Virus record (IMG/VR): IMGVR_UViG_3300010885_053065
Span: 25,720-89,719 of that record
DNA from: a virus
Reading direction: 5' to 3' (one strand)
DNA length: 64,000 nt
Made by a program: the position numbers and the translations under genes. Position 1 is the first letter of the stretch. Each line of letters begins with the position of its first letter. The notes below the pieces were generated by a model. The model made no database searches and was not told the origin of the DNA. It saw nothing but the letters and a program-made list of their open reading frames with translations. Shown here piece after piece: positions 1 through 64,000 of the stretch.

Positions 1-39
1 TATATGGTACCATCTTTAATATAGTATATTTCTTTACAT

Positions 40-219
40 ATGGACATAATTAATAATTTTCTTTTTCCAGTTCTCCTATTTTTCTTCTATTTTTGTCTTG
101 GCTACAATCTATTTGTTCCAAATAAAACTAATAAGGTAGAACCTCAATTAATTGCCATACCAGTTAGTATTCAATCTGATTTCTATACACAAACAAAAGA
201 ACTATTTAATTCTTTCTAG
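40..219 (+). CDS. Small single-span membrane protein, unknown function
   Basis: A 59-codon open frame starts at ATG 40 and stops at TAG 217-219. The N-terminus (about residues 5-25) is strongly hydrophobic and aromatic (Phe, Leu, Tyr), followed by a short polar tail, so a one-span membrane protein with a small soluble tail is likely. No ribosome binding site is obvious. Its stop overlaps the stop of a minus-strand open stretch at 216-398. I do not recognise a family; the call rests on composition and frame only. Confidence 0.4.
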   Translation: MDIINNFLFPVLLFFFYFCLGYNLFVPNKTNKVEPQLIAIPVSIQSDFYTQTKELFNSF

Positions 220-398
220 CTTTCAGTAGCCCACTTTAAAACCTCTTTACAGGTTGAGTGCTCACTATCTGACAATCCACTAGAGCAAAAACCATCTTTT
301 ATATCAAAAAAGAATTTAGTTTGAGAGTATTTTCTAGCTTGATTTTTTGATAGTCCTAATAGACTGGATACTGATAAGTAAACTCTTTTTTTTGTGTT
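216..398 (-). pseudogene. Start-less coding remnant of about 60 codons
   Basis: On the minus strand about 60 codons read as plausible protein (ending in KEVLKWATES) to a TAG at 216-218. There is no ATG, GTG or TTG at its head, and an in-frame stop lies a few codons upstream, next to an A8 run at 386-393. This looks like the 3' end of a broken gene, possibly frameshifted at the homopolymer. It lies downstream of the split antirepressor. Function unknown. Confidence 0.3.
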
Positions 399-478
399 TA
401 AAGCAAGTAAGTTGAACTAATACACTTTATAATCCTTACTCAGTAAAGGTTTTAAAATATTAGTGTCCGAGATATTTG

Positions 479-822
479 TTATTGAAATATTTGAGATAAG
501 ACTATTTCTGAGTAACAACCAACCTCACCATATCTTGGATCGGACATCTTCTCAACGGTTAGGTCTAGTTGTTTTGATAATCTGGTTGCCATTCTTCCTA
601 ATTTAGCGGCTTCTTTAACAGCTAGAGTTTTTAATCCTTTTAGCTTGGCGTAACCACGAATTGTGTAATAATCTCCGTCTGGCTTAAATATACGATCAAG
701 TTCTGCATCGTGAGCTTGAACTATTTCTGTTAATTCTGTAGTTCTTTGAGCTTCTAGTGCTAATTGCTGCTTGAGTAGTTCCTGTTCTTTTTCTACCTTG
801 ACTAGCTGCTCTGCATACAGTG
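479..822 (-). pseudogene. C-terminal half of an antirepressor split by an IS element
   Basis: The frame from about 822 to the stop at 479 encodes a coiled-coil linker rich in Glu and Gln, followed by a C-terminal domain beginning KPDGDYYTIRGYAKLKG, typical of phage antirepressor or regulatory proteins. The open frame nominally extends to an ATG at 862, but those first ~14 residues come from the IS end hairpin. The matching Bro-N half lies at 2108-2521 on the other side of the tnpB element. Joining the two halves across the element would give one antirepressor of roughly 230-250 residues. Confidence 0.7.
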
Positions 823-2150
823 AACTACCCGTCGCTCTAGGAGCGCGGGCTTCCAATTTCAATAGGAATAACGTCTAACAAAACCGAAGTTTTACCAGCC
901 CGACTTACATTCCCTCCATTGGCAGTGTCGCTAGTTCCTAACGACAATAATCGCAAGCCTTCTTCTCTTATGTTTATCGCTGCATTTATATCTCTATCGT
1001 GTTGAGTATGGCAGCTAGGGCACTCCCAATGTCTTACATCTAAGGGCATTTCCGACACTTTGTACAAGCAATTACTACAAGTCTTAGAGCTAGGAAACCA
1101 TCTATCTATCTCTAGATAAACCTTTCCTTCTTTCTCTGCTTTGTACTTGAGCATTGTCCCAAACTTACCCCAACTAACATCACTAATAGCTTTAGCTAAT
1201 TTATGGTTGCGTACCATCCCTTTGACATTTAGATTTTCTACGACAATCACTTGGTTATCGTTGACTATCTTGCGAGATAGCTTGTGTAAAAAATCTTCCC
1301 TACAGCGACTTATTTTTGAATGTACTTTAGCTACTAATTTTCTAGCTTTATTTCTTGAGTTACTTCCTTTTTTCTTCCTATTAAGTTTCTGTTGCTTCCT
1401 CTTAAGGTTCTTCTGATGTTTCTTGAAGTGTTTAGGATTATCGTATTTACTGCCATCACTGGTAATAGCAAAATGATTTAATCCTACGTCTATTCCTATA
1501 GCTTTCCCTTCGATTATTGTAGTAGTAGAAGATTCTAATCCATTGTCTGTCAGAATAGAAGCAAAGTATTTACCATCTGGATTCAGTGAGATAGTTACAG
1601 TTTTAATACTGCCCTCTATTGGTCTATGAATCTTACAGTAAATCTCTCCTATCTTAGGAAACTTAATCGCCTCATCTAATATAGTTACTCGCTGAGGATA
1701 GCTAATAGATTGTTTACCATGCTTGGATTTGAAACTAGGTAAACCCGCACGTTTCTCAAAGAAGTTTTTGTAAGCAGTAGATAAATTGAGTGCTACTACT
1801 TGGAGACATTGAGAGTAAGCATCAGACAGCCATTCATATTCTTTCTTTAGATTAGGTAATAAACCCTGAATAACTCCTCTTGATAGACCTTTACCTGTAG
1901 TCTTATAGGTTTCCTGACAAAGATTCAAGCTATAGTTCCAATACCACCTTACACATCCAAACGCCTTTGCTAGTTGCGTTTGCTGTTCATTAGTAGGATA
2001 GATTCTGAACTTATAGGCTTTATACATTTATCAGTTTTCTGTATTACTGCTACAAGTCTAGCGCAACAAAAGGAAGATTGCCAAAGATTCTAGACAATGG
2101 TTTGCTGTCAAAATTCATCCCGACGCTTATTAAGCGCGGGACTTCTTTTG
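818..2150 (-). mobile_element. IS200/IS605-type element carrying only tnpB
   Basis: The element consists of tnpB (837-2027, minus) flanked by imperfect hairpins characteristic of this single-strand transposon family. The 3' (right) end has a GC-rich stem at about 830-851, and the 5' (left) end has a similar stem at about 2119-2140. No tnpA is present, so mobility would need a transposase in trans. It lies within an antirepressor gene in the same orientation. The exact ends are estimates. The 3' end of tnpB plus the right-end hairpin is where the omega guide RNA of TnpB is normally encoded. Confidence 0.75.
837..2027 (-). CDS. tnpB: TnpB, RNA-guided RuvC-like nuclease of an IS605-family element
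   Basis: This 396-residue protein is full length for TnpB and appears intact. The N-terminal wedge/HTH-like region (YKFRIYPTNEQQ) is followed by RuvC residues: Asp180 in GIDVG, Glu264 in VVENL and Asp346 in HDRDINAA. A zinc ribbon uses Cys317, Cys320, Cys336 and Cys339. Family members cut DNA guided by an omega RNA made from the element's right end, which promotes element retention. No tnpA neighbour is present. The start is ATG 2027. Confidence 0.95.
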   Translation of the reverse strand: MYKAYKFRIYPTNEQQTQLAKAFGCVRWYWNYSLNLCQETYKTTGKGLSRGVIQGLLPNLKKEYEWLSDAYSQCLQVVALNLSTAYKNFFEKRAGLPSFKSKHGKQSISYPQRVTILDEAIKFPKIGEIYCKIHRPIEGSIKTVTISLNPDGKYFASILTDNGLESSTTTIIEGKAIGIDVGLNHFAITSDGSKYDNPKHFKKHQKNLKRKQQKLNRKKKGSNSRNKARKLVAKVHSKISRCREDFLHKLSRKIVNDNQVIVVENLNVKGMVRNHKLAKAISDVSWGKFGTMLKYKAEKEGKVYLEIDRWFPSSKTCSNCLYKVSEMPLDVRHWECPSCHTQHDRDINAAINIREEGLRLLSLGTSDTANGGNVSRAGKTSVLLDVIPIEIGSPRS

Positions 2151-2521
2151 GATTGAGTTAACAGCATCTCAGCAGGTGACTTAGCTTGAATTGAGTAGCT
2201 ACCAATTTTTCTGATTGAAGGAATGACCTCAGATGTTAGCCATTTTTTAAAAACTTTGGCTTCTGGCTTGCGAGAAGTTAGGACTAGTGAATATAATCCA
2301 GATTCTGAAATCGTTAATATATCTCGGTTTTGACCTGCTACGAATAATGTTCGGATCAGCTTTTCATCTTCATCGAGCCTTTCGGAAGTTTTGCTAACAT
2401 CTGTTAACTCAAGAACTTCACAAACATCTTTAGCCACAAACCAAGGCTCATTATTTACAACTACTACTCGTACTTGATTGTCGTTAAAATTAAAAACTGT
2501 TAAATTGTTCATTGGGGTCAA
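2108..2521 (-). pseudogene. N-terminal (Bro-N) half of an antirepressor split by an IS element
   Basis: The first ~95 residues form a Bro-N domain (NDNQVRVVVVNNEPWFVAKD, SESGLYSLVLTSRKPEAKVF, KKWLTSEVIPSIRK), closely similar to the intact paralogue at 27796-28515. After SPAEMLLTQ the frame enters the left-end hairpin of the tnpB element and stops at 2108, so the last ~14 residues are IS-derived. The start is TTG 2521 (matching the GTG of the paralogue) or ATG 2512. The truncated product could still bind DNA. Its C-terminal half is at 479-822. Confidence 0.8.
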
Positions 2522-2600
2522 CCTACTCCATTAGGTTAATTCAAGTCGTCTTCTAAAGTATTTCGAGTGCTTTAGGAGGCGCATTTCTTATATTATACTA
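2522..2600 (-). promoter_or_regulatory. Promoter and hairpin leader of the split antirepressor
   Basis: Read on the minus strand, a TATAAT box (2592-2597, context TGTAGTATAAT) precedes a leader with an imperfect hairpin at 2547-2580 (arms around CTAAAG/CTTTAG). The same arrangement occurs before three other antirepressor-type genes at 13.8, 28.6 and 38.0 kb. Confidence 0.5.
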
Positions 2601-2673
2601 CATTCTCTTAGACAAGTACTAAGTTAAAGATATTGGCTACTATAGATTCACACATTAAGTAGTGAATTTTAAT

Positions 2674-3018
2674 ATGAGTACATCAAGATTAGAGTATAAA
2701 TTCTTGAATCTATTGCAAGCTTATTATCCTCAGATTGAATTTTCCCAAGAATACAAGAATATAATTCCTAATCGTAGATTTATCTTTGACTTTTGCTTTC
2801 CTCAATCAAAAGTTGCTATAGAAATTAGTGGTCAGATTTGGAGAAAAGGCGGTCATACTTCTGGCAAAGGTGTACAAAGAGATTATGAAAAGATTAACCT
2901 TGCTTTGCTAGAAGGTTGGATAGTTTTTCAGTTGTCAGAGGAAATGATTACAAAAGAATGGCTAGATAAAATAATTAGTTCTGTTAAGTTAAGAGAAACT
3001 AAATCGGTTATCTGTTAA
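2674..3018 (+). CDS. Small PD-(D/E)XK (Vsr/DUF559-like) endonuclease
   Basis: A protein of about 114 residues carrying a nuclease-like core: RRFIFDFCF supplies the Asp, then VAIEISGQIW supplies the E-x-S version of the E-x-K motif, followed by GGH and a hydrophobic strand (GWIVFQLSEEM). This order matches Vsr/DUF559-type single-domain endonucleases common in phages, usually acting on nicked, mismatched or branched DNA. A GTG at 2662 would add four residues; ATG 2674 is preferred, although neither has a clear ribosome binding site. A strong terminator follows. Substrate unknown. Confidence 0.65.
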   Translation: MSTSRLEYKFLNLLQAYYPQIEFSQEYKNIIPNRRFIFDFCFPQSKVAIEISGQIWRKGGHTSGKGVQRDYEKINLALLEGWIVFQLSEEMITKEWLDKIISSVKLRETKSVIC

Positions 3019-3042
3019 AATAAGATTGAAGCATAAAGCTCA

Positions 3043-3076
3043 CACTCTAACTTCCTCATTGGTTAGAGTGTTTTTT
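3043..3076 (+). terminator. Rho-independent terminator after the small nuclease gene
   Basis: A 9-bp stem (CACTCTAAC / GTTAGAGTG) with a 10-nt loop is followed by six T residues. Confidence 0.85.
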
Positions 3077-3138
3077 ATTTAAAATACTTAATTGACACTT
3101 GTTAGAATGGTAATCAATATATAAATTAAATAACCTTA

Positions 3139-6100
3139 ATGCAATTAGAATTAAGCTTTTCTGGGACACTTACTGAAGGAAATAAAACAATTCAAGTAGC
3201 CAAAATATTGCTTGAACTATTAAAGAAATCTATAAAAATAACAACAAAAGATTTACAAGAGTTAATGACTACTGCTTACGGTGGTAGCGATGCAGAAGGC
3301 TTATGGATATGGAAAGACGCTTATGAGGCTCTAGAATGTGCCTGTGTTTTATATATTAAGTATTTATATGAAATTAGGGCTCAAGCTATCTATGGAGATG
3401 CTAGAGATAATTTAAAGTTCTTTACAGAGTTAGAAAGTCTATTACCTACACACACTAGACGCTCTGCTGATCAACTAAATTATCAGCAATTCTCTACTCC
3501 TTTACCTCTATCTGTATTGGTTATGGTAGCAGCAGAAATTAAAAAAGAAGATATTGTTTTAGAGCCTAGCGCTGGCAATGGATTGTTAGGTGTTTGGGGT
3601 GATTTATGGGGAAAACAATTAATACTAAATGAGATTGACGATAACAGAAGAAATAACTTAACTAAACTTTTTCCTGATGCAAAAATATTTAATCATAATG
3701 CTGAACAGATAAACGATTATTTAGATTTGTCAATTACTCCTTCTGTCTGTTTAATTAACCCTCCTTTTTCTAGTGCTTTAAAGATAGAAAGACGTAGCCC
3801 TATTACTACGTGGAAACATATTACCTCTGCTTTAAATAGATTGCAGGATGGTGGCAGGCTTGTAGCGATTACTGCTGATTGGTGGTCAGAAGATAATCCT
3901 AAGTGGAAAGAACACTTTGAAGCACTAAAAGATACAAGTACAACTGTCTTTAGTATTCCTATTGCTGGTAAGTATTACTACAAACATGGTACTAATATGG
4001 ACACTAGATTAACTGTGATTGATAAAGTGCCAGACAATGGCAAGAGAAAAAGGTTTATCTATAGTTCAGATAGCGAATTTAAGTCTTTAAACGATATTCT
4101 TTCTAAGATACTTAAGCATTTACCTTTAAGGTGCGAGCTAGGCTCAATTGATCCTGTAGTAACAAAACAAGCTACTAAAAAGACTAAAGCTAAAGCAGTT
4201 GAACTAGTTAAATCAATTAAAGAGATTATTGATTGGAACAATATCGTTGAAGTTGAGTACACAGCTATAGAGAAATTAGCACAATCAGAAGACTTACCAG
4301 AGGCTATCTACAGCACTTATAGACCACAGAGAATAGCAATCAAAGGAGCTAAAGAACATCCTTCTCCCTTGGTAGAATCTGCAGCCATGAACTCAGTTCT
4401 GCCTCCTTTACCGAGTTATCGACCCAAACTCCCTAAGCAAGTAATAGAACAAGGCATACTATCTGAACCACAATTAGAGACAGTAATCTATGCAGGCGAG
4501 TCACACCAAAAGTTTTTAAGTTACTACTATCTAGTAGATAATACATTAGATAGTTTATTAATAACCTCAGAAACTACTACCGATGCAGTTAGATTTAGAA
4601 GAGGATATAGCTTAGGAGATGGTACAGGGGTAGGGAAGGGGAGACAAGTTAGTGGGATTATTTTAGATAATTGGCTACACGGTAGAAAAAAAGCTTTGTG
4701 GATATCTAAAAACGATACCTTACTAGAGGATGCTAGGAGAGATTTTAGTGCTTTAGGAGGGAATAAAGAACAGATAGTCCCTTTATCTAAATTTAAGCTA
4801 GGAGAGCCAATAAACCTAGAAGAGGGTGTGTTATTCCTAACTTACTCAACTCTCAGACAAGTAGAAAAGGGTGAGAAGATATCTAGACTACAGCAGGTAC
4901 TCAATTATCTGGGTAAAGACTTTGATGGCGTGATAATCTTTGATGAGTCTCATGCTATGGCTAACGCTACTTCAGAAAAAGCAGCTAGAGGTATTAAAGC
5001 ACCATCTCAACAGGGTTTAGTAGGTTTAAGGATACAAAGAGCCTTACCTAACGCTAGAGTTGTCTACGTCTCTGCAACAGGTGCTAGTAAGCTTGAGAAT
5101 TTAAGTTATATGGAAAGATTGGGGTTATGGGGTTCAGATAATGTTCCTTTTATTGATAGAGACGATTTTATTAATCACGTCTCTACAGGGGGTGTCGCTG
5201 CTGTAGAGGTAGTCGCTAGGGATCTTAAAGCTTTAGGTCTTTATACAGCAAGGTCTCTATCTTTTGAGGGAGTAGAGTATCAAGTATTAGAGCATGAACT
5301 AACTAGCCACCAAATAGAAGTTTATAACCAGTATGCAGATGCTTACAAAATAATACATACTAACATTAGAGATGCCTTAAAACATATTAATGTTAACGAC
5401 CAATTTGGTAAGGTTCGTAATGGTAGAGCTAGTTCTGCTGTCTATGCTGCCTTTGAAAATGCTAAACAAAGATTCTTTAGCCATGTACTTAGTAGCCTAA
5501 AGTCTAGTACTTTAATTAAAGCTATCGAGAAAGACTTAGAAAACGGATATTCAGCAATAATACAGGTTATTTCTACTGATGAAGCTTTACTGGATAGGAG
5601 ACTCGCAGAGATACCGCCTAGTGAATGGAATGATATCAACGTAGATGTTACCCCTAGGGAGTACTTATTTGATTATCTTTATAATGCTTTCCCTGTGCAT
5701 CTTCATGAGGTCTACTCGGATGAAAATGGTAGGCAATATACTAGACAAGCTTTAGATGAAAACGGTAATCTGGTATTATCTCAATCAGCTTTAAAAGCAA
5801 GGGACGCTCTAATCAAAGAACTAGCCTACCTACCTCCTATCCATTCTCTATTAGATCAGGTAATTCATTATTTTGGGGCTAAACAGGTAGCAGAGATTAC
5901 AGGTAGAACTAAGAGGATATTAAGAGAAGAGGATAGACTCTTTATTGATAAAAGACCTTCTAACGCTAATATAGCTGAGACTCAAGCCTTCCAAGATGAT
6001 CACAAAAAGATTCTTATTTTCTCTAACGCTGGCAGTACTGGCAGGTCTTACCATGCTGAGATGAGTGCTAAAAACCAAAGATTAAGAAAACACTATATCT

Positions 6101-7431
6101 GTGAGTTTGGATGGGAAGCACATGTCACAGTACAGGGTTTAGGTAGAACAAATAGAAGTAATCAGAAACAACCTCCTATTTATATCCTTGTTACCACAGA
6201 TGTTAAGGGAGAAAAAAGATTTACTAGTAGTATTGCTAAAAGATTGGATACCTTAGGAGCTATAACCAAGGGAGAGAGAAAGACAGGTGGTCAAGGGTTG
6301 TTTAGAGAATCAGATAATTTAGAGTCTTTGTATGCTAAAACTGCACTAACTAATCTCTATAGAACGCTTAATTGGGGAGGTTTGAATTGTATCAAGTTGA
6401 AAGAGTTTCAAGACCTAACGGGACTGAGACTACAAACCGAAGACGGCATCGTTCTAGAGGAACAGCCACCAATGAAAACTTTTCTTAATCGTATTCTGGC
6501 TACTCCTATCGAGTTTCAGAACGATATTATGTCAGAATTACAAGCGAGAATCGATACCAATATAGAGCAAGCGATAGAGTCTGGTAGCTACGACATTGGT
6601 GTAGAGGTCATACGTGCTCATAAGATGTCTGTATTAGACAAGATAGAGATTTATAAAGATAAAAATAGTAATGCAGCCACATATGCACTCAAGATAGAGC
6701 GTACAAATAAAGTTAATTTCAACACCTTTGAGTACGCTAAAGACTTAGTAGAAGGGAATCAAGGCGGTTATATTCACAACGATACTACTAAGAAGGTTGC
6801 TGTATTACTTCCTACAAATAGTATTGTTGATAAAAATGGTGACAATATTGAAAGGTTTAAACTTGTTACTCCTACTTGGGAAAGAAAAATTAGTCAAAGC
6901 GAGTATAGAAAGACTAGTTGGGGTGGCATTGGCTCAATTAATCTCTTTAAGGATTTGTGGGAAAAAGAGCTATCAGAAAAACAAGAGTACAAAGTAGATA
7001 CTTTCTTTGTTATTACTGGTTTACTGTTGCCTATTTGGAAGAAACTAGATCAATCAAATCTTAAGGTTTATAGACTTAATATCGGTAATAGTGAGCAGTT
7101 TCTAGGGAGATTAATTGAGCCTAGAGTGTGGGAAATTATCTCAGAGACCTTTGGAGTGAACTACAAGCTTACAGGTGCTGAAATCTATAGAATATGGCAG
7201 CATCCAGGTAGTTTTACGCCAATCAGCCTAACTTACGCAATTAAGCTAAAACAATCAGTTGTCTCTGGCTTAAAGAGAATGGAGTTGATCGGGAACTTTA
7301 CTCCAAAGGATTACGAAAAACTAGAGGCTATAGGATGTTTCTTAGAGATAGTTCAGTATAGACCTAGAATATTTATTCCTACTACAGAAGCTTGTATTCC
7401 AATAATCGACAAGATTAGAAACAATGCTTAA
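3139..7431 (+). CDS. Adenine methyltransferase / Strawberry-notch helicase fusion (DarB-like)
   Basis: A 1430-residue protein. Residues 141-150 (LEPSAGNGLL) form a SAM-binding motif I, and 207-210 are the NPPF catalytic motif of N6-adenine methyltransferases. Residues about 493-503 (GDGTGVGKGRQ) are the Strawberry-notch Walker A, about 601-605 (FDESH) the Walker B, followed by a VSATGAS motif. Near residue 1000 QGLGRTNRSNQ begins the SNO C-terminal helicase half. Phage P1 DarB has this architecture and protects injected DNA from type I restriction, so an anti-restriction or DNA-entry role is plausible but inferred. A TTGACA at 3092-3097 may be its -35 box. It is the only gene in its transcription unit. 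Confidence 0.9.
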   Translation: MQLELSFSGTLTEGNKTIQVAKILLELLKKSIKITTKDLQELMTTAYGGSDAEGLWIWKDAYEALECACVLYIKYLYEIRAQAIYGDARDNLKFFTELESLLPTHTRRSADQLNYQQFSTPLPLSVLVMVAAEIKKEDIVLEPSAGNGLLGVWGDLWGKQLILNEIDDNRRNNLTKLFPDAKIFNHNAEQINDYLDLSITPSVCLINPPFSSALKIERRSPITTWKHITSALNRLQDGGRLVAITADWWSEDNPKWKEHFEALKDTSTTVFSIPIAGKYYYKHGTNMDTRLTVIDKVPDNGKRKRFIYSSDSEFKSLNDILSKILKHLPLRCELGSIDPVVTKQATKKTKAKAVELVKSIKEIIDWNNIVEVEYTAIEKLAQSEDLPEAIYSTYRPQRIAIKGAKEHPSPLVESAAMNSVLPPLPSYRPKLPKQVIEQGILSEPQLETVIYAGESHQKFLSYYYLVDNTLDSLLITSETTTDAVRFRRGYSLGDGTGVGKGRQVSGIILDNWLHGRKKALWISKNDTLLEDARRDFSALGGNKEQIVPLSKFKLGEPINLEEGVLFLTYSTLRQVEKGEKISRLQQVLNYLGKDFDGVIIFDESHAMANATSEKAARGIKAPSQQGLVGLRIQRALPNARVVYVSATGASKLENLSYMERLGLWGSDNVPFIDRDDFINHVSTGGVAAVEVVARDLKALGLYTARSLSFEGVEYQVLEHELTSHQIEVYNQYADAYKIIHTNIRDALKHINVNDQFGKVRNGRASSAVYAAFENAKQRFFSHVLSSLKSSTLIKAIEKDLENGYSAIIQVISTDEALLDRRLAEIPPSEWNDINVDVTPREYLFDYLYNAFPVHLHEVYSDENGRQYTRQALDENGNLVLSQSALKARDALIKELAYLPPIHSLLDQVIHYFGAKQVAEITGRTKRILREEDRLFIDKRPSNANIAETQAFQDDHKKILIFSNAGSTGRSYHAEMSAKNQRLRKHYICEFGWEAHVTVQGLGRTNRSNQKQPPIYILVTTDVKGEKRFTSSIAKRLDTLGAITKGERKTGGQGLFRESDNLESLYAKTALTNLYRTLNWGGLNCIKLKEFQDLTGLRLQTEDGIVLEEQPPMKTFLNRILATPIEFQNDIMSELQARIDTNIEQAIESGSYDIGVEVIRAHKMSVLDKIEIYKDKNSNAATYALKIERTNKVNFNTFEYAKDLVEGNQGGYIHNDTTKKVAVLLPTNSIVDKNGDNIERFKLVTPTWERKISQSEYRKTSWGGIGSINLFKDLWEKELSEKQEYKVDTFFVITGLLLPIWKKLDQSNLKVYRLNIGNSEQFLGRLIEPRVWEIISETFGVNYKLTGAEIYRIWQHPGSFTPISLTYAIKLKQSVVSGLKRMELIGNFTPKDYEKLEAIGCFLEIVQYRPRIFIPTTEACIPIIDKIRNNA

Positions 7432-7433
7432 AC

Positions 7434-7464
7434 AAAAAGGAGGTGTCACTACCTCCTTAAAAAT
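7434..7464 (-). terminator. Terminator, mainly for the sliding-clamp gene
   Basis: An 8-bp stem (AAGGAGGT / ACCTCCTT, 7437-7458) lies between convergent genes. Read on the minus strand it is followed by TTTGTTT, making it a good terminator for dnaN; on the plus strand the tail is A-rich. Confidence 0.65.
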
Positions 7465-7530
7465 TCCTTTACCTGTGTCTTAGTACTAATATTGATTTAG
7501 TTCTATTTTCCAGATTACTAATATTTTAAC

Positions 7531-8637
7531 TTATTTGATAATACTTACTGGCATAACCAAGAATATCGTTTTACTACTATCAAGAGGTTCAATGATCACG
7601 GGACTAACTGGTGTATTCAGACTAAACCTTACTGAGTCAGAAAGCATTGTCTTTAGTCCGTCTATTAAGTACTTACAGTTGAACCCTACCTTGATATCAT
7701 TCCCACTAAGTTCTATTGCTAGACTATCCTCTCCTTTACCTATATCCTGTCCCTCAGCAGAGATAGTTAGTTTTTCTTCCACAAAACTAAAGACGGTTAA
7801 GTGATTACCTTGATTAACAATAGTAGAGACTAACTCTAGCTTTCTGATTAACTCCTTTCTAGGAATTGTGGCAGTAGTAGTAAAAGATTTAGGGATTAAC
7901 TGTTGATAAGCAGGGTATTTGCCTTGTAACACACGTCCAATAACTGTATAGTCACCACAAGTAAAAAAGGTTGTAGACTCGTTAATTTTAAGATAGATAT
8001 TCTCTTCTCCCTTACACTCACTTAAGACTTTTTCTAGTGTCTTAATTGTGTGTAGAGAAATAGTAACGGGTTTAGCTGTATCTCCTAAATCATGCTCTAT
8101 TCTTGTAACACTCAACCTGTGTGAGTCAGTTGCAGCAAACTCTACACTATCTAATTCAGGTTTGATATGTATCCCTGTTAAAATCATTTTTGTCTCTTCA
8201 GTACTAGCAGCAAAAGAAACAGCTTTTAGAGACTCTGTAAACTCAACTAACGGGATAAAAATTGACTCACTTTCAGGAACATCTGGAAACTCAGGATAAT
8301 CTGTAGCTGGCATTGTGCCGATATCAAAGTGACCTGATTCAGTGGTAATAGTCGCTCTATTATCTTTTATTTCAATCGTTATTTCTTCAGATTGAAGTTT
8401 ACTAATAATGTTATTTAATATAGTTGCAGGAATAGTAATTAAACCCGATTCTTGTGTAATTGATTGGATTGAAGTTTTAATTCCAATCACAGTATCAAAA
8501 CCAATTATTGTTAATTTGTCTTCTGTCGCCTCTATAAAAAAATTATTCAGTATAGGATGAGTAGCACGGCTAGGGACAGCCGTGCCAACTATAGATAAAG
8601 CCTTTTTAAAACTAGTTTGGTTAACGGTAAACTTCAC
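7531..8637 (-). CDS. dnaN: DNA polymerase III beta subunit (sliding clamp)
   Basis: A 368-residue protein, the normal length for bacterial DnaN, beginning MKFTVNQTSFKKAL and ending in MPVSIIK (the family usually ends MPVRL or similar). Typical segments are SRATHPILNNF in domain 1, ATDSHRLSVTRIE in domain 2, and NTPVSPVIIEPLD near the end. It tethers the replicative polymerase to DNA. The GTG start at 8637 is preceded by AAGGAG. A phage-borne clamp suggests the phage builds its own replisome or recruits host Pol III. The 735-bp gap upstream contains a large direct repeat. Confidence 0.93.
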   Translation of the reverse strand: MKFTVNQTSFKKALSIVGTAVPSRATHPILNNFFIEATEDKLTIIGFDTVIGIKTSIQSITQESGLITIPATILNNIISKLQSEEITIEIKDNRATITTESGHFDIGTMPATDYPEFPDVPESESIFIPLVEFTESLKAVSFAASTEETKMILTGIHIKPELDSVEFAATDSHRLSVTRIEHDLGDTAKPVTISLHTIKTLEKVLSECKGEENIYLKINESTTFFTCGDYTVIGRVLQGKYPAYQQLIPKSFTTTATIPRKELIRKLELVSTIVNQGNHLTVFSFVEEKLTISAEGQDIGKGEDSLAIELSGNDIKVGFNCKYLIDGLKTMLSDSVRFSLNTPVSPVIIEPLDSSKTIFLVMPVSIIK

Positions 8638-8822
8638 TCTGAATACTCCTTAATTTCCTTACAATTTTAACAAAAACTATATTTGCTTCTAATAGATAAG
8701 GCTCAATTACTCCTACCAAAATTAACTTATTTTTGCCAACAAAACTTTTTCTCTAACAGGAAATGGAGATTAAGTAGCTTATTGATTTTTAGACATAAAA
8801 ATAGACTAGTACTAAAACCGAA

Positions 8823-9299
8823 GGCTAGACCCCTCTTGTAGAGCACATCCCACTGCTCGCACGTTCTGTGCGTGCGCAGTCTTCTGCTAGCACAAATTAT
8901 CGCTCGCACAGGATCAGCAGACATATAAATACGATATATATACAAATAAGAAAAATAACAAACAACAAGATCCGGAGCAGCAGTTGCTTTTGATTTTTAA
9001 AATTAATTAAATTCCTATAACCAATTAAAATACTCTCTAACTCACTTAAATTTGAGCTACAAGACGGGTAAATACACCTAACTTACTCTTTCTACCAAAA
9101 AGAAATAAATAAGCCCCATAGACCAAATTTAAGTGAAATTAGAATCAGTAGGACTTATTTACTTGTTAAGTTGTCTTTTTCTTAATTAAGTTTTTAATGG
9201 TCGGCTGGTGCTTTTGTTTTATAGTAAATGTGCTCAATAAACATTTTTATTTATAGTCTAAACACTTGACACTCACCCAATAAAATGTTATACTGTATG
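8823..9299 (+). repeat. 480-bp noncoding direct repeat, copy R1 (origin or regulatory candidate)
   Basis: This segment recurs at 28754-29227 in the same orientation and about 90% identical by eye. It contains closely spaced words (GCTCGCAC 8855, GCTAGCAC 8886, GCTCGCAC 8902), a GC-rich hairpin (8855-8876), an AT-rich stretch, and a separated inverted repeat around CACTTAAATTTGAG / CAAATTTAAGTG. It ends in a strong promoter driving the next small gene. The gap 8638-9372 holds nothing else I can support. Replication origin or long regulatory leader are both possible. Confidence 0.7.
9224..9294 (+). promoter_or_regulatory. Phage promoter P1 with conserved upstream box
   Basis: TTGACA (9266-9271), a 17-nt spacer, and TATACT (9289-9294). 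Upstream is the box GTAAATGTGCTCAATAAACA shared with four other promoters in the window. The transcript leader begins with an inverted repeat (GGTTAAG / CTTAACC). Confidence 0.85.
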
Positions 9300-9372
9300 T
9301 ATACAAAAGGTTAAGAAATGACTTAACCAAGCACCTAGAAAACTTAACCATAAAAACAAAGGAGACAAAATC

Positions 9373-9675
9373 ATGCTTCAGTTTCTAATGATCGATGTAG
9401 TTAACATTAGTTCCAAAGTTTCAAGAGAAATCTTTCCTGAGACTGAGTTAGAAAAAATGGCTAACATTATTCTTCAGACAGGCGGTCTTCTAAGACCTCT
9501 AATTTTAAAGAAAGTAGGGTTTGAAAAGTACGAAGTTGTAGACGGACATTTTGAATACTACGCTTCCCTCAAAGCATTTGAAAAAGACATCGTTAAGGGA
9601 GAGATGGTTAACTCCTTTATCCTAGAAGAAAAACAAATAGAGCCAGCCAAAGAGCAAATAGCTCAATGGTTCTAA
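9373..9675 (+). CDS. Small ParB-N/sulfiredoxin-like domain protein
   Basis: A 100-residue protein with the order of a ParB N-terminal domain: an early ISSKVSREIFPE segment, a helix (LEKMANIILQTGGLLRPLIL) where family members have the Gly-rich loop, then KYEVVDGHFEYYASLKA, matching the V-x-D/E-G-x-R-x-x-A motif but with His/Glu in place of Gly/Arg. Such domains bind nucleotides and regulate DNA binding. The strong AAAGGAG site and promoter P1 suggest early or high expression. It is flanked by its own terminator. The function of the stand-alone domain is unknown. Confidence 0.6.
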   Translation: MLQFLMIDVVNISSKVSREIFPETELEKMANIILQTGGLLRPLILKKVGFEKYEVVDGHFEYYASLKAFEKDIVKGEMVNSFILEEKQIEPAKEQIAQWF

Positions 9676-9680
9676 TACTA

Positions 9681-9709
9681 AAAGAGAGGCTTTTCAACCT
9701 CTCTTTTTT
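9681..9709 (+). terminator. Rho-independent terminator
   Basis: A 9-bp stem (AAAGAGAGG / CCTCTCTTT) is followed by T residues, directly after the ParB-N-like gene. Confidence 0.85.
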
Positions 9710-9738
9710 ACTGCCCGTAAAAATACTAATTTACTTTA

Positions 9739-9809
9739 GTAAATGTGCTCAATAAACATTTTTATTTATAGTCTAAACACTTGACATTTACCCAAATAAT
9801 TGTTATATT
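9739..9809 (+). promoter_or_regulatory. Phage promoter P2 of the conserved set
   Basis: TTGACA (9781-9786), a 17-nt spacer, and TATATT (9804-9809), with the full upstream box. Nearly identical over about 75 bp to P5 on the opposite strand at 49.4 kb. The leader repeats the GGTTAAG inverted repeat and AGCACCTAG of P1. Confidence 0.85.
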
Positions 9810-9874
9810 AAGTATATAAGGTTAAGAAATTAACCAGCACCTAGAAAAACAAATAAAACAAAGGAGACAAACCG

Positions 9875-10303
9875 ATGGAAGCGCTAGAAATGTTAACCCA
9901 AGCTGTTCTATTTTTGATTAACTCTTGTGATGGATGCCGTTCTCAGGATGGTAAAGGTTTTGACCGAACAGACCTTTACAAGTCAAGAGGAATAAAAGCA
10001 GAGATAGAAGAAAATGGGTACATTACCGAAAACAGTTTAATCTGGGCTAAGAAGGTGGTAGTCAAATACCACAGACAGCTAACAAACTTCGATCTCAAGC
10101 TGATGCTACAAGCTGAGAAAAAGCCCAGAAAGATTCAAACTCTTGAGTACGATTCCAGAAGGAAACACCTCTGTGTAATCTACCCATGTGGTGATTACCG
10201 GATGTATAAGACACCTGAGCTACCAGAGTCTCTAATAGAAGAAGCCAGAGAAATCTGGCGAAGAGCAAAAAGAGAGGAAATTCCAATCTTAATCTTTGAC
10301 TAA
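9875..10303 (+). CDS. Unknown 142-residue phage protein with a QDGKGF motif
   Basis: The N-terminal segment contains CDGCRSQDGKGFDRTDL, a motif I associate with short N-terminal modules of phage and plasmid helicase-type proteins; here it stands alone. The remainder is mostly helical and charged, with a short beta segment (HLCVIYPCGDYRMY). An AAAGGAG site precedes the ATG, promoter P2 lies upstream and a terminator downstream, so it is an independent small unit. A role in nucleic-acid metabolism is a guess. Confidence 0.5.
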   Translation: MEALEMLTQAVLFLINSCDGCRSQDGKGFDRTDLYKSRGIKAEIEENGYITENSLIWAKKVVVKYHRQLTNFDLKLMLQAEKKPRKIQTLEYDSRRKHLCVIYPCGDYRMYKTPELPESLIEEAREIWRRAKREEIPILIFD

Positions 10304-10309
10304 AAACAA

Positions 10310-10335
10310 AAGCACTCAGAAACGGGTGCTTTTTT
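10310..10335 (+). terminator. Rho-independent terminator
   Basis: Short stem (AAGCAC / GTGCTT) followed by T residues, 7 bp after the stop of the preceding gene. Confidence 0.75.
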
Positions 10336-10381
10336 CATGCCCACAATTATGTTATTATTCGATCAAAAAGGAGATAGAGCC

Positions 10382-10783
10382 ATGACGGTAGACAGAAAGC
10401 CATGTCCTCACTGTGGTAGTGAAAATGTTCGTAAGAACGGGGTTAACGACTCTGGTAACCCTAGATTATTTTGTAAGGATTGTAGAAAGAGTTTCTCTTT
10501 GATTGACGGAAAAACGATGATCACAGAGATTTTATGGAAACCCAAGAAAGATCTATACGACGAGGGCAAGAAACCATGTCCTCATTGTGGTAGTGGCAAT
10601 ATTAGTAAAAAAGGTAAGGATGAGTCAGGTAACCCTAGACTAGTTTGTAACGACTGTAAAAGGCAGTTCTCTTTAGAGGTAAACCCAAAGGGAGCTAAGA
10701 CTATACTTCCAGATAGACCTCTAACTGGTTACGAAAGAGTAAAGAGATGTTTAGAAAAGAAAAAAAGTTTGAAAAATCTTTAA
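10382..10783 (+). CDS. Tandem zinc-ribbon protein
   Basis: About 133 residues with two near-identical zinc ribbons: KPCPHCGSENVRKNG...RLFCKDCRKSFSL and KPCPHCGSGNISKKG...RLVCNDCKRQFSL. These resemble the DNA-binding ribbon of IS1-type InsA and related transposase or transcription proteins. The second copy probably arose by internal duplication. ATG 10382 is chosen because AAGGAG lies 8 bp upstream; an ATG at 10337 lies just past the previous terminator. Nucleic-acid binding is likely; targets are unknown. Confidence 0.7.
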   Translation: MTVDRKPCPHCGSENVRKNGVNDSGNPRLFCKDCRKSFSLIDGKTMITEILWKPKKDLYDEGKKPCPHCGSGNISKKGKDESGNPRLVCNDCKRQFSLEVNPKGAKTILPDRPLTGYERVKRCLEKKKSLKNL

Positions 10784-10876
10784 AAGTTCAGTGTTTATAC
10801 GGATACACAAATAAAAATATCGGGTTATTATAAGAGTATAGAAAAACAAAAAAGCCGAGAGGCTAAAGGAGACAAG
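10782..10876 (+). promoter_or_regulatory. Duplicated promoter/RBS segment, copy 1
   Basis: About 95 bp (from AAAAGTTCAGTGTTTATACG to GGAGACAAG), almost identical to 11249-11341. It contains a likely -10 region (TTATTATAAG) and the strong AAAGGAG site of the gene that follows. Confidence 0.65.
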
Positions 10877-10879
10877 CAA

Positions 10880-11152
10880 ATGACTACTAAATTTTATGGC
10901 AATTCTACCGAAACTTATTGTGTAGTTGAAGGAAAAATCTACTTAATTCAATCAGTAGATCAACCAATCTTTACTCCAATTGACTACACTAACTGGGGTA
11001 TGCCTCACAATGTGGAAGAAGTAGTTGACTTAAAAAATGATTCAGATTTTGTTGAAATCGTTAAAATGTGCGAAGATCCATCTTATGAACGTGAAGATTT
11101 ATATCAATTCCATGTCGGAACAACCTTTCAGACTATTCCACTAACTAAATAA
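10880..11152 (+). CDS. Small unknown protein, cassette gene 1
   Basis: A 90-residue acidic protein with no domain I recognise. It has an AAAGGAG site 9 bp before ATG, a dedicated promoter segment and a dedicated terminator. The same promoter and terminator sequences frame the unrelated gene at 11342-11695, so it behaves as swappable cargo. Small acidic phage proteins in such units are often host-takeover or anti-defence factors, but nothing in the sequence proves this. Confidence 0.55.
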   Translation: MTTKFYGNSTETYCVVEGKIYLIQSVDQPIFTPIDYTNWGMPHNVEEVVDLKNDSDFVEIVKMCEDPSYEREDLYQFHVGTTFQTIPLTK

Positions 11153-11168
11153 TTTTCCTTCATTCGTT

Positions 11169-11198
11169 CCCCTAGAGCTTTAACTCTAGGGGATTTTG
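11169..11198 (+). terminator. Rho-independent terminator of cassette gene 1
   Basis: Stem CCCCTAGAG / CTCTAGGGG followed by ATTTTGTT. The same stem recurs at 11713-11734. Confidence 0.85.
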
Positions 11199-11201
11199 TT
11201 A

Positions 11202-11248
11202 TATGTATTATCCTGTAAAGTTCAGAAAGAAAAAACTACAAAATCTAT
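11202..11248 (+). pseudogene. Duplicated start of the HTH gene at 11744
   Basis: ATGTATTATCCTGTAAAGTT repeats the first codons of the gene at 11744 (MYYPVxFRKK), then runs into a stop after about 15 codons. It directly precedes promoter copy 2 and marks the boundary of a tandem duplication. Confidence 0.6.
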
Positions 11249-11341
11249 AAAAGTTCAGTATTTATACGGATACACAAATAAAAATATCGGGTTATTATAA
11301 GAGTATAGAAAAACAAAAGCCGAGAGGCTAAAGGAGACAAG
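11249..11341 (+). promoter_or_regulatory. Duplicated promoter/RBS segment, copy 2
   Basis: Almost identical to 10782-10876, including the likely -10 region (TTATTATAAG) and AAAGGAGACAAG directly before the TTG start of the next gene. Confidence 0.65.
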
Positions 11342-11695
11342 TTGACTAACGCAACTACAGCTATTCAATATTTCACAGTTGAATTTTACGGAACAGAACT
11401 AACAGCCGCTATTGATTACGAAGAAAAAGTGATCGGTTTAACAGACCCCGATCAAGTAGCAAATACAATTGATGGTATACTCGAAGAAAAAGGAATAAAA
11501 GAAACAATTGAGATAATCGACGACGAAACACAACAATCTTTTATTATTGAAAACCAAGAGTATGAGCACGCTCTAGACATTCTAAGACAAGAGTTATTTG
11601 AAAGCTTCGAGGCTTACGTCCTCAACCGATTTGGTTTTACTTTAGAACCAGATAATTGCATTCTTGAATCAGGAATACCTGACTACCATTTCTAA
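11342..11695 (+). CDS. Small unknown acidic protein, cassette gene 2
   Basis: A 117-residue, strongly acidic protein with no family I recognise. The start is TTG 11342, supported by AAAGGAGACAAG immediately upstream, identical to the site of cassette gene 1. Sequence and length are unrelated to cassette gene 1 although the flanking promoter and terminator match. Mimicry of nucleic acid by an acidic surface is a possibility only. Confidence 0.55.
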   Translation: MTNATTAIQYFTVEFYGTELTAAIDYEEKVIGLTDPDQVANTIDGILEEKGIKETIEIIDDETQQSFIIENQEYEHALDILRQELFESFEAYVLNRFGFTLEPDNCILESGIPDYHF

Positions 11696-11712
11696 AAATA
11701 GTTAATTAACCT

Positions 11713-11739
11713 CCCCTAGAGTTGACTCTAGGGGTTTTG
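11713..11739 (+). terminator. Rho-independent terminator of cassette gene 2
   Basis: Stem CCCCTAGAG / CTCTAGGGG followed by TTTTGTT. Its 3' arm (AGGGGTT) lies about 8 bp before the next ATG, so it may double as that gene's ribosome binding site. Confidence 0.85.
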
Positions 11740-11743
11740 TTAT

Positions 11744-12325
11744 ATGTATTATCCTGTAGAGTTCAGAAAGAAAATACTAGAATACTGGTTAGCCACTAAC
11801 AAAAGCTGTAGACAGATTGGTAGAGAGTTTGGTGTGTCTGGCTCCTTTGTTGCTGATCTTGTTAATAGATATCAAGAGGCAGGCAATATTGATATAAAAC
11901 CTTTTAAACCAAATAAAAAGAGTGCCTTAACTGAGGAACAAATTGATATTTTAATAGGCTTGATGATTGATTATTATGACAAACCTATCCCTTGGATTAA
12001 AGAAAAGTTTTTACAAGACACGGGAGTAGATTTTGCTAATGCAAGCATTCAGTATTATAGAGACAAGCTAAAGGGAAAGTATGGAGCAATTGAATCTAAG
12101 AGGGTTCTACCCGAATCAGATCTCCCTACAAACCTTGACTCAACCAATCAGTTACAGCAGGGAAAGTGGAAATTAACATCAAAAGAGAAAGATATTTTAA
12201 AAGAAATAATAACTAGTAATCCAGATTCCAAGCTAAGAGAAATAGTTAGTTTTTTTAAACTGAAGACTGGTAAGGAGATTACTACAGGTGCGGTTTGCTA
12301 CTACAGGAAGAGGATTAACTCCTAA
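11744..12325 (+). CDS. Transposase-like helix-turn-helix protein, probable regulator
   Basis: A 193-residue protein. Residues about 5-45 (FRKKILEYWL...SCRQIGREFGVSGSFVADLV) form a homeodomain-like HTH as in IS630 and IS3 transposases, followed by a second helical region (ALTEEQIDILIGLMIDYYDK). A third, similar segment lies near residues 145-190. No catalytic DDE domain is present, so regulation is more likely than transposition. Its 3' end overlaps the tail gene that starts at 12288. The start of this gene is duplicated at 11202-11248. Confidence 0.65.
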   Translation: MYYPVEFRKKILEYWLATNKSCRQIGREFGVSGSFVADLVNRYQEAGNIDIKPFKPNKKSALTEEQIDILIGLMIDYYDKPIPWIKEKFLQDTGVDFANASIQYYRDKLKGKYGAIESKRVLPESDLPTNLDSTNQLQQGKWKLTSKEKDILKEIITSNPDSKLREIVSFFKLKTGKEITTGAVCYYRKRINS

Positions 12326-13190
12326 CTTACAGTTAGTTAAAATATTAAAGTACACTAGCTTAATATTTATGGTTTTCCTGCCTTGGTGCAGAGCAGCACT
12401 TATCACAAGAACTGATGGGGTTACGGTATCTGTAACTGACTTTGACGATCAGTTTACTTACAACGGAAATGATTACAGTCCAATAAATAGTATAGCTGCA
12501 ACTGCTGTAAATCAATCTCAAGAGCTTACACCTAGCAATATAGAGGTTGTGACAATAATCTCTGATATTTTCACAGAACAAGATTTATTACTAGATAGAT
12601 ACTACAACGCTACGATTGAGATATTTATCTACGACTGGATGGCTGGAACAAAGGTTAAAACGCTTTTCCTAGGCTATTTAGGAGAGGTAGGAATTGACTA
12701 TGACCGCAATGGTGCACACAAGTTTACTATTAAAGCTCAGTCCTTAGCAATGCGACTAGAACAGAAAAACACACTAGTCACAACACGTAATTGTAGACAC
12801 GTCTTTGCTGAGAACAAACCAGGTTCTTGTAGGTTAAATATTAGCTCTAGTCAAGCTAGTTATACTGTTGCCAGTGTTCCAGATAGTGCTAGTATACAAG
12901 TTAATTCAATTGGACAAATTGATAGTTACTATAGGCTTGGTAAATTAACTTTTACTTCGGGAGTCTTGAACGGAATTTCAAACAGTATTAGCTCTCACGA
13001 TAATCAAACCTTTACCCTATCTTTACCTTATCTATATCTCCCTTCTGTAGGAGACACTTTTGTAGTCAATATAGGTTGCAACAAAACCCTAGCTAGGTGT
13101 GTAGAATTAGGTAACGTATTAAATTATGGTGGATTCCCTTATCTACCTGGTTGGAATTTAGTTATTCAAGGAAGTACTACACAGCTATGA
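12288..13190 (+). CDS. DUF2163-type phage tail-tip protein (GTA gp13-like)
   Basis: The conserved core starts at AALITRTDGVTVSVTDFDD and ends with the hallmark Cys-rich region: NCRHVFAENKPGSCRLN, then IGCNKTLARCVELGNVLNYG and GGFPYLPG. This is the DUF2163 plus BR0599 arrangement of the baseplate-hub protein in gene-transfer-agent-like tails. The true start is uncertain: GTG 12288 (AAGGAG 10 bp upstream, inside the previous gene) gives a hydrophobic N-terminus, and ATG 12369 would leave a short one. It is followed by an ATGA overlap into the next gene. Confidence 0.85.
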   Translation: MRFATTGRGLTPNLQLVKILKYTSLIFMVFLPWCRAALITRTDGVTVSVTDFDDQFTYNGNDYSPINSIAATAVNQSQELTPSNIEVVTIISDIFTEQDLLLDRYYNATIEIFIYDWMAGTKVKTLFLGYLGEVGIDYDRNGAHKFTIKAQSLAMRLEQKNTLVTTRNCRHVFAENKPGSCRLNISSSQASYTVASVPDSASIQVNSIGQIDSYYRLGKLTFTSGVLNGISNSISSHDNQTFTLSLPYLYLPSVGDTFVVNIGCNKTLARCVELGNVLNYGGFPYLPGWNLVIQGSTTQL

Positions 13191-13546
13191 CACAAGAAAT
13201 AATGCAAAGAGTCTTTAACAGGAAGAAATACACTTGTTGGGAAGAGTTTTATTCTGACGATTCTCTAGAACTACTCAAGCACTACATATCTGTCAAGAAG
13301 CACAATCCCGAAGACTTAGTATTGATGTTCAATGAGCAGATTGAGAAAATAAGCAAGATATTGTCAGCCCATTTTAATAATTATCTGAATCCAGACGCTA
13401 CCAAAGAGTTAAAGAGGATGATTAGTAACGACTCTAAACATCTTATTAAGCAACGAAAAGTTTACAGAGAGATGGTTACGTATCTTGAAGAGAAGGTGAT
13501 ACCTCAGGTAAAAAAGTCCCTAGTTCTAGAGAGTATGTCAGCCTAA
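13187..13546 (+). CDS. Helical protein with in-phase -1 frameshift site (short product)
   Basis: A 119-residue, mostly helical protein starting at ATG 13187, whose ATGA overlaps the previous stop. Codons 109-110 lie in the heptamer A_AAA_AAG (13510-13516), the strongest bacterial -1 slippery site. An AGGTGA-like internal Shine-Dalgarno lies about 10 nt upstream. After the site the zero frame reads only nine more codons. The two-product layout resembles tail assembly chaperones (lambda G/GT), but this gene sits among tail-tip genes, far from the tape measure, so that role is inferred. Confidence 0.65.
   Translation: MTQEIMQRVFNRKKYTCWEEFYSDDSLELLKHYISVKKHNPEDLVLMFNEQIEKISKILSAHFNNYLNPDATKELKRMISNDSKHLIKQRKVYREMVTYLEEKVIPQVKKSLVLESMSA
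13510..13516 (+). promoter_or_regulatory. Programmed -1 ribosomal frameshift heptamer A_AAA_AAG
   Basis: AAAAAAG lies exactly in the X_XXY_YYZ phase of the 13187 frame (codons GTA AAA AAG). Slippage leads into a 92-codon open frame ending at 13794 that lacks any start codon near its 5' end. Confidence 0.75.
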
Positions 13547-13794
13547 CTCCTAGACAAGTTTGTTACTCAGAAATTGTTGTTAAATTAGCTAAAGATTATT
13601 ATGCAATTACTGACAATACTGATGTTATTTTTGATGTTTTAATTAAACAGATTGCCAAGATTGAAAACATAATAATTCAACTGTGGGATGCTCGTGAAAA
13701 CGAGGCTGTGGCTAATCAGATAACCTATATGGAGCAATCTAAAGCTGTTTATTATTCTGTTATGAATTACGTTTTAGAGCACTACGTTAAGTGA
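13516..13794 (+). CDS. -1 frame extension: C-terminal part of the frameshift fusion
   Basis: 92 codons in the -1 frame, from GTC 13516 to TGA 13792-13794. It has no usable ATG, GTG or TTG until late in the frame, so it should be made only as a fusion to the upstream protein (about 202 residues in all). Its helical segment (DVIFDVLIKQIAKIENII) resembles the corresponding part of the upstream protein (DLVLMFNEQIEKISKIL), suggesting an old internal duplication. Family unknown. Confidence 0.7.
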   Translation, partial: VPSSREYVSLTPRQVCYSEIVVKLAKDYYAITDNTDVIFDVLIKQIAKIENIIIQLWDARENEAVANQITYMEQSKAVYYSVMNYVLEHYVK

Positions 13795-13796
13795 CA

Positions 13797-13905
13797 AATT
13801 GAAGTTATTTGTTATGTAGTATAATGGAAGAAATACCCTCTCGCGGGCAAGTGTTGTAGCACTTAAACCCCAGAGGGAGTAACTAACCTTAATCCAAGTA
13901 AGGAG
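13797..13905 (+). promoter_or_regulatory. Promoter and hairpin leader of the regulator at 13911
   Basis: TATAAT at 13820-13825 in the context TGTAGTATAAT, then a hairpin leader: outer arms CCCTC / GAGGG (13836-13877) and inner AAGTGTTGTAGCACTT. AAGGAG precedes the ATG. Same layout as the other antirepressor-type genes. Confidence 0.55.
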
Positions 13906-13910
13906 TCACA

Positions 13911-14621
13911 ATGACAAATTTAACACGATTCGACAAAGACGGAATCGAGATATTAATTGACACTCAGACAGGCGAAAGTTTTGCTAGTATTTCTGGTTAT
14001 GCACGGATGGCTAACATCTCAAAACAAGCTATATCTAAAAGATGTACCGTCAACCAATCAGTCCTTAAAACGGCTGAAATAGATACTACAAGCGGAATTA
14101 GAACCGTCAACCTAATTACAGAAGATACTATATGTGAATGGATAATTAAAGACAATCCATTTATGGCAAGTCAACTGCTTAAACTTGGAGTAAGAATGTT
14201 TCTTCATCAATTAGCAGGAATTGAAAAAGAATCTATTACACACACACCTCAATTAACAACAAAAGCAACAGCTATAGAATGGGGTAAGCATTGCCTATCA
14301 TTGGGGATACACAACGATGGTTATATTCACGAATTGCTTAAGCAGTTAACCATACAAGAATTATCTTTAGTTCAAAATACAAAGCAATTAACTTCTACTG
14401 TAGAACCAATTAAAGATGTTACTATTTGTACTGTGAGAGCTAATGAGCTTGGTTATACACCTCAACAGTATGGTAATGGAGCTGCTTTAGGAGCATTTGT
14501 TAAAAAAAGAATAACACCAGTTTTCAAAAAGCGTATAGGTCAATTTGCAACATGGCACTATGAAGTTAATAACGAACTAGATCATGCAATTCATCAATAC
14601 TTTAAACAGAAATCATGCTAA
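13911..14621 (+). CDS. Antirepressor-type phage regulator embedded in the tail operon
   Basis: A 236-residue protein. The N-terminus resembles an antirepressor head (FDKDGIEILIDTQTGESFAS, GYARMANISKQAISKRC, a probable HTH). The C-terminus (VRANELGYTPQQYGNGAALG, then KRITPVFKKRIGQFATWHY) closely parallels the C-terminal region of the Bro protein at 27796. It has its own promoter and structured leader, so it is a moron-like insertion into the tail cluster. It overlaps the NlpC/P60 gene by 7 bp. Target unknown. Confidence 0.7.
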   Translation: MTNLTRFDKDGIEILIDTQTGESFASISGYARMANISKQAISKRCTVNQSVLKTAEIDTTSGIRTVNLITEDTICEWIIKDNPFMASQLLKLGVRMFLHQLAGIEKESITHTPQLTTKATAIEWGKHCLSLGIHNDGYIHELLKQLTIQELSLVQNTKQLTSTVEPIKDVTICTVRANELGYTPQQYGNGAALGAFVKKRITPVFKKRIGQFATWHYEVNNELDHAIHQYFKQKSC

Positions 14622-15040
14622 CTAAAAGAGAAGAAGTAGTAATTGAGGCTAGAAAGTGGCTTGGTACTCAGTGGAACCATGCTCAAAGCACTCAAGGTGT
14701 TCAGGTAGATTGCGTTAACTTTGTTTATGGAGTCGCTAAAGCTTGTGATATTGATTGTGGTAATTTACCTGAAGAATACCCAAGGTTAAGTGACGGCAAA
14801 GAGTTAATAAAGTATTTAGATACCTACTTTAAAGAGACTACTCTTGAAAACGCTAAAATAGGAGATATTCTAGTGTTTAAGTTCTTTGGTGTTCCTCACC
14901 ACCTAGGGATTCTAACTAACCTCTTAGGGTATCCAAGTGTCATACATTCCTCAGCAGAATTTATGAAAGTTGTAGAGCATATTTTAGATAGTAAGTATGT
15001 TAGAGTCTTATCAGGAGTATATAGTTTAGGTTATGAATAA
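14615..15040 (+). CDS. NlpC/P60 tail-tip cell-wall peptidase (GTA gp14-like)
   Basis: A 141-residue single-domain peptidase: catalytic Cys33 in VDCVNFVYGV, His95/His96 in VPHHLGIL, and His111 in VIHSS as the third polar residue. In siphoviruses this protein sits between the DUF2163 hub and the J-like tip protein and opens peptidoglycan during DNA entry; gene order here agrees. It overlaps both neighbours slightly. Confidence 0.88.
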   Translation: MLTKREEVVIEARKWLGTQWNHAQSTQGVQVDCVNFVYGVAKACDIDCGNLPEEYPRLSDGKELIKYLDTYFKETTLENAKIGDILVFKFFGVPHHLGILTNLLGYPSVIHSSAEFMKVVEHILDSKYVRVLSGVYSLGYE

Positions 15041-15386
15041 AATGTCTGATCAAGTTATACATATAAAAGTTCAAAGAGCTAATAAAGAAGACAAGATTTT
15101 GGTTGTATCAACAAAAGCAGATAATGATTTAGAGATAGAAAAAATTCCTTTTTCAGGTCGTCTTATTTCCGATGATCCTGATTATTGGTTAGATCATTTT
15201 TATTTTATTAAAGGACAAAACGTAGGCAATAATCTTGCACAAATAATTGAAAATAACAGAAATTGGATCAAGGAAATACAACAGTTAGAAGATTTAGATA
15301 ATAACTTGCATGGTGAGTCTTCTGAGTCATCATTTTGGTCGGAAATGGAAAATGGGGAAGAGAAGATTAAAAGGGTTAGTTTATGA
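15033..15386 (+). CDS. Unknown acidic protein in the tail-tip operon
   Basis: A 117-residue acidic protein without a recognised domain. The start is ATG 15033 (overlapping the previous stop) or ATG 15042, two codons after an intervening Asn-Lys. It overlaps the next gene by 4 bp (ATGA-type), so it is translated as part of the operon. A structural or assembly role is inferred from position only. Confidence 0.55.
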   Translation: MNKMSDQVIHIKVQRANKEDKILVVSTKADNDLEIEKIPFSGRLISDDPDYWLDHFYFIKGQNVGNNLAQIIENNRNWIKEIQQLEDLDNNLHGESSESSFWSEMENGEEKIKRVSL

Positions 15387-15715
15387 ATAAAATGTTTTTA
15401 AGTAAGTTATTTAGTGTCAAAAAACTAGCAAATCTTGTTAAAAAAAGGCTGAAAAAAAGTAGAGAGATTATAGAAGAATCTAACGGAAGTGAAGGATATT
15501 GTGACACAGTGGTTATGTCAGATCCTGTACTCACTTCAATAACTGGATTATCAGAAGATAACAGATGTATTGGTTGTAGTTACTACTCAACTAACGGACT
15601 CTTACGCTGTGCGGTCAACCCTACACTAGCTGAAAATATTGGTGCGTACTCAATTAATAATTGTGTTGATTTCAAAAGAAGAGAATTTAAACCCTTTTTC
15701 ACTACGGTTAAATAA
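15383..15715 (+). CDS. Small Cys-motif protein of the tail-tip operon
   Basis: A 110-residue protein with a basic amphipathic N-terminus and a C-terminal motif CIGCSYYSTNGLLRCAVNP plus a later Cys (NNCVDF). The C-x2-C-x3...C-A-V-N-P pattern recalls small cyanobacterial proteins of unknown function, and a related motif (CLRCMYYSSFDRSCEATG) occurs in the protein at 39306-39686. It may bind a metal. Start and stop codons overlap with both neighbours. Confidence 0.55.
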   Translation: MNKMFLSKLFSVKKLANLVKKRLKKSREIIEESNGSEGYCDTVVMSDPVLTSITGLSEDNRCIGCSYYSTNGLLRCAVNPTLAENIGAYSINNCVDFKRREFKPFFTTVK

Positions 15716-18444
15716 TGGCTGAGTCTTTAGTAATCTCGCTTGCTATAAGTACTGCTGTTGGCTTTATTGGTTCGTTACTTACTCCAAAGAAAAAGCCAAC
15801 ACTACCAGATATACCAGGTAGTCAATACGGAAAGACTTTAATTAGGGGTTTTGGTACCTTTGCTGTTGAGGGAAATATGATCTTTCCTGAAACTGCTAAC
15901 CAAGCTTTTAGGATTAGTAGAAGCCGTTCTAAAGGAGGTAAAGGGATACCTCAAAGTCAGTCAGAGAGAGTGTACGGTAAGTTCATGGCTGTGTTCTGTC
16001 AAGGTCAAACTACCTTTGATACTCTCTGGATAAATGGAGTTACTCATGGTGGTAACGGTAGTTACGACGGGTACATGACTCAGCAAGGGTTTGATTTTTT
16101 TGATGGCAGACCTTTGACTATTAACGGAGGTGCTCAACTGCCATGGTCAGATGCTCAAGCCATTAACGGAGCTAATAATACACCTGCTTATACTGGTTTA
16201 ACTTGTGCGGCTTTCTCTAATCTTGATTTAACCAAGTTAGGGAACACTTTCCCTACTCAGTTCAAGATGAAATTGGTAGATGTTGAACTTGGTGCAGAAC
16301 CATCTTTAGGTGCTGTTGTCAAGGCTATTTGTAAGTTATCAGGATTATCAGATAGTCAGGTTGACACTAGTGATCTTGCTGGATTTCAGATAGTTGGGTT
16401 CGTTATGGATCAATCTGGAGGTTCTTATAAGGATTCAATTAGTCAATTAGCGTCAGCATGGTTGTTTTATCACACTGAGTTACAGGATGGTACATTAGCC
16501 TTTAGATTCTTTGATAGGAGTTTTACGGGAGATAGCCCATTAATTATTCCTGCTGACGAATTAGGAGCTTATGACGGGGTTGAGAGCAATTTTCCTTTTA
16601 ATATTCGTAGAGATTTTATAGATCCACTAGAACTTCCCTCTAAGATATGGTTGACCTTTACTAACCCCAATATTGGTTTCTATAGAGATACGGTAGTAGG
16701 TGAAGCTCAGTGGGCTAAGCATAAAAATGAACTAAATATAGACTGTTCTAATTGCATCATGACAGCAGGACAGGCTATAACCCAAGTCAGCAGAATGATG
16801 CAACAGTTCTGGGTGCAAAGAAACAAGTTTAAGTTTACACTGCCTCCTGTCAGTCCTAGTAGTGGGTTTAAGTATATTAATCTATCAGTTGGTAACTTAC
16901 TAGAATTACCTACAGGTGAGGTGGTTCAGATTGAGAAGATTGATATAGGTCTCAATTATATAGTTGAGATAGTTGCACACGGATATGGTAAATCATCTTC
17001 TATTACTGCTGGATCAGGTTCTAGTTCAAGTGTCAGCCCTCCTAGAAGCAATTCAGAGTATACAGACAATATTCCTGTTGGATCAACTTCAAATAAGCTA
17101 ACAATACTCGACATTAATACAATATCTGATAGCGACTCAGAAAGAGGTGTTTATGTTACTGCCTCTGGCTCTAATGTCAATGTTCTAGTTTCTATCGATA
17201 ATGGTACTTCTTACTCAAAAGCTACAACCTTAACTACTCCTGGAATTGTTGTCAATAACGTAACAGGAACGCTAATTAGTTGGAGTGATACAACAGCAAC
17301 TGACACGACTAGTACTTTAACAATCCCTCAATCAGTAGGAACTATCTCAAGTATCACTAGTGGTCAAGCAGCTACTCTCACAGAGAATGTCGCTTTTGTT
17401 GGTTCTACTACAACCGTTAACGGCACTTCAGTCTATAGAGGGGAGATAGTTGTTTTTACTACTGTTACCGTCTCTGGCTCAAATTATGTTTTGAGTAACT
17501 TTACTAGAGGGGTTAGAGGAACAGAGTCTTATATGTCTACTCACGGCACCAATACAGACACTTTTGTCTTATTGAATGGTGTTGGTGCTAACGTTTCTAG
17601 AATCTCGATAGACGATCAATATATTGGAACTAATCTATATTTTCAGACAACTAATAATGACTGGCAAACCTCCTATTCAGATCCTTCTGCTACTCAATTT
17701 AGTTATCAGGCTATTGGCTTAAAGCCTTACCAACAGAAGAATATAGCGTTTAACTACGATTCTGCACAAAACATTGTTATCAGTTGGACTAAAGTCCCTA
17801 GAGGGATGGCATTAACAACAGGAGAGTTAATTGATTCTTATTCTCTAGATATCCTAAACAATAGTAATGCTGTTGTAAGAACCTTAACTAGTGCTTCTCC
17901 TGTAGCTATCTACTCCAAGGCTCAGCAGATAACCGACTTTGGTTCAGTCCAAACTAGCTTAAAAGTTAATTTATATAAAGTTTCTAGTATTGTTGGCAGA
18001 GGTTATGTAAGAAGTTTATCAACTACTGTAGCGAGTGCAGGTAGCAGTACTTCTATAGTAGGTGACACAAGTACAGATAGTTTTAAGGCTACTAAAACCA
18101 TTACAGCAAACTATACTGTTTTGACTACTGATAATGGTTATTGGATAGTTGTCAATAACGCAAGTCTTACAGGGAGTGTATCAATTACAATAACAGTTAG
18201 TAATGCGCTCCCATTAGGTTTTAGATGCTATTTTGTTAATCCTTTACCAGTATCTGGCAACAATGTTATTCTTACTTTTGTGTCTTCTACAAGTGAGCCA
18301 TTTTATACAACAAATACCCTAAAACCTGATTCAGTTGGCTTATTGTATTTTCATGGTTCAAGTTGGACTTTGAACTCAGGAAAAGCAGAGTCTGTAGGTG
18401 GTTCAGGATTCACTGATATAGAACAATTGAGATTTTTATTATGA
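15715..18444 (+). CDS. Tail tip attachment protein J-like / GTA gp15-like
   Basis: A 909-residue protein. The hydrophobic N-terminus (LVISLAISTAVGFIGSLL) is followed by PGSQYGKTLIRGFGTFAVEGN, typical of J/gp15-type tip proteins, then a hub region (CKLSGLSDSQVDTSDLAGFQ, AVVKAIC) and a beta-rich C-terminus. It forms the central tip complex with the DUF2163 and NlpC proteins and probably contacts the host receptor. The C-terminal third is low-complexity Ser/Thr-rich. Confidence 0.85.
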   Translation: MAESLVISLAISTAVGFIGSLLTPKKKPTLPDIPGSQYGKTLIRGFGTFAVEGNMIFPETANQAFRISRSRSKGGKGIPQSQSERVYGKFMAVFCQGQTTFDTLWINGVTHGGNGSYDGYMTQQGFDFFDGRPLTINGGAQLPWSDAQAINGANNTPAYTGLTCAAFSNLDLTKLGNTFPTQFKMKLVDVELGAEPSLGAVVKAICKLSGLSDSQVDTSDLAGFQIVGFVMDQSGGSYKDSISQLASAWLFYHTELQDGTLAFRFFDRSFTGDSPLIIPADELGAYDGVESNFPFNIRRDFIDPLELPSKIWLTFTNPNIGFYRDTVVGEAQWAKHKNELNIDCSNCIMTAGQAITQVSRMMQQFWVQRNKFKFTLPPVSPSSGFKYINLSVGNLLELPTGEVVQIEKIDIGLNYIVEIVAHGYGKSSSITAGSGSSSSVSPPRSNSEYTDNIPVGSTSNKLTILDINTISDSDSERGVYVTASGSNVNVLVSIDNGTSYSKATTLTTPGIVVNNVTGTLISWSDTTATDTTSTLTIPQSVGTISSITSGQAATLTENVAFVGSTTTVNGTSVYRGEIVVFTTVTVSGSNYVLSNFTRGVRGTESYMSTHGTNTDTFVLLNGVGANVSRISIDDQYIGTNLYFQTTNNDWQTSYSDPSATQFSYQAIGLKPYQQKNIAFNYDSAQNIVISWTKVPRGMALTTGELIDSYSLDILNNSNAVVRTLTSASPVAIYSKAQQITDFGSVQTSLKVNLYKVSSIVGRGYVRSLSTTVASAGSSTSIVGDTSTDSFKATKTITANYTVLTTDNGYWIVVNNASLTGSVSITITVSNALPLGFRCYFVNPLPVSGNNVILTFVSSTSEPFYTTNTLKPDSVGLLYFHGSSWTLNSGKAESVGGSGFTDIEQLRFLL

Positions 18445-18770
18445 CGATCACATATACTCCAAAGACTAAAGCAGCAGTAGCAACTAGTTCTCTTACTACT
18501 ATCTATACTGTACCAAGTGACACTACAACTAGAGTAGAGAAAATTACTATTACAAATGGTGCAACAGCAGGTACAGTCACGCTTAAATTTTACGATGCAA
18601 GTGCTACCACATCTTATTTTTTAGCTTGTAACGCTTATCCAATAGCTGCTAACGCACTAAGGGAAATAGCGGGTGAGATACTAGAAACGGGCGATTATCT
18701 TCAAATTAGTGCAGCTACTACAACCGATCTGACTGTTAAACTGAACTACGTAGAGGCGGTTGTAAGCTAA
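18441..18770 (+). CDS. Small beta-rich virion protein
   Basis: A 109-residue Thr-rich protein whose pattern (TTIYTVPSDTTTRVEKITIT ... GTVTLKFYD) is common in small phage decoration or tail-tip accessory proteins. It overlaps its neighbours by 4 and 1 bp within the tail operon. No catalytic residues are seen. Confidence 0.6.
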   Translation: MTITYTPKTKAAVATSSLTTIYTVPSDTTTRVEKITITNGATAGTVTLKFYDASATTSYFLACNAYPIAANALREIAGEILETGDYLQISAATTTDLTVKLNYVEAVVS

Positions 18771-19546
18771 TGTTTTTAAGATCTCCTAGACCTGATTTAC
18801 TAGAGACTAGAGATAACTTTGGGATTGTGGCAAGTAGTTTAGGTGACAATAATTTAAAAAGCAATTTGCTAAGTTATTGGGATCTAACACCTGCCTCTAG
18901 TTATAATGATCTAACAAATAATGGTAGTAACTTAACGTTAATTAATTCTCCTAGTGGAGATAATACAAATGGTGTATTATTAAATGGTACTAATCAATAT
19001 TTATCGGTTGCTAGTAATTCGTATCTTCAATTTACTAGTAGCGATTTTACTATAGCTGGTTGGATCAATCCAACTTCTTTAGCTGCCAACGGAAGTTACA
19101 ATTTTATTGTTTGCCAAGACAATATTGGGGTTGGTAGAAATTGGGGGGTTATTTATGATCCGACTACTGCAGATACTAAATTAAATTTTCAAATTTTTAA
19201 CTCATCTGGATCAGCTTTCTCTGTTAAATCAAACTTTCAACCAACAATAAATAATTGGTATTTTTTAGTTGCAACACACTCTACCTCTGCAAAAAAAATT
19301 ACATTTATTGTTTTTGAAGGGTCTACCACTACACCTGTTTACGCAGGTGTAGTGACTTACACAGGAACTTTGGCAACAAATTCTTTACTAACTACTTTTG
19401 GTTGCGTTTTAATTTCTGGTAGTCCAAATTTTTATTTTAATGGTAGGTTAAAGCAATGGGGTATTTGGTCTAGAACATTAACAGGATCAGATATTCTGCA
19501 ACTGCATAATAGCGGTAATGGGTTATTTTTTTCTTCGCTAGATTAG
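18770..19546 (+). CDS. LamG/concanavalin-like lectin domain tail protein
   Basis: A 258-residue protein with a LamG-like jelly roll at about residues 60-230: YLSVASNSYLQFTSSDFTIA, then GWINPTSL, a central NWYFLVATH strand, and LKQWGIWSRTLTGSDI at the end. It is the last gene of the plus-strand tail operon, fitting a receptor-binding role with carbohydrate ligands. Only 8 bp separate it from the convergent csf1 stop, with no terminator visible between them. Confidence 0.75.
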   Translation: MFLRSPRPDLLETRDNFGIVASSLGDNNLKSNLLSYWDLTPASSYNDLTNNGSNLTLINSPSGDNTNGVLLNGTNQYLSVASNSYLQFTSSDFTIAGWINPTSLAANGSYNFIVCQDNIGVGRNWGVIYDPTTADTKLNFQIFNSSGSAFSVKSNFQPTINNWYFLVATHSTSAKKITFIVFEGSTTTPVYAGVVTYTGTLATNSLLTTFGCVLISGSPNFYFNGRLKQWGIWSRTLTGSDILQLHNSGNGLFFSSLD

Positions 19547-19554
19547 AGTTAATA

Positions 19555-20241
19555 TTAATCAACATCTGATTGGTTGGATTGAGCAATATAAGAGATTAAC
19601 TCAAGAAATCTACCACCACGCTTAGTAGATATCAATTGCTCTGTTGAGTGAAAATCTAATACTGAGTAGAGTTTAAATAGATTCTGAGATTTGTAGACAC
19701 CTGATAGTATCTCTGTCTTAGTGCATCCAAGAGACATTAACAGTTCAAAATAACCTAAAAACTCTATTAGCTCTTGTCTATTTATAGTAAGTAGATTTAT
19801 CTCAAAAAGTACAGGAAATATTTCTCTACTATTAGCTTCTTTAGCTAAGAATAAAATATGCTTTTGTCCAGATTCAGCTATAGCAATAGTAAAAGGCGGT
19901 TCAGGAGGGTTAACAAGCCATTCTCTAATCTGTGGTCTTGTGGGTAAGTCGGTTACTCTATCACCTTCAATCTTAGGGTAAGACTCTTTCTCTGAAATTA
20001 ACCAAGACCAACAACGACCAAATAATAGTACTTCTTTTTGACTATGTGGATTATAGTATTTAAGTCTTAGAGGGATAACGTAATGACAACGATCACATAA
20101 CTTATCAGAGGTTGGAGACTTAGCTGAACTGTGAGCCGTGAAACTGTCTTTTAGTATTCCTTCTTTAGGTTTGGTGGCAGGAATTGAACCACAGAGATAG
20201 CATGAGTCTTTTATTTTAGTGTCACTAGTCACGTCACTCAC
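19555..20241 (-). CDS. csf1: Csf1-like zinc-finger protein (type IV CRISPR-Cas)
   Basis: A 228-residue protein with the N-terminal treble-clef-like finger of Csf1: Cys14 and Cys17 (SCYLCGS), then Cys49 and Cys52 (LCDRCH), separated by a Phe-containing linker. Length fits Csf1, the Cas8-like subunit of type IV effectors. The start is GTG 20241, overlapping the preceding gene by 4 bp. It lies about 1.8 kb downstream of cas6 in the same direction. A partial copy of its 5' region is at 21514-21575. The call rests on the finger and the neighbours; the C-terminal part is not diagnostic to me. Confidence 0.75.
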   Translation of the reverse strand: MSDVTSDTKIKDSCYLCGSIPATKPKEGILKDSFTAHSSAKSPTSDKLCDRCHYVIPLRLKYYNPHSQKEVLLFGRCWSWLISEKESYPKIEGDRVTDLPTRPQIREWLVNPPEPPFTIAIAESGQKHILFLAKEANSREIFPVLFEINLLTINRQELIEFLGYFELLMSLGCTKTEILSGVYKSQNLFKLYSVLDFHSTEQLISTKRGGRFLELISYIAQSNQSDVD

Positions 20242-20813
20242 CTTGGCTTTGGTAATAGTTCTCTTGGAGAGTTGGGAGATTTGTGTGCTATGTCACTAAA
20301 CACGACACTTGCCTTGGCTTTGGTAATACTAAAATTGTGAACTGCATAAAGAGAAGTGACATCCTCAAAAATGATTTTCTCTTTAATTTTGAGATCTTCT
20401 AGGCTATCGTAATCTACAGGCTCTCCATCTTCGGTGAGCAAGAATATATCCTGAGCGCCTATTCTGAGTGCATAAACTACATCAGGACGACTAGGCAGTG
20501 AGACGCTGTAAAGGGTATATTGTCCCATACTAATAAGGCTTAAAACAGCATCTGGGAGTTTACTGAGACGACTTTTTGGGATGGACGAAGTGGTGATCAT
20601 GGCTCTATCCTCTCTTTATTAGCTAATCTCAAAGTTGTAACAGATTACCAACTTGTTACCAAAAGATGATGGTGGCTAAAGTGAAGTAAATGGGTATTAA
20701 TGGTTAACTAAGCATTATGCTCAATTTATGGATTACATTCTACCTACAATCTAGCTCACTAAAAATATTTATTTCTGGTCACTAAACGCGTCACTTACCT
20801 TGGCTTTAGCAGT
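20221..20813. repeat. Three imperfect 36-bp repeats around csf1
   Basis: Copies at 20221-20256, 20292-20327 and 20778-20813, all in one orientation and sharing CCTTGGCTTT near the 3' side. The first two are 35 bp apart, a CRISPR-like spacing, but they lie inside the start of csf1 and the end of the preceding gene. The third is noncoding. Confidence 0.6.
20238..20600 (-). CDS. Unknown 120-residue protein coupled to csf1
   Basis: The N-terminus is basic (SSIPKSRLSKLPDAVLSL) and the middle is beta-rich. The C-terminus contains the segment ITKAKASVVFSD encoded by one of the 36-bp repeats. The ATG at 20600 has a GAGGA site about 8 bp upstream, and the stop overlaps the csf1 start by 4 bp, so the two are translationally coupled. 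I recognise no family; a role with Csf1 is inferred from coupling only. Confidence 0.5.
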   Translation of the reverse strand: MITTSSIPKSRLSKLPDAVLSLISMGQYTLYSVSLPSRPDVVYALRIGAQDIFLLTEDGEPVDYDSLEDLKIKEKIIFEDVTSLYAVHNFSITKAKASVVFSDIAHKSPNSPRELLPKPR

Positions 20814-20827
20814 AGCCTGTCTTTAGT

Positions 20828-21088
20828 TCAAGAGTAGATCAATTCAGCTATTCGTTTTTCCTCAGCCAGAAATTTTAATAAGTTATCGGGAAGCGGAACA
20901 GCTTGTAACTCAATCCAGTACAAACAATGTCTTGGCGCAAATTCTATATCACGATCTGTAGAAGATCCTACGGGAAAGCCATTCATGTCTAAATATCTCA
21001 ACACATCAAACAACTCCTCTTTGTCTTTTGTCCTAAATATCAACTTTGAAGAATTGCGAGGTGACTGCAAATATATTTCATACATCAT
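20828..21088 (-). CDS. Unknown 86-residue protein
   Basis: A small alpha/beta protein (MMYEIYLQSPRNSSKLIFRT ... ELFDVLRYLDMNGFP). It starts 3 bp after the stop of the tnpB remnant. The ATG has no strong ribosome binding site. No family recognised. It lies in the scar region between cas6 and csf1, where duplicated and degraded fragments are common, so it may be a recent passenger. Confidence 0.4.
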   Translation of the reverse strand: MMYEIYLQSPRNSSKLIFRTKDKEELFDVLRYLDMNGFPVGSSTDRDIEFAPRHCLYWIELQAVPLPDNLLKFLAEEKRIAELIYS

Positions 21089-21090
21089 TT

Positions 21091-21418
21091 TTACCTTAAT
21101 AGATGATAAACTTTATTGTTACACAACAAAAAACTTTTACCTATTTTCTCCAAACCTTTATTTAATATGTTGATTGCTGCATTTTGATCCCTATCTAAAA
21201 CACATTGACAGTGTGGGCATTGATGCAGTCTTACACTTAAAAGTTTTGGCACTTTTTCACCGCAACTTGAGCAATTCTGAGAAGTGTTGTGGGGGTTAAC
21301 TTCTATTACTTGAACTCCAAACTTAGAAGCTATTTCCTTTAGTCTTAAAACAAAATAACCCCATGCTGCATTAGAAATAGCTTTAGAAGGATTTTCACAG
21401 TAAATTTTTGCATAACAG
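21091..21418 (-). pseudogene. tnpB remnant (C-terminal third)
   Basis: About 108 codons read as the end of a TnpB: SNAAWGYFVLRLKEIASKFG, then the zinc ribbon NCSSCGEKVP...HQCPHCQCVLDRDQNAAIN, keeping the last catalytic Asp. The N-terminal two thirds and any start are missing. The sequence differs from the intact TnpB at 837-2027, so it comes from another element. It separates cas6 from csf1. Confidence 0.8.
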
Positions 21419-21513
21419 GATCGGTAGAGCCAAAACTTTTTTCATATGACACTCCGATAGTTTTTATTAGCGAGAAATCAAAAAGCCTAGAGTAATCTAG
21501 GCTGATAGTGTGG

Positions 21514-21575
21514 TTTAGTATTCCTTCTTTAGATTTGGTGGCAGGAATCGAACCACAAAGATAGCAAGAGTCTTT
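21514..21575 (-). pseudogene. Partial duplication of the csf1 5' region
   Basis: 62 bp matching 20150-20211 with about five mismatches. It encodes the first half of the csf1 zinc finger (DSCYLCGSIPATK) within a 77-codon frame at 21345-21578 that then runs into unrelated and tnpB-remnant sequence. It probably represents a second csf1 copy destroyed by the element. Confidence 0.7.
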
Positions 21576-21592
21576 CACGCAATCTACAAATA

Positions 21593-21952
21593 TTATTTAA
21601 GTTTTTTCTCTATTGTAGTGGTGATGGTCTGATTGATAATCATAAGCTCTTTCTTGTTTTCGGTAATAGTTATAGTATGTTTGGTATCTTCTCTTACAGA
21701 ATTTACTTCTGTATCATCTCTATTGGTATTAATAACTTTTTTAGAATAATCTACATCATACTCAATTCTTTTTATGTTGCATGTTTTAGGTTGTAAATTA
21801 CAACTGGGTTGAATACTGGTAGAGCATCTATTTAAATTTGATATTTTGCAAGCTGGCGTGTTTTTAAGAGTCTCAAGATCTTCTGCTAGCACACTATTTG
21901 TATTTACTTCTAATGCAATAAAAAGTAATAAAATAAACAATGAAATACGCAT
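21593..21952 (-). CDS. Small secreted protein with four cysteines
   Basis: A 119-residue protein with a clear signal peptide (MRISLFILLLFIALEV..., cleavage likely after SVLA). The mature part has four Cys (ACKI, RCST, SCNL, TCNI) in its first 40 residues and a Thr-rich, charged C-terminus. It would be exported and disulfide-linked. It lies in the same orientation as cas6 but 118 bp downstream, and its promoter is uncertain. Superinfection exclusion or envelope modification are possible roles for such phage proteins; neither is shown. Confidence 0.55.
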   Translation of the reverse strand: MRISLFILLLFIALEVNTNSVLAEDLETLKNTPACKISNLNRCSTSIQPSCNLQPKTCNIKRIEYDVDYSKKVINTNRDDTEVNSVREDTKHTITITENKKELMIINQTITTTIEKKLK

Positions 21953-22070
21953 AAGTTAAACCCCTGTTTCTTTATGATTTATTAATATTTTAACAACAAA
22001 ATATAGTTTTCTGTATACACTTTTCATTGTTTTAAGATATTCTCGTTTTATATTTAATAGTTCCGATAAT

Positions 22071-22655
22071 TTAAACAAACACTCCACAACCTAACTTGTG
22101 TTTACCGCCAATACCTGACACTTGAAGCTTAATAGAATCTTCTTTACTTAAGTTAAATGCTTTAGCTTTAAACCCTACTACAGTATAATTCCTCTCACTT
22201 CTTGGGATGCGTATTGTCAGTCTTTCTAATACTTCAATATCTGCTTTAATCTCTAACTTATCTAGTTGTTTATCTGCTGCTATTTTAAATAGCTCTGGAG
22301 TGACAGCATTCTTGATTACAACCAATCTAGCTATTAACTCTGTTTTACCTTCTAGCATCCTATATAAAGGGTTTCCTAGCCTTATTTGGTAGCGCATTAT
22401 CTTAAGGTTAGAGTCTTTAAGTTTAGTAAATAACTTGGCGTTATCTATAGTTGTTCTGATTAACAAAGTAGATTTATCTGTTAATTTAATCTCTCCATTG
22501 TTGTTAGGGAGTCCAGTTATTGTGTTAATAAAAACTTCCTCTAGACTATGGAGTTCTTGTATTTTTGAACACAAAGCAGAGTATAGATAATAATTATGGT
22601 CAGCATAGAGAGACTGACCATAAACAGGGAATAGAATATCAACAAATTGAGACAA
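22071..22655 (-). CDS. cas6: Cas6-family CRISPR RNA endonuclease (Cmx6-like)
   Basis: A 194-residue protein. The N-terminus (VDILFPVYGQSLYADHNYYL) matches the start of Cmx6-type Cas6, with the DH...Y/LY helix. The middle has RYQIRLGNPL, and the end is the diagnostic glycine-rich RAMP loop SGIGGKHKLGCGVFV. Cas6 processes CRISPR transcripts and holds the crRNA 3' hairpin. It is the last gene of the nine-gene operon, 19 bp after the Coq4-like gene. Classic type IV-B loci lack Cas6, so its presence implies an RNA to process, perhaps from a host array or one outside this window. Confidence 0.85.
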   Translation of the reverse strand: MSQFVDILFPVYGQSLYADHNYYLYSALCSKIQELHSLEEVFINTITGLPNNNGEIKLTDKSTLLIRTTIDNAKLFTKLKDSNLKIMRYQIRLGNPLYRMLEGKTELIARLVVIKNAVTPELFKIAADKQLDKLEIKADIEVLERLTIRIPRSERNYTVVGFKAKAFNLSKEDSIKLQVSGIGGKHKLGCGVFV

Positions 22656-22674
22656 GTTAAATTAATTTCTCCAG

Positions 22675-23442
22675 TTACTGTAGAGACAAACTAACCAAGT
22701 TAAGTTTGTCTCTAGTCTCGTTCAAATCTTTTTCTATGTAATCTGAGACTGGAAAATCACTAAAAATATCAACAGAGTTTACTCCTATATTCCAAGCTTT
22801 AACAATGCGCTCAGTTTTAAAATAATCAACTCCTTGTGCTTCTAAAAATATCTGTAGTTGCTCCAACAATAGAATAGGAGGATTGCAGCGATTTATCATT
22901 CCTTCTTCAAAAGCAATTATTTCTAGTTCTCCTTGTACTGTAGTAGGAACATCTAGTAATATATGGTGAAAATCATGAACCAAGATATAGCTAGACGGAA
23001 ACATTGATGGTTTATCTACTGTTGCTACGTTTCCATTATTTTGATAATACTGGTGTAGAGCATATCCTACTGTTCCCTTCTTACAAAAAGGAAGTTTTTT
23101 AAAAAGTTTTATATTTTCTGGGTTAGGAGTTAATGATTCTAAGAAATAGCTTTTGAGTCCAATTAATTTATCTTTTAAAGACATAAAAGGCAATATTTTT
23201 GGCATTGTTTGTGTCCTTAAAGTACAAGTTGGTCTTACGTATTCAAACCTTATTCGGCTAAAGATCTGCCATAAATTAGCAGAAGTAACACCTAGTAAAT
23301 TAACTGGTGTCAGTAAACTTACTACATCGATTTCTGGTTTAACTAATTTAATAATTTCTTCTCTATTTTCTGCTTGAATAATTCGATTAAATAGATTATT
23401 ATCGGTCAAAACTTGTTCAAGAAAATTAAGTTCAACAGTCAT
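22675..23442 (-). CDS. Coq4-like protein with HDxxH-x11-E zinc motif
   Basis: A 255-residue protein. Residues 156-172 (HDFHHILLDVPTTVQGE) give an exact HDxxH-x11-E match to the metal site of Coq4, the ubiquinone-pathway protein that acts on lipid quinone intermediates. The upstream GYALHQYY and PSSYILVHD context also fits Coq4. It overlaps cysH by 11 bp and precedes cas6, so it is an integral operon member. Why a Cas operon would need such a domain is unknown; Coq4 folds may have been reused for another reaction. Confidence 0.65.
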   Translation of the reverse strand: MTVELNFLEQVLTDNNLFNRIIQAENREEIIKLVKPEIDVVSLLTPVNLLGVTSANLWQIFSRIRFEYVRPTCTLRTQTMPKILPFMSLKDKLIGLKSYFLESLTPNPENIKLFKKLPFCKKGTVGYALHQYYQNNGNVATVDKPSMFPSSYILVHDFHHILLDVPTTVQGELEIIAFEEGMINRCNPPILLLEQLQIFLEAQGVDYFKTERIVKAWNIGVNSVDIFSDFPVSDYIEKDLNETRDKLNLVSLSLQ

Positions 23443-24163
23443 AAAATGCCTCAGTTACATTCTGTTTTAAATATGAGTATAACATAGGATTAAATCGCTT
23501 CATGTTCTCTAAAGAGGTTTTCTGTAAGGATTTGTTTTTGTTAGCAGAATACCAATAATTAGCATGAGCATTGGTTCTACTTGTTTTACGGTCTAATTTG
23601 TCATACAAGTCCAAGTAAGGAATATCATAATAAAAAAGATAAGCCCAAACATCCTGCCATGACCACCATGCAAGAGGACATACTCTATAGTATCCTTTAT
23701 GTTTTCCTGTTTGGTATTGATGAATTAACCCGTATTTTTTTAGAGATCTTCTTCTATTAATACTTTCTTCTGCTCTTAGCCCAACAAAAGCCACACTGTA
23801 ATCAACTACTGCATTTATCCTGTCTTGGACTGTATCAGAAGTAGCAGCATTCTCTTTTTGAGCTTTAATATCTAAATACTTAGTTGGAAATTTCTCACAA
23901 TACCTAGAGATTGTTTCCGAGTAATTAGAAACATAATCTTGCTCTATTGAGCTATAACAAACTGCAGCAATATCAGGTTTAATTTGTTGGCAAAGGTGCA
24001 ACATTACGGTTGAATCTTTGCCCCAACTAATAGCTACATAAGAGTCACCAATCTCTAGAGCTTCAGAAATTATTTGCTTGGATTTCTCTACTCTTTTTTT
24101 AAAGCTATCTAGTAGCGCATAACCTCTATAGGCTTGATATTCTGGATCATCTTTTAAAAGCAA
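23432..24163 (-). CDS. CysH-like PP-loop protein associated with type IV Cas genes
   Basis: A 243-residue protein with the PAPS-reductase/DndC-type fold: PP-loop SWGKDST (residues 46-52), the VGLRAEESINRR motif, and CPLAWWSWQDVWAYLFYYDI. It lacks the C-terminal ECGLH of true PAPS reductases, so sulfonucleotide reduction is unlikely; ATP-dependent adenylation or thiolation of another substrate is more plausible. CysH-like genes are the known companion of type IV-B loci. It sits 3 bp from csf3 and overlaps the Coq4-like gene. Confidence 0.85.
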   Translation of the reverse strand: MLLKDDPEYQAYRGYALLDSFKKRVEKSKQIISEALEIGDSYVAISWGKDSTVMLHLCQQIKPDIAAVCYSSIEQDYVSNYSETISRYCEKFPTKYLDIKAQKENAATSDTVQDRINAVVDYSVAFVGLRAEESINRRRSLKKYGLIHQYQTGKHKGYYRVCPLAWWSWQDVWAYLFYYDIPYLDLYDKLDRKTSRTNAHANYWYSANKNKSLQKTSLENMKRFNPMLYSYLKQNVTEAFYDC

Positions 24164-24166
24164 CTG

Positions 24167-24865
24167 TCAATTAGCATTGGTTTTTAACCTAGGCTTCTCC
24201 TTAATCTGTCTTACATTGTCTTTTGGTATATAACACAGTACTTGATTCTGATGCATCCATGATGGTGTTTTCCAAGCCACAACCATCATGTCATGCACCT
24301 CTAAATCTAGTTGCTGTGCCATCTCTAAAGGAATTGGTCTTGTGACACGTCTTTCTTTCTCAAACGACCAGTCATAGTCAATTTCTTTAACTGACCACTC
24401 AGAGACATAAGCAAAGCCGTAGGATCTCTTTTTCCCTAAGTGAGTAACTGTAGATAGAGCTAACTTTATCTGCTCTTTATCTCCTACTACAAACCAGTCA
24501 ATCCTTTCAGTAAGCTTCAAGAATAGAGGTAGATCATAAGACTTGAATTGACCATCTGAGCCAGAAAACTTAGCCTTCTTCTTACCCCAATCAAGATGCT
24601 CACTTTGATAATCCCACCGTTTTCTATATCTATCAGTACTCTCTATAGAGTATAAGTAGTGAGGACTAGAAGCTTGATAGAAACCTAGTTCATGCTTTTT
24701 AATTGGTAACTCAATCTCAGTTAAAGTCTCAAAGGTTACGTTAGTGTCAAGTCTACCAGTTGATTCTCTAACTGAGTACTCTATTATCCCTGTGATATCA
24801 GGAGAAAGATTGTCTGTTACAGCAATAGGTCTAGCTAGATTAGCTGTTATTTGTAAAGGAATCAT
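24167..24865 (-). CDS. csf3: Csf3, Cas5-like subunit of a type IV CRISPR complex
   Basis: A 232-residue protein, normal for Csf3. It starts with the RAMP strand PLQITANLARPIAVTDNLSP, then has SSPHYLYSIESTDRYRKRWD, and a glycine/basic loop VTHLGKKRSYGFAYVSEWSV followed by RRVTRPIPLE, all in Csf3 order. Cas5-type subunits cap the 5' handle of the crRNA in the effector. It overlaps the preceding gene by 4 bp and is 3 bp from cysH. Confidence 0.87.
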   Translation of the reverse strand: MIPLQITANLARPIAVTDNLSPDITGIIEYSVRESTGRLDTNVTFETLTEIELPIKKHELGFYQASSPHYLYSIESTDRYRKRWDYQSEHLDWGKKKAKFSGSDGQFKSYDLPLFLKLTERIDWFVVGDKEQIKLALSTVTHLGKKRSYGFAYVSEWSVKEIDYDWSFEKERRVTRPIPLEMAQQLDLEVHDMMVVAWKTPSWMHQNQVLCYIPKDNVRQIKEKPRLKTNAN

Positions 24866-25425
24866 GGCTTACTTAAATCCAATTGATTACAAAGTTTATC
24901 TATTACCAAGTGATAAACAGTACCACTAGAGCCAGACTCATGTGTGTTAATTAATAGTTCAACTAAAGCAAAAAAACTTAAAGGTCCTTGAAGCGTTACG
25001 TCCAACTGCAAAGAAGAAATAACATTTTTTATCTTCTCAGCAAGAACGTTTAGTAGACACTTTTTAATCGAGATTCTTGATGGCTCAAAAAGATGTACTG
25101 ATAGATAAATATAGGCAGCAACTAGGTCAATTAGTGAGTGTTCTTCTGACTCAATATCAGTTGCTTCTGTTGTGGATAATACTGATTCAATTGTTGTCAT
25201 TTCTACCTGATTAATTATTTCTATTTGTTGTGATTCTTCTATTTTATCAATTGTCTCTTCTTGCTCAGTAATCCCAATACCGTGCTCATTTAGATATTTC
25301 AAATACCAATTACGCATCGTTTTAGGAGGAACCAAAGGGAAATCTTTATAAAGTCTTCTAGGTTGACTTCCATTTCTAAACCTATTTAATATCTCTGACT
25401 TGTACTTGTCTCCTCTACTAGCCAT
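24862..25425 (-). CDS. Unknown Cas-operon protein with N-terminal HTH-like segment
   Basis: A 187-residue protein between csf2 and csf3, overlapping both (1 and 4 bp). Residues 8-50 (YKSEILNRFRNGSQPRRLYK, PPKTMRNWYLKYLNEHG) look like a homeodomain-type HTH. A low-complexity acidic linker follows, then a helical C-terminal domain (about 95-185). Its position suggests a subunit or regulator of the effector; a helical small subunit (Cas11-like) is one possibility. No family match by eye. Confidence 0.55.
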   Translation of the reverse strand: MASRGDKYKSEILNRFRNGSQPRRLYKDFPLVPPKTMRNWYLKYLNEHGIGITEQEETIDKIEESQQIEIINQVEMTTIESVLSTTEATDIESEEHSLIDLVAAYIYLSVHLFEPSRISIKKCLLNVLAEKIKNVISSLQLDVTLQGPLSFFALVELLINTHESGSSGTVYHLVIDKLCNQLDLSKP

Positions 25426-26588
25426 TATCCAAATACTCCCTTGATTTCACTGTTATTACTTTTAATAAACTCTCGATAATCAGCCAGATAAGATTTATAT
25501 CTCTCTTGCTGTAGACTAGCTCTACTTTCTAATACTTGATGTCCATCTTTAATTGATATCCAACTACCTGCTTCTTCTCCACTAGAGTAATAAATCTCTA
25601 CAGCAACTCTACCGAAACCTGTATTACTCATCCCTCCTAAATAAGGATTCTCTGCCCAATTGCTAATAGCATCAGCTATAAACCCTTCCTCAATATCAGT
25701 AACGTTAGCATCCCACCGAGAGTAGAGTTTTGCTCCTTGCTGTATTAACCATGCACCCATAATCATTTGATTAGACTTTTGTTTCTCTTCTTTTTTCTCT
25801 GTACTATCTCCAAATAAAGATTGTTGTCCTTCTTTAGATGCAGCAGGCAATAAGTACTTAACAAGAGAAGGATCATGGTGTGAGTCCATTCTTACCTTTT
25901 GGTTATAGGTTAACCAGTGTGGGTAAGGTCTGAGAATCTCTTGTAGGTAGGGTAGCCAATACTTTAGAGTTTCTTTGTAGCTAGTATCGTCTAGCGTCTG
26001 TTCTCTCTTAAAGAGGAAATTAGAGACTCTTGTTTCCTCTAAATCTTTTTTAGCTTGAGAGATAGCTTTTAACCCCTCTAAAGCAGCTGCAGGTAAAGCA
26101 GGTTGAAATATTTGAAACTGATTTAAGGCTGACTCGTAACAAATAAGCATTGCATCGCCAACATTAATCCGACCTGGAATCATTTGAGCATCTTTACCAC
26201 CAAAGACTCCTTTAGGTTTAGCTGTTCCTAGTACTGATATAGGAGGTAAAAACTGTCTTATCTTTTTATCAAGCTCTAGATCATTAGCTGTACCACCATC
26301 AATTGCACCACCACAGAACAAAGTATGATGCAAGATTGGAGATACCTGTATCCCTAGTTCACTTAAGAAAGAATCGACTCCTACACGTCTTAATATTCTG
26401 TTCCTTAGTGCGTTACCTGAGAGACAAAATACTTGGCTAGGATTGCCTTCTATATCGGTTATAGCTAGAGTTTTGAGGTTAGCTTGATTGCCTACTGATT
26501 CTCCAATATGGGATAGAGGTGACAAAGTTTCTATTACTAAGTGAAAAGTAATTCTGTGGCGTTGGTTCGGGTTGTAATTATTTGGCAT
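25425..26588 (-). CDS. csf2: Csf2, Cas7-like backbone subunit of a type IV CRISPR complex
   Basis: A 387-residue RAMP protein. Diagnostic segments in order: FHLVIETLSPLSHIGES, CLSGNALRNRILRRVG, HTLFCGGAIDGGTAND, KIRQFLPPISVLGTAKPKG, PGRINVGDAMLICYE, and the C-terminal GGMSNTGFGRVAVEIYY glycine loop. Csf2 forms the helical backbone that coats the crRNA. It is slightly longer than typical Csf2 because of a Glu/Lys-rich insert near residue 270. It is directly adjacent to the 102-residue gene upstream. Confidence 0.9.
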   Translation of the reverse strand: MPNNYNPNQRHRITFHLVIETLSPLSHIGESVGNQANLKTLAITDIEGNPSQVFCLSGNALRNRILRRVGVDSFLSELGIQVSPILHHTLFCGGAIDGGTANDLELDKKIRQFLPPISVLGTAKPKGVFGGKDAQMIPGRINVGDAMLICYESALNQFQIFQPALPAAALEGLKAISQAKKDLEETRVSNFLFKREQTLDDTSYKETLKYWLPYLQEILRPYPHWLTYNQKVRMDSHHDPSLVKYLLPAASKEGQQSLFGDSTEKKEEKQKSNQMIMGAWLIQQGAKLYSRWDANVTDIEEGFIADAISNWAENPYLGGMSNTGFGRVAVEIYYSSGEEAGSWISIKDGHQVLESRASLQQERYKSYLADYREFIKSNNSEIKGVFG

Positions 26589-26897
26589 TTAACTATTAAT
26601 TATCTCCTCTTCATCTGGATAAACCTTTGTGGTCTTTTCACTTACGTAATAAATTTCAAGATTTGGACAAAGAGACAATATTTTGTCTGACTCTTCTTGT
26701 CGTCTTTGTTTTTCATACTCAATCATTTTATCTATTAACAATTCTTCATCTTTTTCTTGATGAGCGTCTACAAGGAACTTAGCTACTTTATCTAAATTTC
26801 TACTTATTTCATTGGGATTATTACAATCAATAGACTCTACAAACAATCGTCCTGCATCATCTGGAGTCAACTTCTCTATCGCCTTTTTAGACATCAA
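26589..26897 (-). CDS. Unknown 102-residue acidic protein of the Cas operon
   Basis: A charged, mainly helical protein (LTPDDAGRLFVESIDC, then DKMIEYEKQRRQEESDKIL). It starts inside the previous gene (11-bp overlap) and stops one base before csf2, so it is co-translated. No conserved motif is recognised. It could be a small effector subunit, chaperone or regulator. Confidence 0.5.
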   Translation of the reverse strand: MMSKKAIEKLTPDDAGRLFVESIDCNNPNEISRNLDKVAKFLVDAHQEKDEELLIDKMIEYEKQRRQEESDKILSLCPNLEIYYVSEKTTKVYPDEEEIINS

Positions 26898-27399
26898 TTA
26901 CATCCTCATCTTCTTGTTTATTGAGCCATAAAGCTTTATCTTCTTCATGTTTTAAGCGAACATATAAAGCGACAATTTGTGACTTTTCTAGACACTGTCT
27001 TAATACGGCTCTATCGGTTATTCCAAACTGAATAGACCACCGTTTTATTATATCTTCCCAAGATTCCCACACTAAAGACTGATCTGAGTCAATCTGTTGT
27101 ATTTCTCCTACATTTCCATCCTCAGCTTTAGCTGCTCTTAAAATTACTTGTTGAGGTTGAACTAATCTAGTCCACTCTTTAGGTTTAAGTGTTGGAACAA
27201 CCAATCTTTTAGAGAGATAGTGAATATAGTCGTTTAAGTTTCTAGAGGGAATAGCAGCATTTTCTATTGATGTTTGAACATACTCCCAAGTCTTAATTCC
27301 GTTAGCAGGAGAACGTTGTTTGTCACGGCATCTAAATACCCAATAAGTTAAGGCGCTAGCTAAAGCTATTGGTTTGTCTTCTGTATTAATTCCTAACAA
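26887..27399 (-). CDS. Unknown helical protein of the Cas operon, candidate small subunit
   Basis: A 170-residue, mostly helical protein (ALASALTYWVFRCRDKQRSP, IKTWEYVQTSIENAA, AVLRQCLEKSQIVALYVRLK). It sits at the head of the operon before csf2, where type IV loci often encode Csf1 or the helical Cas11 subunit. No zinc finger is present, so it is not Csf1-like. The small-subunit idea rests on position and helicity only. Confidence 0.5.
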   Translation of the reverse strand: MLGINTEDKPIALASALTYWVFRCRDKQRSPANGIKTWEYVQTSIENAAIPSRNLNDYIHYLSKRLVVPTLKPKEWTRLVQPQQVILRAAKAEDGNVGEIQQIDSDQSLVWESWEDIIKRWSIQFGITDRAVLRQCLEKSQIVALYVRLKHEEDKALWLNKQEDEDVIDV

Positions 27400-27674
27400 A
27401 TTCTTGTCCCTATTTCTATTAATAATTTTCCGTCAGAATCTAATTGATATTCTATAAATTCTAACTTACGGTAAACAATTTGATTACCTGTGTGATAACA
27501 CTTGTTTATCTTTATACACATATATTCAATTGACGGAGATTTGTATTTTTTTAAATGATTCTGTAAACGCTTTTTACAATCTTCTAGATTATAAAAATTT
27601 CTTCGTTCAATACAATACTCTGTTTTTTTAGAGATTAAATCTACTTTAATATACTCAAAATAATAAAAAAACAT
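27393..27674 (-). CDS. Unknown 93-residue protein, first gene of the Cas operon
   Basis: A basic, aromatic-rich protein (MFFYYFEYIKVDLISKKTEY, then YKSPSIEYMCIKINKCYHTG). AGGAA lies about 13 bp before the ATG and an AT-rich region upstream could hold the promoter. It overlaps the next gene by 7 bp. No domain is recognised. Low GC and short length fit a phage accessory protein. Confidence 0.45.
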   Translation of the reverse strand: MFFYYFEYIKVDLISKKTEYCIERRNFYNLEDCKKRLQNHLKKYKSPSIEYMCIKINKCYHTGNQIVYRKLEFIEYQLDSDGKLLIEIGTRIC

Positions 27675-27795
27675 ATTTTTTTTTATTTCCTGTATTAATT
27701 CCTAATATTAGTTTTTTGATTCATTGGCTTTAAAAACACACAACATACTAGGGATCGGGGTAAATAAACAAAATACCCCAATAGAACGATAATAC

Positions 27796-28515
27796 TTAAG
27801 CAAAGAAACGAGTGATTGCTAACTCTAATTCTTCGCTATCTTCGTACACATTAATATCTCTTAATTGACCATTACAAAGGCGACTTTCTTTAGAAGAAAT
27901 CAACCCTTGTGCTGAGACAAATTTACCTAACCTGACTCGATTCTTGCTTGTGACCTTGTAACCCATCTCTTCAGCCTTTTGAGCAGCACCCACTAATCGA
28001 GCAGAAGGCAACACGGTTGTTGTAGTCTGTCCACTTAATTCACACAACTGATCGCCTAACTGATCTCTCAGTAGTTGAATCATTGCAGCAGGTAGCCGAC
28101 CCTCTAAAAAGACTAAATCTTTGGAAGCATTGATTAGGTCAACTGCATCTCTTTTAGGTGGCAGCTTTTGAACAGGAATTGCTGTTGAATAAGATCCAAC
28201 TTTGCGAATGCTAGGGATGACTTCAGAGGTTAACCACTTTTTAAAAGCTTTGGCTTCTGGCTTACGAGAAGTAAGAACTAGTGAATATAGTCCAGACTCT
28301 GAAATAACCGACATACTTTGAATACGATTCATGGCGTCGCTAATACCGACATCATCTTTTTCGTCATCATCTAATCGTGTTAAAGCATCTCGACTATTAG
28401 ATATCTCCAAAACTTTGCACACATCTAATGCAACAAACCAAGGCTCACCATTAATTACTATTACTCGTACTTGATTCTCGTTGAAGCTAAAAATTGATAG
28501 ACTGTGATCAGTCAC
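27796..28515 (-). CDS. Bro-N antirepressor
   Basis: A 239-residue protein. Bro-N domain at about 1-105 (NENQVRVIVINGEPWFVALD, SESGLYSLVLTSRKPEAKAF, WLTSEVIPSIRKVG), nearly identical in places to the split gene at 2108. The C-terminal region contains KAEEMGYKVTSKNRVRLGKF, parallel to the C-terminus of the regulator at 13911. Such proteins inactivate prophage repressors or bind DNA. The start is GTG 28515 with GGAGG 8-10 bp upstream. It is divergent from the R2 repeat. Confidence 0.85.
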   Translation of the reverse strand: MTDHSLSIFSFNENQVRVIVINGEPWFVALDVCKVLEISNSRDALTRLDDDEKDDVGISDAMNRIQSMSVISESGLYSLVLTSRKPEAKAFKKWLTSEVIPSIRKVGSYSTAIPVQKLPPKRDAVDLINASKDLVFLEGRLPAAMIQLLRDQLGDQLCELSGQTTTTVLPSARLVGAAQKAEEMGYKVTSKNRVRLGKFVSAQGLISSKESRLCNGQLRDINVYEDSEELELAITRFFA

Positions 28516-28605
28516 TTTCTTTCCCTCCTAAGGAGTAAGTTGATTAGTCCTAGCACCTAAAGTTTTGACGGCTTTTAGTTGCTAGGCATTTTTTTATTAT
28601 ACCAA
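28516..28605 (-). promoter_or_regulatory. Promoter and hairpin leader of the Bro antirepressor
   Basis: On the minus strand TATAAT (28596-28601, context GGTATAAT) is followed by a strong hairpin with arms CCTAGCAACTAAAAG / CTTTAGGTGCTAGG (28549-28586). Read on the plus strand the same hairpin is followed by a T run, so it could also terminate rightward transcripts. Confidence 0.6.
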
Positions 28606-28753
28606 ATTTACTTTAAATCCTAATAACTAGCTATCTCCACACACGGCTAGAAATTTAATTAAATTTCTGATATTGAGCAGTCTTTCTAATAGAAACCTAT
28701 TTGAATATCTCAAGACTTTTTTGAGCGTGTTTTGATCACAGCGTTTTGAGCTT

Positions 28754-29227
28754 TGGCTAGAACCCTACTCTAGAGCACATCCCACTGCTCGCACGTTTTG
28801 TGCGTGCGCAGTCTTCTGCTAGCACATAAAACTGCTCGCACAGGATCAGCTTATATATAAATACGATCTATTAACAAATAATAAAATTAACAAACAACAA
28901 CTACCGGATCGGCTGTTGCTTTTGATTTTTTAAAATTAATTAAATTCCTATAGCCAATTAAAATACTCTCTAACTCACTTAAATTTGAGCTATAAGACGG
29001 GTAAATATACCTAAGCTACTCTTTCTACCAAAAAGAAATAAATAAACCCTACAGACTCAAATAAAGTGAAATTAGAATCAGTAGGACTTATTTACTTGTT
29101 AAGTTATCCTTTTCTTAATTAAGTTTTTAATGGTCGGCTGGTTCTTTTGTTCTTTAGTAATCCTGCTCAAAATAAATTGAGTTTCTTTATATAAACACTT
29201 GACAATTACCCAATAAATTGTTATATT
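28754..29227 (+). repeat. 480-bp noncoding direct repeat, copy R2
   Basis: Same orientation and organisation as 8823-9299: GAGCACATCCCACTGCTCGC words, GC-rich hairpin, separated inverted repeat, and a terminal promoter (P3). The interval 28605-28753 shows no gene. Two dispersed copies allow recombination that would delete or invert nothing but loop out about 20 kb including the Cas module. Confidence 0.7.
29157..29227 (+). promoter_or_regulatory. Phage promoter P3 of the conserved set
   Basis: TTGACA (29199-29204), 17-nt spacer, TATATT (29222-29227). The upstream box is present but diverged (GTAATCCTGCTCAAAATAAA). Confidence 0.8.
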
Positions 29228-29267
29228 AAGGATATAGAAAACAAAAACAAAGGAGACAAAACAAACA

Positions 29268-29516
29268 ATGATTACTTTTTACTTAGATTCAAAAAACACA
29301 AAACTTTATGCTATTCCAAATGGAAGTAATGAAGTTTATGAGGTTGATTATACTTATGAAAAAAACTTTGAAGTTATAAATCCTGATGCAATTTTGCCGT
29401 CTAGTGCGAATATTTTTCATGATTTGCACAACAGTAAACTTATAGGTGACGCAATAGCAGATGTTCTTTTGTATTATCTTCAAAAGAAGCAAAAAGAAAG
29501 AATCTTTAGTAAATAG
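29268..29516 (+). CDS. Small unknown protein behind promoter P3
   Basis: An 82-residue protein (ITFYLDSKNTKLYAIPNGSN, then NSKLIGDAIADVLLYYLQKK) with a helical end. AAAGGAGACAAA precedes the ATG, the same ribosome site as the other P-promoter genes. A terminator follows. It occupies the same position after R2 as the ParB-N-like gene does after R1, but the two are unrelated. No family recognised. Confidence 0.5.
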   Translation: MITFYLDSKNTKLYAIPNGSNEVYEVDYTYEKNFEVINPDAILPSSANIFHDLHNSKLIGDAIADVLLYYLQKKQKERIFSK

Positions 29517-29526
29517 CTAAAGTAGA

Positions 29527-29555
29527 ACCCTCTGATTAAGTTCAGAGGGTTTTTG
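29527..29555 (+). terminator. Rho-independent terminator
   Basis: Stem ACCCTCTGA / TTCAGAGGGT followed by TTTTTG. It lies just before the convergent integrase stop. Confidence 0.85.
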
Positions 29556-29559
29556 TTGT

Positions 29560-30651
29560 CTAAGAATCTGTTGCTCTACTCCAAGCATCAATTAGGCTTT
29601 GTTCGCCTATATGCCGTTTATAACTGTTATGGTGCACTTGTAAAGAGTGACCCATCATGCGAGCGGTTATACCTGATTCAATACCTAATACAGAGCATCT
29701 AATGGCATAAGCATCTCTTAGATGGTAGGCTGTCCAAGGGAGTTGAACTCTTATTTTTAATCCGTGGGTTACTCTGTGCCCTAAATCCTTATTACCTACG
29801 TTCTTGTCTTGAAAGTTAGGAAAACGATAATCTGTCAGTTCCCACCTATCAACCCACTCTCTTAGTACTGGGAGTACTGTCCTACAACCTGTTTTAGTCG
29901 CGTCTTCTATTTGCAGAACGGGAACCTTTTCACTAAGTCTAGAGGTATCTAGGTAAAAGATTTCATGTGGACGTAAACCAAAAGTAGCTAATATAGCCAC
30001 AACATACTGCCAACGCTTATTTTCTATATTGTCTACTACCTGCTCAATTTCAGTATCACTAGGTATAGTTCGTAAAGGTGGTTTGTAGTTTCCTTTATAT
30101 CTAGATATCTGATTGGGAACTTTGGCAAACGACAAGAGAGCAGATAGAGCGTGAATATAATTACAACGCTTAGCAGTATCAGGTTCAGTATTAGTTAACA
30201 AAAACTCTTGAATTGTATCAAGAGTTAATGGTTCAGACATTGGTAACTTATCAAAAACATAATTGTACCGACATTTGTAAGTTGTTAGCCTCCTATCACT
30301 TTTAGAGTTCTTATGCCAGTACTCTTGCTCAAACTTCTTTAGCCAGTTTTCAATACTTTCCTCTGTTCCGACTAACTCTTGCTCTCTTTTTAACTCAGTT
30401 GGTCTAGTCCAATCTTGCCAGTTAAAGCGATCTAACATTAGATCTGACTCTAGCTTCTTGGCTTTACCTTCAGCTATCTGTAAGCCTTGGAGTGTGGCAA
30501 CTGCTCCTGTTCTTAAATCTTGAGCCTTCTTTCCAGCTCCTTCTTTATTGGGGACAGTAGCTCTTATATAGAGCCTGTTACCTTTTTGCTTGATTGAGCA
30601 AAGGTGTAAACGACTATTAGTTTTCCTGATAACGTCCTCAAAACTTTTCAT
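29560..30651 (-). CDS. int: Tyrosine recombinase, phage integrase
   Basis: A 363-residue protein with all catalytic residues: Arg227 (FGLRPHE), Lys253 (ATKTG), His310 and Arg312 (AYHLRDAYA), His335 (MMGHS) and Tyr344 (HHNSYKRH). The N-terminal part (about 1-180) holds arm-binding and core-binding regions. It inserts the phage at a host att site and with a directionality factor excises it. Start ATG 30651 with AGGAGG upstream. Palindromic repeats upstream suggest attP lies at 30652-30885. Confidence 0.93.
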   Translation of the reverse strand: MKSFEDVIRKTNSRLHLCSIKQKGNRLYIRATVPNKEGAGKKAQDLRTGAVATLQGLQIAEGKAKKLESDLMLDRFNWQDWTRPTELKREQELVGTEESIENWLKKFEQEYWHKNSKSDRRLTTYKCRYNYVFDKLPMSEPLTLDTIQEFLLTNTEPDTAKRCNYIHALSALLSFAKVPNQISRYKGNYKPPLRTIPSDTEIEQVVDNIENKRWQYVVAILATFGLRPHEIFYLDTSRLSEKVPVLQIEDATKTGCRTVLPVLREWVDRWELTDYRFPNFQDKNVGNKDLGHRVTHGLKIRVQLPWTAYHLRDAYAIRCSVLGIESGITARMMGHSLQVHHNSYKRHIGEQSLIDAWSRATDS

Positions 30652-30885
30652 ACTAACCTCCTGAATAACTAGGGATATTTTAACTTTTTCCCTTATTCTT
30701 CCCTAAAACAATTACCAGATACTACCAAGTAATAAGGAAATATCTGGTAATATCTGGTAAAGACAAGGCTTTGAAAGGTTAATCTACCGTTATACAGTCT
30801 TTTGTACCCCTCTCATCAAGGATGGGGTGCAAATAACGAAACCCTTACTAGTTAAGGGTTTCTGTGTATGGTTTCTAAGCTTTCC
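30652..30885. other. Candidate attP / integrase arm-site region
   Basis: Between int and the portal gene lie TTACCAGATA (30712-30721) and two tandem TATCTGGTAA words (30741-30760), an arrangement like integrase arm-type or accessory sites. Two hairpins follow: GTACCCC/GGGGTGC (30804-30830) and a perfect GAAACCCTTA/TAAGGGTTTC stem (30838-30862). The last could terminate the portal transcript's antisense side. The core attP sequence cannot be identified without the bacterial site. Confidence 0.45.
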
Positions 30886-32454
30886 CTAATTTTGAATCTG
30901 TTGTAAAAATATCTCTAACTCTTCTAGCGTCAAAGAATCAACTCTTTCACTAGGGATTCCAGATAATCTAGCTACTTGGTTGTAAAGTCCTCTTAATTTA
31001 TTCTCAGTAAAAGTACTAACAAGAGAATCACTATTTTCTTTTTCTTCTGCTACTGGTTTTCCCTCTTCTACCTCAAGAGGATTATCTGTTTTAGTATCTA
31101 CAGCTTTATCTAGAGCAGTCTGTGGTTTCAAGTCCTCAGCATTAGTATTTTTGTCTAGAGTGATATTCATATCAAAAATAGATTGAGCGTAGTGACTATC
31201 TCTAGCTTCTTGACTGCTGTAAATACCGTTTCTGATATTCGCCTCATCAGCCCTTGAACTAGCTTCTCTAATGCCTGCTTCCTCTGTTGGGGTAAGGCTA
31301 TATATGCTTTTCCACTCCCAAGAATAGTCGGTAGGTAGCTTCCCTTTTGTTACAGAATCTTGTGATAAGAAATATAGTTCAATATCCTCTAAGATATTTT
31401 CTCCCCATTTTTGTTCACAGAGAGCCAGAATTGAGTTAGCTTCTGCTAGTCTTTCACTTTCTCCTGTAGCTGCTAGTCCTGCAGGGTGCTCTTGATAAAA
31501 TTGTGGTTTAGTTAGTCCACTTGCACCGATCATTTCATCTTTGAGTCTATCTAGAATATCTGACACTCCTCTAAATTGTCGACCAATTATATTAACCTCT
31601 TCAGTTTTTCTGTCTAGTGCAAAAAATCTTAAAGCTGATAGAGTTTTTTGATTTAACAGCATTCTCCTTTTAATCTCGTTCTCGCCTTGTAAGGTTCTAG
31701 TTCTATCGAACAGATTATCTATAGAGTGAGCAATTATCTCAAAGGTTTTTAGAGCTTCTCCTGAGTACCCTAGACCTGTTAGGTGACGCATTAAAGGATC
31801 TAGGAATCCGACTAACACAGAGTCTTCCCAACCACTATTTAATTTTTGGTGGTAAGGAGGTAAATAAGAACCTCTGAACCTAAGTATTCTTGATTTGTGG
31901 ATTCTATATTGATTGGCTAGTAATTTATTTTGGTAGTCGTTACTATACCCACTACTAGAATAAAAAAGATAGTAATCTGGATTAACAGAATCAATTGATA
32001 TACTATAAGAATCTGGTAGTATATACCATCTATCGTAAAGCTGAGAGTATCTAACGGTTTTGATGTTTTCTCTATCGATAGGTTGATCTGGTTTCTGACC
32101 GTCATCAACTAATCGAATAGCAGTAGCCCCACCATATAGATTAGCTAATACTTGACCTTTCTCATAAATCTTTTTAAGTTTGTGTATTGCTTTGTTAGCT
32201 TGTTCTATTACTTCTGGAGAACCAGAACCTAGGGTAACTTTCCCCCAAGATCTGTGCATCATAAAGGGTAAGTACTCACAAACTTTTCTAGCTTGCCAAA
32301 GAGACTTAAAAGCTGAGTCTAGGTAGCCTCTATTTCTATAAAACCCGTAAGCTGGATTAATAAAGTTACTTGTAATAGAATCAGTTCCTTGTACACCTAA
32401 GCCAGTCAACTGATTTGCTACGTTAATATAACTGTCAAAATTAGATATGTCCAT
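30886..32454 (-). CDS. Portal protein, DUF1073 family
   Basis: A 522-residue protein. FKSLWQARKVCEYLPFMMHR and GQVLANLYGGATAIRLVDDG match the clip and wing of DUF1073 (HI1409-like) portals. SGLTKPQFYQEHPAGLAATGESERLAEANS is the conserved loop, and KSIYSLTPTEEAGIREASSR lies near the C-terminal helix. The last ~80 residues are an acidic tail. The dodecameric portal is the DNA entry vertex. It is on the minus strand, opposite to the capsid operon, so head genes are split. Confidence 0.9.
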   Translation of the reverse strand: MDISNFDSYINVANQLTGLGVQGTDSITSNFINPAYGFYRNRGYLDSAFKSLWQARKVCEYLPFMMHRSWGKVTLGSGSPEVIEQANKAIHKLKKIYEKGQVLANLYGGATAIRLVDDGQKPDQPIDRENIKTVRYSQLYDRWYILPDSYSISIDSVNPDYYLFYSSSGYSNDYQNKLLANQYRIHKSRILRFRGSYLPPYHQKLNSGWEDSVLVGFLDPLMRHLTGLGYSGEALKTFEIIAHSIDNLFDRTRTLQGENEIKRRMLLNQKTLSALRFFALDRKTEEVNIIGRQFRGVSDILDRLKDEMIGASGLTKPQFYQEHPAGLAATGESERLAEANSILALCEQKWGENILEDIELYFLSQDSVTKGKLPTDYSWEWKSIYSLTPTEEAGIREASSRADEANIRNGIYSSQEARDSHYAQSIFDMNITLDKNTNAEDLKPQTALDKAVDTKTDNPLEVEEGKPVAEEKENSDSLVSTFTENKLRGLYNQVARLSGIPSERVDSLTLEELEIFLQQIQN

Positions 32455-32485
32455 AAATACTAAATAATAATTATCTCTATTCTAA

Positions 32486-33169
32486 CTAATAATACATTTT
32501 TTTTCTAGACCTTGTTAGATTTTCGTGTGAAGTAATTAACCTTAGTTTAGCGTGTTTATCATGATATTTTTGCCAATCTTCTTTTATTTTTTTGTCTACA
32601 ATTGTTCGTTTAGATTCCCCAATATGTTTAATTTCAACATCTTCTAATTTTAGATTATACTCTTGGCAAAAATTATGTAAAATTTCAACAAAAGGAATTA
32701 TATGATCTACATGCATACCAGCTATTGAATTAATTAAACTATCACTTAATTGCTGAGTCCTGAAACTAATTATTTGGTCTAATATGGAGTATCTAAAAGC
32801 TTCTTTAATATCTTCTTTGTGTTGGAATGACTGGTCTAATCGCAAAGCTTTATTGAATGAAAAATCTTCCCAGTTTTTGTCAACCATTTTAACGTAAAAA
32901 CAATTATATTTAGATCTTCCATCATTATCAATTTTTAATTCAATTTGTTCTGGAATTAATTCTTGTTTTCTTCGCAAAGCTAATGCTGCTATAAGTTTTA
33001 TGTTATAAAGAGAAGATAAACTTTTATTTTTTAGAGAATTTTGACAAATTTCTTTTATTTTAGACTTGGTAATTTTTTCACCATTAAAAAAAGTTCCATT
33101 GGTAGACACATTTAATTGTGGAACTTCTGATTTATTAATAATATAGATTTGTTGATTCTTCTTAATCAT
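32486..33169 (-). CDS. HNH endonuclease inserted among head genes
   Basis: About 227 residues from ATG 33169 (a longer frame to 33268 overlaps the divergent gene and is unlikely). The C-terminal HNH motif is HVDHIIPF, followed by a long spacer and AKLRLITSHENLTRSRKK. The spacing fits DUF3223-like or DCL-type HNH proteins often found as free-standing mobile nucleases. It sits between the portal and the head morphogenesis gene, a frequent site for homing-type nucleases. Low GC compared with neighbours supports later acquisition. Confidence 0.75.
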   Translation of the reverse strand: MIKKNQQIYIINKSEVPQLNVSTNGTFFNGEKITKSKIKEICQNSLKNKSLSSLYNIKLIAALALRRKQELIPEQIELKIDNDGRSKYNCFYVKMVDKNWEDFSFNKALRLDQSFQHKEDIKEAFRYSILDQIISFRTQQLSDSLINSIAGMHVDHIIPFVEILHNFCQEYNLKLEDVEIKHIGESKRTIVDKKIKEDWQKYHDKHAKLRLITSHENLTRSRKKMYY

Positions 33170-33203
33170 TGTATTTACAAATATTATTTCTATTCTAACT
33201 ATT

Positions 33204-33893
33204 ATGATACAATTATCAATCCTGCATTTAGACGCAAAAACAAGAGAAGACCTAACATGGAACGACAATATTAAGCGTTATGTGTACACAGGTTCTAATA
33301 AAACTGTCTCTAGCAGAGAGATGTACAAACTTATCAAAAGAGAGCAGGTTGGGATTAAGTCTGATCTAGACTCTTTAGTAACTGCTTTACTTAGTAATCA
33401 AATAAGCCTAGAACAGTGGCAAAAAGATTCAGCTTTGATAATTAAAGACTCTCATGTAAACGCTGCTAGGCTTGGTAGAGGCGGTAAAGAGAACACATAT
33501 GGCATTCACTATCTAGAGGTAGCTAACGAGCTTAGAAAGAATCAATATCCGGCTTTTAGAAAATTAGCAGAACAAATGACCAAAGGAGAACTTAGTGAAG
33601 CTCAAATAAGAGCTAGAGTAGCTTCTTATGCTGACTCTAGTAAAATATCTTACGAGAAAGCATCTCTTACTCAAGCAAGAGACAAAGGAGAAGTTTGGGC
33701 ACGTAGGCGACTAGGTACTTGTGCTCCCCATTGTGATCAGTGTATTGAATACGCTTCTAGAGGTTGGGTAAGGTTGCAAGAAGTTGTCCCCCCTGGTGTT
33801 GATTGTGCCTGTAGGGGTAACTGCTGCTGTAGTGTAGAGACTAGTAGGTTTAGAAAAAGAGAAAGTACTAGCCTCTACGAAAAAAGCAACTAG
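33204..33893 (+). CDS. Phage Mu F-like head morphogenesis protein
   Basis: A 229-residue protein. The core YEKASLTQARDKGEVWARRR, followed by CAPHCDQCIEYASRGWVRLQ and VDCACRGNCCCSVE, resembles the Cys-containing C-terminal part of Mu-F/SPP1-gp7-type minor head proteins. These associate with the portal and are ejected early. The N-terminal helical region is typical. It is in the opposite orientation to the portal and separated from it by the HNH gene. ATG 33204 has a -10-like sequence close upstream. Confidence 0.75.
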   Translation: MIQLSILHLDAKTREDLTWNDNIKRYVYTGSNKTVSSREMYKLIKREQVGIKSDLDSLVTALLSNQISLEQWQKDSALIIKDSHVNAARLGRGGKENTYGIHYLEVANELRKNQYPAFRKLAEQMTKGELSEAQIRARVASYADSSKISYEKASLTQARDKGEVWARRRLGTCAPHCDQCIEYASRGWVRLQEVVPPGVDCACRGNCCCSVETSRFRKRESTSLYEKSN

Positions 33894-34075
33894 ACCACCT
33901 TCTCTCGTTCCTCAACCTCGTTCTCTTTAGCTTGCCTGAGACCTTTAACAAAGGCTCTTAGTACTGCAGTAGGGTATATCCCTAAACTATCTGAGTAGTT
34001 TTTAAGCCACGTCATATCAGACTGTTCAAGCTCTAAATGCAAGCTAACTCTATTTTCTATTCTTTTCTTAGGCAT
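33890..34075 (-). CDS. Small ribbon-helix-helix-like regulator
   Basis: 61 residues: a basic beta-strand-like start (KKRIENRVSLHLELEQSDMT), then two helices (WLKNYSDSLGIYP, AVLRAFVKGLRQAKE). This matches the length and layout of CopG/Arc-type RHH repressors. The stop overlaps that of the head gene by 4 bp. It is divergent from promoter P4, which it may regulate. Confidence 0.55.
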   Translation of the reverse strand: MPKKRIENRVSLHLELEQSDMTWLKNYSDSLGIYPTAVLRAFVKGLRQAKENEVEEREKVV

Positions 34076-34134
34076 TTCTTTTGATTAAAATAAGTTCCTA
34101 TTCTATTTTAATCTATGTATCCGTATCCTCTGTA

Positions 34135-34206
34135 GTAAGTTTGCTCAAAACACTTTTTATTTTCTTGTTATAAACACTTGACACACACCCAAATAATTGT
34201 TATATT
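34135..34206 (+). promoter_or_regulatory. Phage promoter P4 of the conserved set
   Basis: TTGACA (34178-34183), 17-nt spacer, TATATT (34201-34206). The upstream box is diverged (GTAAGTTTGCTCAAAACACT). The leader again has the GGTTAAG...TTAACC inverted repeat and AAGCACCTAG. Confidence 0.8.
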
Positions 34207-34260
34207 ATATATATGGTTAAGAAGTTAACCAAGCACCTAGACAAGTAAATAAGGAGGGAA

Positions 34261-34605
34261 ATGCAAGGAAGTCAAGGTTTCTTTTGTTATTCCAATAAGA
34301 AGAAAAAAGTCTTCAAAGGAATAATGAAACAAAAAAGACCGATTGAGTGGATACGAGTTCTAGATTGTCGACCAGAATGCGGTCTAACACTGGTAACGAC
34401 ACCTTGGGATTTAGGGATCTACTTTCTAGACACACAGTTGTTTAGTTATCCCAGAACCCACTATCAAAAAGAAGTCCTCAAAAACTTCTGGAGTTTAGAA
34501 GGCTCTCAAGTTTCTGAGGAGGATAGACTCTTCCTGCTCTCTTTATATGAAGAACGCCTACCAGCGATTCTAAAATATCGAGAGTTCTTTAAAATTCCCT
34601 TCTAA
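34261..34605 (+). CDS. Small unknown protein behind promoter P4
   Basis: 114 residues from ATG 34261 (AAGGAGG 3 bp upstream), or 93 from ATG 34324 (AAAGGA close upstream, MKQKRPIEWIRV). The shorter form may be the main product because the 21 extra residues are Lys-rich and unconserved-looking. The body (LTLVTTPWDLGIYFLDTQLF, then YEERLPAILKYREFF) has no domain I recognise. Own promoter and terminator. Confidence 0.5.
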   Translation: MQGSQGFFCYSNKKKKVFKGIMKQKRPIEWIRVLDCRPECGLTLVTTPWDLGIYFLDTQLFSYPRTHYQKEVLKNFWSLEGSQVSEEDRLFLLSLYEERLPAILKYREFFKIPF

Positions 34606-34615
34606 CGCTTAATTA

Positions 34616-34645
34616 AGAGAGTCTAGTTATCTAGACTCTCTTTTT
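34616..34645 (+). terminator. Rho-independent terminator
   Basis: Perfect 11-bp stem AGAGAGTCTAG / CTAGACTCTCT with a TTAT loop and a T run. Confidence 0.9.
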
Positions 34646-34678
34646 GTTACAATATCCCAAATAGCTAGAGGTGTTTAC

Positions 34679-35008
34679 ATGAAATATAACGAATTAGCTC
34701 CGTCAAGATTAAGAACCTATCCCTTTGTCTTTATCTCAAATTGGACTAACGTTGCTACTAGAGAGGTAGCTGAAATCCTTTGGACAGAGGAAAGGTTAAA
34801 GCCTTTTTTAAACTCAATATTTGAGCTATCTTCTCAACTAGATTTTGAGGAGCATCAAGACTGGAAGTTGTCAGTCAAAAGAATAGAAGCTTACTTACAA
34901 ACTAACCTACCTGACTATATTGATCTAAAAGGAGAGATAGGTTACAGAGAACTAGCAATATGTTTTACCAAGGATAACCTTAAATGTTTCCTTGGTATTG
35001 GTGCATAG
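34679..35008 (+). CDS. Unknown 109-residue protein
   Basis: A small protein (YPFVFISNWTNVATREVAEI, then LDFEEHQDWKLSVKRIEAYL). A GAGGTG site precedes the ATG, like those of phoH and the tape measure. It lies alone between a terminator and the convergent holin-like gene. No family recognised. Confidence 0.5.
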   Translation: MKYNELAPSRLRTYPFVFISNWTNVATREVAEILWTEERLKPFLNSIFELSSQLDFEEHQDWKLSVKRIEAYLQTNLPDYIDLKGEIGYRELAICFTKDNLKCFLGIGA

Positions 35009-35026
35009 ACTATAGCTAGTCTTTAC

Positions 35027-35218
35027 CTACTTTCTGCACCGACTTTGCAGGTATAGGGCTATAATCAGAGTTACTACTAATACGTTACTAGGTTCGGGAA
35101 CAGCTACCGATACTATATGCGATTGCTGTTTAATCAATTCATTATCCTTAGCATTTTGAGAAAAGTTTAAACCGAACGCTAAGCTTAATCCAATCAAAGT
35201 TAATAGTATAGCTGACAT
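35027..35218 (-). CDS. Holin-like small membrane protein with PEP-CTERM-like end
   Basis: 63 residues with two hydrophobic segments: the N-terminal AILLTLIGLSLAFGLNF and the C-terminal VLVVTLIIALYL. The second is preceded by VPEPSN and followed by RCRK, which matches a PEP-CTERM sorting signal. It directly follows the CHAP endolysin gene (1-bp overlap), the usual place for a holin or spanin. Whether the PEP motif is functional or chance is open. Confidence 0.55.
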   Translation of the reverse strand: MSAILLTLIGLSLAFGLNFSQNAKDNELIKQQSHIVSVAVPEPSNVLVVTLIIALYLQSRCRK

Positions 35219-35937
35219 TATTTTTTAAGAGGTTGCAACCAAGCGTTGACATAAGACTGAGCACCTAAAACTCCATCAATATCAAGACAAAACTCCTTCT
35301 GAAAGTCGGTAAGAACGTTAGCATCTATTTGGGTAAAAATAGACGTTCCTTCTGGATCTAGTCTTGACCATCCTCTTTCAATCATTTGGTTTCTCCACTT
35401 GATAACTAGACTAGATTTCTTATTCTTTTCTACTGGTGTACCTATCCAAGGATAAATTTCACCATAGTAATCAACAGCAGGATTAAATTTAGGTCTACCA
35501 TATCCAGCTACTAAATGTTTGGCTCTTTTCTTTCTAGCAACTGTCCCACCATTAGACCAATTGCTATCAGAAGTGTTCCCTTCAATAGTTAATACAAAGT
35601 CATCTAGTACTTGTGTGACTATACCAACATGATCTGATACTCCGTCTCTTTGCCAATCAAAGAAAACAATATCTCCTATCTTTGGTGTACTTCTATAAAA
35701 AGCTCCTTGATTTTTATACCAATTAATCCCACTAGGACAATAAGCAAAGCCAATTTTACCTTTGTCTTGCATCTCGTCTGTAAAGCCACAGGCATAGAGA
35801 CAATAAGAAACAAATTGAGCACACCAAGGAACCCCGTTAAAGCCGTACCATTTACCGAAAGGGTTCCTCTTACCTGCTTTTTCTCGATAGCCAACAAAGA
35901 TATTAGCAAAATCAACGAAATTATTACTTAAGACCAT
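35218..35937 (-). CDS. CHAP-domain endolysin with C-terminal peptidoglycan-binding domain
   Basis: About 239 residues. The CHAP domain has its catalytic Cys in PWCAQFVSYCLYACG, His in SDHVGIV and the polar Glu/Asn in IEGNTS. The C-terminus (LTDFQKEFCLDIDGVLGAQS) is a peptidoglycan_binding_1 repeat. It cleaves cross-bridges or the amide bond of peptidoglycan at lysis. ATG 35937 is chosen because AGGTG lies 6 bp upstream; a GTG at 35946 is possible. It overlaps the next lysis gene by 14 bp. Confidence 0.85.
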   Translation of the reverse strand: MVLSNNFVDFANIFVGYREKAGKRNPFGKWYGFNGVPWCAQFVSYCLYACGFTDEMQDKGKIGFAYCPSGINWYKNQGAFYRSTPKIGDIVFFDWQRDGVSDHVGIVTQVLDDFVLTIEGNTSDSNWSNGGTVARKKRAKHLVAGYGRPKFNPAVDYYGEIYPWIGTPVEKNKKSSLVIKWRNQMIERGWSRLDPEGTSIFTQIDANVLTDFQKEFCLDIDGVLGAQSYVNAWLQPLKK

Positions 35938-36757
35938 ATTGTGCACCTATTAAACTTAATTGTTCTAATCTCTTAATTAATACAACACAGCCCAACTGAG
36001 CATCTATAGCATCAGGATTATAGTGACCGTCTGAAGTGTACTTACCTCCATTATACAGTGACGTACCAGCCCAAAGATAAGGAGATAGTAAGCCTTTCAT
36101 CTTATAGCCAAGTCCGTTGTACCCTTCTAGTCGTTTCAAAGCTGAGGGAATAGACCAATCAGTTACTTTATCTAATCCGTCATACTGAATAGCGTCTATA
36201 GCTGATTCTGTCCAACTATAAGGCGGTTCTCCCTTAACTGGTCTACCTTTTGGCTCATTTTTAGTGCGTTTAGCTAAAGAATCACCATTATGAAGGTGTG
36301 TCTTAAAGTCACAAGTGGCTTCTCTATAGTGGATACAGAATATTATATGTGATGGTACTTTGGTGGTATTACTAACAAGATTATACTTAGAAATATTGTT
36401 AACGTATAAGTTTATTGCTGTATTGATTTGGTTTGTTTTATCTGTATCGACAATAGCTTTCTTGTATAGGTCTTGATATTTAGCTAATTCACTATCTAAT
36501 CCCACAGGAAGTGCTTTAACTAATCTTTCTAGTACTTCTAGAGATCCTGCTCCGACTATATTCCAATTGGCTTGCATGTAATCTTTCTTAAAGCTTCCCC
36601 ATGCAGCAGCAGTTTTTATACCATATATGCCATCTACTGGTACGGTATAATACCCTAATAGTTTTAATTTAGTTTGTATTTCTTTTAACAATTCTTTATC
36701 TGCTTCAGCAAGAATTATTACAGAATTGTGTTCAATAACTTCCCTGATTGTGGTCAT
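35924..36757 (-). CDS. Second lysis enzyme: PG-binding domain plus lysozyme-like domain
   Basis: 277 residues. N-terminal peptidoglycan-binding repeat (about 22-65: LKEIQTKLKLLGYYTVPVDG, IYGIKTAAAWGSF). The C-terminal domain contains CIHYREATCDFKTHLHNGDS with a probable catalytic Glu, then GYNGLGYKMKGLLSPYLWAG, as in phage lysozyme/chitosanase-like muramidases. Together with the CHAP protein and the small membrane protein it forms a three-gene lysis cassette on the minus strand. Confidence 0.75.
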   Translation of the reverse strand: MTTIREVIEHNSVIILAEADKELLKEIQTKLKLLGYYTVPVDGIYGIKTAAAWGSFKKDYMQANWNIVGAGSLEVLERLVKALPVGLDSELAKYQDLYKKAIVDTDKTNQINTAINLYVNNISKYNLVSNTTKVPSHIIFCIHYREATCDFKTHLHNGDSLAKRTKNEPKGRPVKGEPPYSWTESAIDAIQYDGLDKVTDWSIPSALKRLEGYNGLGYKMKGLLSPYLWAGTSLYNGGKYTSDGHYNPDAIDAQLGCVVLIKRLEQLSLIGAQYGLK

Positions 36758-36813
36758 ATTTTTAAATAGATAATAATGTTCTCTGTCTAAATTATATCTA
36801 ATTGATTTTAAAT

Positions 36814-36843
36814 ATTAAAAAAAGACGACTAAAGAGCCGTCTT
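36814..36843 (-). terminator. Terminator after the G/GT pair
   Basis: Read on the minus strand, AAGACGGCTCTTTAGTCGTC forms a stem followed by TTTTTTT. It separates the frameshift gene from the lysis genes. Confidence 0.8.
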
Positions 36844-36928
36844 CAAATAAAAGCTGAAAGGATTTACATACTATAAACAAAATAAAGCAATTTGGACAGT
36901 AGTAGAGTCTCCGCTAAGGTTAATCCAT

Positions 36929-37375
36929 CTATTTTAACCTATCCACTAAATCACTTTTTAAGAAACTCTTCTCTACAAAGGCAGGAATTTTACCGGATTT
37001 CTTGAGCCTAGTAAATATCTCAATTGCTTTTCTAGAGACTGGAGGTAAACTCTCTTTTTTATCCTCTTCTGGGAAAGGAAGATATCTACTTAAATCAAGT
37101 TTGACTTTATCGCTAGAACCTCCAAAGCTAGAGAAGCCTAGTTCTAGAAGAATTGACTGCTTAGCAATAGCAATAGATTGGAAGTTCAATTCAGTCTGTT
37201 TCCTTTTAATCTGACCATTCCAAAGTTCTAGAATAAAGTGACAGGACTGAGAAAGAAACCAATCTAATTGTTGTGGAGTGCATATTTTCCAGAAGACAAA
37301 ATCTTGAAAGATTTCTCCCCAATTGATTTCAGACGTTAAGGACTTGGCACGGTTCCTGTAGATATCAATCCAATC
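36929..37375 (-). CDS. -1 frame extension of the tail chaperone-like protein (T part)
   Basis: 148 codons in the -1 frame after the heptamer at 37375-37381, ending at 36929. It includes EINWGEIFQDFVFWKICTPQ and QLDWFLSQSCHFILELW. Only its last 86 codons form a conventional frame (ATG 37189), but the reading continues unbroken back to the slippery site, so the full extension is expected as part of a 347-residue fusion. Confidence 0.75.
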   Translation of the reverse strand, partial: DWIDIYRNRAKSLTSEINWGEIFQDFVFWKICTPQQLDWFLSQSCHFILELWNGQIKRKQTELNFQSIAIAKQSILLELGFSSFGGSSDKVKLDLSRYLPFPEEDKKESLPPVSRKAIEIFTRLKKSGKIPAFVEKSFLKSDLVDRLK

Positions 37376-37971
37376 TTTCCCTCACTTTCGGGATTAATAG
37401 TAATAAAGTCTTCTTCTTCTTGAGTTTTCCACCCAGTTGACTCACCTTCAAAATAAGCTAGAAACTGCTCAGATAGTGAAGCAGGAATCTCTAGAGTCCA
37501 TTCAAGTTTCCAATCTTTTATTAATCTTTGTTGGATAACTGTTGTTACTTGCCTAGCAGCCAAAGAGGTTTCAGTTGATTCAGCTAAAGCTGCTGTAAAG
37601 AAGCTATTTAGTTTCTCTTGTAATTCATCAGGAAGTTTAACCCACTCAGCTTGATTTACAAAGGTCTTTTCGGCATTGGCTAGACTGCATTGTTTAGCTT
37701 CTCCAATAGCAGCAATAAGTTCTTTTCTTCGAGCATCGTTAAAGCGATCATTTCTAAAGCCTAGATTCTCTTTAACAGAAAGGTCGCCCATTTTAACGAG
37801 TTTAATAACTTTTTTACCTTCAAAATCTTCTAAAACATTATTTATTTTCTCAGCAATATTACCTCTCCCTTGACGAATTAGAAAGAGGAGACTTTGCGCT
37901 GTGACTTCTATATAATAAAATTCTTGCTTAGCTGCTTTCTCAATTAGAGAAGTAAAATCAAATCCAGACAT
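37336..37971 (-). CDS. Tail assembly chaperone-like protein (G part) with frameshift site
   Basis: 211 residues ending GTVPSP. The heptamer G_GGA_AAG, identical to that of lambda G/GT, occurs in phase at codons 198-199, so most ribosomes make this form and some make the GT fusion. The N-terminal part (SGFDFTSLIEKAAKQEFYYI) is alpha/beta. In lambda, G and GT coat the tape measure during tail assembly. Here the pair lies on the minus strand more than 12 kb from the tape measure gene, so the role is inferred from the frameshift layout. Confidence 0.7.
   Translation of the reverse strand: MSGFDFTSLIEKAAKQEFYYIEVTAQSLLFLIRQGRGNIAEKINNVLEDFEGKKVIKLVKMGDLSVKENLGFRNDRFNDARRKELIAAIGEAKQCSLANAEKTFVNQAEWVKLPDELQEKLNSFFTAALAESTETSLAARQVTTVIQQRLIKDWKLEWTLEIPASLSEQFLAYFEGESTGWKTQEEEDFITINPESEGKIGLISTGTVPSP
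37375..37381 (-). promoter_or_regulatory. Programmed -1 frameshift heptamer G_GGA_AAG
   Basis: On the minus strand GGGAAAG is in exact X_XXY_YYZ phase of the 37971 frame (GAG GGA AAG ATT). Slippage joins the G part to a 148-codon -1 frame. Confidence 0.8.
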
Positions 37972-38029
37972 ATTGTTAAATACTACAGGTTTACCTATCT
38001 ATTTTAGCCTAAGCGTATTTGTGGTTTAC

Positions 38030-38120
38030 CAAAAAACCTACTGTAGTATAATAGAAAAAGGAAGGTAGCCAAGATTTACAGTCTACTACCCTCCCCACTC
38101 ATCCTATCTAGAAAATAAAG
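38030..38120 (+). promoter_or_regulatory. Promoter and hairpin leader of the Rha-type gene
   Basis: TATAAT (38047-38052, context TGTAGTATAAT) followed by an imperfect hairpin at 38060-38094 (GGAAGGTAG / CTACTACCCTCC), then about 26 nt to ATG 38121. Confidence 0.5.
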
Positions 38121-38924
38121 ATGAATAAATTAAACGTTAACACAGTAAACGAGACTCTTGTTGTAGATTCGAGATTAATTGCTTCTGAACTTGGAATAGG
38201 TCATGAGCCATTTATCAGAACAATTAGAAAATATTCAGACGAAGTAGAACAGTTTGGAATACTCCGTTTTGAAAACGGGACATCTACAAACTCTGTTGGA
38301 GCAACACATAAAACTCTTTTTTGTTATCTAAACGAGGATCAAGCGACATATGTAATGACTTTATCTAAAAATACCGATAAGGTTAGACAATGTAAATTGA
38401 ATTTAGTTAAAGCCTTTTCTGAAGCCAAAAAACTAATTAAAGAAGTCATCCCTGCTCAGTCAGAGAAAATCAAAGAGCTAGAACTTCAAAACGAAAATCT
38501 AAAACTTGAGATTGAATTAGTCAAGGTCAAAGATAAACTAGAGTCTTTCAGATATACTATTGCCACTACTTGTCCAGAGATTGTTCAACAGAAAGTTTTA
38601 GGTTATGAAAAGGTGACAGAAGTACAAATAGTAAAACAGGTTGTAGATACTACAGGTCAGGTTCTTAACAATGGTGACACTATTAACAAAACTGAACTAT
38701 GTCACAGATACAATATCTTTACAAAGAATGGTAAGCCAGACTTCAAGAGACTTAATTTTATGCTTGAGTCACTCGGTATTCTTGACGATGACACAGCATG
38801 GGTTGAAGCTGTTACTCCACAATTCAACCGTCAGTTAAAAAGAGAAAAGTTAACTGAATTAGACAGGCAGTGGCTAATATCTAACAGACAGTTATTCTTT
38901 GGTGAATCTGATATCGATAGATAG
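38121..38924 (+). CDS. Rha-family phage regulatory protein
   Basis: 267 residues. The Rha domain at about 10-110 has ASELGIGHEPFIRTIRKYSD, TLFCYLNEDQATYVMTLSKN and CKLNLVKAFSEAKKL. A coiled coil (about 115-150) and a C-terminal DNA-binding-like region (NKTELCHRYNIFTKNGKPDF) follow. Rha proteins interfere with host regulation and P22-type growth. Own promoter, structured leader and terminator. Confidence 0.85.
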   Translation: MNKLNVNTVNETLVVDSRLIASELGIGHEPFIRTIRKYSDEVEQFGILRFENGTSTNSVGATHKTLFCYLNEDQATYVMTLSKNTDKVRQCKLNLVKAFSEAKKLIKEVIPAQSEKIKELELQNENLKLEIELVKVKDKLESFRYTIATTCPEIVQQKVLGYEKVTEVQIVKQVVDTTGQVLNNGDTINKTELCHRYNIFTKNGKPDFKRLNFMLESLGILDDDTAWVEAVTPQFNRQLKREKLTELDRQWLISNRQLFFGESDIDR

Positions 38925-38944
38925 TCAATAGATAGATACTAGAA

Positions 38945-38973
38945 AACCGCCTACTAACGCTGTAGGCGGTTTT
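38945..38973 (+). terminator. Rho-independent terminator after the Rha-type gene
   Basis: Perfect 10-bp stem AACCGCCTAC / GTAGGCGGTT followed by TTAAGTT. Confidence 0.85.
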
Positions 38974-39262
38974 AAGTTAATTAGGTCAACTATTTTTTAT
39001 CGTAAATATCTAGCTAATTTATCTCTTTTAGGGAAGATGCTTTTTCAAAAAGCATCTAATTCTGTGGAATGTCATTAATAACTTTGCCTACTTTTTGTTT
39101 AGGTAGGTATTTCAAGTCAAAAGTCTATCTACACAGTCGTTTCACCACGTCGATTTAAAATCGAACTGGTGGTTTACTTTGAATCATGTAACAACTCAAC
39201 TTTAAATATTAGATAGATAAATTATTTGCTTTAGGGCAACTGCTTTTTTAAAAAGCAGTTGA
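38974..39262. other. Structured noncoding stretch with four hairpins
   Basis: No open frame, but a series of inverted repeats: AGATGCTTTTTCAAAAAGCA (39035-39057), CCTAC/GTAGG (39087-39107), CCAC-TCGATTTAAAATCGA-GTGG (39144-39172), CAACTGCTTTTTTAAAAAGC (39237-39261). The first and last share a preceding TTTAGGG and a similar stem. It could be a small RNA, a recombination site, or nested terminators. Confidence 0.5.
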
Positions 39263-39290
39263 TAAAAAAAGACCTCCATTAATGGAGGTC
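39263..39290 (-). terminator. Terminator for the minus-strand 126-residue gene
   Basis: On the minus strand the perfect stem GACCTCCATTAATGGAGGTC is followed by TTTTTTTATC. Confidence 0.88.
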
Positions 39291-39305
39291 GAAAGTCATC
39301 TAGTT

Positions 39306-39686
39306 CTAGGTTAGTAGGTTCTCTGTGATCGTAGTATCTGCTATCTGTTCGTACTCGCTAAGAGGGAGTACTTTACCGTGAACAAAGATTTTGTTACCTT
39401 TGATAGTAATTTGACCGTTACCAATCCTACAAGTAATCTCTTTTTTTACTGCATCTATATGGTTAGAGAAAGATTCATCCTTATATATATAGTTGCCAGT
39501 CTCTGAATCAAGTTTAATTTTGTTCTCAGACTCATAAGATAACCACGCGTCACAAGTAAAAGCTACTGGTTTGGGGACTATAGAACCTGTAGCCTCACAT
39601 GATCTATCAAACGAGGAATAATACATACATCGTAAACAAGCTGTTAAACCGTTACTACAGTCAACTCTAAAGTTTAATTCAGACAT
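39306..39686 (-). CDS. Unknown protein with N-terminal Cys motif
   Basis: 126 residues. The N-terminal part has five Cys within about 45 residues (DCSNGLTACLRCMYYSSFDR, SCEATG, FTCDAWLSY), similar to the motif at 15383-15715 and possibly metal-binding. The C-terminal half is beta-rich (NGQITIKGNKIFVHGKVLPL). It overlaps the HTH repressor gene by 8 bp, so it is expressed with it, perhaps as a modulator of the lysis-lysogeny switch. Confidence 0.55.
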   Translation of the reverse strand: MSELNFRVDCSNGLTACLRCMYYSSFDRSCEATGSIVPKPVAFTCDAWLSYESENKIKLDSETGNYIYKDESFSNHIDAVKKEITCRIGNGQITIKGNKIFVHGKVLPLSEYEQIADTTITENLLT

Positions 39687-39894
39687 TTAGCATTTCCTCT
39701 ACAGAAATATTTAATTTATCCATTATTTTTAATAACACCCAACCATTAGGTATTCCTCTACCCTGCTCGACTTTAGCAATAGTGTCTTTACTAACGAGTA
39801 CTTGTTGCGCGAGAACCTCTTGACTAAGACAGGTTCTTAGCCGTTTTTCTTTTACCAAAATTCCTAACTTTTTGCGCTTTAATGTTTCGCTCAT
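39679..39894 (-). CDS. XRE/Cro-CI-type HTH repressor
   Basis: 71 residues from ATG 39894 (75 from ATG 39906). HTH_3 domain: KLGILVKEKRLRTCLSQEVL, AQQVLVSKDTIAKVEQGRGI, then LKIMDKLNISVEEML. Single-domain Cro size. Two AAGTACT words just upstream (39911, 39937) are likely operators, so it probably represses itself and the divergent head operon. Confidence 0.85.
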   Translation of the reverse strand: MSETLKRKKLGILVKEKRLRTCLSQEVLAQQVLVSKDTIAKVEQGRGIPNGWVLLKIMDKLNISVEEMLNV

Positions 39895-39910
39895 TTGTAG
39901 ATACATTGAT

Positions 39911-39945
39911 AAGTACTCGTTTAGGTATGTAAAAGTAAGTACTTA
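39911..39945. promoter_or_regulatory. Operator pair between the repressor and the head operon
   Basis: AAGTACT at 39911-39917 and TAAGTACTTA at 39936-39945, the second a perfect palindrome, with centres about 26 bp apart. They flank the divergent promoter region of the XRE gene and the structural operon. Confidence 0.6.
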
Positions 39946-39992
39946 TATATACACACCTGTATTAATAATAGCAATATTCTATGTCAAGCTGA

Positions 39993-40012
39993 GAAATAGG
40001 AACCTATTTCTT
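39993..40012 (+). other. Perfect hairpin before the head operon
   Basis: GAAATAGGAACCTATTTC (39993-40010) followed by TTG TTTT. It could act as an attenuator or leader structure for the gene starting at 40020. Confidence 0.45.
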
Positions 40013-40019
40013 GTTTTCT

Positions 40020-40586
40020 ATGTATTTTGACAGCAATCCAATTATTAGTTACGAGTTAACCCATGAAGGCTTTCTTCGTGTGGTAGGTACAGTAGCAAAA
40101 ACTGGTTGGTTAGTTTATCAAAATAAAGACGGAAGCACAAGAAAAGAGTTCGTACCTGAGGAAACTTTATTTAATCCAGAACATCTTGATTCTATTGGTG
40201 GAAAACCTCTTACTTTAGAGCATCCTCCTAACGGAGTTAACCCTCAAAACTTCAAACAATACAGTGTAGGTTTAAGCGGGACAAAGGTAACAGGAAGAAA
40301 GGATTCAGGACTTATAGATATCGTTTTGGTAGTTTGTGATGACAATGCGATTCAGTCAATTATTGACGGGAAAACTACAGAGTTATCAATGGGTTATCAC
40401 GCTGAAACCCTCCCAAGACGAGATGGAAATTTTACTCAAATTAAACGAATTTGTAACCATATTGCCTTGACTAAAAAAGGTAGAGCTGGACCTGAAGTTG
40501 CCTTGCATCTAGACGGTTGGCATCAAGTTGATAAAGAACCTATTAACCAGAAACCAAAATGGCAAATTTTAAGTGTGACGGTGTAG
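40020..40586 (+). CDS. Head maturation protein, DUF2213 family (probable prohead protease)
   Basis: About 188 residues from ATG 40020 (TTG 40011 possible). Conserved blocks: LRVVGTVAKTGWLVYQNKDG, HLDSIGGKPLTLEHPP (with His and possible Ser nearby), GLIDIVLVVCDDNAIQSII, TELSMGYHAET and ICNHIALTKKGRAGPEVALH. DUF2213 proteins carry a serine-protease-like domain and usually a C-terminal scaffold; here the scaffold is a separate overlapping gene. Confidence 0.85.
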   Translation: MYFDSNPIISYELTHEGFLRVVGTVAKTGWLVYQNKDGSTRKEFVPEETLFNPEHLDSIGGKPLTLEHPPNGVNPQNFKQYSVGLSGTKVTGRKDSGLIDIVLVVCDDNAIQSIIDGKTTELSMGYHAETLPRRDGNFTQIKRICNHIALTKKGRAGPEVALHLDGWHQVDKEPINQKPKWQILSVTV

Positions 40587-41245
40587 AAATTGAAGTTCCT
40601 GACAATATTGTTGGGTTTATTCAGTCTGCAGTACAGAAACGAGACTCTCAAATTGAGCAGCTAAGAAAAGACGCAAGTCAAGGACCTTGGACTATCGAAA
40701 TTGAAGGAAAAGACAAGTCTTTTGATGATCCGGACGACATGTACGACTCCTTCAAAAAGATGTGTGATTCCTATAAAAAAGAAAAGAAAGATGCTGAAGA
40801 CACCAAGAAAAAACTAGAAGAAACCACTTCTAAATGTGATTCTCTATCTGGTCAAGTTGAAGCATTAAAACTAGAAGCAGAAACTAGAGTTGATTCTGTA
40901 ACTGTTGTTCCTTTTGAAGCTCTTAAAGAAAGAATCAAACTACAGAATAAAGCTGGCAAATACTTACCTAAAACTTTCAATATTGACTCTCTCTGTGACC
41001 TAACAGACAGACAAATCAAGGAGAAAGTTATTGAGGCTAAGTGGAAAAATATCAAGAATCTTTCTGCTAAAAACGATGCAGAGATTGAAGGTATGTACCA
41101 TGTAGCAACAATTGAAGAACCACCTCAAACAGACTCTTCTGACCTTCTACAACAAGCTTTAGCAGGTATTCAATCAGTTAATGATCGTAGCGGAAATGAG
41201 TACGTTAAGACAACTGAAAATGCTTGGCAGTGGATTAATAAATAG
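40559..41245 (+). CDS. Scaffold-like protein following the DUF2213 protease
   Basis: 228 residues. Coiled-coil core (about 40-115: KKMCDSYKKEKKDAEDTKKK, LEETTSKCDSLSGQVEALKL) and a C-terminal SNDRSGNEYVKTT-type tail ending WQWINK. This matches the scaffold half normally fused to DUF2213 proteins. ATG 40559 lies inside the protease gene, in the -1 frame relative to it, with a 28-bp overlap and no canonical slippery site, so coupled re-initiation is more likely than frameshifting. Confidence 0.7.
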   Translation: MANFKCDGVEIEVPDNIVGFIQSAVQKRDSQIEQLRKDASQGPWTIEIEGKDKSFDDPDDMYDSFKKMCDSYKKEKKDAEDTKKKLEETTSKCDSLSGQVEALKLEAETRVDSVTVVPFEALKERIKLQNKAGKYLPKTFNIDSLCDLTDRQIKEKVIEAKWKNIKNLSAKNDAEIEGMYHVATIEEPPQTDSSDLLQQALAGIQSVNDRSGNEYVKTTENAWQWINK

Positions 41246-41255
41246 GAGTTAAACT

Positions 41256-42230
41256 ATGCCTTTTTCTAATTACGATTTTGTCTCTGCTACTCCTTTGTAT
41301 GAAGGTCAGTTAGCCTCTAATTCACTTCACAATATTCGCTCTTATACGAACAATACCAATGCTGTTATTCCTTTTGGTAGAGCATTGGTACAAGATACAC
41401 TACAGAACTCAGCCAAGATAGCTACAGCAATTAGTGGAGTTTTCCTTGGTGTATCTCTAGCTGTTGAAGTGTATGAAGCAACTAAAGATAGTTCTGGTGT
41501 TTACTTTGGTGGTTTCCCTCCTTATCGTGAGATGTCTGTATTAACTCAAGGTGATGTTGCTGTTTATGTAGAACAGGCTGTAACTGTTACTGATCCTGTT
41601 TTCTTTAGACACACCGCTAATGGTTCTAACCAAATTCTTGGAGTATTTAGAAAAGATGCAGATACTTTGACTGGTGGTTCTATTGCAAGTATCACTGTAG
41701 GAACCGCAGGTTCTGGTTATACAACTGCTCCTAACGTTGCTTTCTCTGGTGGTTCTGGTTCTGGTGCTACAGCTACTGCTGTTATTGCAACCAATACAGT
41801 AGCTGCTATTGCAATCACTAACGGTGGTACTGGTTATAGCTCAGCCCCAACTTTAGCAGTAACTGGTGGTGGTGGTTCAGGAGCCACAGCAACTTGTACT
41901 GTAAGTGGTGGAGTAATCAACGCAGTAACTATTACTAACGCAGGTACTGGTTATGTAACCGCTCCTACTATCACAGTTACTGGTGCAGGTACAGGAGCAG
42001 TTTTAACTGCCACTTTAGGTGGTGGGGTAACAGGAGTAATTATCACTAATGCAGGTACTGGTTATAGTTCAGCTCCTACCATTTCTTTCTCTGGTGGTGG
42101 TGGAACGAGTGCAGCAGCTACAGCTACCGTATCTAGTTCAGTTGCTACAGCAGATCAAGTGACTAGCGCACGTTGGGTTGAAGGTGCTCCTGCTGGTGGT
42201 ATCGCAATCTTATCTTTATTCAAACCTTAA
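41256..42230 (+). CDS. Capsid decoration-like protein with Gly-rich repeat insert
   Basis: 324 residues. The N-terminal ~140 residues and the last ~25 (ARWVEGAPAGGIAILSLFKP) form a decoration-like fold, as expected before the capsid gene. Between them (about 145-300) are four repeats of the type TNGGTGYSSAPTxxxxGGGG with SGATAT. The same module occurs in the tail tube protein at 45254. The insert is probably displayed on the head surface and may bind host or environmental polymers. Confidence 0.65.
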   Translation: MPFSNYDFVSATPLYEGQLASNSLHNIRSYTNNTNAVIPFGRALVQDTLQNSAKIATAISGVFLGVSLAVEVYEATKDSSGVYFGGFPPYREMSVLTQGDVAVYVEQAVTVTDPVFFRHTANGSNQILGVFRKDADTLTGGSIASITVGTAGSGYTTAPNVAFSGGSGSGATATAVIATNTVAAIAITNGGTGYSSAPTLAVTGGGGSGATATCTVSGGVINAVTITNAGTGYVTAPTITVTGAGTGAVLTATLGGGVTGVIITNAGTGYSSAPTISFSGGGGTSAAATATVSSSVATADQVTSARWVEGAPAGGIAILSLFKP

Positions 42231-42247
42231 TTACGGGGTAATTAACT

Positions 42248-43210
42248 ATGCCATCTACAACCACAGCAAGCTTTAACCTATTACGCTTTCTTGAGTATAA
42301 AATACCTACTGTATTTGAAAGACAAGAAAGAGAGTTAGTTTTCGATAACGGAATGTTACTACCTCAATCCGGTGATCTACCTTTTGGTGCTACTGACGTA
42401 GTTGCTGAACTAGTAGACCGTCGAGGTGAGGCTAAAATCATCGCTTCTGGCGACAACGATATCCCTTTAGTTGACGTTAAAGTTACTGAAGATAAATATC
42501 CAGTAGTTCGTCTAGCAGCAGGTTTCAGATACGAAGAAAGCGAATTAGAAGCAGCTACTTTCGCTGAGTCTAATGGACAGATTATCACCAATTTGAAAGA
42601 CCGTCGTATGATTGCTGCACGTCGAGTTATTGACGAAAAATCTCACATACTTGGTGCTTTCGGTGACGTTCCTCATAATATGTATGGGTTGCTAAACAAT
42701 CCAAACGTACCCGTCCTCAACCTTTCAACTGGACCTCACTCTAACGGTTATACAGCAGATCAGATGATTCAGTTTGTAACAACGTCTTATGACACAATCG
42801 TTACAAACACTTTATTGGTTGCTAAGCCAGACATTATCCTCCTGCCTTATAGAACTTATTCCCTACTCAATACCACTTATCGCTCTAGCCCAAGTGACTT
42901 GACAGTACTGCAGCACATCCTAAACATCCTTACTCCCTTAGGACTAAGAGCAATCAAGCCAGTAAACGAGTTAACCTCTGAGCAGCTTGTTAAATATGGT
43001 GCACAGGCTTCAGGAACCAATAAGTATAGAATGGTATTGTACAAACTAGATCCGTTCTTTGGGTTCAATAGACAGTTCACACCTTATAAACAGTCTATTC
43101 CTGAGTACAGAAAAATGGGTTACGAGACCTATATGATCAAATCTGTTAGTTCTGTGCTTAACGAATACCCAAACAACGCTCTATACGTTGATTACCCAAC
43201 AGGACTATAA
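42248..43210 (+). CDS. Major capsid protein, DUF2184 family
   Basis: 320 residues with an HK97-fold signature for this family: KIPTVFERQERELVFDNGML, KDRRMIAARRVIDEKSHILG, NMYGLLNNPNVPVLNL, and the C-terminal KLDPFFGFNRQFTPYKQSIP. Position after protease, scaffold and decoration genes agrees. An AT-rich leader with GGGGTAAT precedes the ATG. Confidence 0.88.
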   Translation: MPSTTTASFNLLRFLEYKIPTVFERQERELVFDNGMLLPQSGDLPFGATDVVAELVDRRGEAKIIASGDNDIPLVDVKVTEDKYPVVRLAAGFRYEESELEAATFAESNGQIITNLKDRRMIAARRVIDEKSHILGAFGDVPHNMYGLLNNPNVPVLNLSTGPHSNGYTADQMIQFVTTSYDTIVTNTLLVAKPDIILLPYRTYSLLNTTYRSSPSDLTVLQHILNILTPLGLRAIKPVNELTSEQLVKYGAQASGTNKYRMVLYKLDPFFGFNRQFTPYKQSIPEYRKMGYETYMIKSVSSVLNEYPNNALYVDYPTGL

Positions 43211-43214
43211 GACA

Positions 43215-43607
43215 ATGACTCAAGACAAAGCCTTTGCAATTGTTTATTACGATCCTCTGCAAGAGAATCCACGCAGATATGGACCGAGATCATTTGACTT
43301 TGTAAAGCTAGAGTCTGGCAGAAACACACTAGATCAGCGCGATTTTGAGACCTTACGCTCACATCCTGAGTTTGAGGAATACGTAAAGATACGTGCTATT
43401 GAAGTTATTGCTTCTGAAATACCCGAAGTAGTTAACGAGTCTCTCGACTACTTGGACGCTAATACAGCAATTCAAGTAGTTAGAGATGAGTTCGATGCTG
43501 AAAAGCTAGTTAATTGGCAAAAGCAGGAACTATCAGGGAAGAAAAGAAAGACAGTACTTAACGCCTTAGCTATCCAAATTAAAGACGCTAAAGAAGGTAC
43601 CCTATAG
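43215..43607 (+). CDS. Unknown protein between capsid and head-tail adaptor
   Basis: 130 residues from ATG 43215 (a longer frame overlapping the capsid gene is not preferred). An N-terminal beta segment (MTQDKAFAIVYYDPLQENPR) is followed by helices (DQRDFETLRSHPEFEEYVKI) and a Lys-rich end. Its location suggests a head-completion or small structural protein. GTG of the next gene overlaps its stop by one base. Confidence 0.55.
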   Translation: MTQDKAFAIVYYDPLQENPRRYGPRSFDFVKLESGRNTLDQRDFETLRSHPEFEEYVKIRAIEVIASEIPEVVNESLDYLDANTAIQVVRDEFDAEKLVNWQKQELSGKKRKTVLNALAIQIKDAKEGTL

Positions 43608-43945
43608 TGGATATTACCCCCGACGATATTAGATTTGAATTTCCTGAGTTCTCTGGTCTTTCTGACCTACAAATTCAGTCTGTCTTAGACCGTGCTTCTA
43701 GACAGATTCAAATCGAGCGTTGGGGTGACTTATTCCAAGACGGTATTAAAACCTTTACTGCTCATACTCTTATGGTTCGCTATATCAATAAATTAGATAT
43801 AGGTGGCTATATAAAGTCTTTGGATTCTGATAAGAGTAGCGGTCCTGATTTTAACAAGGGTAGTGTAGCTTTTGAGAGTACTATCTACGGATTAGAATAC
43901 CTCCAATTATTAAGCCAATTAGGAGGGGTAGGATTTGTAGTATGA
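43607..43945 (+). CDS. DUF4054 head-tail adaptor
   Basis: 112 residues starting at GTG 43607: DITPDDIRFEFPEFSGLSDL, QIQSVLDRASRQIQIERWGD and TFTAHTLMVRYINK are typical of DUF4054 connector proteins (gp6/gp15-like), which join the portal to the tail. The next gene overlaps by 4 bp. Confidence 0.82.
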   Translation: MDITPDDIRFEFPEFSGLSDLQIQSVLDRASRQIQIERWGDLFQDGIKTFTAHTLMVRYINKLDIGGYIKSLDSDKSSGPDFNKGSVAFESTIYGLEYLQLLSQLGGVGFVV

Positions 43946-44394
43946 CTTACTCTGCTCAAGGTGCTTTAGACGCGATCAAAGTTATTTCTGTTTCTATTGC
44001 AGGTTTACTTCCTCAATCCCCTAACTTTAAGTTCTACTTATCTTTAGCAGGAGGCGACTTAGCTTCTGATGATTGGGGTAACCCTATTACAGATGAAAAT
44101 CTTGAGATAACTTTAACTGGTCGGTTGTACCAAACAAAACCAACTACTACACAACCAAACCCAGGAGTAGCTGATAGCGCGGTCTACTATGAAGGTAGAC
44201 TAACGGATAACTCTAGATTTCCTCAGCCTTTACCAGTTAAAGTTGAGGCTGAGATTCTATCAGAAGGACTTTGGAGAAAAGGTGTATTTTATCCTGTCCA
44301 ACGCTTTCAATCTGCTATCTCTGAATCTATTGCTGCTAGTGCTGCTTTAGGTCAAAAGATATCGGGTTATTTCCAGATAGGAGAGGGTTACTGA
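43942..44394 (+). CDS. Neck/head-closure-like protein
   Basis: 150 residues, beta-rich (NLEITLTGRLYQTKPTTTQP, RFPQPLPVKVEAEILSEGLW). The position between the DUF4054 adaptor and the gp10-like protein suggests a head-closure or stopper role. No motif is diagnostic to me. Confidence 0.6.
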   Translation: MTYSAQGALDAIKVISVSIAGLLPQSPNFKFYLSLAGGDLASDDWGNPITDENLEITLTGRLYQTKPTTTQPNPGVADSAVYYEGRLTDNSRFPQPLPVKVEAEILSEGLWRKGVFYPVQRFQSAISESIAASAALGQKISGYFQIGEGY

Positions 44395-44804
44395 TGGCTA
44401 TCACTATCGACCTAACTGCTTTTAATAGAGAGTTTGACGGAGTAACCTTCGAGTTCTTGAACGTAATTGCTGACTCCATGCAGTCTCAATTAACAGAGGA
44501 AGTCAGGGTTTATCCAAGAGAAACTAAGCGTAAGTATGGTCGTGGTAGAACAGGTAAGCTTGCTGGATCTCGTAGGGATGTAGTGGATAGTGGTGAACTA
44601 GTAAATAGCTTTGATTTGTCGATTAATAAATCTATTAGTTCAATTACTGGAAACTATACTTACAGTGCTGACCACGCTATCTTTGTTTATCTTGGTTATG
44701 TACTAAAGACAGGAGCTAAAGTACCTCCTTATCCTTGGATAGCTAATGCAATTAGAGAACTAGATATACTAAAACTGTTTGAGGAGCTATGGAATGGCAA
44801 CTAG
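44394..44804 (+). CDS. Tail completion protein, HK97 gp10-like
   Basis: 136 residues: VIADSMQSQLTEEVRVYPRE, KLAGSRRDVVDSGELVNSFD, then HAIFVYLGYVLKTGAKVPPY and PWIANAIRELD. The RDVVDSGELxNS and PxPWIxxAI segments are typical of gp10-like head-tail joining proteins. ATG overlaps the previous stop by one base. Confidence 0.72.
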   Translation: MAITIDLTAFNREFDGVTFEFLNVIADSMQSQLTEEVRVYPRETKRKYGRGRTGKLAGSRRDVVDSGELVNSFDLSINKSISSITGNYTYSADHAIFVYLGYVLKTGAKVPPYPWIANAIRELDILKLFEELWNGN

Positions 44805-45243
44805 AACAGCTAAGGATACTTTAATCTTGCTCAAAAAGGTGCTTAATTCTTTACTGGTAGAGCAATTAGGTATTTATGTCTTGGGTAATGGGGCTGAAAC
44901 TCCTTCTATTGCTATCAGGATATCTGAGGAAAAACCAAGCTACAAACTAAAGCCTGATTCTGGTATTGAATGTATTATCGAGCCAGAATCAGATAGTGAA
45001 TACAGATTTTTAAAAATTGGTGGTACTAGTCTAATAAGACGCTTCACTATAACGTTAGACCAACACAACCCCAGACAGACTTTGGCTGATTCCTTGGAGT
45101 TGATTTACTCACATCCTGGAATTAGACCAATGGAAAAACCGTTAGTAAGACCAAGATTACGATATCCCAATCAACAGGGAGAGGCTCCAGCTAGAGCACT
45201 TTTAGTAATCTCAGAAGCACAATATTTAGAATCAGTATATTAA
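44794..45243 (+). CDS. Tail terminator-like protein
   Basis: 149 residues from ATG 44794, chosen because GAGGAG ends 7 bp upstream. It contains SLLVEQLGIYVLGNGAETPS, RRFTITLDQHNPRQTLADSL and a C-terminal ALLVISEAQYLE strand. Size and order fit a tail terminator (gpU-like). It overlaps the previous gene by 11 bp. Confidence 0.65.
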   Translation: MATRTAKDTLILLKKVLNSLLVEQLGIYVLGNGAETPSIAIRISEEKPSYKLKPDSGIECIIEPESDSEYRFLKIGGTSLIRRFTITLDQHNPRQTLADSLELIYSHPGIRPMEKPLVRPRLRYPNQQGEAPARALLVISEAQYLESVY

Positions 45244-45253
45244 GGGGTAAACA

Positions 45254-46267
45254 ATGGCAACTTTACAATCATTAGCAGGGTTAGATTTCTATCAGTCTGG
45301 GTTAAATTTATCTGAAGTCAATCAAGTACGCGGCGACTCTATGGAGTTGTGGCTTTCTAAGTTGACTTTTGGTAGTAGCCGACCATCTATCGTCACAGTA
45401 ACAGCGTCAGCCGATGCAGCAACCGATGCAGAAACAATAGCAGCAACAATTTCTACTCCTACCGTACTTTATCGCAGAGATGTTTTATGGTTCTCTGCTG
45501 CAGGAGTACTAGCAGTAGTTAAAGAAACTGTTAACTTAGGCGGTACAGGTACTGGTTTATCTTTAACCGCTGTTTTAGGTACAGGTGGCAATGCTCAAAA
45601 AGTAGTATCAGTCACTATCAACAACGGTGGTAGTGGGTATGTAACGGCACCCACACTTGCTTTTACAGGTGGTGCAGGTTCAGGAGCTACAGCAACTTGT
45701 ACTGTAGTTGATGGTGTGGTTACTTCTGTTACTGTAACAGCACAAGGTTCTGGTTACACAAGCGTGCCTACTGTAGCTATTACTGCGGCAACAAATAACT
45801 CAGTTAAAGTATTACCACTTAGTGGACCTATTACCAGTGGTGGAACAGCTAAGACTTATGGTTTGAAACCACTTATCTCCTTAATGGAAGGTGGTGTTGT
45901 TGACCGTCAAGGACAAGAAATGACCTCTCGTGTTAAGGCTCAGTCTCTGTATGAGGTAAAAGGTATTAACAAAAGAAGTGCAACAATGCCTTTAAACGGG
46001 GTTGTTCTTAAAAACGATCCTGCTCTATTTGATATTGAAGATGTTGTAGGTGGTTCACAATTACTCTATGTTGAATCGCGTCATTCTCCATTTCAAGTGT
46101 TTGATAATGGTGGTACTATCTACGACAAAGGTAGAGGAGTGGGTGCAACAGGAGCTATCGGTACTATTCTTAATTTCCAGTTAACTGCTCCTGAAGCTGA
46201 TTATGTCAAGTTCCAAGCTTCACTATCTATTAGTGGTAGCCCTACCCCATACGCTTTATTAGTTTAG
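45254..46267 (+). CDS. Major tail tube protein with Gly-rich repeat insert
   Basis: 337 residues. It precedes the tail chaperone-size genes and tape measure, the usual tube position. The N- and C-terminal parts (VNQVRGDSMELWLSKLTFGS; SRVKAQSLYEVKGINKRSAT, YVKFQASLSISGSP) form the tube domain. An insert at about 110-185 has two modules (TINNGGSGYVTAPTLAFTGG, TAQGSGYTSVPTVAIT) shared with the decoration protein at 41256. Confidence 0.72.
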   Translation: MATLQSLAGLDFYQSGLNLSEVNQVRGDSMELWLSKLTFGSSRPSIVTVTASADAATDAETIAATISTPTVLYRRDVLWFSAAGVLAVVKETVNLGGTGTGLSLTAVLGTGGNAQKVVSVTINNGGSGYVTAPTLAFTGGAGSGATATCTVVDGVVTSVTVTAQGSGYTSVPTVAITAATNNSVKVLPLSGPITSGGTAKTYGLKPLISLMEGGVVDRQGQEMTSRVKAQSLYEVKGINKRSATMPLNGVVLKNDPALFDIEDVVGGSQLLYVESRHSPFQVFDNGGTIYDKGRGVGATGAIGTILNFQLTAPEADYVKFQASLSISGSPTPYALLV

Positions 46268-46512
46268 TGATAGCTGAGTTGTTAACCGACTCACTAGAGA
46301 ATCCCTCAGTATGGTTGATCAATTGCCATACTGAGGGTGACCAACTAATTGCTGAGTTAGGTTTTATCTCTATGGGATTAGTTGATAGAGATTATTTGTT
46401 AATTGATGAACAAGGTCAAATTTTCTCTAAAGTTAGGTTACCTAAAGCAGCAATTAAATTAAAAGAAGATATTTTCTGTGAGTTGAAAGAGGAAAAATTC
46501 AAAATGGCTTAG
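46267..46512 (+). CDS. Small protein after the tail tube gene
   Basis: 81 residues from GTG 46267, whose first base overlaps the previous stop. Beta-rich (GDQLIAELGFISMGLVDRDY) with a Lys-rich end. The position matches a tail assembly accessory protein. No family recognised. Confidence 0.5.
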   Translation: MIAELLTDSLENPSVWLINCHTEGDQLIAELGFISMGLVDRDYLLIDEQGQIFSKVRLPKAAIKLKEDIFCELKEEKFKMA

Positions 46513-46522
46513 GGTGTATTTT

Positions 46523-46966
46523 ATGATCAAAAAGCCTCCAGAATCAGAAGAGATAAAAAGATTAAAACTTAAGCTAGAAATAGCTAAATGTCAGGCTTAT
46601 ATCTGTAAAGAAACGATGCAGTTATTGACTAAATCAGAACTGATATTTTCTACTTACGGTGCTGAGGTTCTTGCATTAATACAAGGTAATCCTGATGCTG
46701 TTATAGAAATATTTGAAACTCTGACTCAAACTATTGTTGTTAAAGGTGACACTAATGTTAATTTTGAGGGAAAACCTTTAGAGCAAGTAGCAAAAGAACA
46801 AGGTTTTAAAACAGTAAAACAGTTAGAATCTTGGTTAAAGAAACATGGTAGAGAAGATATTATTTGTCAAGGTCTAAAAGTTGTTCAAGCTCCTTATATT
46901 CCTACAGAAAACTTACCTGAATTAGAAGACTTATTCTATGAAACTAGTCCAGAAACTCAAACATAG
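46523..46966 (+). CDS. Tail assembly chaperone-position protein
   Basis: 147 residues from ATG 46523 (AGGGTG upstream; a GTG at 46514 is possible). Helical N-terminal (SEEIKRLKLKLEIAKCQAYI) and acidic C-terminal (ENLPELEDLFYETSPETQT). Located between tube and tape measure, where chaperones normally lie, but without a slippery site by eye. Its end overlaps the convergent membrane protein gene by 10 bp. Confidence 0.5.
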   Translation: MIKKPPESEEIKRLKLKLEIAKCQAYICKETMQLLTKSELIFSTYGAEVLALIQGNPDAVIEIFETLTQTIVVKGDTNVNFEGKPLEQVAKEQGFKTVKQLESWLKKHGREDIICQGLKVVQAPYIPTENLPELEDLFYETSPETQT

Positions 46967-47412
46967 TCATCATGTTTTTTACTGAGAAATATATTGATTT
47001 TACTTACTGTCTCTGTAATCTTGTCTAGTAGTTCAGCATTGATTGTAAGTTGCTTGACAACAGCTTCCATTCTAGAATCGTAAAGCTTCTGTTCTAGTGG
47101 TTGCTTAAGTAAATAAGATTTCATGTCTGAGTCTAAAGTGTTTAATCTCTTCTCTAAAATCTCAGCTAAAGATGTTAATTTTTCTATACTTTTTTCAAGT
47201 GAACTATATTTTTTGTCTTCTTCATCTCTAAGAATAGTTCTAGCCTGAGATTGTGTTTTAAAAAGAATATTTTGAGCCGCTAAAACTACGATACTGCTAA
47301 TAATAAAAACTAGTAAGGTAGAATCAAATAAACTGGTAATAGGTGAAGATTCTTTAGAATAGTGAGGAATACTATTTATTTCACTATTATTTTTATTATT
47401 TGTAGATGCCAT
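46957..47412 (-). CDS. Membrane-anchored coiled-coil protein
   Basis: 151 residues from ATG 47412. One transmembrane segment (about 28-50: SLFDSTLLVFIISSIVVLAA) and a long coiled coil to the C-terminus (EKSIEKLTSLAEILEKRLNT, QLTINAELLDKITETVSKIN). It is in the opposite orientation to the tail genes; its ATG overlaps the divergent ATG of the DUF2460 gene. A holin accessory or membrane anchor role is possible; unproven. Confidence 0.6.
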   Translation of the reverse strand: MASTNNKNNSEINSIPHYSKESSPITSLFDSTLLVFIISSIVVLAAQNILFKTQSQARTILRDEEDKKYSSLEKSIEKLTSLAEILEKRLNTLDSDMKSYLLKQPLEQKLYDSRMEAVVKQLTINAELLDKITETVSKINIFLSKKHDDYV

Positions 47413-49129
47413 GTTTTTAAATACCCAATTTTTGATAGAAGAAGAGTTCGGAACCAATGTTACTTATGAATTTAGTAACAATAAAAAAGTAGAAATATGC
47501 AACGGAAACGATAGCTTAATAGCTAATTGTTTACAACCTCTTGCTACTTATAGTATAACTAAGTCCTTCTTTTATCAATCAACTTGTGATTACATTACAA
47601 GTTTTTTTACCACAGCATTAGGAAGTCTAAATAGTTTTAGATTTAGAGATCCTTGTGATAATTTTGCCACTAATACAGTTTATAATTCTGGTTTTGGAAC
47701 TAGTACTCAAGGAGTGGTCTTACCCAATCCAGATGGTAGTAATAAAGTATTTAAACTCTATAAAGCTTACAATCTTGGTTCATATGTAGCTTATAGAAAT
47801 ATTAGTAAGCCTATAGTTAGTACTCTTAAAGTTTATGTAAATGGAAATCTGACCACTTGCAGTGTCAATACAAGTACAGGGGTAATTACTTTCTCTACTG
47901 CTCCCCCTGCTGGGAATGGGTTTGGTGGTGTATCTAGGATTACTTGGGAAGGTAATTTTGATGTTGAAGTTAGGTTCGATTCTGATACTGCTGTAGCGAT
48001 AGAAACTAAAGTCTATGACGATAGTATTAGCCAATGGATGTTTCAGCTACCAACACTTAAATTGGTAGAAGTTAGAGATACTAATTCTATTCCTACTGGT
48101 TCTAGTAGGGCACCAGTTACTACGATTCCAGACTCAATAAATCATGTATTTGGCTTAGATTTAAGCTATGACAGCGTTTACCAGTCTCAATACAAAACTC
48201 TTAATACTAAATTAGATAACTTATTTGAGTTACGTACACAACAGTTTAATTATAGTAAAAGTGTTTTTAAGTTAGGAAGTGCTCAACTATTAGATATCAA
48301 TAAAGTAGAATATTTGATCACTTTATGGAGAATCTGTTTAGGCAATGCCAGACTCTTTAAGCTAACTAATCATATTAAAAATATTACTGAATATATTAGA
48401 TTTAATAATACAAGTTTAAGTTTTAATGTTGAGGTTGATTCTTACGTTAGGAGCGAACAATCTTTCTACTTATCTGGGATAGAGTTAATAGGTCCAGGTT
48501 CTTCACCTCCTGCTGTTTGTGTGCCTACACTCACGTTAACAGAGTCGATCTTTAACAATTGGTTAAATGGTAGACTAACTAGTGTTTATGGAGGTTTAGC
48601 TTCAAGCACAGCTACCTGTGAAAAGGTTAGTAGCGGAGGTAACCCAGGTAGCTACCTAAGAATAACAATGGTGACTACAGGTTATAATCAAGGCGGTGTA
48701 AGCACAACACAAGGTATTGCTTATTTCGTTTTTAGTCCTATCTTGTCTTTTGATCCCTCTACACAAGGTTCTATAACTAGTATTGATTTCTCGGTAGATG
48801 TCCAAAACGAGGGATCTTACTCAACTCAACTAACTTTAGCTGTACTTCAAAATGGTATAGTTTACGACTGCTCAGATCGTGGAGCTGTCGCTATTTCTAA
48901 CACTTCATGGACTAATAAGGGTATTAATGGACTAAATTCTGGTTTTGGTGCTGTCTGTACAAATCTAGGTGCATCCATTCCTAGCGGAGCACCAGTGTTT
49001 AACCCTTCTGGTAACCCTATAAGGTTTGGTATTGTAATCAAAAACTATAATATAGCAGCAACGCTTAGTAGAACTTCAGTAGCGTCAATCGATAATCTGC
49101 AAATAGTAGTTAATGCCGATTGTGATTGA
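47411..49129 (+). CDS. DUF2460 tail protein with extended C-terminus (GTA gp12-like)
   Basis: 572 residues. The N-terminal ~220 residues fit DUF2460: YSITKSFFYQSTCDYITSFF, ALGSLNSFRFRDPCDN, PIVSTLKVYVNGNLTTCSVN, TGVITFSTAPPAGN and FDVEVRFDSD. The middle is helical (KTLNTKLDNLFELRTQQFNY) and the C-terminal ~200 residues are a beta-rich, possibly carbohydrate-binding domain. GTA-like tails use this protein as distal tail. The start codon overlaps the divergent ATG at 47410-47412. Confidence 0.78.
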   Translation: MFLNTQFLIEEEFGTNVTYEFSNNKKVEICNGNDSLIANCLQPLATYSITKSFFYQSTCDYITSFFTTALGSLNSFRFRDPCDNFATNTVYNSGFGTSTQGVVLPNPDGSNKVFKLYKAYNLGSYVAYRNISKPIVSTLKVYVNGNLTTCSVNTSTGVITFSTAPPAGNGFGGVSRITWEGNFDVEVRFDSDTAVAIETKVYDDSISQWMFQLPTLKLVEVRDTNSIPTGSSRAPVTTIPDSINHVFGLDLSYDSVYQSQYKTLNTKLDNLFELRTQQFNYSKSVFKLGSAQLLDINKVEYLITLWRICLGNARLFKLTNHIKNITEYIRFNNTSLSFNVEVDSYVRSEQSFYLSGIELIGPGSSPPAVCVPTLTLTESIFNNWLNGRLTSVYGGLASSTATCEKVSSGGNPGSYLRITMVTTGYNQGGVSTTQGIAYFVFSPILSFDPSTQGSITSIDFSVDVQNEGSYSTQLTLAVLQNGIVYDCSDRGAVAISNTSWTNKGINGLNSGFGAVCTNLGASIPSGAPVFNPSGNPIRFGIVIKNYNIAATLSRTSVASIDNLQIVVNADCD

Positions 49130-49137
49130 TTTCAGGC

Positions 49138-49172
49138 ACAAAAAAAAAGGAGAGGGATAACACCCTCTCCTT
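49138..49172 (-). terminator. Terminator of the 42-residue gene
   Basis: On the minus strand GGAGAGGGTGTTATCCCTCTCC forms a stem followed by eight T residues. Confidence 0.88.
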
Positions 49173-49175
49173 TCT

Positions 49176-49304
49176 CTACTTCATCATCTTCTTCTTGAAA
49201 GCGTCCCAATCTGATTGGGCTTTAGCGATCTTCCGGTTTGACTCTTTAGCCTCTTCTTTAGCTTTAGCGATAAACTCTTCGTTGCTCATTACTTCGTTAG
49301 ACAT
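49176..49304 (-). CDS. 42-residue charged protein behind promoter P5
   Basis: A short gene on the minus strand, ATG 49304 to TAG 49176. The product starts MSNEVMSNEEFIAKAKEEAK and ends KKKMMK, a charged single helix. AGGAG lies 8 bp upstream, P5 drives it and a strong terminator follows. These features make it a real gene despite its size. Function unknown. Confidence 0.7.
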   Translation of the reverse strand: MSNEVMSNEEFIAKAKEEAKESNRKIAKAQSDWDAFKKKMMK

Positions 49305-49357
49305 GTCAGTAGCTCCTAGGTCATTGAGGTTAGTTTTTTCCCTCTGTTCATATACCT

Positions 49358-49428
49358 AATATAACAATTATCTGGATAAATGTCAAGTGTTTAGAGTATA
49401 AATAAAAATGTTTATTGAGCACATTTAC
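49358..49428 (-). promoter_or_regulatory. Phage promoter P5 of the conserved set (minus strand)
   Basis: On the minus strand TTGACA (49381-49386), 17-nt spacer, TATATT (49358-49363), with the complete upstream box. Nearly identical to P2 over 75 bp. Confidence 0.85.
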
Positions 49429-49449
49429 TAAAGTAAATTGGTATTTATT

Positions 49450-50211
49450 TTATACTCTCTCATACTTATCTAGTACATCTCTAATAATCTCACTTCTAAA
49501 AGAATCTTTTTTAGAGAATTGGATTATGCCAACATTTTTAACTCCTTCTAGGCGTTGCATCGCGTCACTAATGCCGTTAGTAAGGATTGGGACATCGCAC
49601 TGATGAGGATCTCCTGCTAGTACCATTTTTGTATCTTGTCCTGTGGCATCTCTACCACAGCGAGTTAAAAAGGCTTTTATCCCTGCTGGAGGTACGTTTT
49701 GTGATTCATCTAGAATTGCCATACAGTTATTAAAAGTGACGCCTCTACAGTCACTTAAAAGCATGGCTTCTACTGTTCCTTTTTCTATATAATATTTAGC
49801 CTGATGCACTGGCATAAAGACAGACAAATTATCAAGTACAGGTCTAATTAAAGGAGACATTTTCTCTTGTGCGTTACCTGGTAAAGCTCCTATATCACGT
49901 TCCCATTTCATACCGACATTTGGTTTGATATAAATGATTTTTTCGATGCGTCTAAAAGATATTAAGTGAAAGCCATAATATAAAGCAAAAAGCGTCTTGG
50001 CACACCCTGAAGGACCAGACGCTATTGTTATGGTATTATCGTTTAAACTTTTTAAATATTTTGCTTGATTCTCAGATTTAGGGTGTAATTGGAGATATTT
50101 ATTCTGAGTTTCTTGTTTAATTGACTCTTCTGGAATATCTAACGGTTTCTTCTTTCTGTCCTTGTCTTTGCCTCTTTTTTGTGAGGGATAACTGCAAGAT
50201 GCACGAACCAT
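49450..50211 (-). CDS. phoH: PhoH-family ATPase
   Basis: 253 residues from ATG 50211 (AGGGGTG just upstream; GTG 50217 possible). Walker A GPSGCAKT (about residues 66-73), Walker B MAILDESQNVPP, and GDPHQCD sensor, all typical of PhoH. The N-terminal ~45 residues are basic and disordered. PhoH is widespread in marine and cyanobacterial phages; RNA helicase activity has been shown for relatives. It lies between two tail genes on the opposite strand. Confidence 0.92.
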   Translation of the reverse strand: MVRASCSYPSQKRGKDKDRKKKPLDIPEESIKQETQNKYLQLHPKSENQAKYLKSLNDNTITIASGPSGCAKTLFALYYGFHLISFRRIEKIIYIKPNVGMKWERDIGALPGNAQEKMSPLIRPVLDNLSVFMPVHQAKYYIEKGTVEAMLLSDCRGVTFNNCMAILDESQNVPPAGIKAFLTRCGRDATGQDTKMVLAGDPHQCDVPILTNGISDAMQRLEGVKNVGIIQFSKKDSFRSEIIRDVLDKYERV

Positions 50212-50298
50212 AAACACCCCTAGTGTAGTTACTTTTATCTTAACTTTAAAACTATAGTTCAGTTAAGCTAAAGTATAGGTAGACTTGAGGTGTTCTAT

Positions 50299-53200
50299 AT
50301 GGTAAGTGTTGGCTCAGTATCTTTTCAAGTAAAGCTAGATAGAAATAATTTTGATGCAGCGATCAGACAGATGCAGAGAGATTATTCTAATCTGAATATA
50401 AACATTAACCCTGTAGTTAATACGCAGGGAATTAATCAGTTAAATACAGCTTTTAATAACCTGAGACAACAATTAAGTACTCCTTTAAATATAAATGTTT
50501 CAAATGCTCAAGTTAATAGACTTCAATCTGAACTTAACGCTACAAATAATCAGGTTCAGCAACTAGAGCAAGAAGTCTCAAGAGCTAATCAACGTATTCA
50601 ACAATTAGAACAAAACTTAAGAAACTCTGCTCAAGCAACTAATATTTTTAACCAAACTATTAACCAAACTACAAATAATATAAACAGACTAGGTGCTAGT
50701 AGTGGAGAAGTTGTAAGATTATTCCTCTTATTTAAAGCAGGAGAACTGGTAGTTAATGCTTTGGGTATTGCCTTACAGCAACTTCCCTCAAAGATAGCAG
50801 CAACAGTGAGTGAATCAACTAAACTAGCTGCGAGTTTTGAATCACTTAGGATTGCACTCACCTTCTCTGGAATAGATAACGCTGATAGTAAACTGAAGTC
50901 TTTAAGAAAAACTTCTAGTGAGTTAGGTGTCTCCTTTAGTACTTCAGCTAGAGCCTATCAACAATTAGCAGCGGCGTCTAGAGGTACTAATTTAGAGGGA
51001 CAAACAGACAAGATTATCAGTGGTGTTCAGGTAGGTTTGGCAGGTGCAGGTGCAGGAAAACAGCAACAAGAAAAATCCTTTTTAGCTATTGCTCAGATAG
51101 CTTCTAAAGGTAGGGTTTCCATGGAGGAACTAAATCAGCAGTTAGGTGAAGCTTTACCAGGAGCCTTACAAGTAGCTGCTAGGTCTATGGGTAAAACAGT
51201 ACCTGAATTTATTAAGTTAATTGAAACGGGACAAGTTTTAGCTGAAGACTTGTTACCCAAACTAGCTGCTCAATTTAAGTTAGAAGGTGCTGCAGGTATA
51301 GATAAGGTTGCGGATACAGCTAATACCAAACTGATCAAGTTACAAAATACAGTTGAAGAGTTAAAGGTGAGTACGGGAGAAGGGTTTTTAATTGGACTAA
51401 AACCCGTACTTACTGTAGTGACTGCAGGTATGGAGTTACTGAATAAAGCGTCTGGTGCAGTAAATATCGCTTTAGGGATTCTAGCAACTGGTGGGATAAT
51501 TTTTGTTGTTAACGGAATACGAATACTAGTCTCAGCCTTGGCTACAGGGGGCTTGGCTTCTACTGTATTTGGTCAAACATTAGGTTTACTAGGAATCCAA
51601 AGTGCAACTGTTACAGGATTACTAGGCAACGCATCTATAGCTCTAAAATCCTTTGGTGCATCTTTATTAGTAGCGGCTCCTATTGTTTTAGGGATAGTTG
51701 CAGCCTTTGCTATATGGAATGCTGGATCTAAAGATTTAGCTGAATCTGTTGACGCTCTTTCTAAATCTCTCGAAAGACTAAAAGCTAGTAGAGATAAGTT
51801 AGATCCAAATAAACCACTAACAGAACAGAAGAACTTTACAGGAGACGTTTTTAAAGATTTATCAACTGGTGGGTTACCAGTTCCAAAAACAATACAAGAA
51901 AGATTGAAACAAACAGCAGAAACAGGAAGAGGTTTACCTCTTGGTAATCCTTTCCAGTTGTATAACGACTATGCTGTTTCTAAAGATGTTGGCAATATAA
52001 AAAAAGTTATTGATTTAGCCAAAAAGCAAAATGACGAACTCAATAAGACCTTTAATAATGCTGAGAAAATAGATTCTATCAAAGGGAAAATAACCAAAAT
52101 TGATAACGATATTCGAGGTTATAAAACAGATCAAGGGATTGCTCAATCTAAAGGAGACACTAAGAGCGTATTATCTTTAAATAAGAAAATTACAGAAGCG
52201 CAAGCGCAAAGAGAAAATATTATTGGTGAATCTTTTGGTAGTTCAGCAGCAGAATTACAGCAAAGAAACGAGATTCTAGAAAAAACCAAAAAAGAGTTAG
52301 AGAATAATAAACCAAATATCTCTACTTCTGACTACAAAACTGAACTTAATACAATTAATACCCTAATAGAAGATGGTAAGAAAAAACTAGAAGCCTACAA
52401 CTCTACTGTTGCAGGGATCAATAACGAGTTTAAGGATATGGAGTACAATCTCTCTAAAATAACAGGAAGATTGGCTGATATTCAATTTAAATATGAACGG
52501 ACATTGCAATTACAAACAACACAACTAGATAACGAACGTGCTGCACAAATTGAAGCAGCTAGAAATAACTTAAAAAATACAGGTATTAATACTCTTAACG
52601 ATTCAAGTTATCAATCAAAATCTCTAGACATTCAAATCAAAGCTGCTAGACAACTACTAAGTGAACTACAGAGTGAGCAGTCAAGCCGATTAGAAACGCT
52701 TTTAGATAAGTACACAAATAATCAACAGAAGTTTGCTAGAAATGATGATCAGAATCTTAACAAGATATTTGGTACTAAAAACTTTGCTGAAGATGTTAAA
52801 TCTGGTAATATTTCTGCTGAAACGATACAGAAAATAGTTACTGATTCTGAGAAGACCACAGGAAAAGTATTAGATCCAATAATCCAGAAAATAGCAGAAG
52901 TAGCACAAGAGTATATAAAGAATCAAACTAAGATTAATGCGACTCAAGGACAGATAGCTAATCAAGGTAGACAGAAATCAGAACAAGCTCTCCAGTTAGA
53001 CATAAATAGAAATAACTTAGTACAGCAAGTTAGAGACTTTAGTAGACAAATTGAAGACTATTTTATTCAGATAGGTGAACAGAATAAGCAGTGGCTACGT
53101 AGTTTAGAGGATGTTGCTCTAACTTATAAAAGAGAAGTTAGGAGTATAGTTGAGAGTTATCAAGACCTAAATAGAGAACTAGACCTTAAGATAGCAACTC

Positions 53201-55632
53201 TTAGAAAGAACTTAGAGGATGCTAAGGCTCAATTAGCTAATACTAAGTTATCTAACTCTCTTAATGAAGGTCTAACTCCTGGTGTAGATAGTATCAACAG
53301 TAGAGTAGCTAAAATCTTCACTGACTACAACGCTAAGTTACAAGAGATTGACGCTAAGAAAAGTCAATTTAACTTAGGACAGTTAACAGAACAGCAACAG
53401 ATGATCGCCTTAGCTCGTTCTATCAGAACTCAACAGGAACAGCAATTAGACTTTGAGAAAAAGAGATTAAGGCAGTCTGAGGACTTGGTTACTCAACAGC
53501 AACAATATAGTAGAAGTCAGTCTAAATCGTGGCAAGATTTACTCTTAAAAGCCAAAGATATCTCAGAACAGGCTTCTAAATTAGGTTTGAATCTTGGGAC
53601 AATTAGCCAAAGAATAGCAGCAGAAGGCAATAAGCTAATAGAGTCTTTTAGAGGTATTGTTAACGGCTTAGGAGGAATTAATAAAAATGTTCCTCAAATA
53701 AACCCTGCTTCTGGTTTTAAACCACAGAATAATATAGTTCCTCTTAAAGAACCTCAAGCTCCTAAGTACACATCAATTAAGGATATTCGAGACACCGAAG
53801 AGTATAAGAAAGGTAAAGAGGTAACACGTACTGTTGACGTTTCTAAAGGGTTTAGTATTGACATAGGATTAGGAAATAAACCTAAACCAGTCGTTAAGCC
53901 AGTTGTCAAGCCTACAATAACTTCTGATTTTCTAGGTGGCTTAGCTGATAAGTTTCCTATTAGACCTAAGACAGATGAAGAGTTATATGGCTTAGATTAT
54001 CTACGTTCCTTGACTCCTATAGTTAGTCAACCTAGTAATGGAGCCATACCACAGTTAGCTAATACTCCAAAATTTGATAATCAGAAGCTTATTAAGAAAG
54101 CAGGTCAAATTCAATCACTTGGTGGGGAACTTAGGGATGTTGGAAGTCAGCAGATAGATGAAGATAGAATTAGCGCGGTAAGAGCGGCTGCGGCTCAGAT
54201 AAATATTGAATTAAGGAATATTCAGTCTGGTATAGAAAAGACAAGGTATAGCCTTTCCCAATCTTCTATAGAGTCTGACAAGTTCTTGCAGAGTACTAGA
54301 GGCTATACGACTGAAGCAGAGAGACAAAAGAATATTGTTAATGAAATTAATCAGGCTGAAGACCAAAGATTACAATCTTTAATCGACCAAAAAAGAGTTT
54401 ATCAAGATCAGGCTGATGGTGGGGTAATTCTACTCAAAGGATTACAGGATAAGCAAAAAGAATATCAGGAACAAGGAAAAGCGTTACCTGAAAACTTTGA
54501 AAAACTATTAGAAGCAGCTAAAGCAGCAATACCAGTCTACGAACAAGGTGCTGAAGCCATACAGAAACAGATAGATAAAGTAAAAGAAGAGACTGCTGCT
54601 GTAAAAGAATTGAGGATAGCCAGAGAACGTGAGATTGGTGCTAGAGAAAAACAGAACAGTCTAGATAGCTATCAGAAGAACTATCTAGAAGCTAAAGCTG
54701 GCTCAAGTTCTAACCCTTTTGAAGCTAACGACTTTAAGCGACAAGCTTTAACACTACAACAAAGAGTTGACTACAGAAATGAGCAATCCAATCTGGAAGA
54801 CTTTATTCTTAAACAGAACCTATCAAGGACTGAAGCTGAAAACTTGAGAGATAAACTCAAAGAGATAAACGAGATTAAGTTGGCTGATATAACAAAACAG
54901 ACTGATTTCCTCTATCAATCTTTATCTGCTCCTCTAGATAATCTATTTAAGGGATTAACTAGTTTTTCTGGTAGTATTCAAGACTTACTTGCTAATTTTG
55001 TTAACTCAATAGTTGGTAGTATTACCTCTGCACTAAGTAAACTTGCTTCTGATTCACTACTCAAGTCTCTCCTTGGTCTAGGAGGTGGTGGCGGAGGAAT
55101 TGCTGACTTATTTGGTGGTGGTATCGGTGGAGGTGCCGCTGCTGATTTACTAGGAGGCTTAGGGTTATTTACCTTTGCTAATGGTGGCACTGTTCCTACA
55201 GCAGCTAATGGTTTAAGTGTAGGTTCAGCTTATAGTATGGGTTCTTCAGTTCTTAAAGCAATGCAGACTGAAGGTATGGGAGCTATACCTATAGTTGCTC
55301 ACTCTGGCGAAGAAGTATTAACAGATAGAAATGGTGATGCTCAATTCTTTAGAGAATTATCTAAAACAGGTAAATGGCAATCTCTTAAACAGAATAAAGG
55401 TCTATCTGTTGGCAACTTTGATGCAGGTGGTATTGTTGGAGGAAACAATTCCTTTGGTGGCTCCTTTGCTAACAACGGGTTTACAAAAAACAATCAACCT
55501 ACTTTTGTCACCAATAATCACAGCACCAATATTAAGGTCAGTGCTCAGGATGCTAACAGCTTTAGAAAGTCTCAAGCTCAGATAGCTAGAGAACAGCAAC
55601 TAGAACAAGAAAGACAATCTAGATTTACTTAA
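50299..55632 (+). CDS. Tail tape measure protein
   Basis: About 1777 residues from ATG 50299 (TTGAGGTG site 7 bp upstream). Regions: an N-terminal coiled coil (about 70-110), the tape-measure N-domain (SSELGVSFSTSARAYQQLAA, QLGEALPGALQVAARSMGKT), hydrophobic segments (about 385-475), long coiled coils (530-1620), and a Gly-rich C-terminal stretch (about 1590-1640). It sets tail length; by the usual 0.15 nm per residue the tail would be near 250-270 nm, an estimate only. Confidence 0.9.
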   Translation: MVSVGSVSFQVKLDRNNFDAAIRQMQRDYSNLNININPVVNTQGINQLNTAFNNLRQQLSTPLNINVSNAQVNRLQSELNATNNQVQQLEQEVSRANQRIQQLEQNLRNSAQATNIFNQTINQTTNNINRLGASSGEVVRLFLLFKAGELVVNALGIALQQLPSKIAATVSESTKLAASFESLRIALTFSGIDNADSKLKSLRKTSSELGVSFSTSARAYQQLAAASRGTNLEGQTDKIISGVQVGLAGAGAGKQQQEKSFLAIAQIASKGRVSMEELNQQLGEALPGALQVAARSMGKTVPEFIKLIETGQVLAEDLLPKLAAQFKLEGAAGIDKVADTANTKLIKLQNTVEELKVSTGEGFLIGLKPVLTVVTAGMELLNKASGAVNIALGILATGGIIFVVNGIRILVSALATGGLASTVFGQTLGLLGIQSATVTGLLGNASIALKSFGASLLVAAPIVLGIVAAFAIWNAGSKDLAESVDALSKSLERLKASRDKLDPNKPLTEQKNFTGDVFKDLSTGGLPVPKTIQERLKQTAETGRGLPLGNPFQLYNDYAVSKDVGNIKKVIDLAKKQNDELNKTFNNAEKIDSIKGKITKIDNDIRGYKTDQGIAQSKGDTKSVLSLNKKITEAQAQRENIIGESFGSSAAELQQRNEILEKTKKELENNKPNISTSDYKTELNTINTLIEDGKKKLEAYNSTVAGINNEFKDMEYNLSKITGRLADIQFKYERTLQLQTTQLDNERAAQIEAARNNLKNTGINTLNDSSYQSKSLDIQIKAARQLLSELQSEQSSRLETLLDKYTNNQQKFARNDDQNLNKIFGTKNFAEDVKSGNISAETIQKIVTDSEKTTGKVLDPIIQKIAEVAQEYIKNQTKINATQGQIANQGRQKSEQALQLDINRNNLVQQVRDFSRQIEDYFIQIGEQNKQWLRSLEDVALTYKREVRSIVESYQDLNRELDLKIATLRKNLEDAKAQLANTKLSNSLNEGLTPGVDSINSRVAKIFTDYNAKLQEIDAKKSQFNLGQLTEQQQMIALARSIRTQQEQQLDFEKKRLRQSEDLVTQQQQYSRSQSKSWQDLLLKAKDISEQASKLGLNLGTISQRIAAEGNKLIESFRGIVNGLGGINKNVPQINPASGFKPQNNIVPLKEPQAPKYTSIKDIRDTEEYKKGKEVTRTVDVSKGFSIDIGLGNKPKPVVKPVVKPTITSDFLGGLADKFPIRPKTDEELYGLDYLRSLTPIVSQPSNGAIPQLANTPKFDNQKLIKKAGQIQSLGGELRDVGSQQIDEDRISAVRAAAAQINIELRNIQSGIEKTRYSLSQSSIESDKFLQSTRGYTTEAERQKNIVNEINQAEDQRLQSLIDQKRVYQDQADGGVILLKGLQDKQKEYQEQGKALPENFEKLLEAAKAAIPVYEQGAEAIQKQIDKVKEETAAVKELRIAREREIGAREKQNSLDSYQKNYLEAKAGSSSNPFEANDFKRQALTLQQRVDYRNEQSNLEDFILKQNLSRTEAENLRDKLKEINEIKLADITKQTDFLYQSLSAPLDNLFKGLTSFSGSIQDLLANFVNSIVGSITSALSKLASDSLLKSLLGLGGGGGGIADLFGGGIGGGAAADLLGGLGLFTFANGGTVPTAANGLSVGSAYSMGSSVLKAMQTEGMGAIPIVAHSGEEVLTDRNGDAQFFRELSKTGKWQSLKQNKGLSVGNFDAGGIVGGNNSFGGSFANNGFTKNNQPTFVTNNHSTNIKVSAQDANSFRKSQAQIAREQQLEQERQSRFT

Positions 55633-55634
55633 AT

Positions 55635-55784
55635 CTAATTATTTCCTGTTGGAGCTAATTGTCCGACAGTTCTTCTTAATCTAGTTAAGTCAATCACTGT
55701 CACTGGTTGACTTATATTTGTTCTGATAATCGCTCTAGCTGTGTAGGTTGTGAGATCGGCGACGGTTACGTTATAATTTGGCAT
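55635..55784 (-). CDS. Small 49-residue protein at the end of the fibre operon
   Basis: ATG 55784 to TAG 55635, product starting MPNYNVTVADLTTYTARAII. It follows the first paralogue gene without a gap and belongs to the same minus-strand operon. Probably a small virion or assembly protein. It lies between convergent operons; no terminator is seen. Confidence 0.6.
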   Translation of the reverse strand: MPNYNVTVADLTTYTARAIIRTNISQPVTVIDLTRLRRTVGQLAPTGNN

Positions 55785-56666
55785 TTAAGTTGTCCTAATC
55801 GCTATTCCATTAGTAAGATAAGTGTAAACTTCTGAGGCTGATACTGTTAGTAAATCACTATAGGTAAAGCCATGGATGATACCCGAAGTTGGTACATTGC
55901 AACCGATAAAATCAGAGCTTAATCCTCCTATAGCAAAACTACCTGTTCTTAAGTTAACAGGTTTAATTAGTTGATAATTAAAATCTAGATCTAAATTGGG
56001 AGGTGTCCACACGGAAGTACCTGAAACCCCATGCACATAGGTCTGCAAGTTACTAGAGGTAGTAGAAGATCCGTAAGCGTTAGTTGTACCATAACTGTTA
56101 AAGGTATTTAAGTTAGTAGTATAAAGTAAGTGTACAGACGGTCCAAAAGTTTCAGGATTACTAACGTAATTGTTTACTGTTTTCGCAAAACCAAACAACA
56201 ATCTAAATAAATTATTAGGATTAGTTAGAACTATTAGACTATAGCTACCTTCATTGTCGTTATAGGTTGTGACATTATGAAAAGCGTTGGCTCCAAAACA
56301 ATCGCCACCAGTAACAAGGTAAGTCTGTGTGCTCAAAGAACCTGTCCCTGCAAAGGTTCCTGTATTCCAAGTGTTAAACAAGTTAAAAGATATGGATGCA
56401 TTAGAAACGTTATTAGATGCGCTTATATTGTTTCTATTTCCTACGTACACTGGAACAAAAATAGTAATAACCAGAAAAACAGTACTAAAAGTTCCACTAT
56501 TATTGCTTAGCTGATAGACAAGAAAAGTGTTATTCCCGCTATTTGCTACTTGAGTAGGAGTGGGAAAACCAGCATTTGACAAGATAGTTTGCAAAGCAGT
56601 AGAGATTGCTGAGTTTCCAGAATATAGCTGTAAGCCGTTTGGATAATTTCTTACTATAGCCGTCAC
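55785..56666 (-). CDS. Receptor-binding-like paralogue 3 (293 residues)
   Basis: One of three tandem paralogues. Shared features: N-terminal ALQTILSNAGFPTPTQVANS, a LVYQLSNNSGTFSTVFLVIT strand, the SLIVLTNPNNLFRLLFGFAK segment and a C-terminal motif ending EVYTYLTNGIAIRTT. The middle is variable. The position next to the giant fibre indicates tail fibre or adhesin proteins. It abuts the next gene by one base overlap. Confidence 0.65.
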   Translation of the reverse strand: MTAIVRNYPNGLQLYSGNSAISTALQTILSNAGFPTPTQVANSGNNTFLVYQLSNNSGTFSTVFLVITIFVPVYVGNRNNISASNNVSNASISFNLFNTWNTGTFAGTGSLSTQTYLVTGGDCFGANAFHNVTTYNDNEGSYSLIVLTNPNNLFRLLFGFAKTVNNYVSNPETFGPSVHLLYTTNLNTFNSYGTTNAYGSSTTSSNLQTYVHGVSGTSVWTPPNLDLDFNYQLIKPVNLRTGSFAIGGLSSDFIGCNVPTSGIIHGFTYSDLLTVSASEVYTYLTNGIAIRTT

Positions 56667-57556
56667 TAGGTAGTCCTCACTGCTAATCCATCACCAACAT
56701 AAGTATAAATTTCATTACTAGATGCGACAAACGTATCACCATAATTAAACCAACTAAAAGGTCTTGGTGTTGGTCCGTTGGTAGTTGTCAACATAACAAA
56801 ATCACTACTTAAAAACCCTGTATTGTATCCTGTATTGTGGGTTACTCCAAAGTTGTGAATCCTGTTATTCGTCCCGTACCTTAGACAAGCAGGTTTAATT
56901 ATCTGGTAAATGCCGTTACTATCTATTGGAGCGATAGAAGGGAAATACCCCACACTACCATAATTACAGCTATTAGCAATAGTTCTAGCTGTAGAGGCGG
57001 TAACTAGTAATACATAAGGATAGGATACGTTTGATTGGATATAACACAAGCCATGTATTGTTGGTGCTATATCTCTCTGGTTTGGAACGGCTGTAATTAA
57101 AGTGTCAAGGAAGCCAAGCACAAACCTAACGTTATTACCTGCATCAGTCAGGACAGTAAAGCCGTAAGAGTTGTCGGTAACATTTGTGTAAGACTTTGCT
57201 GATAAGAAAGCTGAAGTTCCAAGTAGATTTAGAGGATTGCATTGAATAACTGGACCATTGTTAGTACCCGTTAGAGTTCCTGTATCCCATGTTTCAAACA
57301 ACATTAAAGAGGGTTGGTTAGCGAAAGCTGTCCAAGTTGAGGTAGTTGTACTCCATGTCAGCACCCAAAAAACAGTATTATAAGTACCAACGCTCCTAGA
57401 CAATTGATAAACCAGATAATAATAACCACCTGATATAGTCGCTTGAAGAGGACTAGGGAAGCCACAACCAGCTAAAGCAGTTTGGATTCCCGTATTAAAA
57501 GAGGCTGGACTAGAGCCTTGAATTAAATCAGTATAAGTAGTAACTGTAGCCGTCAT
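56666..57556 (-). CDS. Receptor-binding-like paralogue 2 (296 residues)
   Basis: Same architecture: IQTALAGCGFPSPLQATISG, LVYQLSRSVGTYNTVFWVLT, YGFTVLTDAGNNVRFVLGFL and the end NEIYTYVGDGLAVRTT. The central receptor-facing region differs from the paralogues. The start overlaps the upstream paralogue by 4 bp (ATGA type). Confidence 0.65.
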   Translation of the reverse strand: MTATVTTYTDLIQGSSPASFNTGIQTALAGCGFPSPLQATISGGYYYLVYQLSRSVGTYNTVFWVLTWSTTTSTWTAFANQPSLMLFETWDTGTLTGTNNGPVIQCNPLNLLGTSAFLSAKSYTNVTDNSYGFTVLTDAGNNVRFVLGFLDTLITAVPNQRDIAPTIHGLCYIQSNVSYPYVLLVTASTARTIANSCNYGSVGYFPSIAPIDSNGIYQIIKPACLRYGTNNRIHNFGVTHNTGYNTGFLSSDFVMLTTTNGPTPRPFSWFNYGDTFVASSNEIYTYVGDGLAVRTT

Positions 57557-58356
57557 GTGGTACGCACTCCTATTCCTGTTTGTAGATAGGTATAGATCTC
57601 ACTACCACTAACGGTCATAGTATCAGCGAACAGATAACTTGTAGGACAACCTACTAGGTCTGAGTGTAGAGGTCCAACAGAGAAACCTGCAGTAACCGAA
57701 CTACCTGCCCCAACACGTAAAACAACAGGTCTAACTAACTGTACCCGTCCGTTTACATCTGTAGCACTTACACATAGGTTTCCTAAAAAAGAAAACCCAT
57801 TTGTAGCTCCTGCTGAGACAGTTGGACCAATAGAACAGAGTCCAGTATTTGTAGTTGAGAACATAATACCATGCACTGACGGTGCAATGCTTTCTGCCTG
57901 TGGAGGAAAGTTAGATACAGTTTTAGCAAACCCTAATATAAATCTCATAACGCTAGAACCACTGGTAACCACGACAAAACCGTACATTCCTGTATCGTTT
58001 TCTCTGTAAGCAACGGTGGAAAAAGAACCACTAGTAATTACGTTTAATGCTGTACCACTAGTTAAAGCCGTATTTCCCCCTGTTCCTGAGAAAGTGCCTG
58101 TATTCCATGTTTGAAATACGTTTAGCGTTAAGGTCGCACTACTTGTGTTTGGAAAAGTCAGGACCCAATAAATTGTAGCGTTAGCACCGCTATTGTTACT
58201 TAGAGCATAGACTATATAATAAGTTCCACTGTTTAGTACTGCTTGAAAAGGACTAGGGAATCCAGCATCAGCTAAAGCTGTCTGTATCCCTGTAAAGAAT
58301 GAAGCGGCACTAGAGTTTGTAATGGAAGATGCACGAGTAGTTACGGTTGCCACCAT
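57553..58356 (-). CDS. Receptor-binding-like paralogue 1 (267 residues)
   Basis: Same architecture: IQTALADAGFPSPFQAVLNS, IVYALSNNSGANATIYWVLT, MYGFVVVTSGSSVMRFILGF and the end SEIYTYLQTGIGVRTT. First of the three in transcription order, 4 bp after the giant fibre stop. Confidence 0.65.
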   Translation of the reverse strand: MVATVTTRASSITNSSAASFFTGIQTALADAGFPSPFQAVLNSGTYYIVYALSNNSGANATIYWVLTFPNTSSATLTLNVFQTWNTGTFSGTGGNTALTSGTALNVITSGSFSTVAYRENDTGMYGFVVVTSGSSVMRFILGFAKTVSNFPPQAESIAPSVHGIMFSTTNTGLCSIGPTVSAGATNGFSFLGNLCVSATDVNGRVQLVRPVVLRVGAGSSVTAGFSVGPLHSDLVGCPTSYLFADTMTVSGSEIYTYLQTGIGVRTT

Positions 58357-58360
58357 ATAA

Positions 58361-61300
58361 TTAAGCCTGTATTTGTATATAAGTAATAGTTAATGTGATT
58401 GTGCCAGTTGATCCATTATTCACGATAGTTAAAGGGAAAACGTTACTAATACTTGTCTCAAAATTAGCAGCTACAGCTAGAGGCGAGAAAGTAAAAGAAG
58501 TACCGGATATATCAAATATTATACCGGAACCAGGATCTGGGGCTGTTGTAATTAATCTCGCTGCATCTGATGCTCTACTAGCAGTAGAACTATAGAACCT
58601 GATCCAGCTATTTACACTAGCTACTACACGCAAAATAATACACGTAGTAGACAGTGTAATCGTTGTGTTCAGTGTTGCTCCTGCATTTATAGAGGCAGTC
58701 GTAATTGTAGCCGTTTGTCTTGAGTTGTTAATTGTTACTGATGCAGTTATACCAGTAAGTTGACTTCCATCTACTGCGGGTAATCTACTACTAGAATCCA
58801 ACTGAACTATGTTATTAGCACTTGTACCTACATTTAAAGTAGAAGCAGTACCTAAACCAGTAACTTGAGTATTGGCAATAGAGAGAGTATTTAAGTTGGA
58901 AATTTGAGAGAGTGTGATACTAGAAGCTGTAGCCAAACTTCCTAAACCCAATAGAGTGCTTAATTGAGCAGATGTTAAAGCTACAGGACTGGCACTACTA
59001 CCAGAAACATTGCCTAACACCGTATTGTTAGCAATACTAGCTATATTGCTTAAACCTACAGTAGAAAGAGTAGCTAGACTTCCCAAGCCAGTAACTTGAG
59101 TGTTGGCTATCGAAAGAGTATTTAGATTTGAGATTTGGGAAAGCGTAATACTTGAGGCTGTAGCTAGTGAACCTAGTCCACTAACTTGAGTATTACTTAT
59201 ATTGGTAAGTTGACTTGCATTTACAGCAGGTAGCCTACTGCTAGAATCTAACTGAACTAGATTATTAGCACTTGTGCCTACATTTAGAGTAGAAGCAGTA
59301 CCTAAACCAGTAACCTGAGTATTAGCAATAGAGAGACTATTTAAATTAGAAATTTGAGATAACGTAACACTTGAGGATGTAGCTAGACTTCCCAAACCAG
59401 TAACTTGAGTATTGGCTATCGAAAGAGTATTTAAATTAGAGATTTGGGAAAGTGTGATACTTGAAGCTGTAGCCAGACTTCCTAATCCCAATAGAGTACT
59501 TAATTGAGCAGAGGTTAAGGCTACAGGACTGGCACTACTACCAGAAACGTTACCTAAAATAGTATTATTAGCAATACTAGCTATATTACTTAAACCTACA
59601 GTAGAAAGAGTAGCTAGACTTCCTAATCCACTAACTTGAGTATTAGCAATAGAGAGACTATTTAAATCAGAAATTTGAGATAACGTAATACTTGAGGCTG
59701 TAGCTAGACTTCCCAAACCAGTAACTTGAGTATTGGCTATCGAAAGAGTATTTAGATTTGAGATTTGAGAGAGAGTGATATTTGAAGCCGTGGCAAGTGA
59801 ACCTAATCCACTAATTTGAGTATTACTTATATTAGTAAGCTGACTCGCATTTACTGCTGGTAGCCTACTGCTAGAATCTAGCTGAACTATATTATTAGCA
59901 CTTGTGCCTACGTTTAAAGTAGAAGCAGTACCTAATCCAGTAACTTGAGTATTAGCAATTGAAAGAGTATTTAGATTCGATATTTGGGAAAGCGTAATAT
60001 TTGAAGCTGTAGCCAGACTTCCCAAACCTAATAAAGTACTTAATTGAGCAGAGGTTAAAGCTATAGGTGTAGCTGTGTTGCCAGAAATATTGCCTAAAAC
60101 CGTATTATTTGCAACTTGTGGTAGAGATTCTAATCCACTAATCTGAGATGCAGAAATATTGGTAAGTTGACTTGCATTTACTGCAGGTAGCCTACCACTA
60201 GAGTCTAACTGAACTATATTATTGGCACTTGTTCCTACATTTAGAGTAGATGCAGTACCTAAACCAGTAACTTGAGTATTAGCAATAGAAAGAGTATTTA
60301 GATTAGAGATTTGGGAAAGCGTAACACTTGAGGCTGTAGCAAGTGAGCCTAATCCCAATAAATTATTTAATTGAACAACTGTAATAGCAACAGGACTAGC
60401 ACTATTACCAGAAACGTTACCTAGAATAGTATTGTTGGCAATACTAGCTATATTGCTTAAACCTACAGTAGAAAGAGTAGCTAAGCTTCCCAATCCAGTA
60501 ACTTGAGTGTTGGCTATCGAAAGAGTATTTAGATTAGAGATTTGAGAGAGAGTGATATTTGAAGCCGTGGCAAGTGAACCTAGTCCACTAACTTGAGTAT
60601 TACTTATATTAGTAAGTTGACTTGCATTTACTGCAGGCAGTCTACCGTTAGAATCTAACTGAACTATATTATTAGCACTTGTTCCTACATTTAAAGTAGA
60701 AGCAGTACCTAATCCACTAACCTGAGTACTGCTGATCGAAAGGGTATTTAAGTTGCTTATTTGGGAAAGCGTAATATTTGAAGCCGTGGCAAGTGAACCT
60801 AATCCCAATAAACTACTTAATTGAGCAGAGGTTAAAGCTATGGGTATAGCACTATTACCAGAAACGTTACCTAAAACTGTATTGTTTGCGACTTGTGGGA
60901 GAGATTCTAATCCACTAATTTGAGATGCTGAAATATTAGTAAGCTGACTTGCATTTACAGCAGGCAGTCTACCGTTAGAATCTAACTGAACTATATTATT
61001 AGCACTTGTGCCTACGTTTAAAGTAGAAGCAGTACCCAATCCAGTAACTTGAGTATTGGCAATAGAAAGGGTATTTAGATTAGAGATTTGGGAAAGCGTA
61101 ATACTTGAGGCTGTAGCAAGTGAGCCTAATCCAGTAACTTGAGTATTAGCAATTGAAAGAGTATTTAGGTTGGAGATTTGAGAGAGTGTAACACTAGAAG
61201 CTGTGGCTAGTGCGCCTAATCCACTAATTTGACTACTGCTTAAGTTAGTAAGCTGACTTGCGTTTACTGCTGGCAACCTACTATTAGAGTCTAACTGAAC

Positions 61301-64000
61301 TAAATTACTAGCCCCTATACCAGCATTTAGAGTGGATGCAGTACCTAAACCAGTAACCTGAGTATTAGCAATTGAAAGACTATTTAGGTTGGAGATTTGA
61401 GAGAGAACAATACTTGAGGCTGTAGCCAGACTTCCTAATCCACTAATTTGACTACTACTTAAGTTAGTAAGCTGACTTGCATTTACAGCAGGTAACCTAC
61501 CACTAGAGTCTAACTGAACTAAATTACTAGCGCCAGTACCCACGTTGAAAGTAGAAGCAGTACCCAATCCAGTAATTTGAGTATTAGCAATTGAGAGGGT
61601 ATTTAGGTTACTTATCTGGGAAAGAGTAACATTTGAAACCGTAGCTAGTGAGCCTAATCCATTAATTTGAGTATTACTTATATTGGTAAGCTGACTTCCG
61701 TCTACTGCTGGCAACCTACCACTAGAATCAAGTTGAACTACGTTATTAGGACTAACGCCCACGTTTAAAGTAGCAGCAGTACCTAAACCAGTAACTTGAG
61801 TATTTGCAATTAAAAGAGAAGATAAGTTAGAGATTTGAGCTAAAGTAATACTTCCTACAAGTGGCGGAATAACGGTAGAGCCACTATTGTAGTCATCATT
61901 ATCAATAATAGTTATAGTCGCTTGTTCTCTACCAATCCTAGCTCCAACTATATTAGTTAAGCGAACGGTAAAAGATTCTGTTGGCTCAGGGATATTGTCA
62001 CCAACAATTGGTATTTGTACTGTTAAACTTGTTTGACCTGCATAGATTGTAAACCTATCGGTAACAGGAACATAGTCAATATAAGGTCTAGCTGTAAGAC
62101 TACTTGCTATTAAATTAAAGGAGATATTTGAGGGAGCAGCAGCACTCAATCCAACCTCAAAAGAAAGGTTAGTGTTACCTGCAGATCCTTCTGTTACTGT
62201 AGCCTCCGATACTGAAATAAGAGGCGTTTGATCGTTATCGACAATAACGCAATCACCACGACTACTAAGTCCTAGAGTTGCATTAACTGGGTTAGACAAC
62301 ACCAAAGAGAAGGTTTTATTCTCTTCTAAAACTGTATTAGAAATGATTGGAACATTGACAACCTGACTCAGTTGAGAAGGTTGAAATGTTAGCGTTCCTG
62401 CTGTAGTTATAAAATCAATCTCAGCAGATGCCGTTCCTCCAACAGTTTGATAATCAACTGATACAGTGTCAACTGAAGCACTAGAAAGAGTAACCGTAAA
62501 AGGAGCAACAACTGATCCTGTGTCTCCCTCTGTAACTACCACACTATTTATAGACAAAGTAGGTAAAACAGTAGGAGGAGGAGTTGTGTTTAATATCGAC
62601 CCAGTGCCTCTAACCCTACTAATTACAGAATTAGTAGGAGATGATAAGTCTAAATAAAAGTCTCTAGTTGGAGCATAACTAGGGTTAGCAAGCACAGTTA
62701 TTGAGACGTTTTGTGATACCTGATTTGGATTAAAGGTAACTATACCTGAACCGCCTGTATAATCCCGTCCAGTTAAAGCTGTGTTATTTACGGTTGTATA
62801 TTGAACTGTGACTGTATCTTGAGATGCACTACTCAAAGTGACAACAAAATTCATATTGACCGAATTAGTAGTGCTAACGGTTACAGTAGGCGAACTAATA
62901 CTTATTGACGGAATACTTCCAGTTTCATTGAGTGCAGCAAGTAGAGCGTTATATCGTGGTGAACTTGTCTGACCAACATTCTCTAGTACTCCCCATGAGC
63001 CGTATTTGTCAGGTGTTCTTGTACTGAGGTAGTTATTATATAAACCAGTAGGGACTAGTTCAAACCAATCATTTAAATGTCGTGCATAAAGATCTCCCAT
63101 TCTCTGATCTCTATGAGCATTGATAAATAGGTTAGTTATTCCTGTATCGTTTTGAGTTGGTATATCAATACCTGATACGTGAGACTGTCCTTCATAAGCA
63201 AGTAGTTTTACACTATATTGATCAGCTTTGGCTTTATTGGCAACAATCCAACCTCTAGACTGTACAAGTGCACCGCCTTGTGGTCCATTAGGTAATATAC
63301 CCCCTGTAGATAATTCTGCAATTATCTTACCTATCCCTCCGTCGCTATCGCTAAACCAACTTCTAATGGTTGATGCGTAAGTGGGAGAACCTAGATAAAA
63401 CCCAAAATACGGAGCTATTGCTAAGCTCTTGATACCTCTATTATTAGGTGTTCTAGTTTGTCTGTCCCATGCACAGGCTAAAGCTCTATTTGCTGTGTAA
63501 TCGTTAGCTGCTTGGGTAGCCATAACCACATCTACTCTATTAGTCTGTCCAACAAACACACTATTCCAAATATCTGCTATTTGGCAAGTACGCATAGAGA
63601 AGAAGTCTGTACCCTTGTCGGTATCGGTTGCTGTATAGTTTGGATAGTTGTTAGCTTGGGTAAAGATTGCTTTCCCCTGCTGAATCATATATCTATTTTG
63701 TCCAGTAAAGCCAGGGTTCCAATACTCGTTAGAGTACTCAACGTAAGCTGTTAAACCAGACTCTAGATTATTCCTGACGTAAGTAGCAAACTGAGTAATA
63801 TAGTCGTTAGTGGCTAAGTGTGGCATACAGAACCACGCATCAGCATCTAACTTATTACACAAAGCAACCATCATCTCAATTGGTGCTTTGTCCCAAGCAG
63901 AGTCAGTTAGCTTTTGTCGATCACTCCAATTAACTTGGGTAGAGTTATTAGTTCTCATCCAGTCCATAAATCGCAAACACTTAAAGCCAGTCCATTGCGA
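58361..64000 (-). CDS. Giant tail fibre: glycosidase-like domain, Calx-beta domains and fibre repeats (5' end beyond window)
   Basis: At least 1879 codons; the frame is still open at the window edge (TTG 63976 is not the real start). N-terminal ~340 residues resemble a TIM-barrel glycosidase (AYVEYSNEYWNPGF, with the NE acid/base motif). Then three Calx-beta-like domains (about 355-690), e.g. VTEGDTGSVVAPFTVTLSSA. Then a long repeat region with nine VQLDSxxRLPAVNASQLT units and many SQISNLNTLSIANTQVTGLG units, and a short beta C-terminus. It probably is the side fibre that degrades and binds host polysaccharide. Confidence 0.82.
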   Translation of the reverse strand, partial: SQWTGFKCLRFMDWMRTNNSTQVNWSDRQKLTDSAWDKAPIEMMVALCNKLDADAWFCMPHLATNDYITQFATYVRNNLESGLTAYVEYSNEYWNPGFTGQNRYMIQQGKAIFTQANNYPNYTATDTDKGTDFFSMRTCQIADIWNSVFVGQTNRVDVVMATQAANDYTANRALACAWDRQTRTPNNRGIKSLAIAPYFGFYLGSPTYASTIRSWFSDSDGGIGKIIAELSTGGILPNGPQGGALVQSRGWIVANKAKADQYSVKLLAYEGQSHVSGIDIPTQNDTGITNLFINAHRDQRMGDLYARHLNDWFELVPTGLYNNYLSTRTPDKYGSWGVLENVGQTSSPRYNALLAALNETGSIPSISISSPTVTVSTTNSVNMNFVVTLSSASQDTVTVQYTTVNNTALTGRDYTGGSGIVTFNPNQVSQNVSITVLANPSYAPTRDFYLDLSSPTNSVISRVRGTGSILNTTPPPTVLPTLSINSVVVTEGDTGSVVAPFTVTLSSASVDTVSVDYQTVGGTASAEIDFITTAGTLTFQPSQLSQVVNVPIISNTVLEENKTFSLVLSNPVNATLGLSSRGDCVIVDNDQTPLISVSEATVTEGSAGNTNLSFEVGLSAAAPSNISFNLIASSLTARPYIDYVPVTDRFTIYAGQTSLTVQIPIVGDNIPEPTESFTVRLTNIVGARIGREQATITIIDNDDYNSGSTVIPPLVGSITLAQISNLSSLLIANTQVTGLGTAATLNVGVSPNNVVQLDSSGRLPAVDGSQLTNISNTQINGLGSLATVSNVTLSQISNLNTLSIANTQITGLGTASTFNVGTGASNLVQLDSSGRLPAVNASQLTNLSSSQISGLGSLATASSIVLSQISNLNSLSIANTQVTGLGTASTLNAGIGASNLVQLDSNSRLPAVNASQLTNLSSSQISGLGALATASSVTLSQISNLNTLSIANTQVTGLGSLATASSITLSQISNLNTLSIANTQVTGLGTASTLNVGTSANNIVQLDSNGRLPAVNASQLTNISASQISGLESLPQVANNTVLGNVSGNSAIPIALTSAQLSSLLGLGSLATASNITLSQISNLNTLSISSTQVSGLGTASTLNVGTSANNIVQLDSNGRLPAVNASQLTNISNTQVSGLGSLATASNITLSQISNLNTLSIANTQVTGLGSLATLSTVGLSNIASIANNTILGNVSGNSASPVAITVVQLNNLLGLGSLATASSVTLSQISNLNTLSIANTQVTGLGTASTLNVGTSANNIVQLDSSGRLPAVNASQLTNISASQISGLESLPQVANNTVLGNISGNTATPIALTSAQLSTLLGLGSLATASNITLSQISNLNTLSIANTQVTGLGTASTLNVGTSANNIVQLDSSSRLPAVNASQLTNISNTQISGLGSLATASNITLSQISNLNTLSIANTQVTGLGSLATASSITLSQISDLNSLSIANTQVSGLGSLATLSTVGLSNIASIANNTILGNVSGSSASPVALTSAQLSTLLGLGSLATASSITLSQISNLNTLSIANTQVTGLGSLATSSSVTLSQISNLNSLSIANTQVTGLGTASTLNVGTSANNLVQLDSSSRLPAVNASQLTNISNTQVSGLGSLATASSITLSQISNLNTLSIANTQVTGLGSLATLSTVGLSNIASIANNTVLGNVSGSSASPVALTSAQLSTLLGLGSLATASSITLSQISNLNTLSIANTQVTGLGTASTLNVGTSANNIVQLDSSSRLPAVDGSQLTGITASVTINNSRQTATITTASINAGATLNTTITLSTTCIILRVVASVNSWIRFYSSTASRASDAARLITTAPDPGSGIIFDISGTSFTFSPLAVAANFETSISNVFPLTIVNNGSTGTITLTITYIQIQA

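Follow-up and report, generated by a model that had tools for sequence, protein, structure and literature searches.

We propose that a giant gene at the end of a viral record encodes a cyanophage tail fibre carrying a clan GH-A-type hydrolase that would cut host exopolysaccharide with Glu253 and Glu431 as its catalytic residues, and we give this reading a probability of about 0.68. The DNA that we analysed, referred to here as the window, is a stretch of 64,000 nucleotides corresponding to positions 25,720-89,719 of an 89,719-base record, that is its last 64,000 bases. In the proposed arrangement, the N-terminal ~520 residues of the protein would be a retaining glycoside hydrolase of clan GH-A type, and three Ig-like Calx-beta domains would join this enzyme to a long repeat stalk with a small tip domain. 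By hydrolysing host exopolysaccharide or sheath, the enzyme would clear a way to the cell envelope, and the stalk and tip would keep the enzyme on the virion, bind the surface, or both.

The gene continues across the ends of the record

In the window the gene appeared as an open frame on the minus strand (58361-64000) whose 5' end runs off the window edge, and the earlier note had proposed retrieval of this missing end. We found it across a 123-base direct repeat: the first 123 bases of the record are the same as its last 123 (window copy 63878-64000). Because these two ends are identical, the record closes on itself, and the phage genome is therefore probably complete. The end repeat likewise places the missing part of the gene at record positions 124-606 on the minus strand, which makes the gene complete at 2,040 codons with an ATG at record position 606. 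An in-frame stop lies upstream, separated from this ATG by 15 codons, and at that short distance no sizeable N-terminal domain can have been missed. Upstream of the fibre start, in the gap after the preceding gene (record positions 606-790), we noted by eye a hairpin followed by a T-rich run, perhaps a terminator. The protein begins with a glycosidase-like domain (aa ~5-521), which is followed by three Calx-beta domains, by 20 repeat units encoded in a 3.1-kb tract, and by a tip of 129 residues.

Since the record ends fall inside the gene, we considered whether enzyme and fibre come from different genomes and were joined in an assembly chimera. At third codon positions the enzyme part has more G+C (0.280) than the remaining three segments of the gene (0.183-0.233), as such a chimera might show. 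However, total G+C is alike over the same four segments (0.373-0.385), the 123-base end overlap is exact with the frame continuing through it, and the transition from enzyme to stalk lies within the contig. Residues 162-202 of the fibre overlap the record ends, and single alignment rows to bacterial proteins cross this junction, namely query residues 2-523 on a protein designated L015 and 4-867 on a second, L019, in which Calx-beta likewise follows the enzyme. The join across the record ends is believable because these single rows traverse it, and we regard a chimera as very improbable.

The N-terminal domain has a predicted clan GH-A fold and both catalytic glutamates

The earlier note had likened the N-terminal domain to clan-A glycosidases on account of an EYSNEYWN motif. 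The motif is present at aa 249-256. The part of the domain lying in the window comprises barrel strands 2-8 (aa 162-521; 62921-64000, minus strand), as delimited by alignment and models; aa 1-161, holding strand 1 and a beta-strand-rich insert, were read across the end repeat and lie outside the window at record positions 124-606, also on the minus strand. We modelled a homologue, L011, that is 46% identical to the window part of the enzyme domain. Its model (pLDDT 96.6, pTM 0.94) has eight barrel strands, at residues 6-10, 171-173, 219-224, 250-254, 314-319, 349-352, 422-425 and 473-478, with the beta-strand-rich insert between strands 1 and 2, Asn256-Glu257 after strand 4 and Glu427 after strand 7. 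The best structural match was the GH51 structure 2y2w (Z 24.6, rmsd 3.1, 303 aligned residues), followed by the bacterial heparanase 5bwi (Z 23.4), which we take to be a GH79 enzyme, and GH39 2bfg (Z 22.3). The window's own part of the domain, for which strand 1 lies outside the window, was modelled together with the Calx-beta domains and gave a pLDDT of 79.0 and a pTM of 0.58. Confidence is lower over the Calx-beta part of this model; within its residues 1-360, block means are at least 90 in 24 of 36 blocks, strand 4 corresponds to residues 85-89, and the structural matches again include 5bwi (Z 20.9) and 2y2w (Z 20.8).

The predicted catalytic positions are conserved throughout the family. 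Glu253 is a glutamate in 99 of 99 aligned rows and the preceding Asn252 an asparagine in 98; this pair lies at 63725-63730 (minus strand), at the end of strand 4. Glu431, in the motif LLAYEGQ at the end of strand 7 (63191-63193, minus strand), is kept in 98 of the 99 rows, the 99th being cut short. Surrounding motif positions are nearly invariant across the 99 rows, phage copy included; the count was made without the L019 frame and seven viral frames with E values above 1e-10 (L101-L107). A glutamate after strand 4 (99/99) and another after strand 7 (98/99) constitute the clan GH-A pattern. In clan GH-A the strand-4 glutamate is the acid/base and the strand-7 glutamate the nucleophile. By analogy with this clan, Glu253 is the predicted acid/base and Glu431 the predicted nucleophile. 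Loss of catalytic residues in the modelled barrel, which the earlier note had named as the result that would overturn its reading, was looked for and both glutamates were found retained, which supports its clan-A comparison. As far as models can establish it, the first domain is a clan GH-A-type barrel that is well supported at both the fold and the residue level. The domain is presumably catalytically active.

The likeness to the retaining hydrolases of clan GH-A (GH51, GH39, GH5, heparanase) thus consists of the eight-stranded barrel, the Asn-Glu pair of strand 4 and the glutamate of strand 7. In the listed structural alignments, identity to clan GH-A structures is 8-15%, and PDB contains no significant sequence relative (best E 0.63). 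The fibre enzyme differs from the clan in its insert between strands 1 and 2 and in matching no Pfam glycoside hydrolase family. We found no curated family over the enzyme domain in Pfam, NCBIfam or PHROGs. When 58 aligned enzyme domains were compared with Pfam, 18 families appeared at E values up to 1 (best 0.002), none of them a glycoside hydrolase; NCBIfam searched with five proteins returned no family for the domain, and a defence library returned nothing. Sequence searches of PDB gave four chance matches with the profile (E 0.63 and above) and one (E 1.3) with L006, a viral relative described below, alone. Three queries with the enzyme domain against 50,697 phage records gave no match at E 0.01, and for this reason no isolated phage among them shows the domain in a fibre.

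A barrel of this kind might instead have become a catalytically dead, lectin-like receptor-binding module. In the material examined we found no family member with activity, and a structure search of viral models returned a tail protein of Escherichia phage Goslar whose fold is weakly similar and for which no activity is stated. We nevertheless consider a dead barrel quite unlikely, because both glutamates and the motif around them are nearly invariant with the phage copy included, and because sugar or polysaccharide genes adjoin some of the relatives, as set out below.

Relatives of the enzyme are widespread in bacteria

A scan of prokaryote genomes confirmed at least 548 relatives of the enzyme domain, of which the loci of the best 80 were retained for later work. 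A profile of the domain matched 20 of the 386 cyanobacterial genomes searched and, in the phylum of Dokdonella, 13 of 398; in a first tree, 59 of the 94 rows were cyanobacterial. We scanned ten longer bacterial relatives for further domains, and eight carried domains of a known type: RTX in three, cadherin-type in three (two of these also with laminin-G), H-lectin in one and PA14 in one, with none recognised in the remaining two. The enzyme domain is thus related to bacterial proteins of secreted or surface type.

Gene neighbours of the relatives were collected from loci of at least 7,500 bases, using one flanking frame of 150-899 aa per side; four frames that were the enzyme itself were removed, and at two loci (L053 and L067) the second neighbour was used in place of the immediate one. 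Of the resulting 117 flanking proteins, and among the matches listed (25 of 113 matching families), ten proteins matched sugar epimerase/GDP-mannose dehydratase, nine GT2, five GT1 and two sulfotransferase families, these being raw counts. The substrate of the fibre enzyme would presumably be a polysaccharide. PslG of Pseudomonas aeruginosa (5bx9) shares the fold of the window model with a Z score of 15.6; it is a glycosidase of an exopolysaccharide cluster and degrades the polymer made there. PslG differs from the fibre enzyme in being a cellular enzyme, and it lies outside the PDB sequence matches of the fibre enzyme.

Relatives of the enzyme, some of them weak, are present at 22 viral loci in IMG/VR. 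One of these, L006, is a free-standing version of 514 residues whose N-terminal start lies at much the same position. Ten proteins neighbouring the viral relatives were compared with known families; one matched tail families (at L099), one a helicase loader (at L088) and eight gave no match.

The enzyme-Calx-beta module has a cyanobacterial counterpart

The Calx-beta domains of the fibre (aa ~525-876; 61856-62911, minus strand), which the earlier note had named, matched Pfam PF03160 well above its gathering score, with 134.9 bits against 27 (E 1.7e-39) in three stretches. They also appear as strands of the window model and are collinear with a cyanobacterial protein: residues 4-867 of the fibre align in one row with L019 (33% identity, E 4e-130), a protein of Cyanobacteria bacterium RI_101 in which the same enzyme family is joined to Calx-beta. 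Judged by sequence comparison, the enzyme-Calx-beta module is of bacterial type, its order being common to the cyanobacterial protein. L015 is a further cyanobacterial protein in which this enzyme family is joined to Calx-beta, and neither L015 nor L019 matches the stalk or tip of the fibre. The phage protein also differs from L019 in plan, since the latter, a frame of 1,645 residues (L019:107-5041), has two enzyme copies alternating with Calx-beta domains.

We calculated a quick tree (94 rows) and a careful tree (65 rows) of the enzyme domain. The rows of seven loci (L089, L092, L093, L095 and L097-L099) were left out of the quick tree and two L019 domains were added; near-identical rows and other viral rows were also left out of the careful tree. 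In both, the phage domain fell just outside the cyanobacterial clade, and in the careful tree it sat on a long branch. Nesting of the phage domain with one cyanobacterial subclade was not rejected (p-AU 0.14), in a comparison for which the group was named after the tree had been seen. Recent capture from a sampled cyanobacterial lineage was considered and set aside as a statement of fact, the domain being outside the clade and on a long branch.

The stalk repeats look mostly old

The repeat tract occupies 58751-61852 on the minus strand (aa 878-1911), in agreement with the extent of about 58750-61850 given in the earlier note. It is built of 20 units of three types: nine are long (54-76 aa), six have 30 aa, and five, of 44-47 aa, carry the motif ANNT[IV]LGN. 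Tandem Repeats Finder reported overlapping arrays from 59304 to 61853. Ten distinct 50-mers are exactly repeated in the tract, whereas the longest exact repeat in 20 codon shuffles was 16 bases, which shows that the repeats did not arise by chance.

The earlier note had also called the tract prone to recombination that would change fibre length, and this suggestion was weakened. In its favour are the ten repeated 50-mers and the closest unit pairs, which are 89-97% identical in DNA depending on unit type. Against it, the tract holds no exact repeat of 60 bases, and the codons are largely scrambled. Among eight of the long units, average identity is 87% for protein and 83% for DNA. Where units share an amino acid, they use the same codon 61-66% of the time across four unit sets (eight of the nine long units, the six short units, 15 shared 22-residue pieces and the five ANNT units), compared with the 47-54% that codon usage predicts. 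From their codons, the stalk repeats thus look to be mostly old copies that selection on the protein has kept alike. Frequent recent shuffling of repeats was set aside, since synonymous codons are largely scrambled despite some pairs with 92-97% DNA identity. Recombination between exact stretches of 40-59 bases could still occur, and a change in fibre length is possible though not indicated.

The stalk also scored above the Pfam cut-off for the leucine-rich-repeat family LRR_EndoS (PF23952; 38.9 bits against 27.9, in three stretches), which may reflect a regular spacing of Leu and Asn. A weak match to LRR_4 was seen as well, and the short unit has some resemblance to such a repeat. The C-terminal segment defined by the frame (aa 1912-2040 and stop codon; 58361-58750, minus strand) had no relative confirmed in IMG/VR in a pattern-based search that finds close relatives only; our guess for its role is a tip or a trimerisation element.

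The genome points to a cyanobacterial host

The capsid protein of the phage (MCP) matched 7 of 292 cyanobacterial genomes (best E 6.6e-45) and 2 of 299 genomes in the phylum of Dokdonella (best E 1.3e-9). Nineteen phage records matched it, and coverage reached at least 80% only in two records of Synechococcus phage S-CBS4, where identity was 28.6% over 98%; weaker matches were to Erwinia, Listeria, Pectobacterium, Vibrio and Pantoea phages. One cyanobacterial genome (G188) contains two contigs (L117-L119) on which portal, capsid and adjacent genes follow an order similar to that of this phage, and one of the two also has a tape measure gene. From these sequence matches a cyanobacterial host is likely. 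A pattern-based search of IMG/VR, which finds close relatives only, gave no relative of the capsid protein, a megablast comparison of 24 kb of the phage with phage records gave nothing, and no tRNAs were found.

An integrase-family gene is present at 29560-30651 (phrog_1, E 1e-12), and the phage may therefore be temperate. A transposase-family gene (837-2027; phrog_506, E 1.1e-135) also lies inside the phage genome.

The fibre gene lies beside the tail genes

Motifs of the stalk matched four phage records over 12-23% of the query, and two of these are annotated as tail fiber protein. The motifs are shared with the tail fibres of Puniceispirillum phage HMO-2011 (NC_021864) and Pelagibacter phage HTVC309P at 77.8-80.0% identity over 19-23% of the query; neither matches the enzyme domain, which had no match in any phage record at E 0.01. 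We place the fibre beside the tail module because the tape measure protein gene (50290-55632, plus strand; Pfam TMP_3, E 1.5e-21) adjoins on the opposite strand. The motifs common to annotated tail fibres, together with the nearby tape measure gene, argue for the giant fibre that the earlier note had described, and the protein is presumably carried on the virion.

Between fibre and tape measure gene lie three tandem paralogues (55785-58356) that overlap or nearly do so and share the minus strand of the fibre. The first, directly downstream of the fibre, spans 57553-58356; the second (56666-57556) and third (55785-56666) are 42% and 40% identical to it. All three are probable phage tail genes. 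The first had no match in phage records and no relative in a pattern-based IMG/VR search that finds close relatives only. Distant kin of the paralogues occur near tyrosine-recombinase-like genes, the recombinase being read from sequence, in 2 of 292 cyanobacterial genomes. Elsewhere in the window, two proteins (41256-42230 and 45254-46267) have stretches matching many virion and baseplate PHROGs, and these stretches probably represent a shared surface domain. A 572-residue protein (47411-49129) matches a glycoside hydrolase PHROG over residues 27-227 (E 1.7e-32) and is possibly a second carbohydrate-cutting enzyme. A PhoH-like gene (49450-50217; phrog_170, E 1.1e-60) and the tape measure gene lie on opposite strands.

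The protein might also act off the virion as an adhesin-like glycosidase, set free when the cell lyses or presented by a lysogen on its surface. An enzyme that begins at residue ~5 without an anchor would suit such a role, several relatives are of secreted or surface type (RTX- and cadherin-bearing), the integrase-family gene suggests a temperate phage, and the stalk also matches a leucine-rich-repeat family. We judge this role unlikely, however, because the stalk motifs match annotated tail fibre proteins, the gene adjoins the tape measure gene and lies upstream of three likely phage genes, and Pfam found no RTX match in the window part of the protein.

Discussion

Phage capsule depolymerases and tailspikes presumably share a role with the proposed tail fibre, that of a polysaccharide-degrading domain on a long virion protein. 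They are usually beta-helices, whereas the fibre enzyme is predicted to be a TIM barrel and stands at the N-terminus. For Klebsiella phage depolymerases, a review describes a plan in which the tether comes first and the enzyme, usually a beta-helix, follows in the middle (PMC11652154). The earlier note had called the N-terminal placement unusual, and we agree: the enzyme starts at residue ~5, where depolymerases normally carry the virion tether (PMC11652154). The N-terminal virion-tethering domain that precedes the enzyme in depolymerases and tailspikes is absent here, and a recognised virion-anchor domain was found at neither end of the fibre. In the DepoScope survey of phage proteins, TIM barrels made up 10 of 984 hits to polysaccharide-degrading folds (PMC11326577); TIM-barrel depolymerases are rare but known already. 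Our literature searches found no paper joining phage, Calx-beta and tail fiber, and none joining phage tail fiber, TIM barrel and glycosidase.

Two mountings of the fibre on the virion can be envisaged. The stalk or the C-terminus may hold the fibre so that the enzyme faces outward, or the enzyme may lie near the baseplate with an unrecognised surface doing the mounting. A bolder version of the first arrangement, which we hold only tentatively and think rather doubtful, is an inverted fibre, anchored by the C-terminal part or stalk, in which a glycosidase-Calx-beta module was taken whole from a bacterial surface protein that processes exopolysaccharide, and its N-terminus points outward at the far tip. 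If true, the anchoring at the N-terminus that is usual in tail fibres and tailspikes would be reversed, with an enzyme family not found in the curated libraries searched.

Many cyanobacteria wear thick sheaths. A phage glycosidase whose bacterial kin sometimes lie beside sugar or polysaccharide genes would be an assayable tool for passing them. The fibre domain also gives a foothold in a widespread enzyme family for which we found no Pfam model. Finally, the enzyme occupies the usual site of the virion anchor, which bears on whether fibres can mount the other way round.
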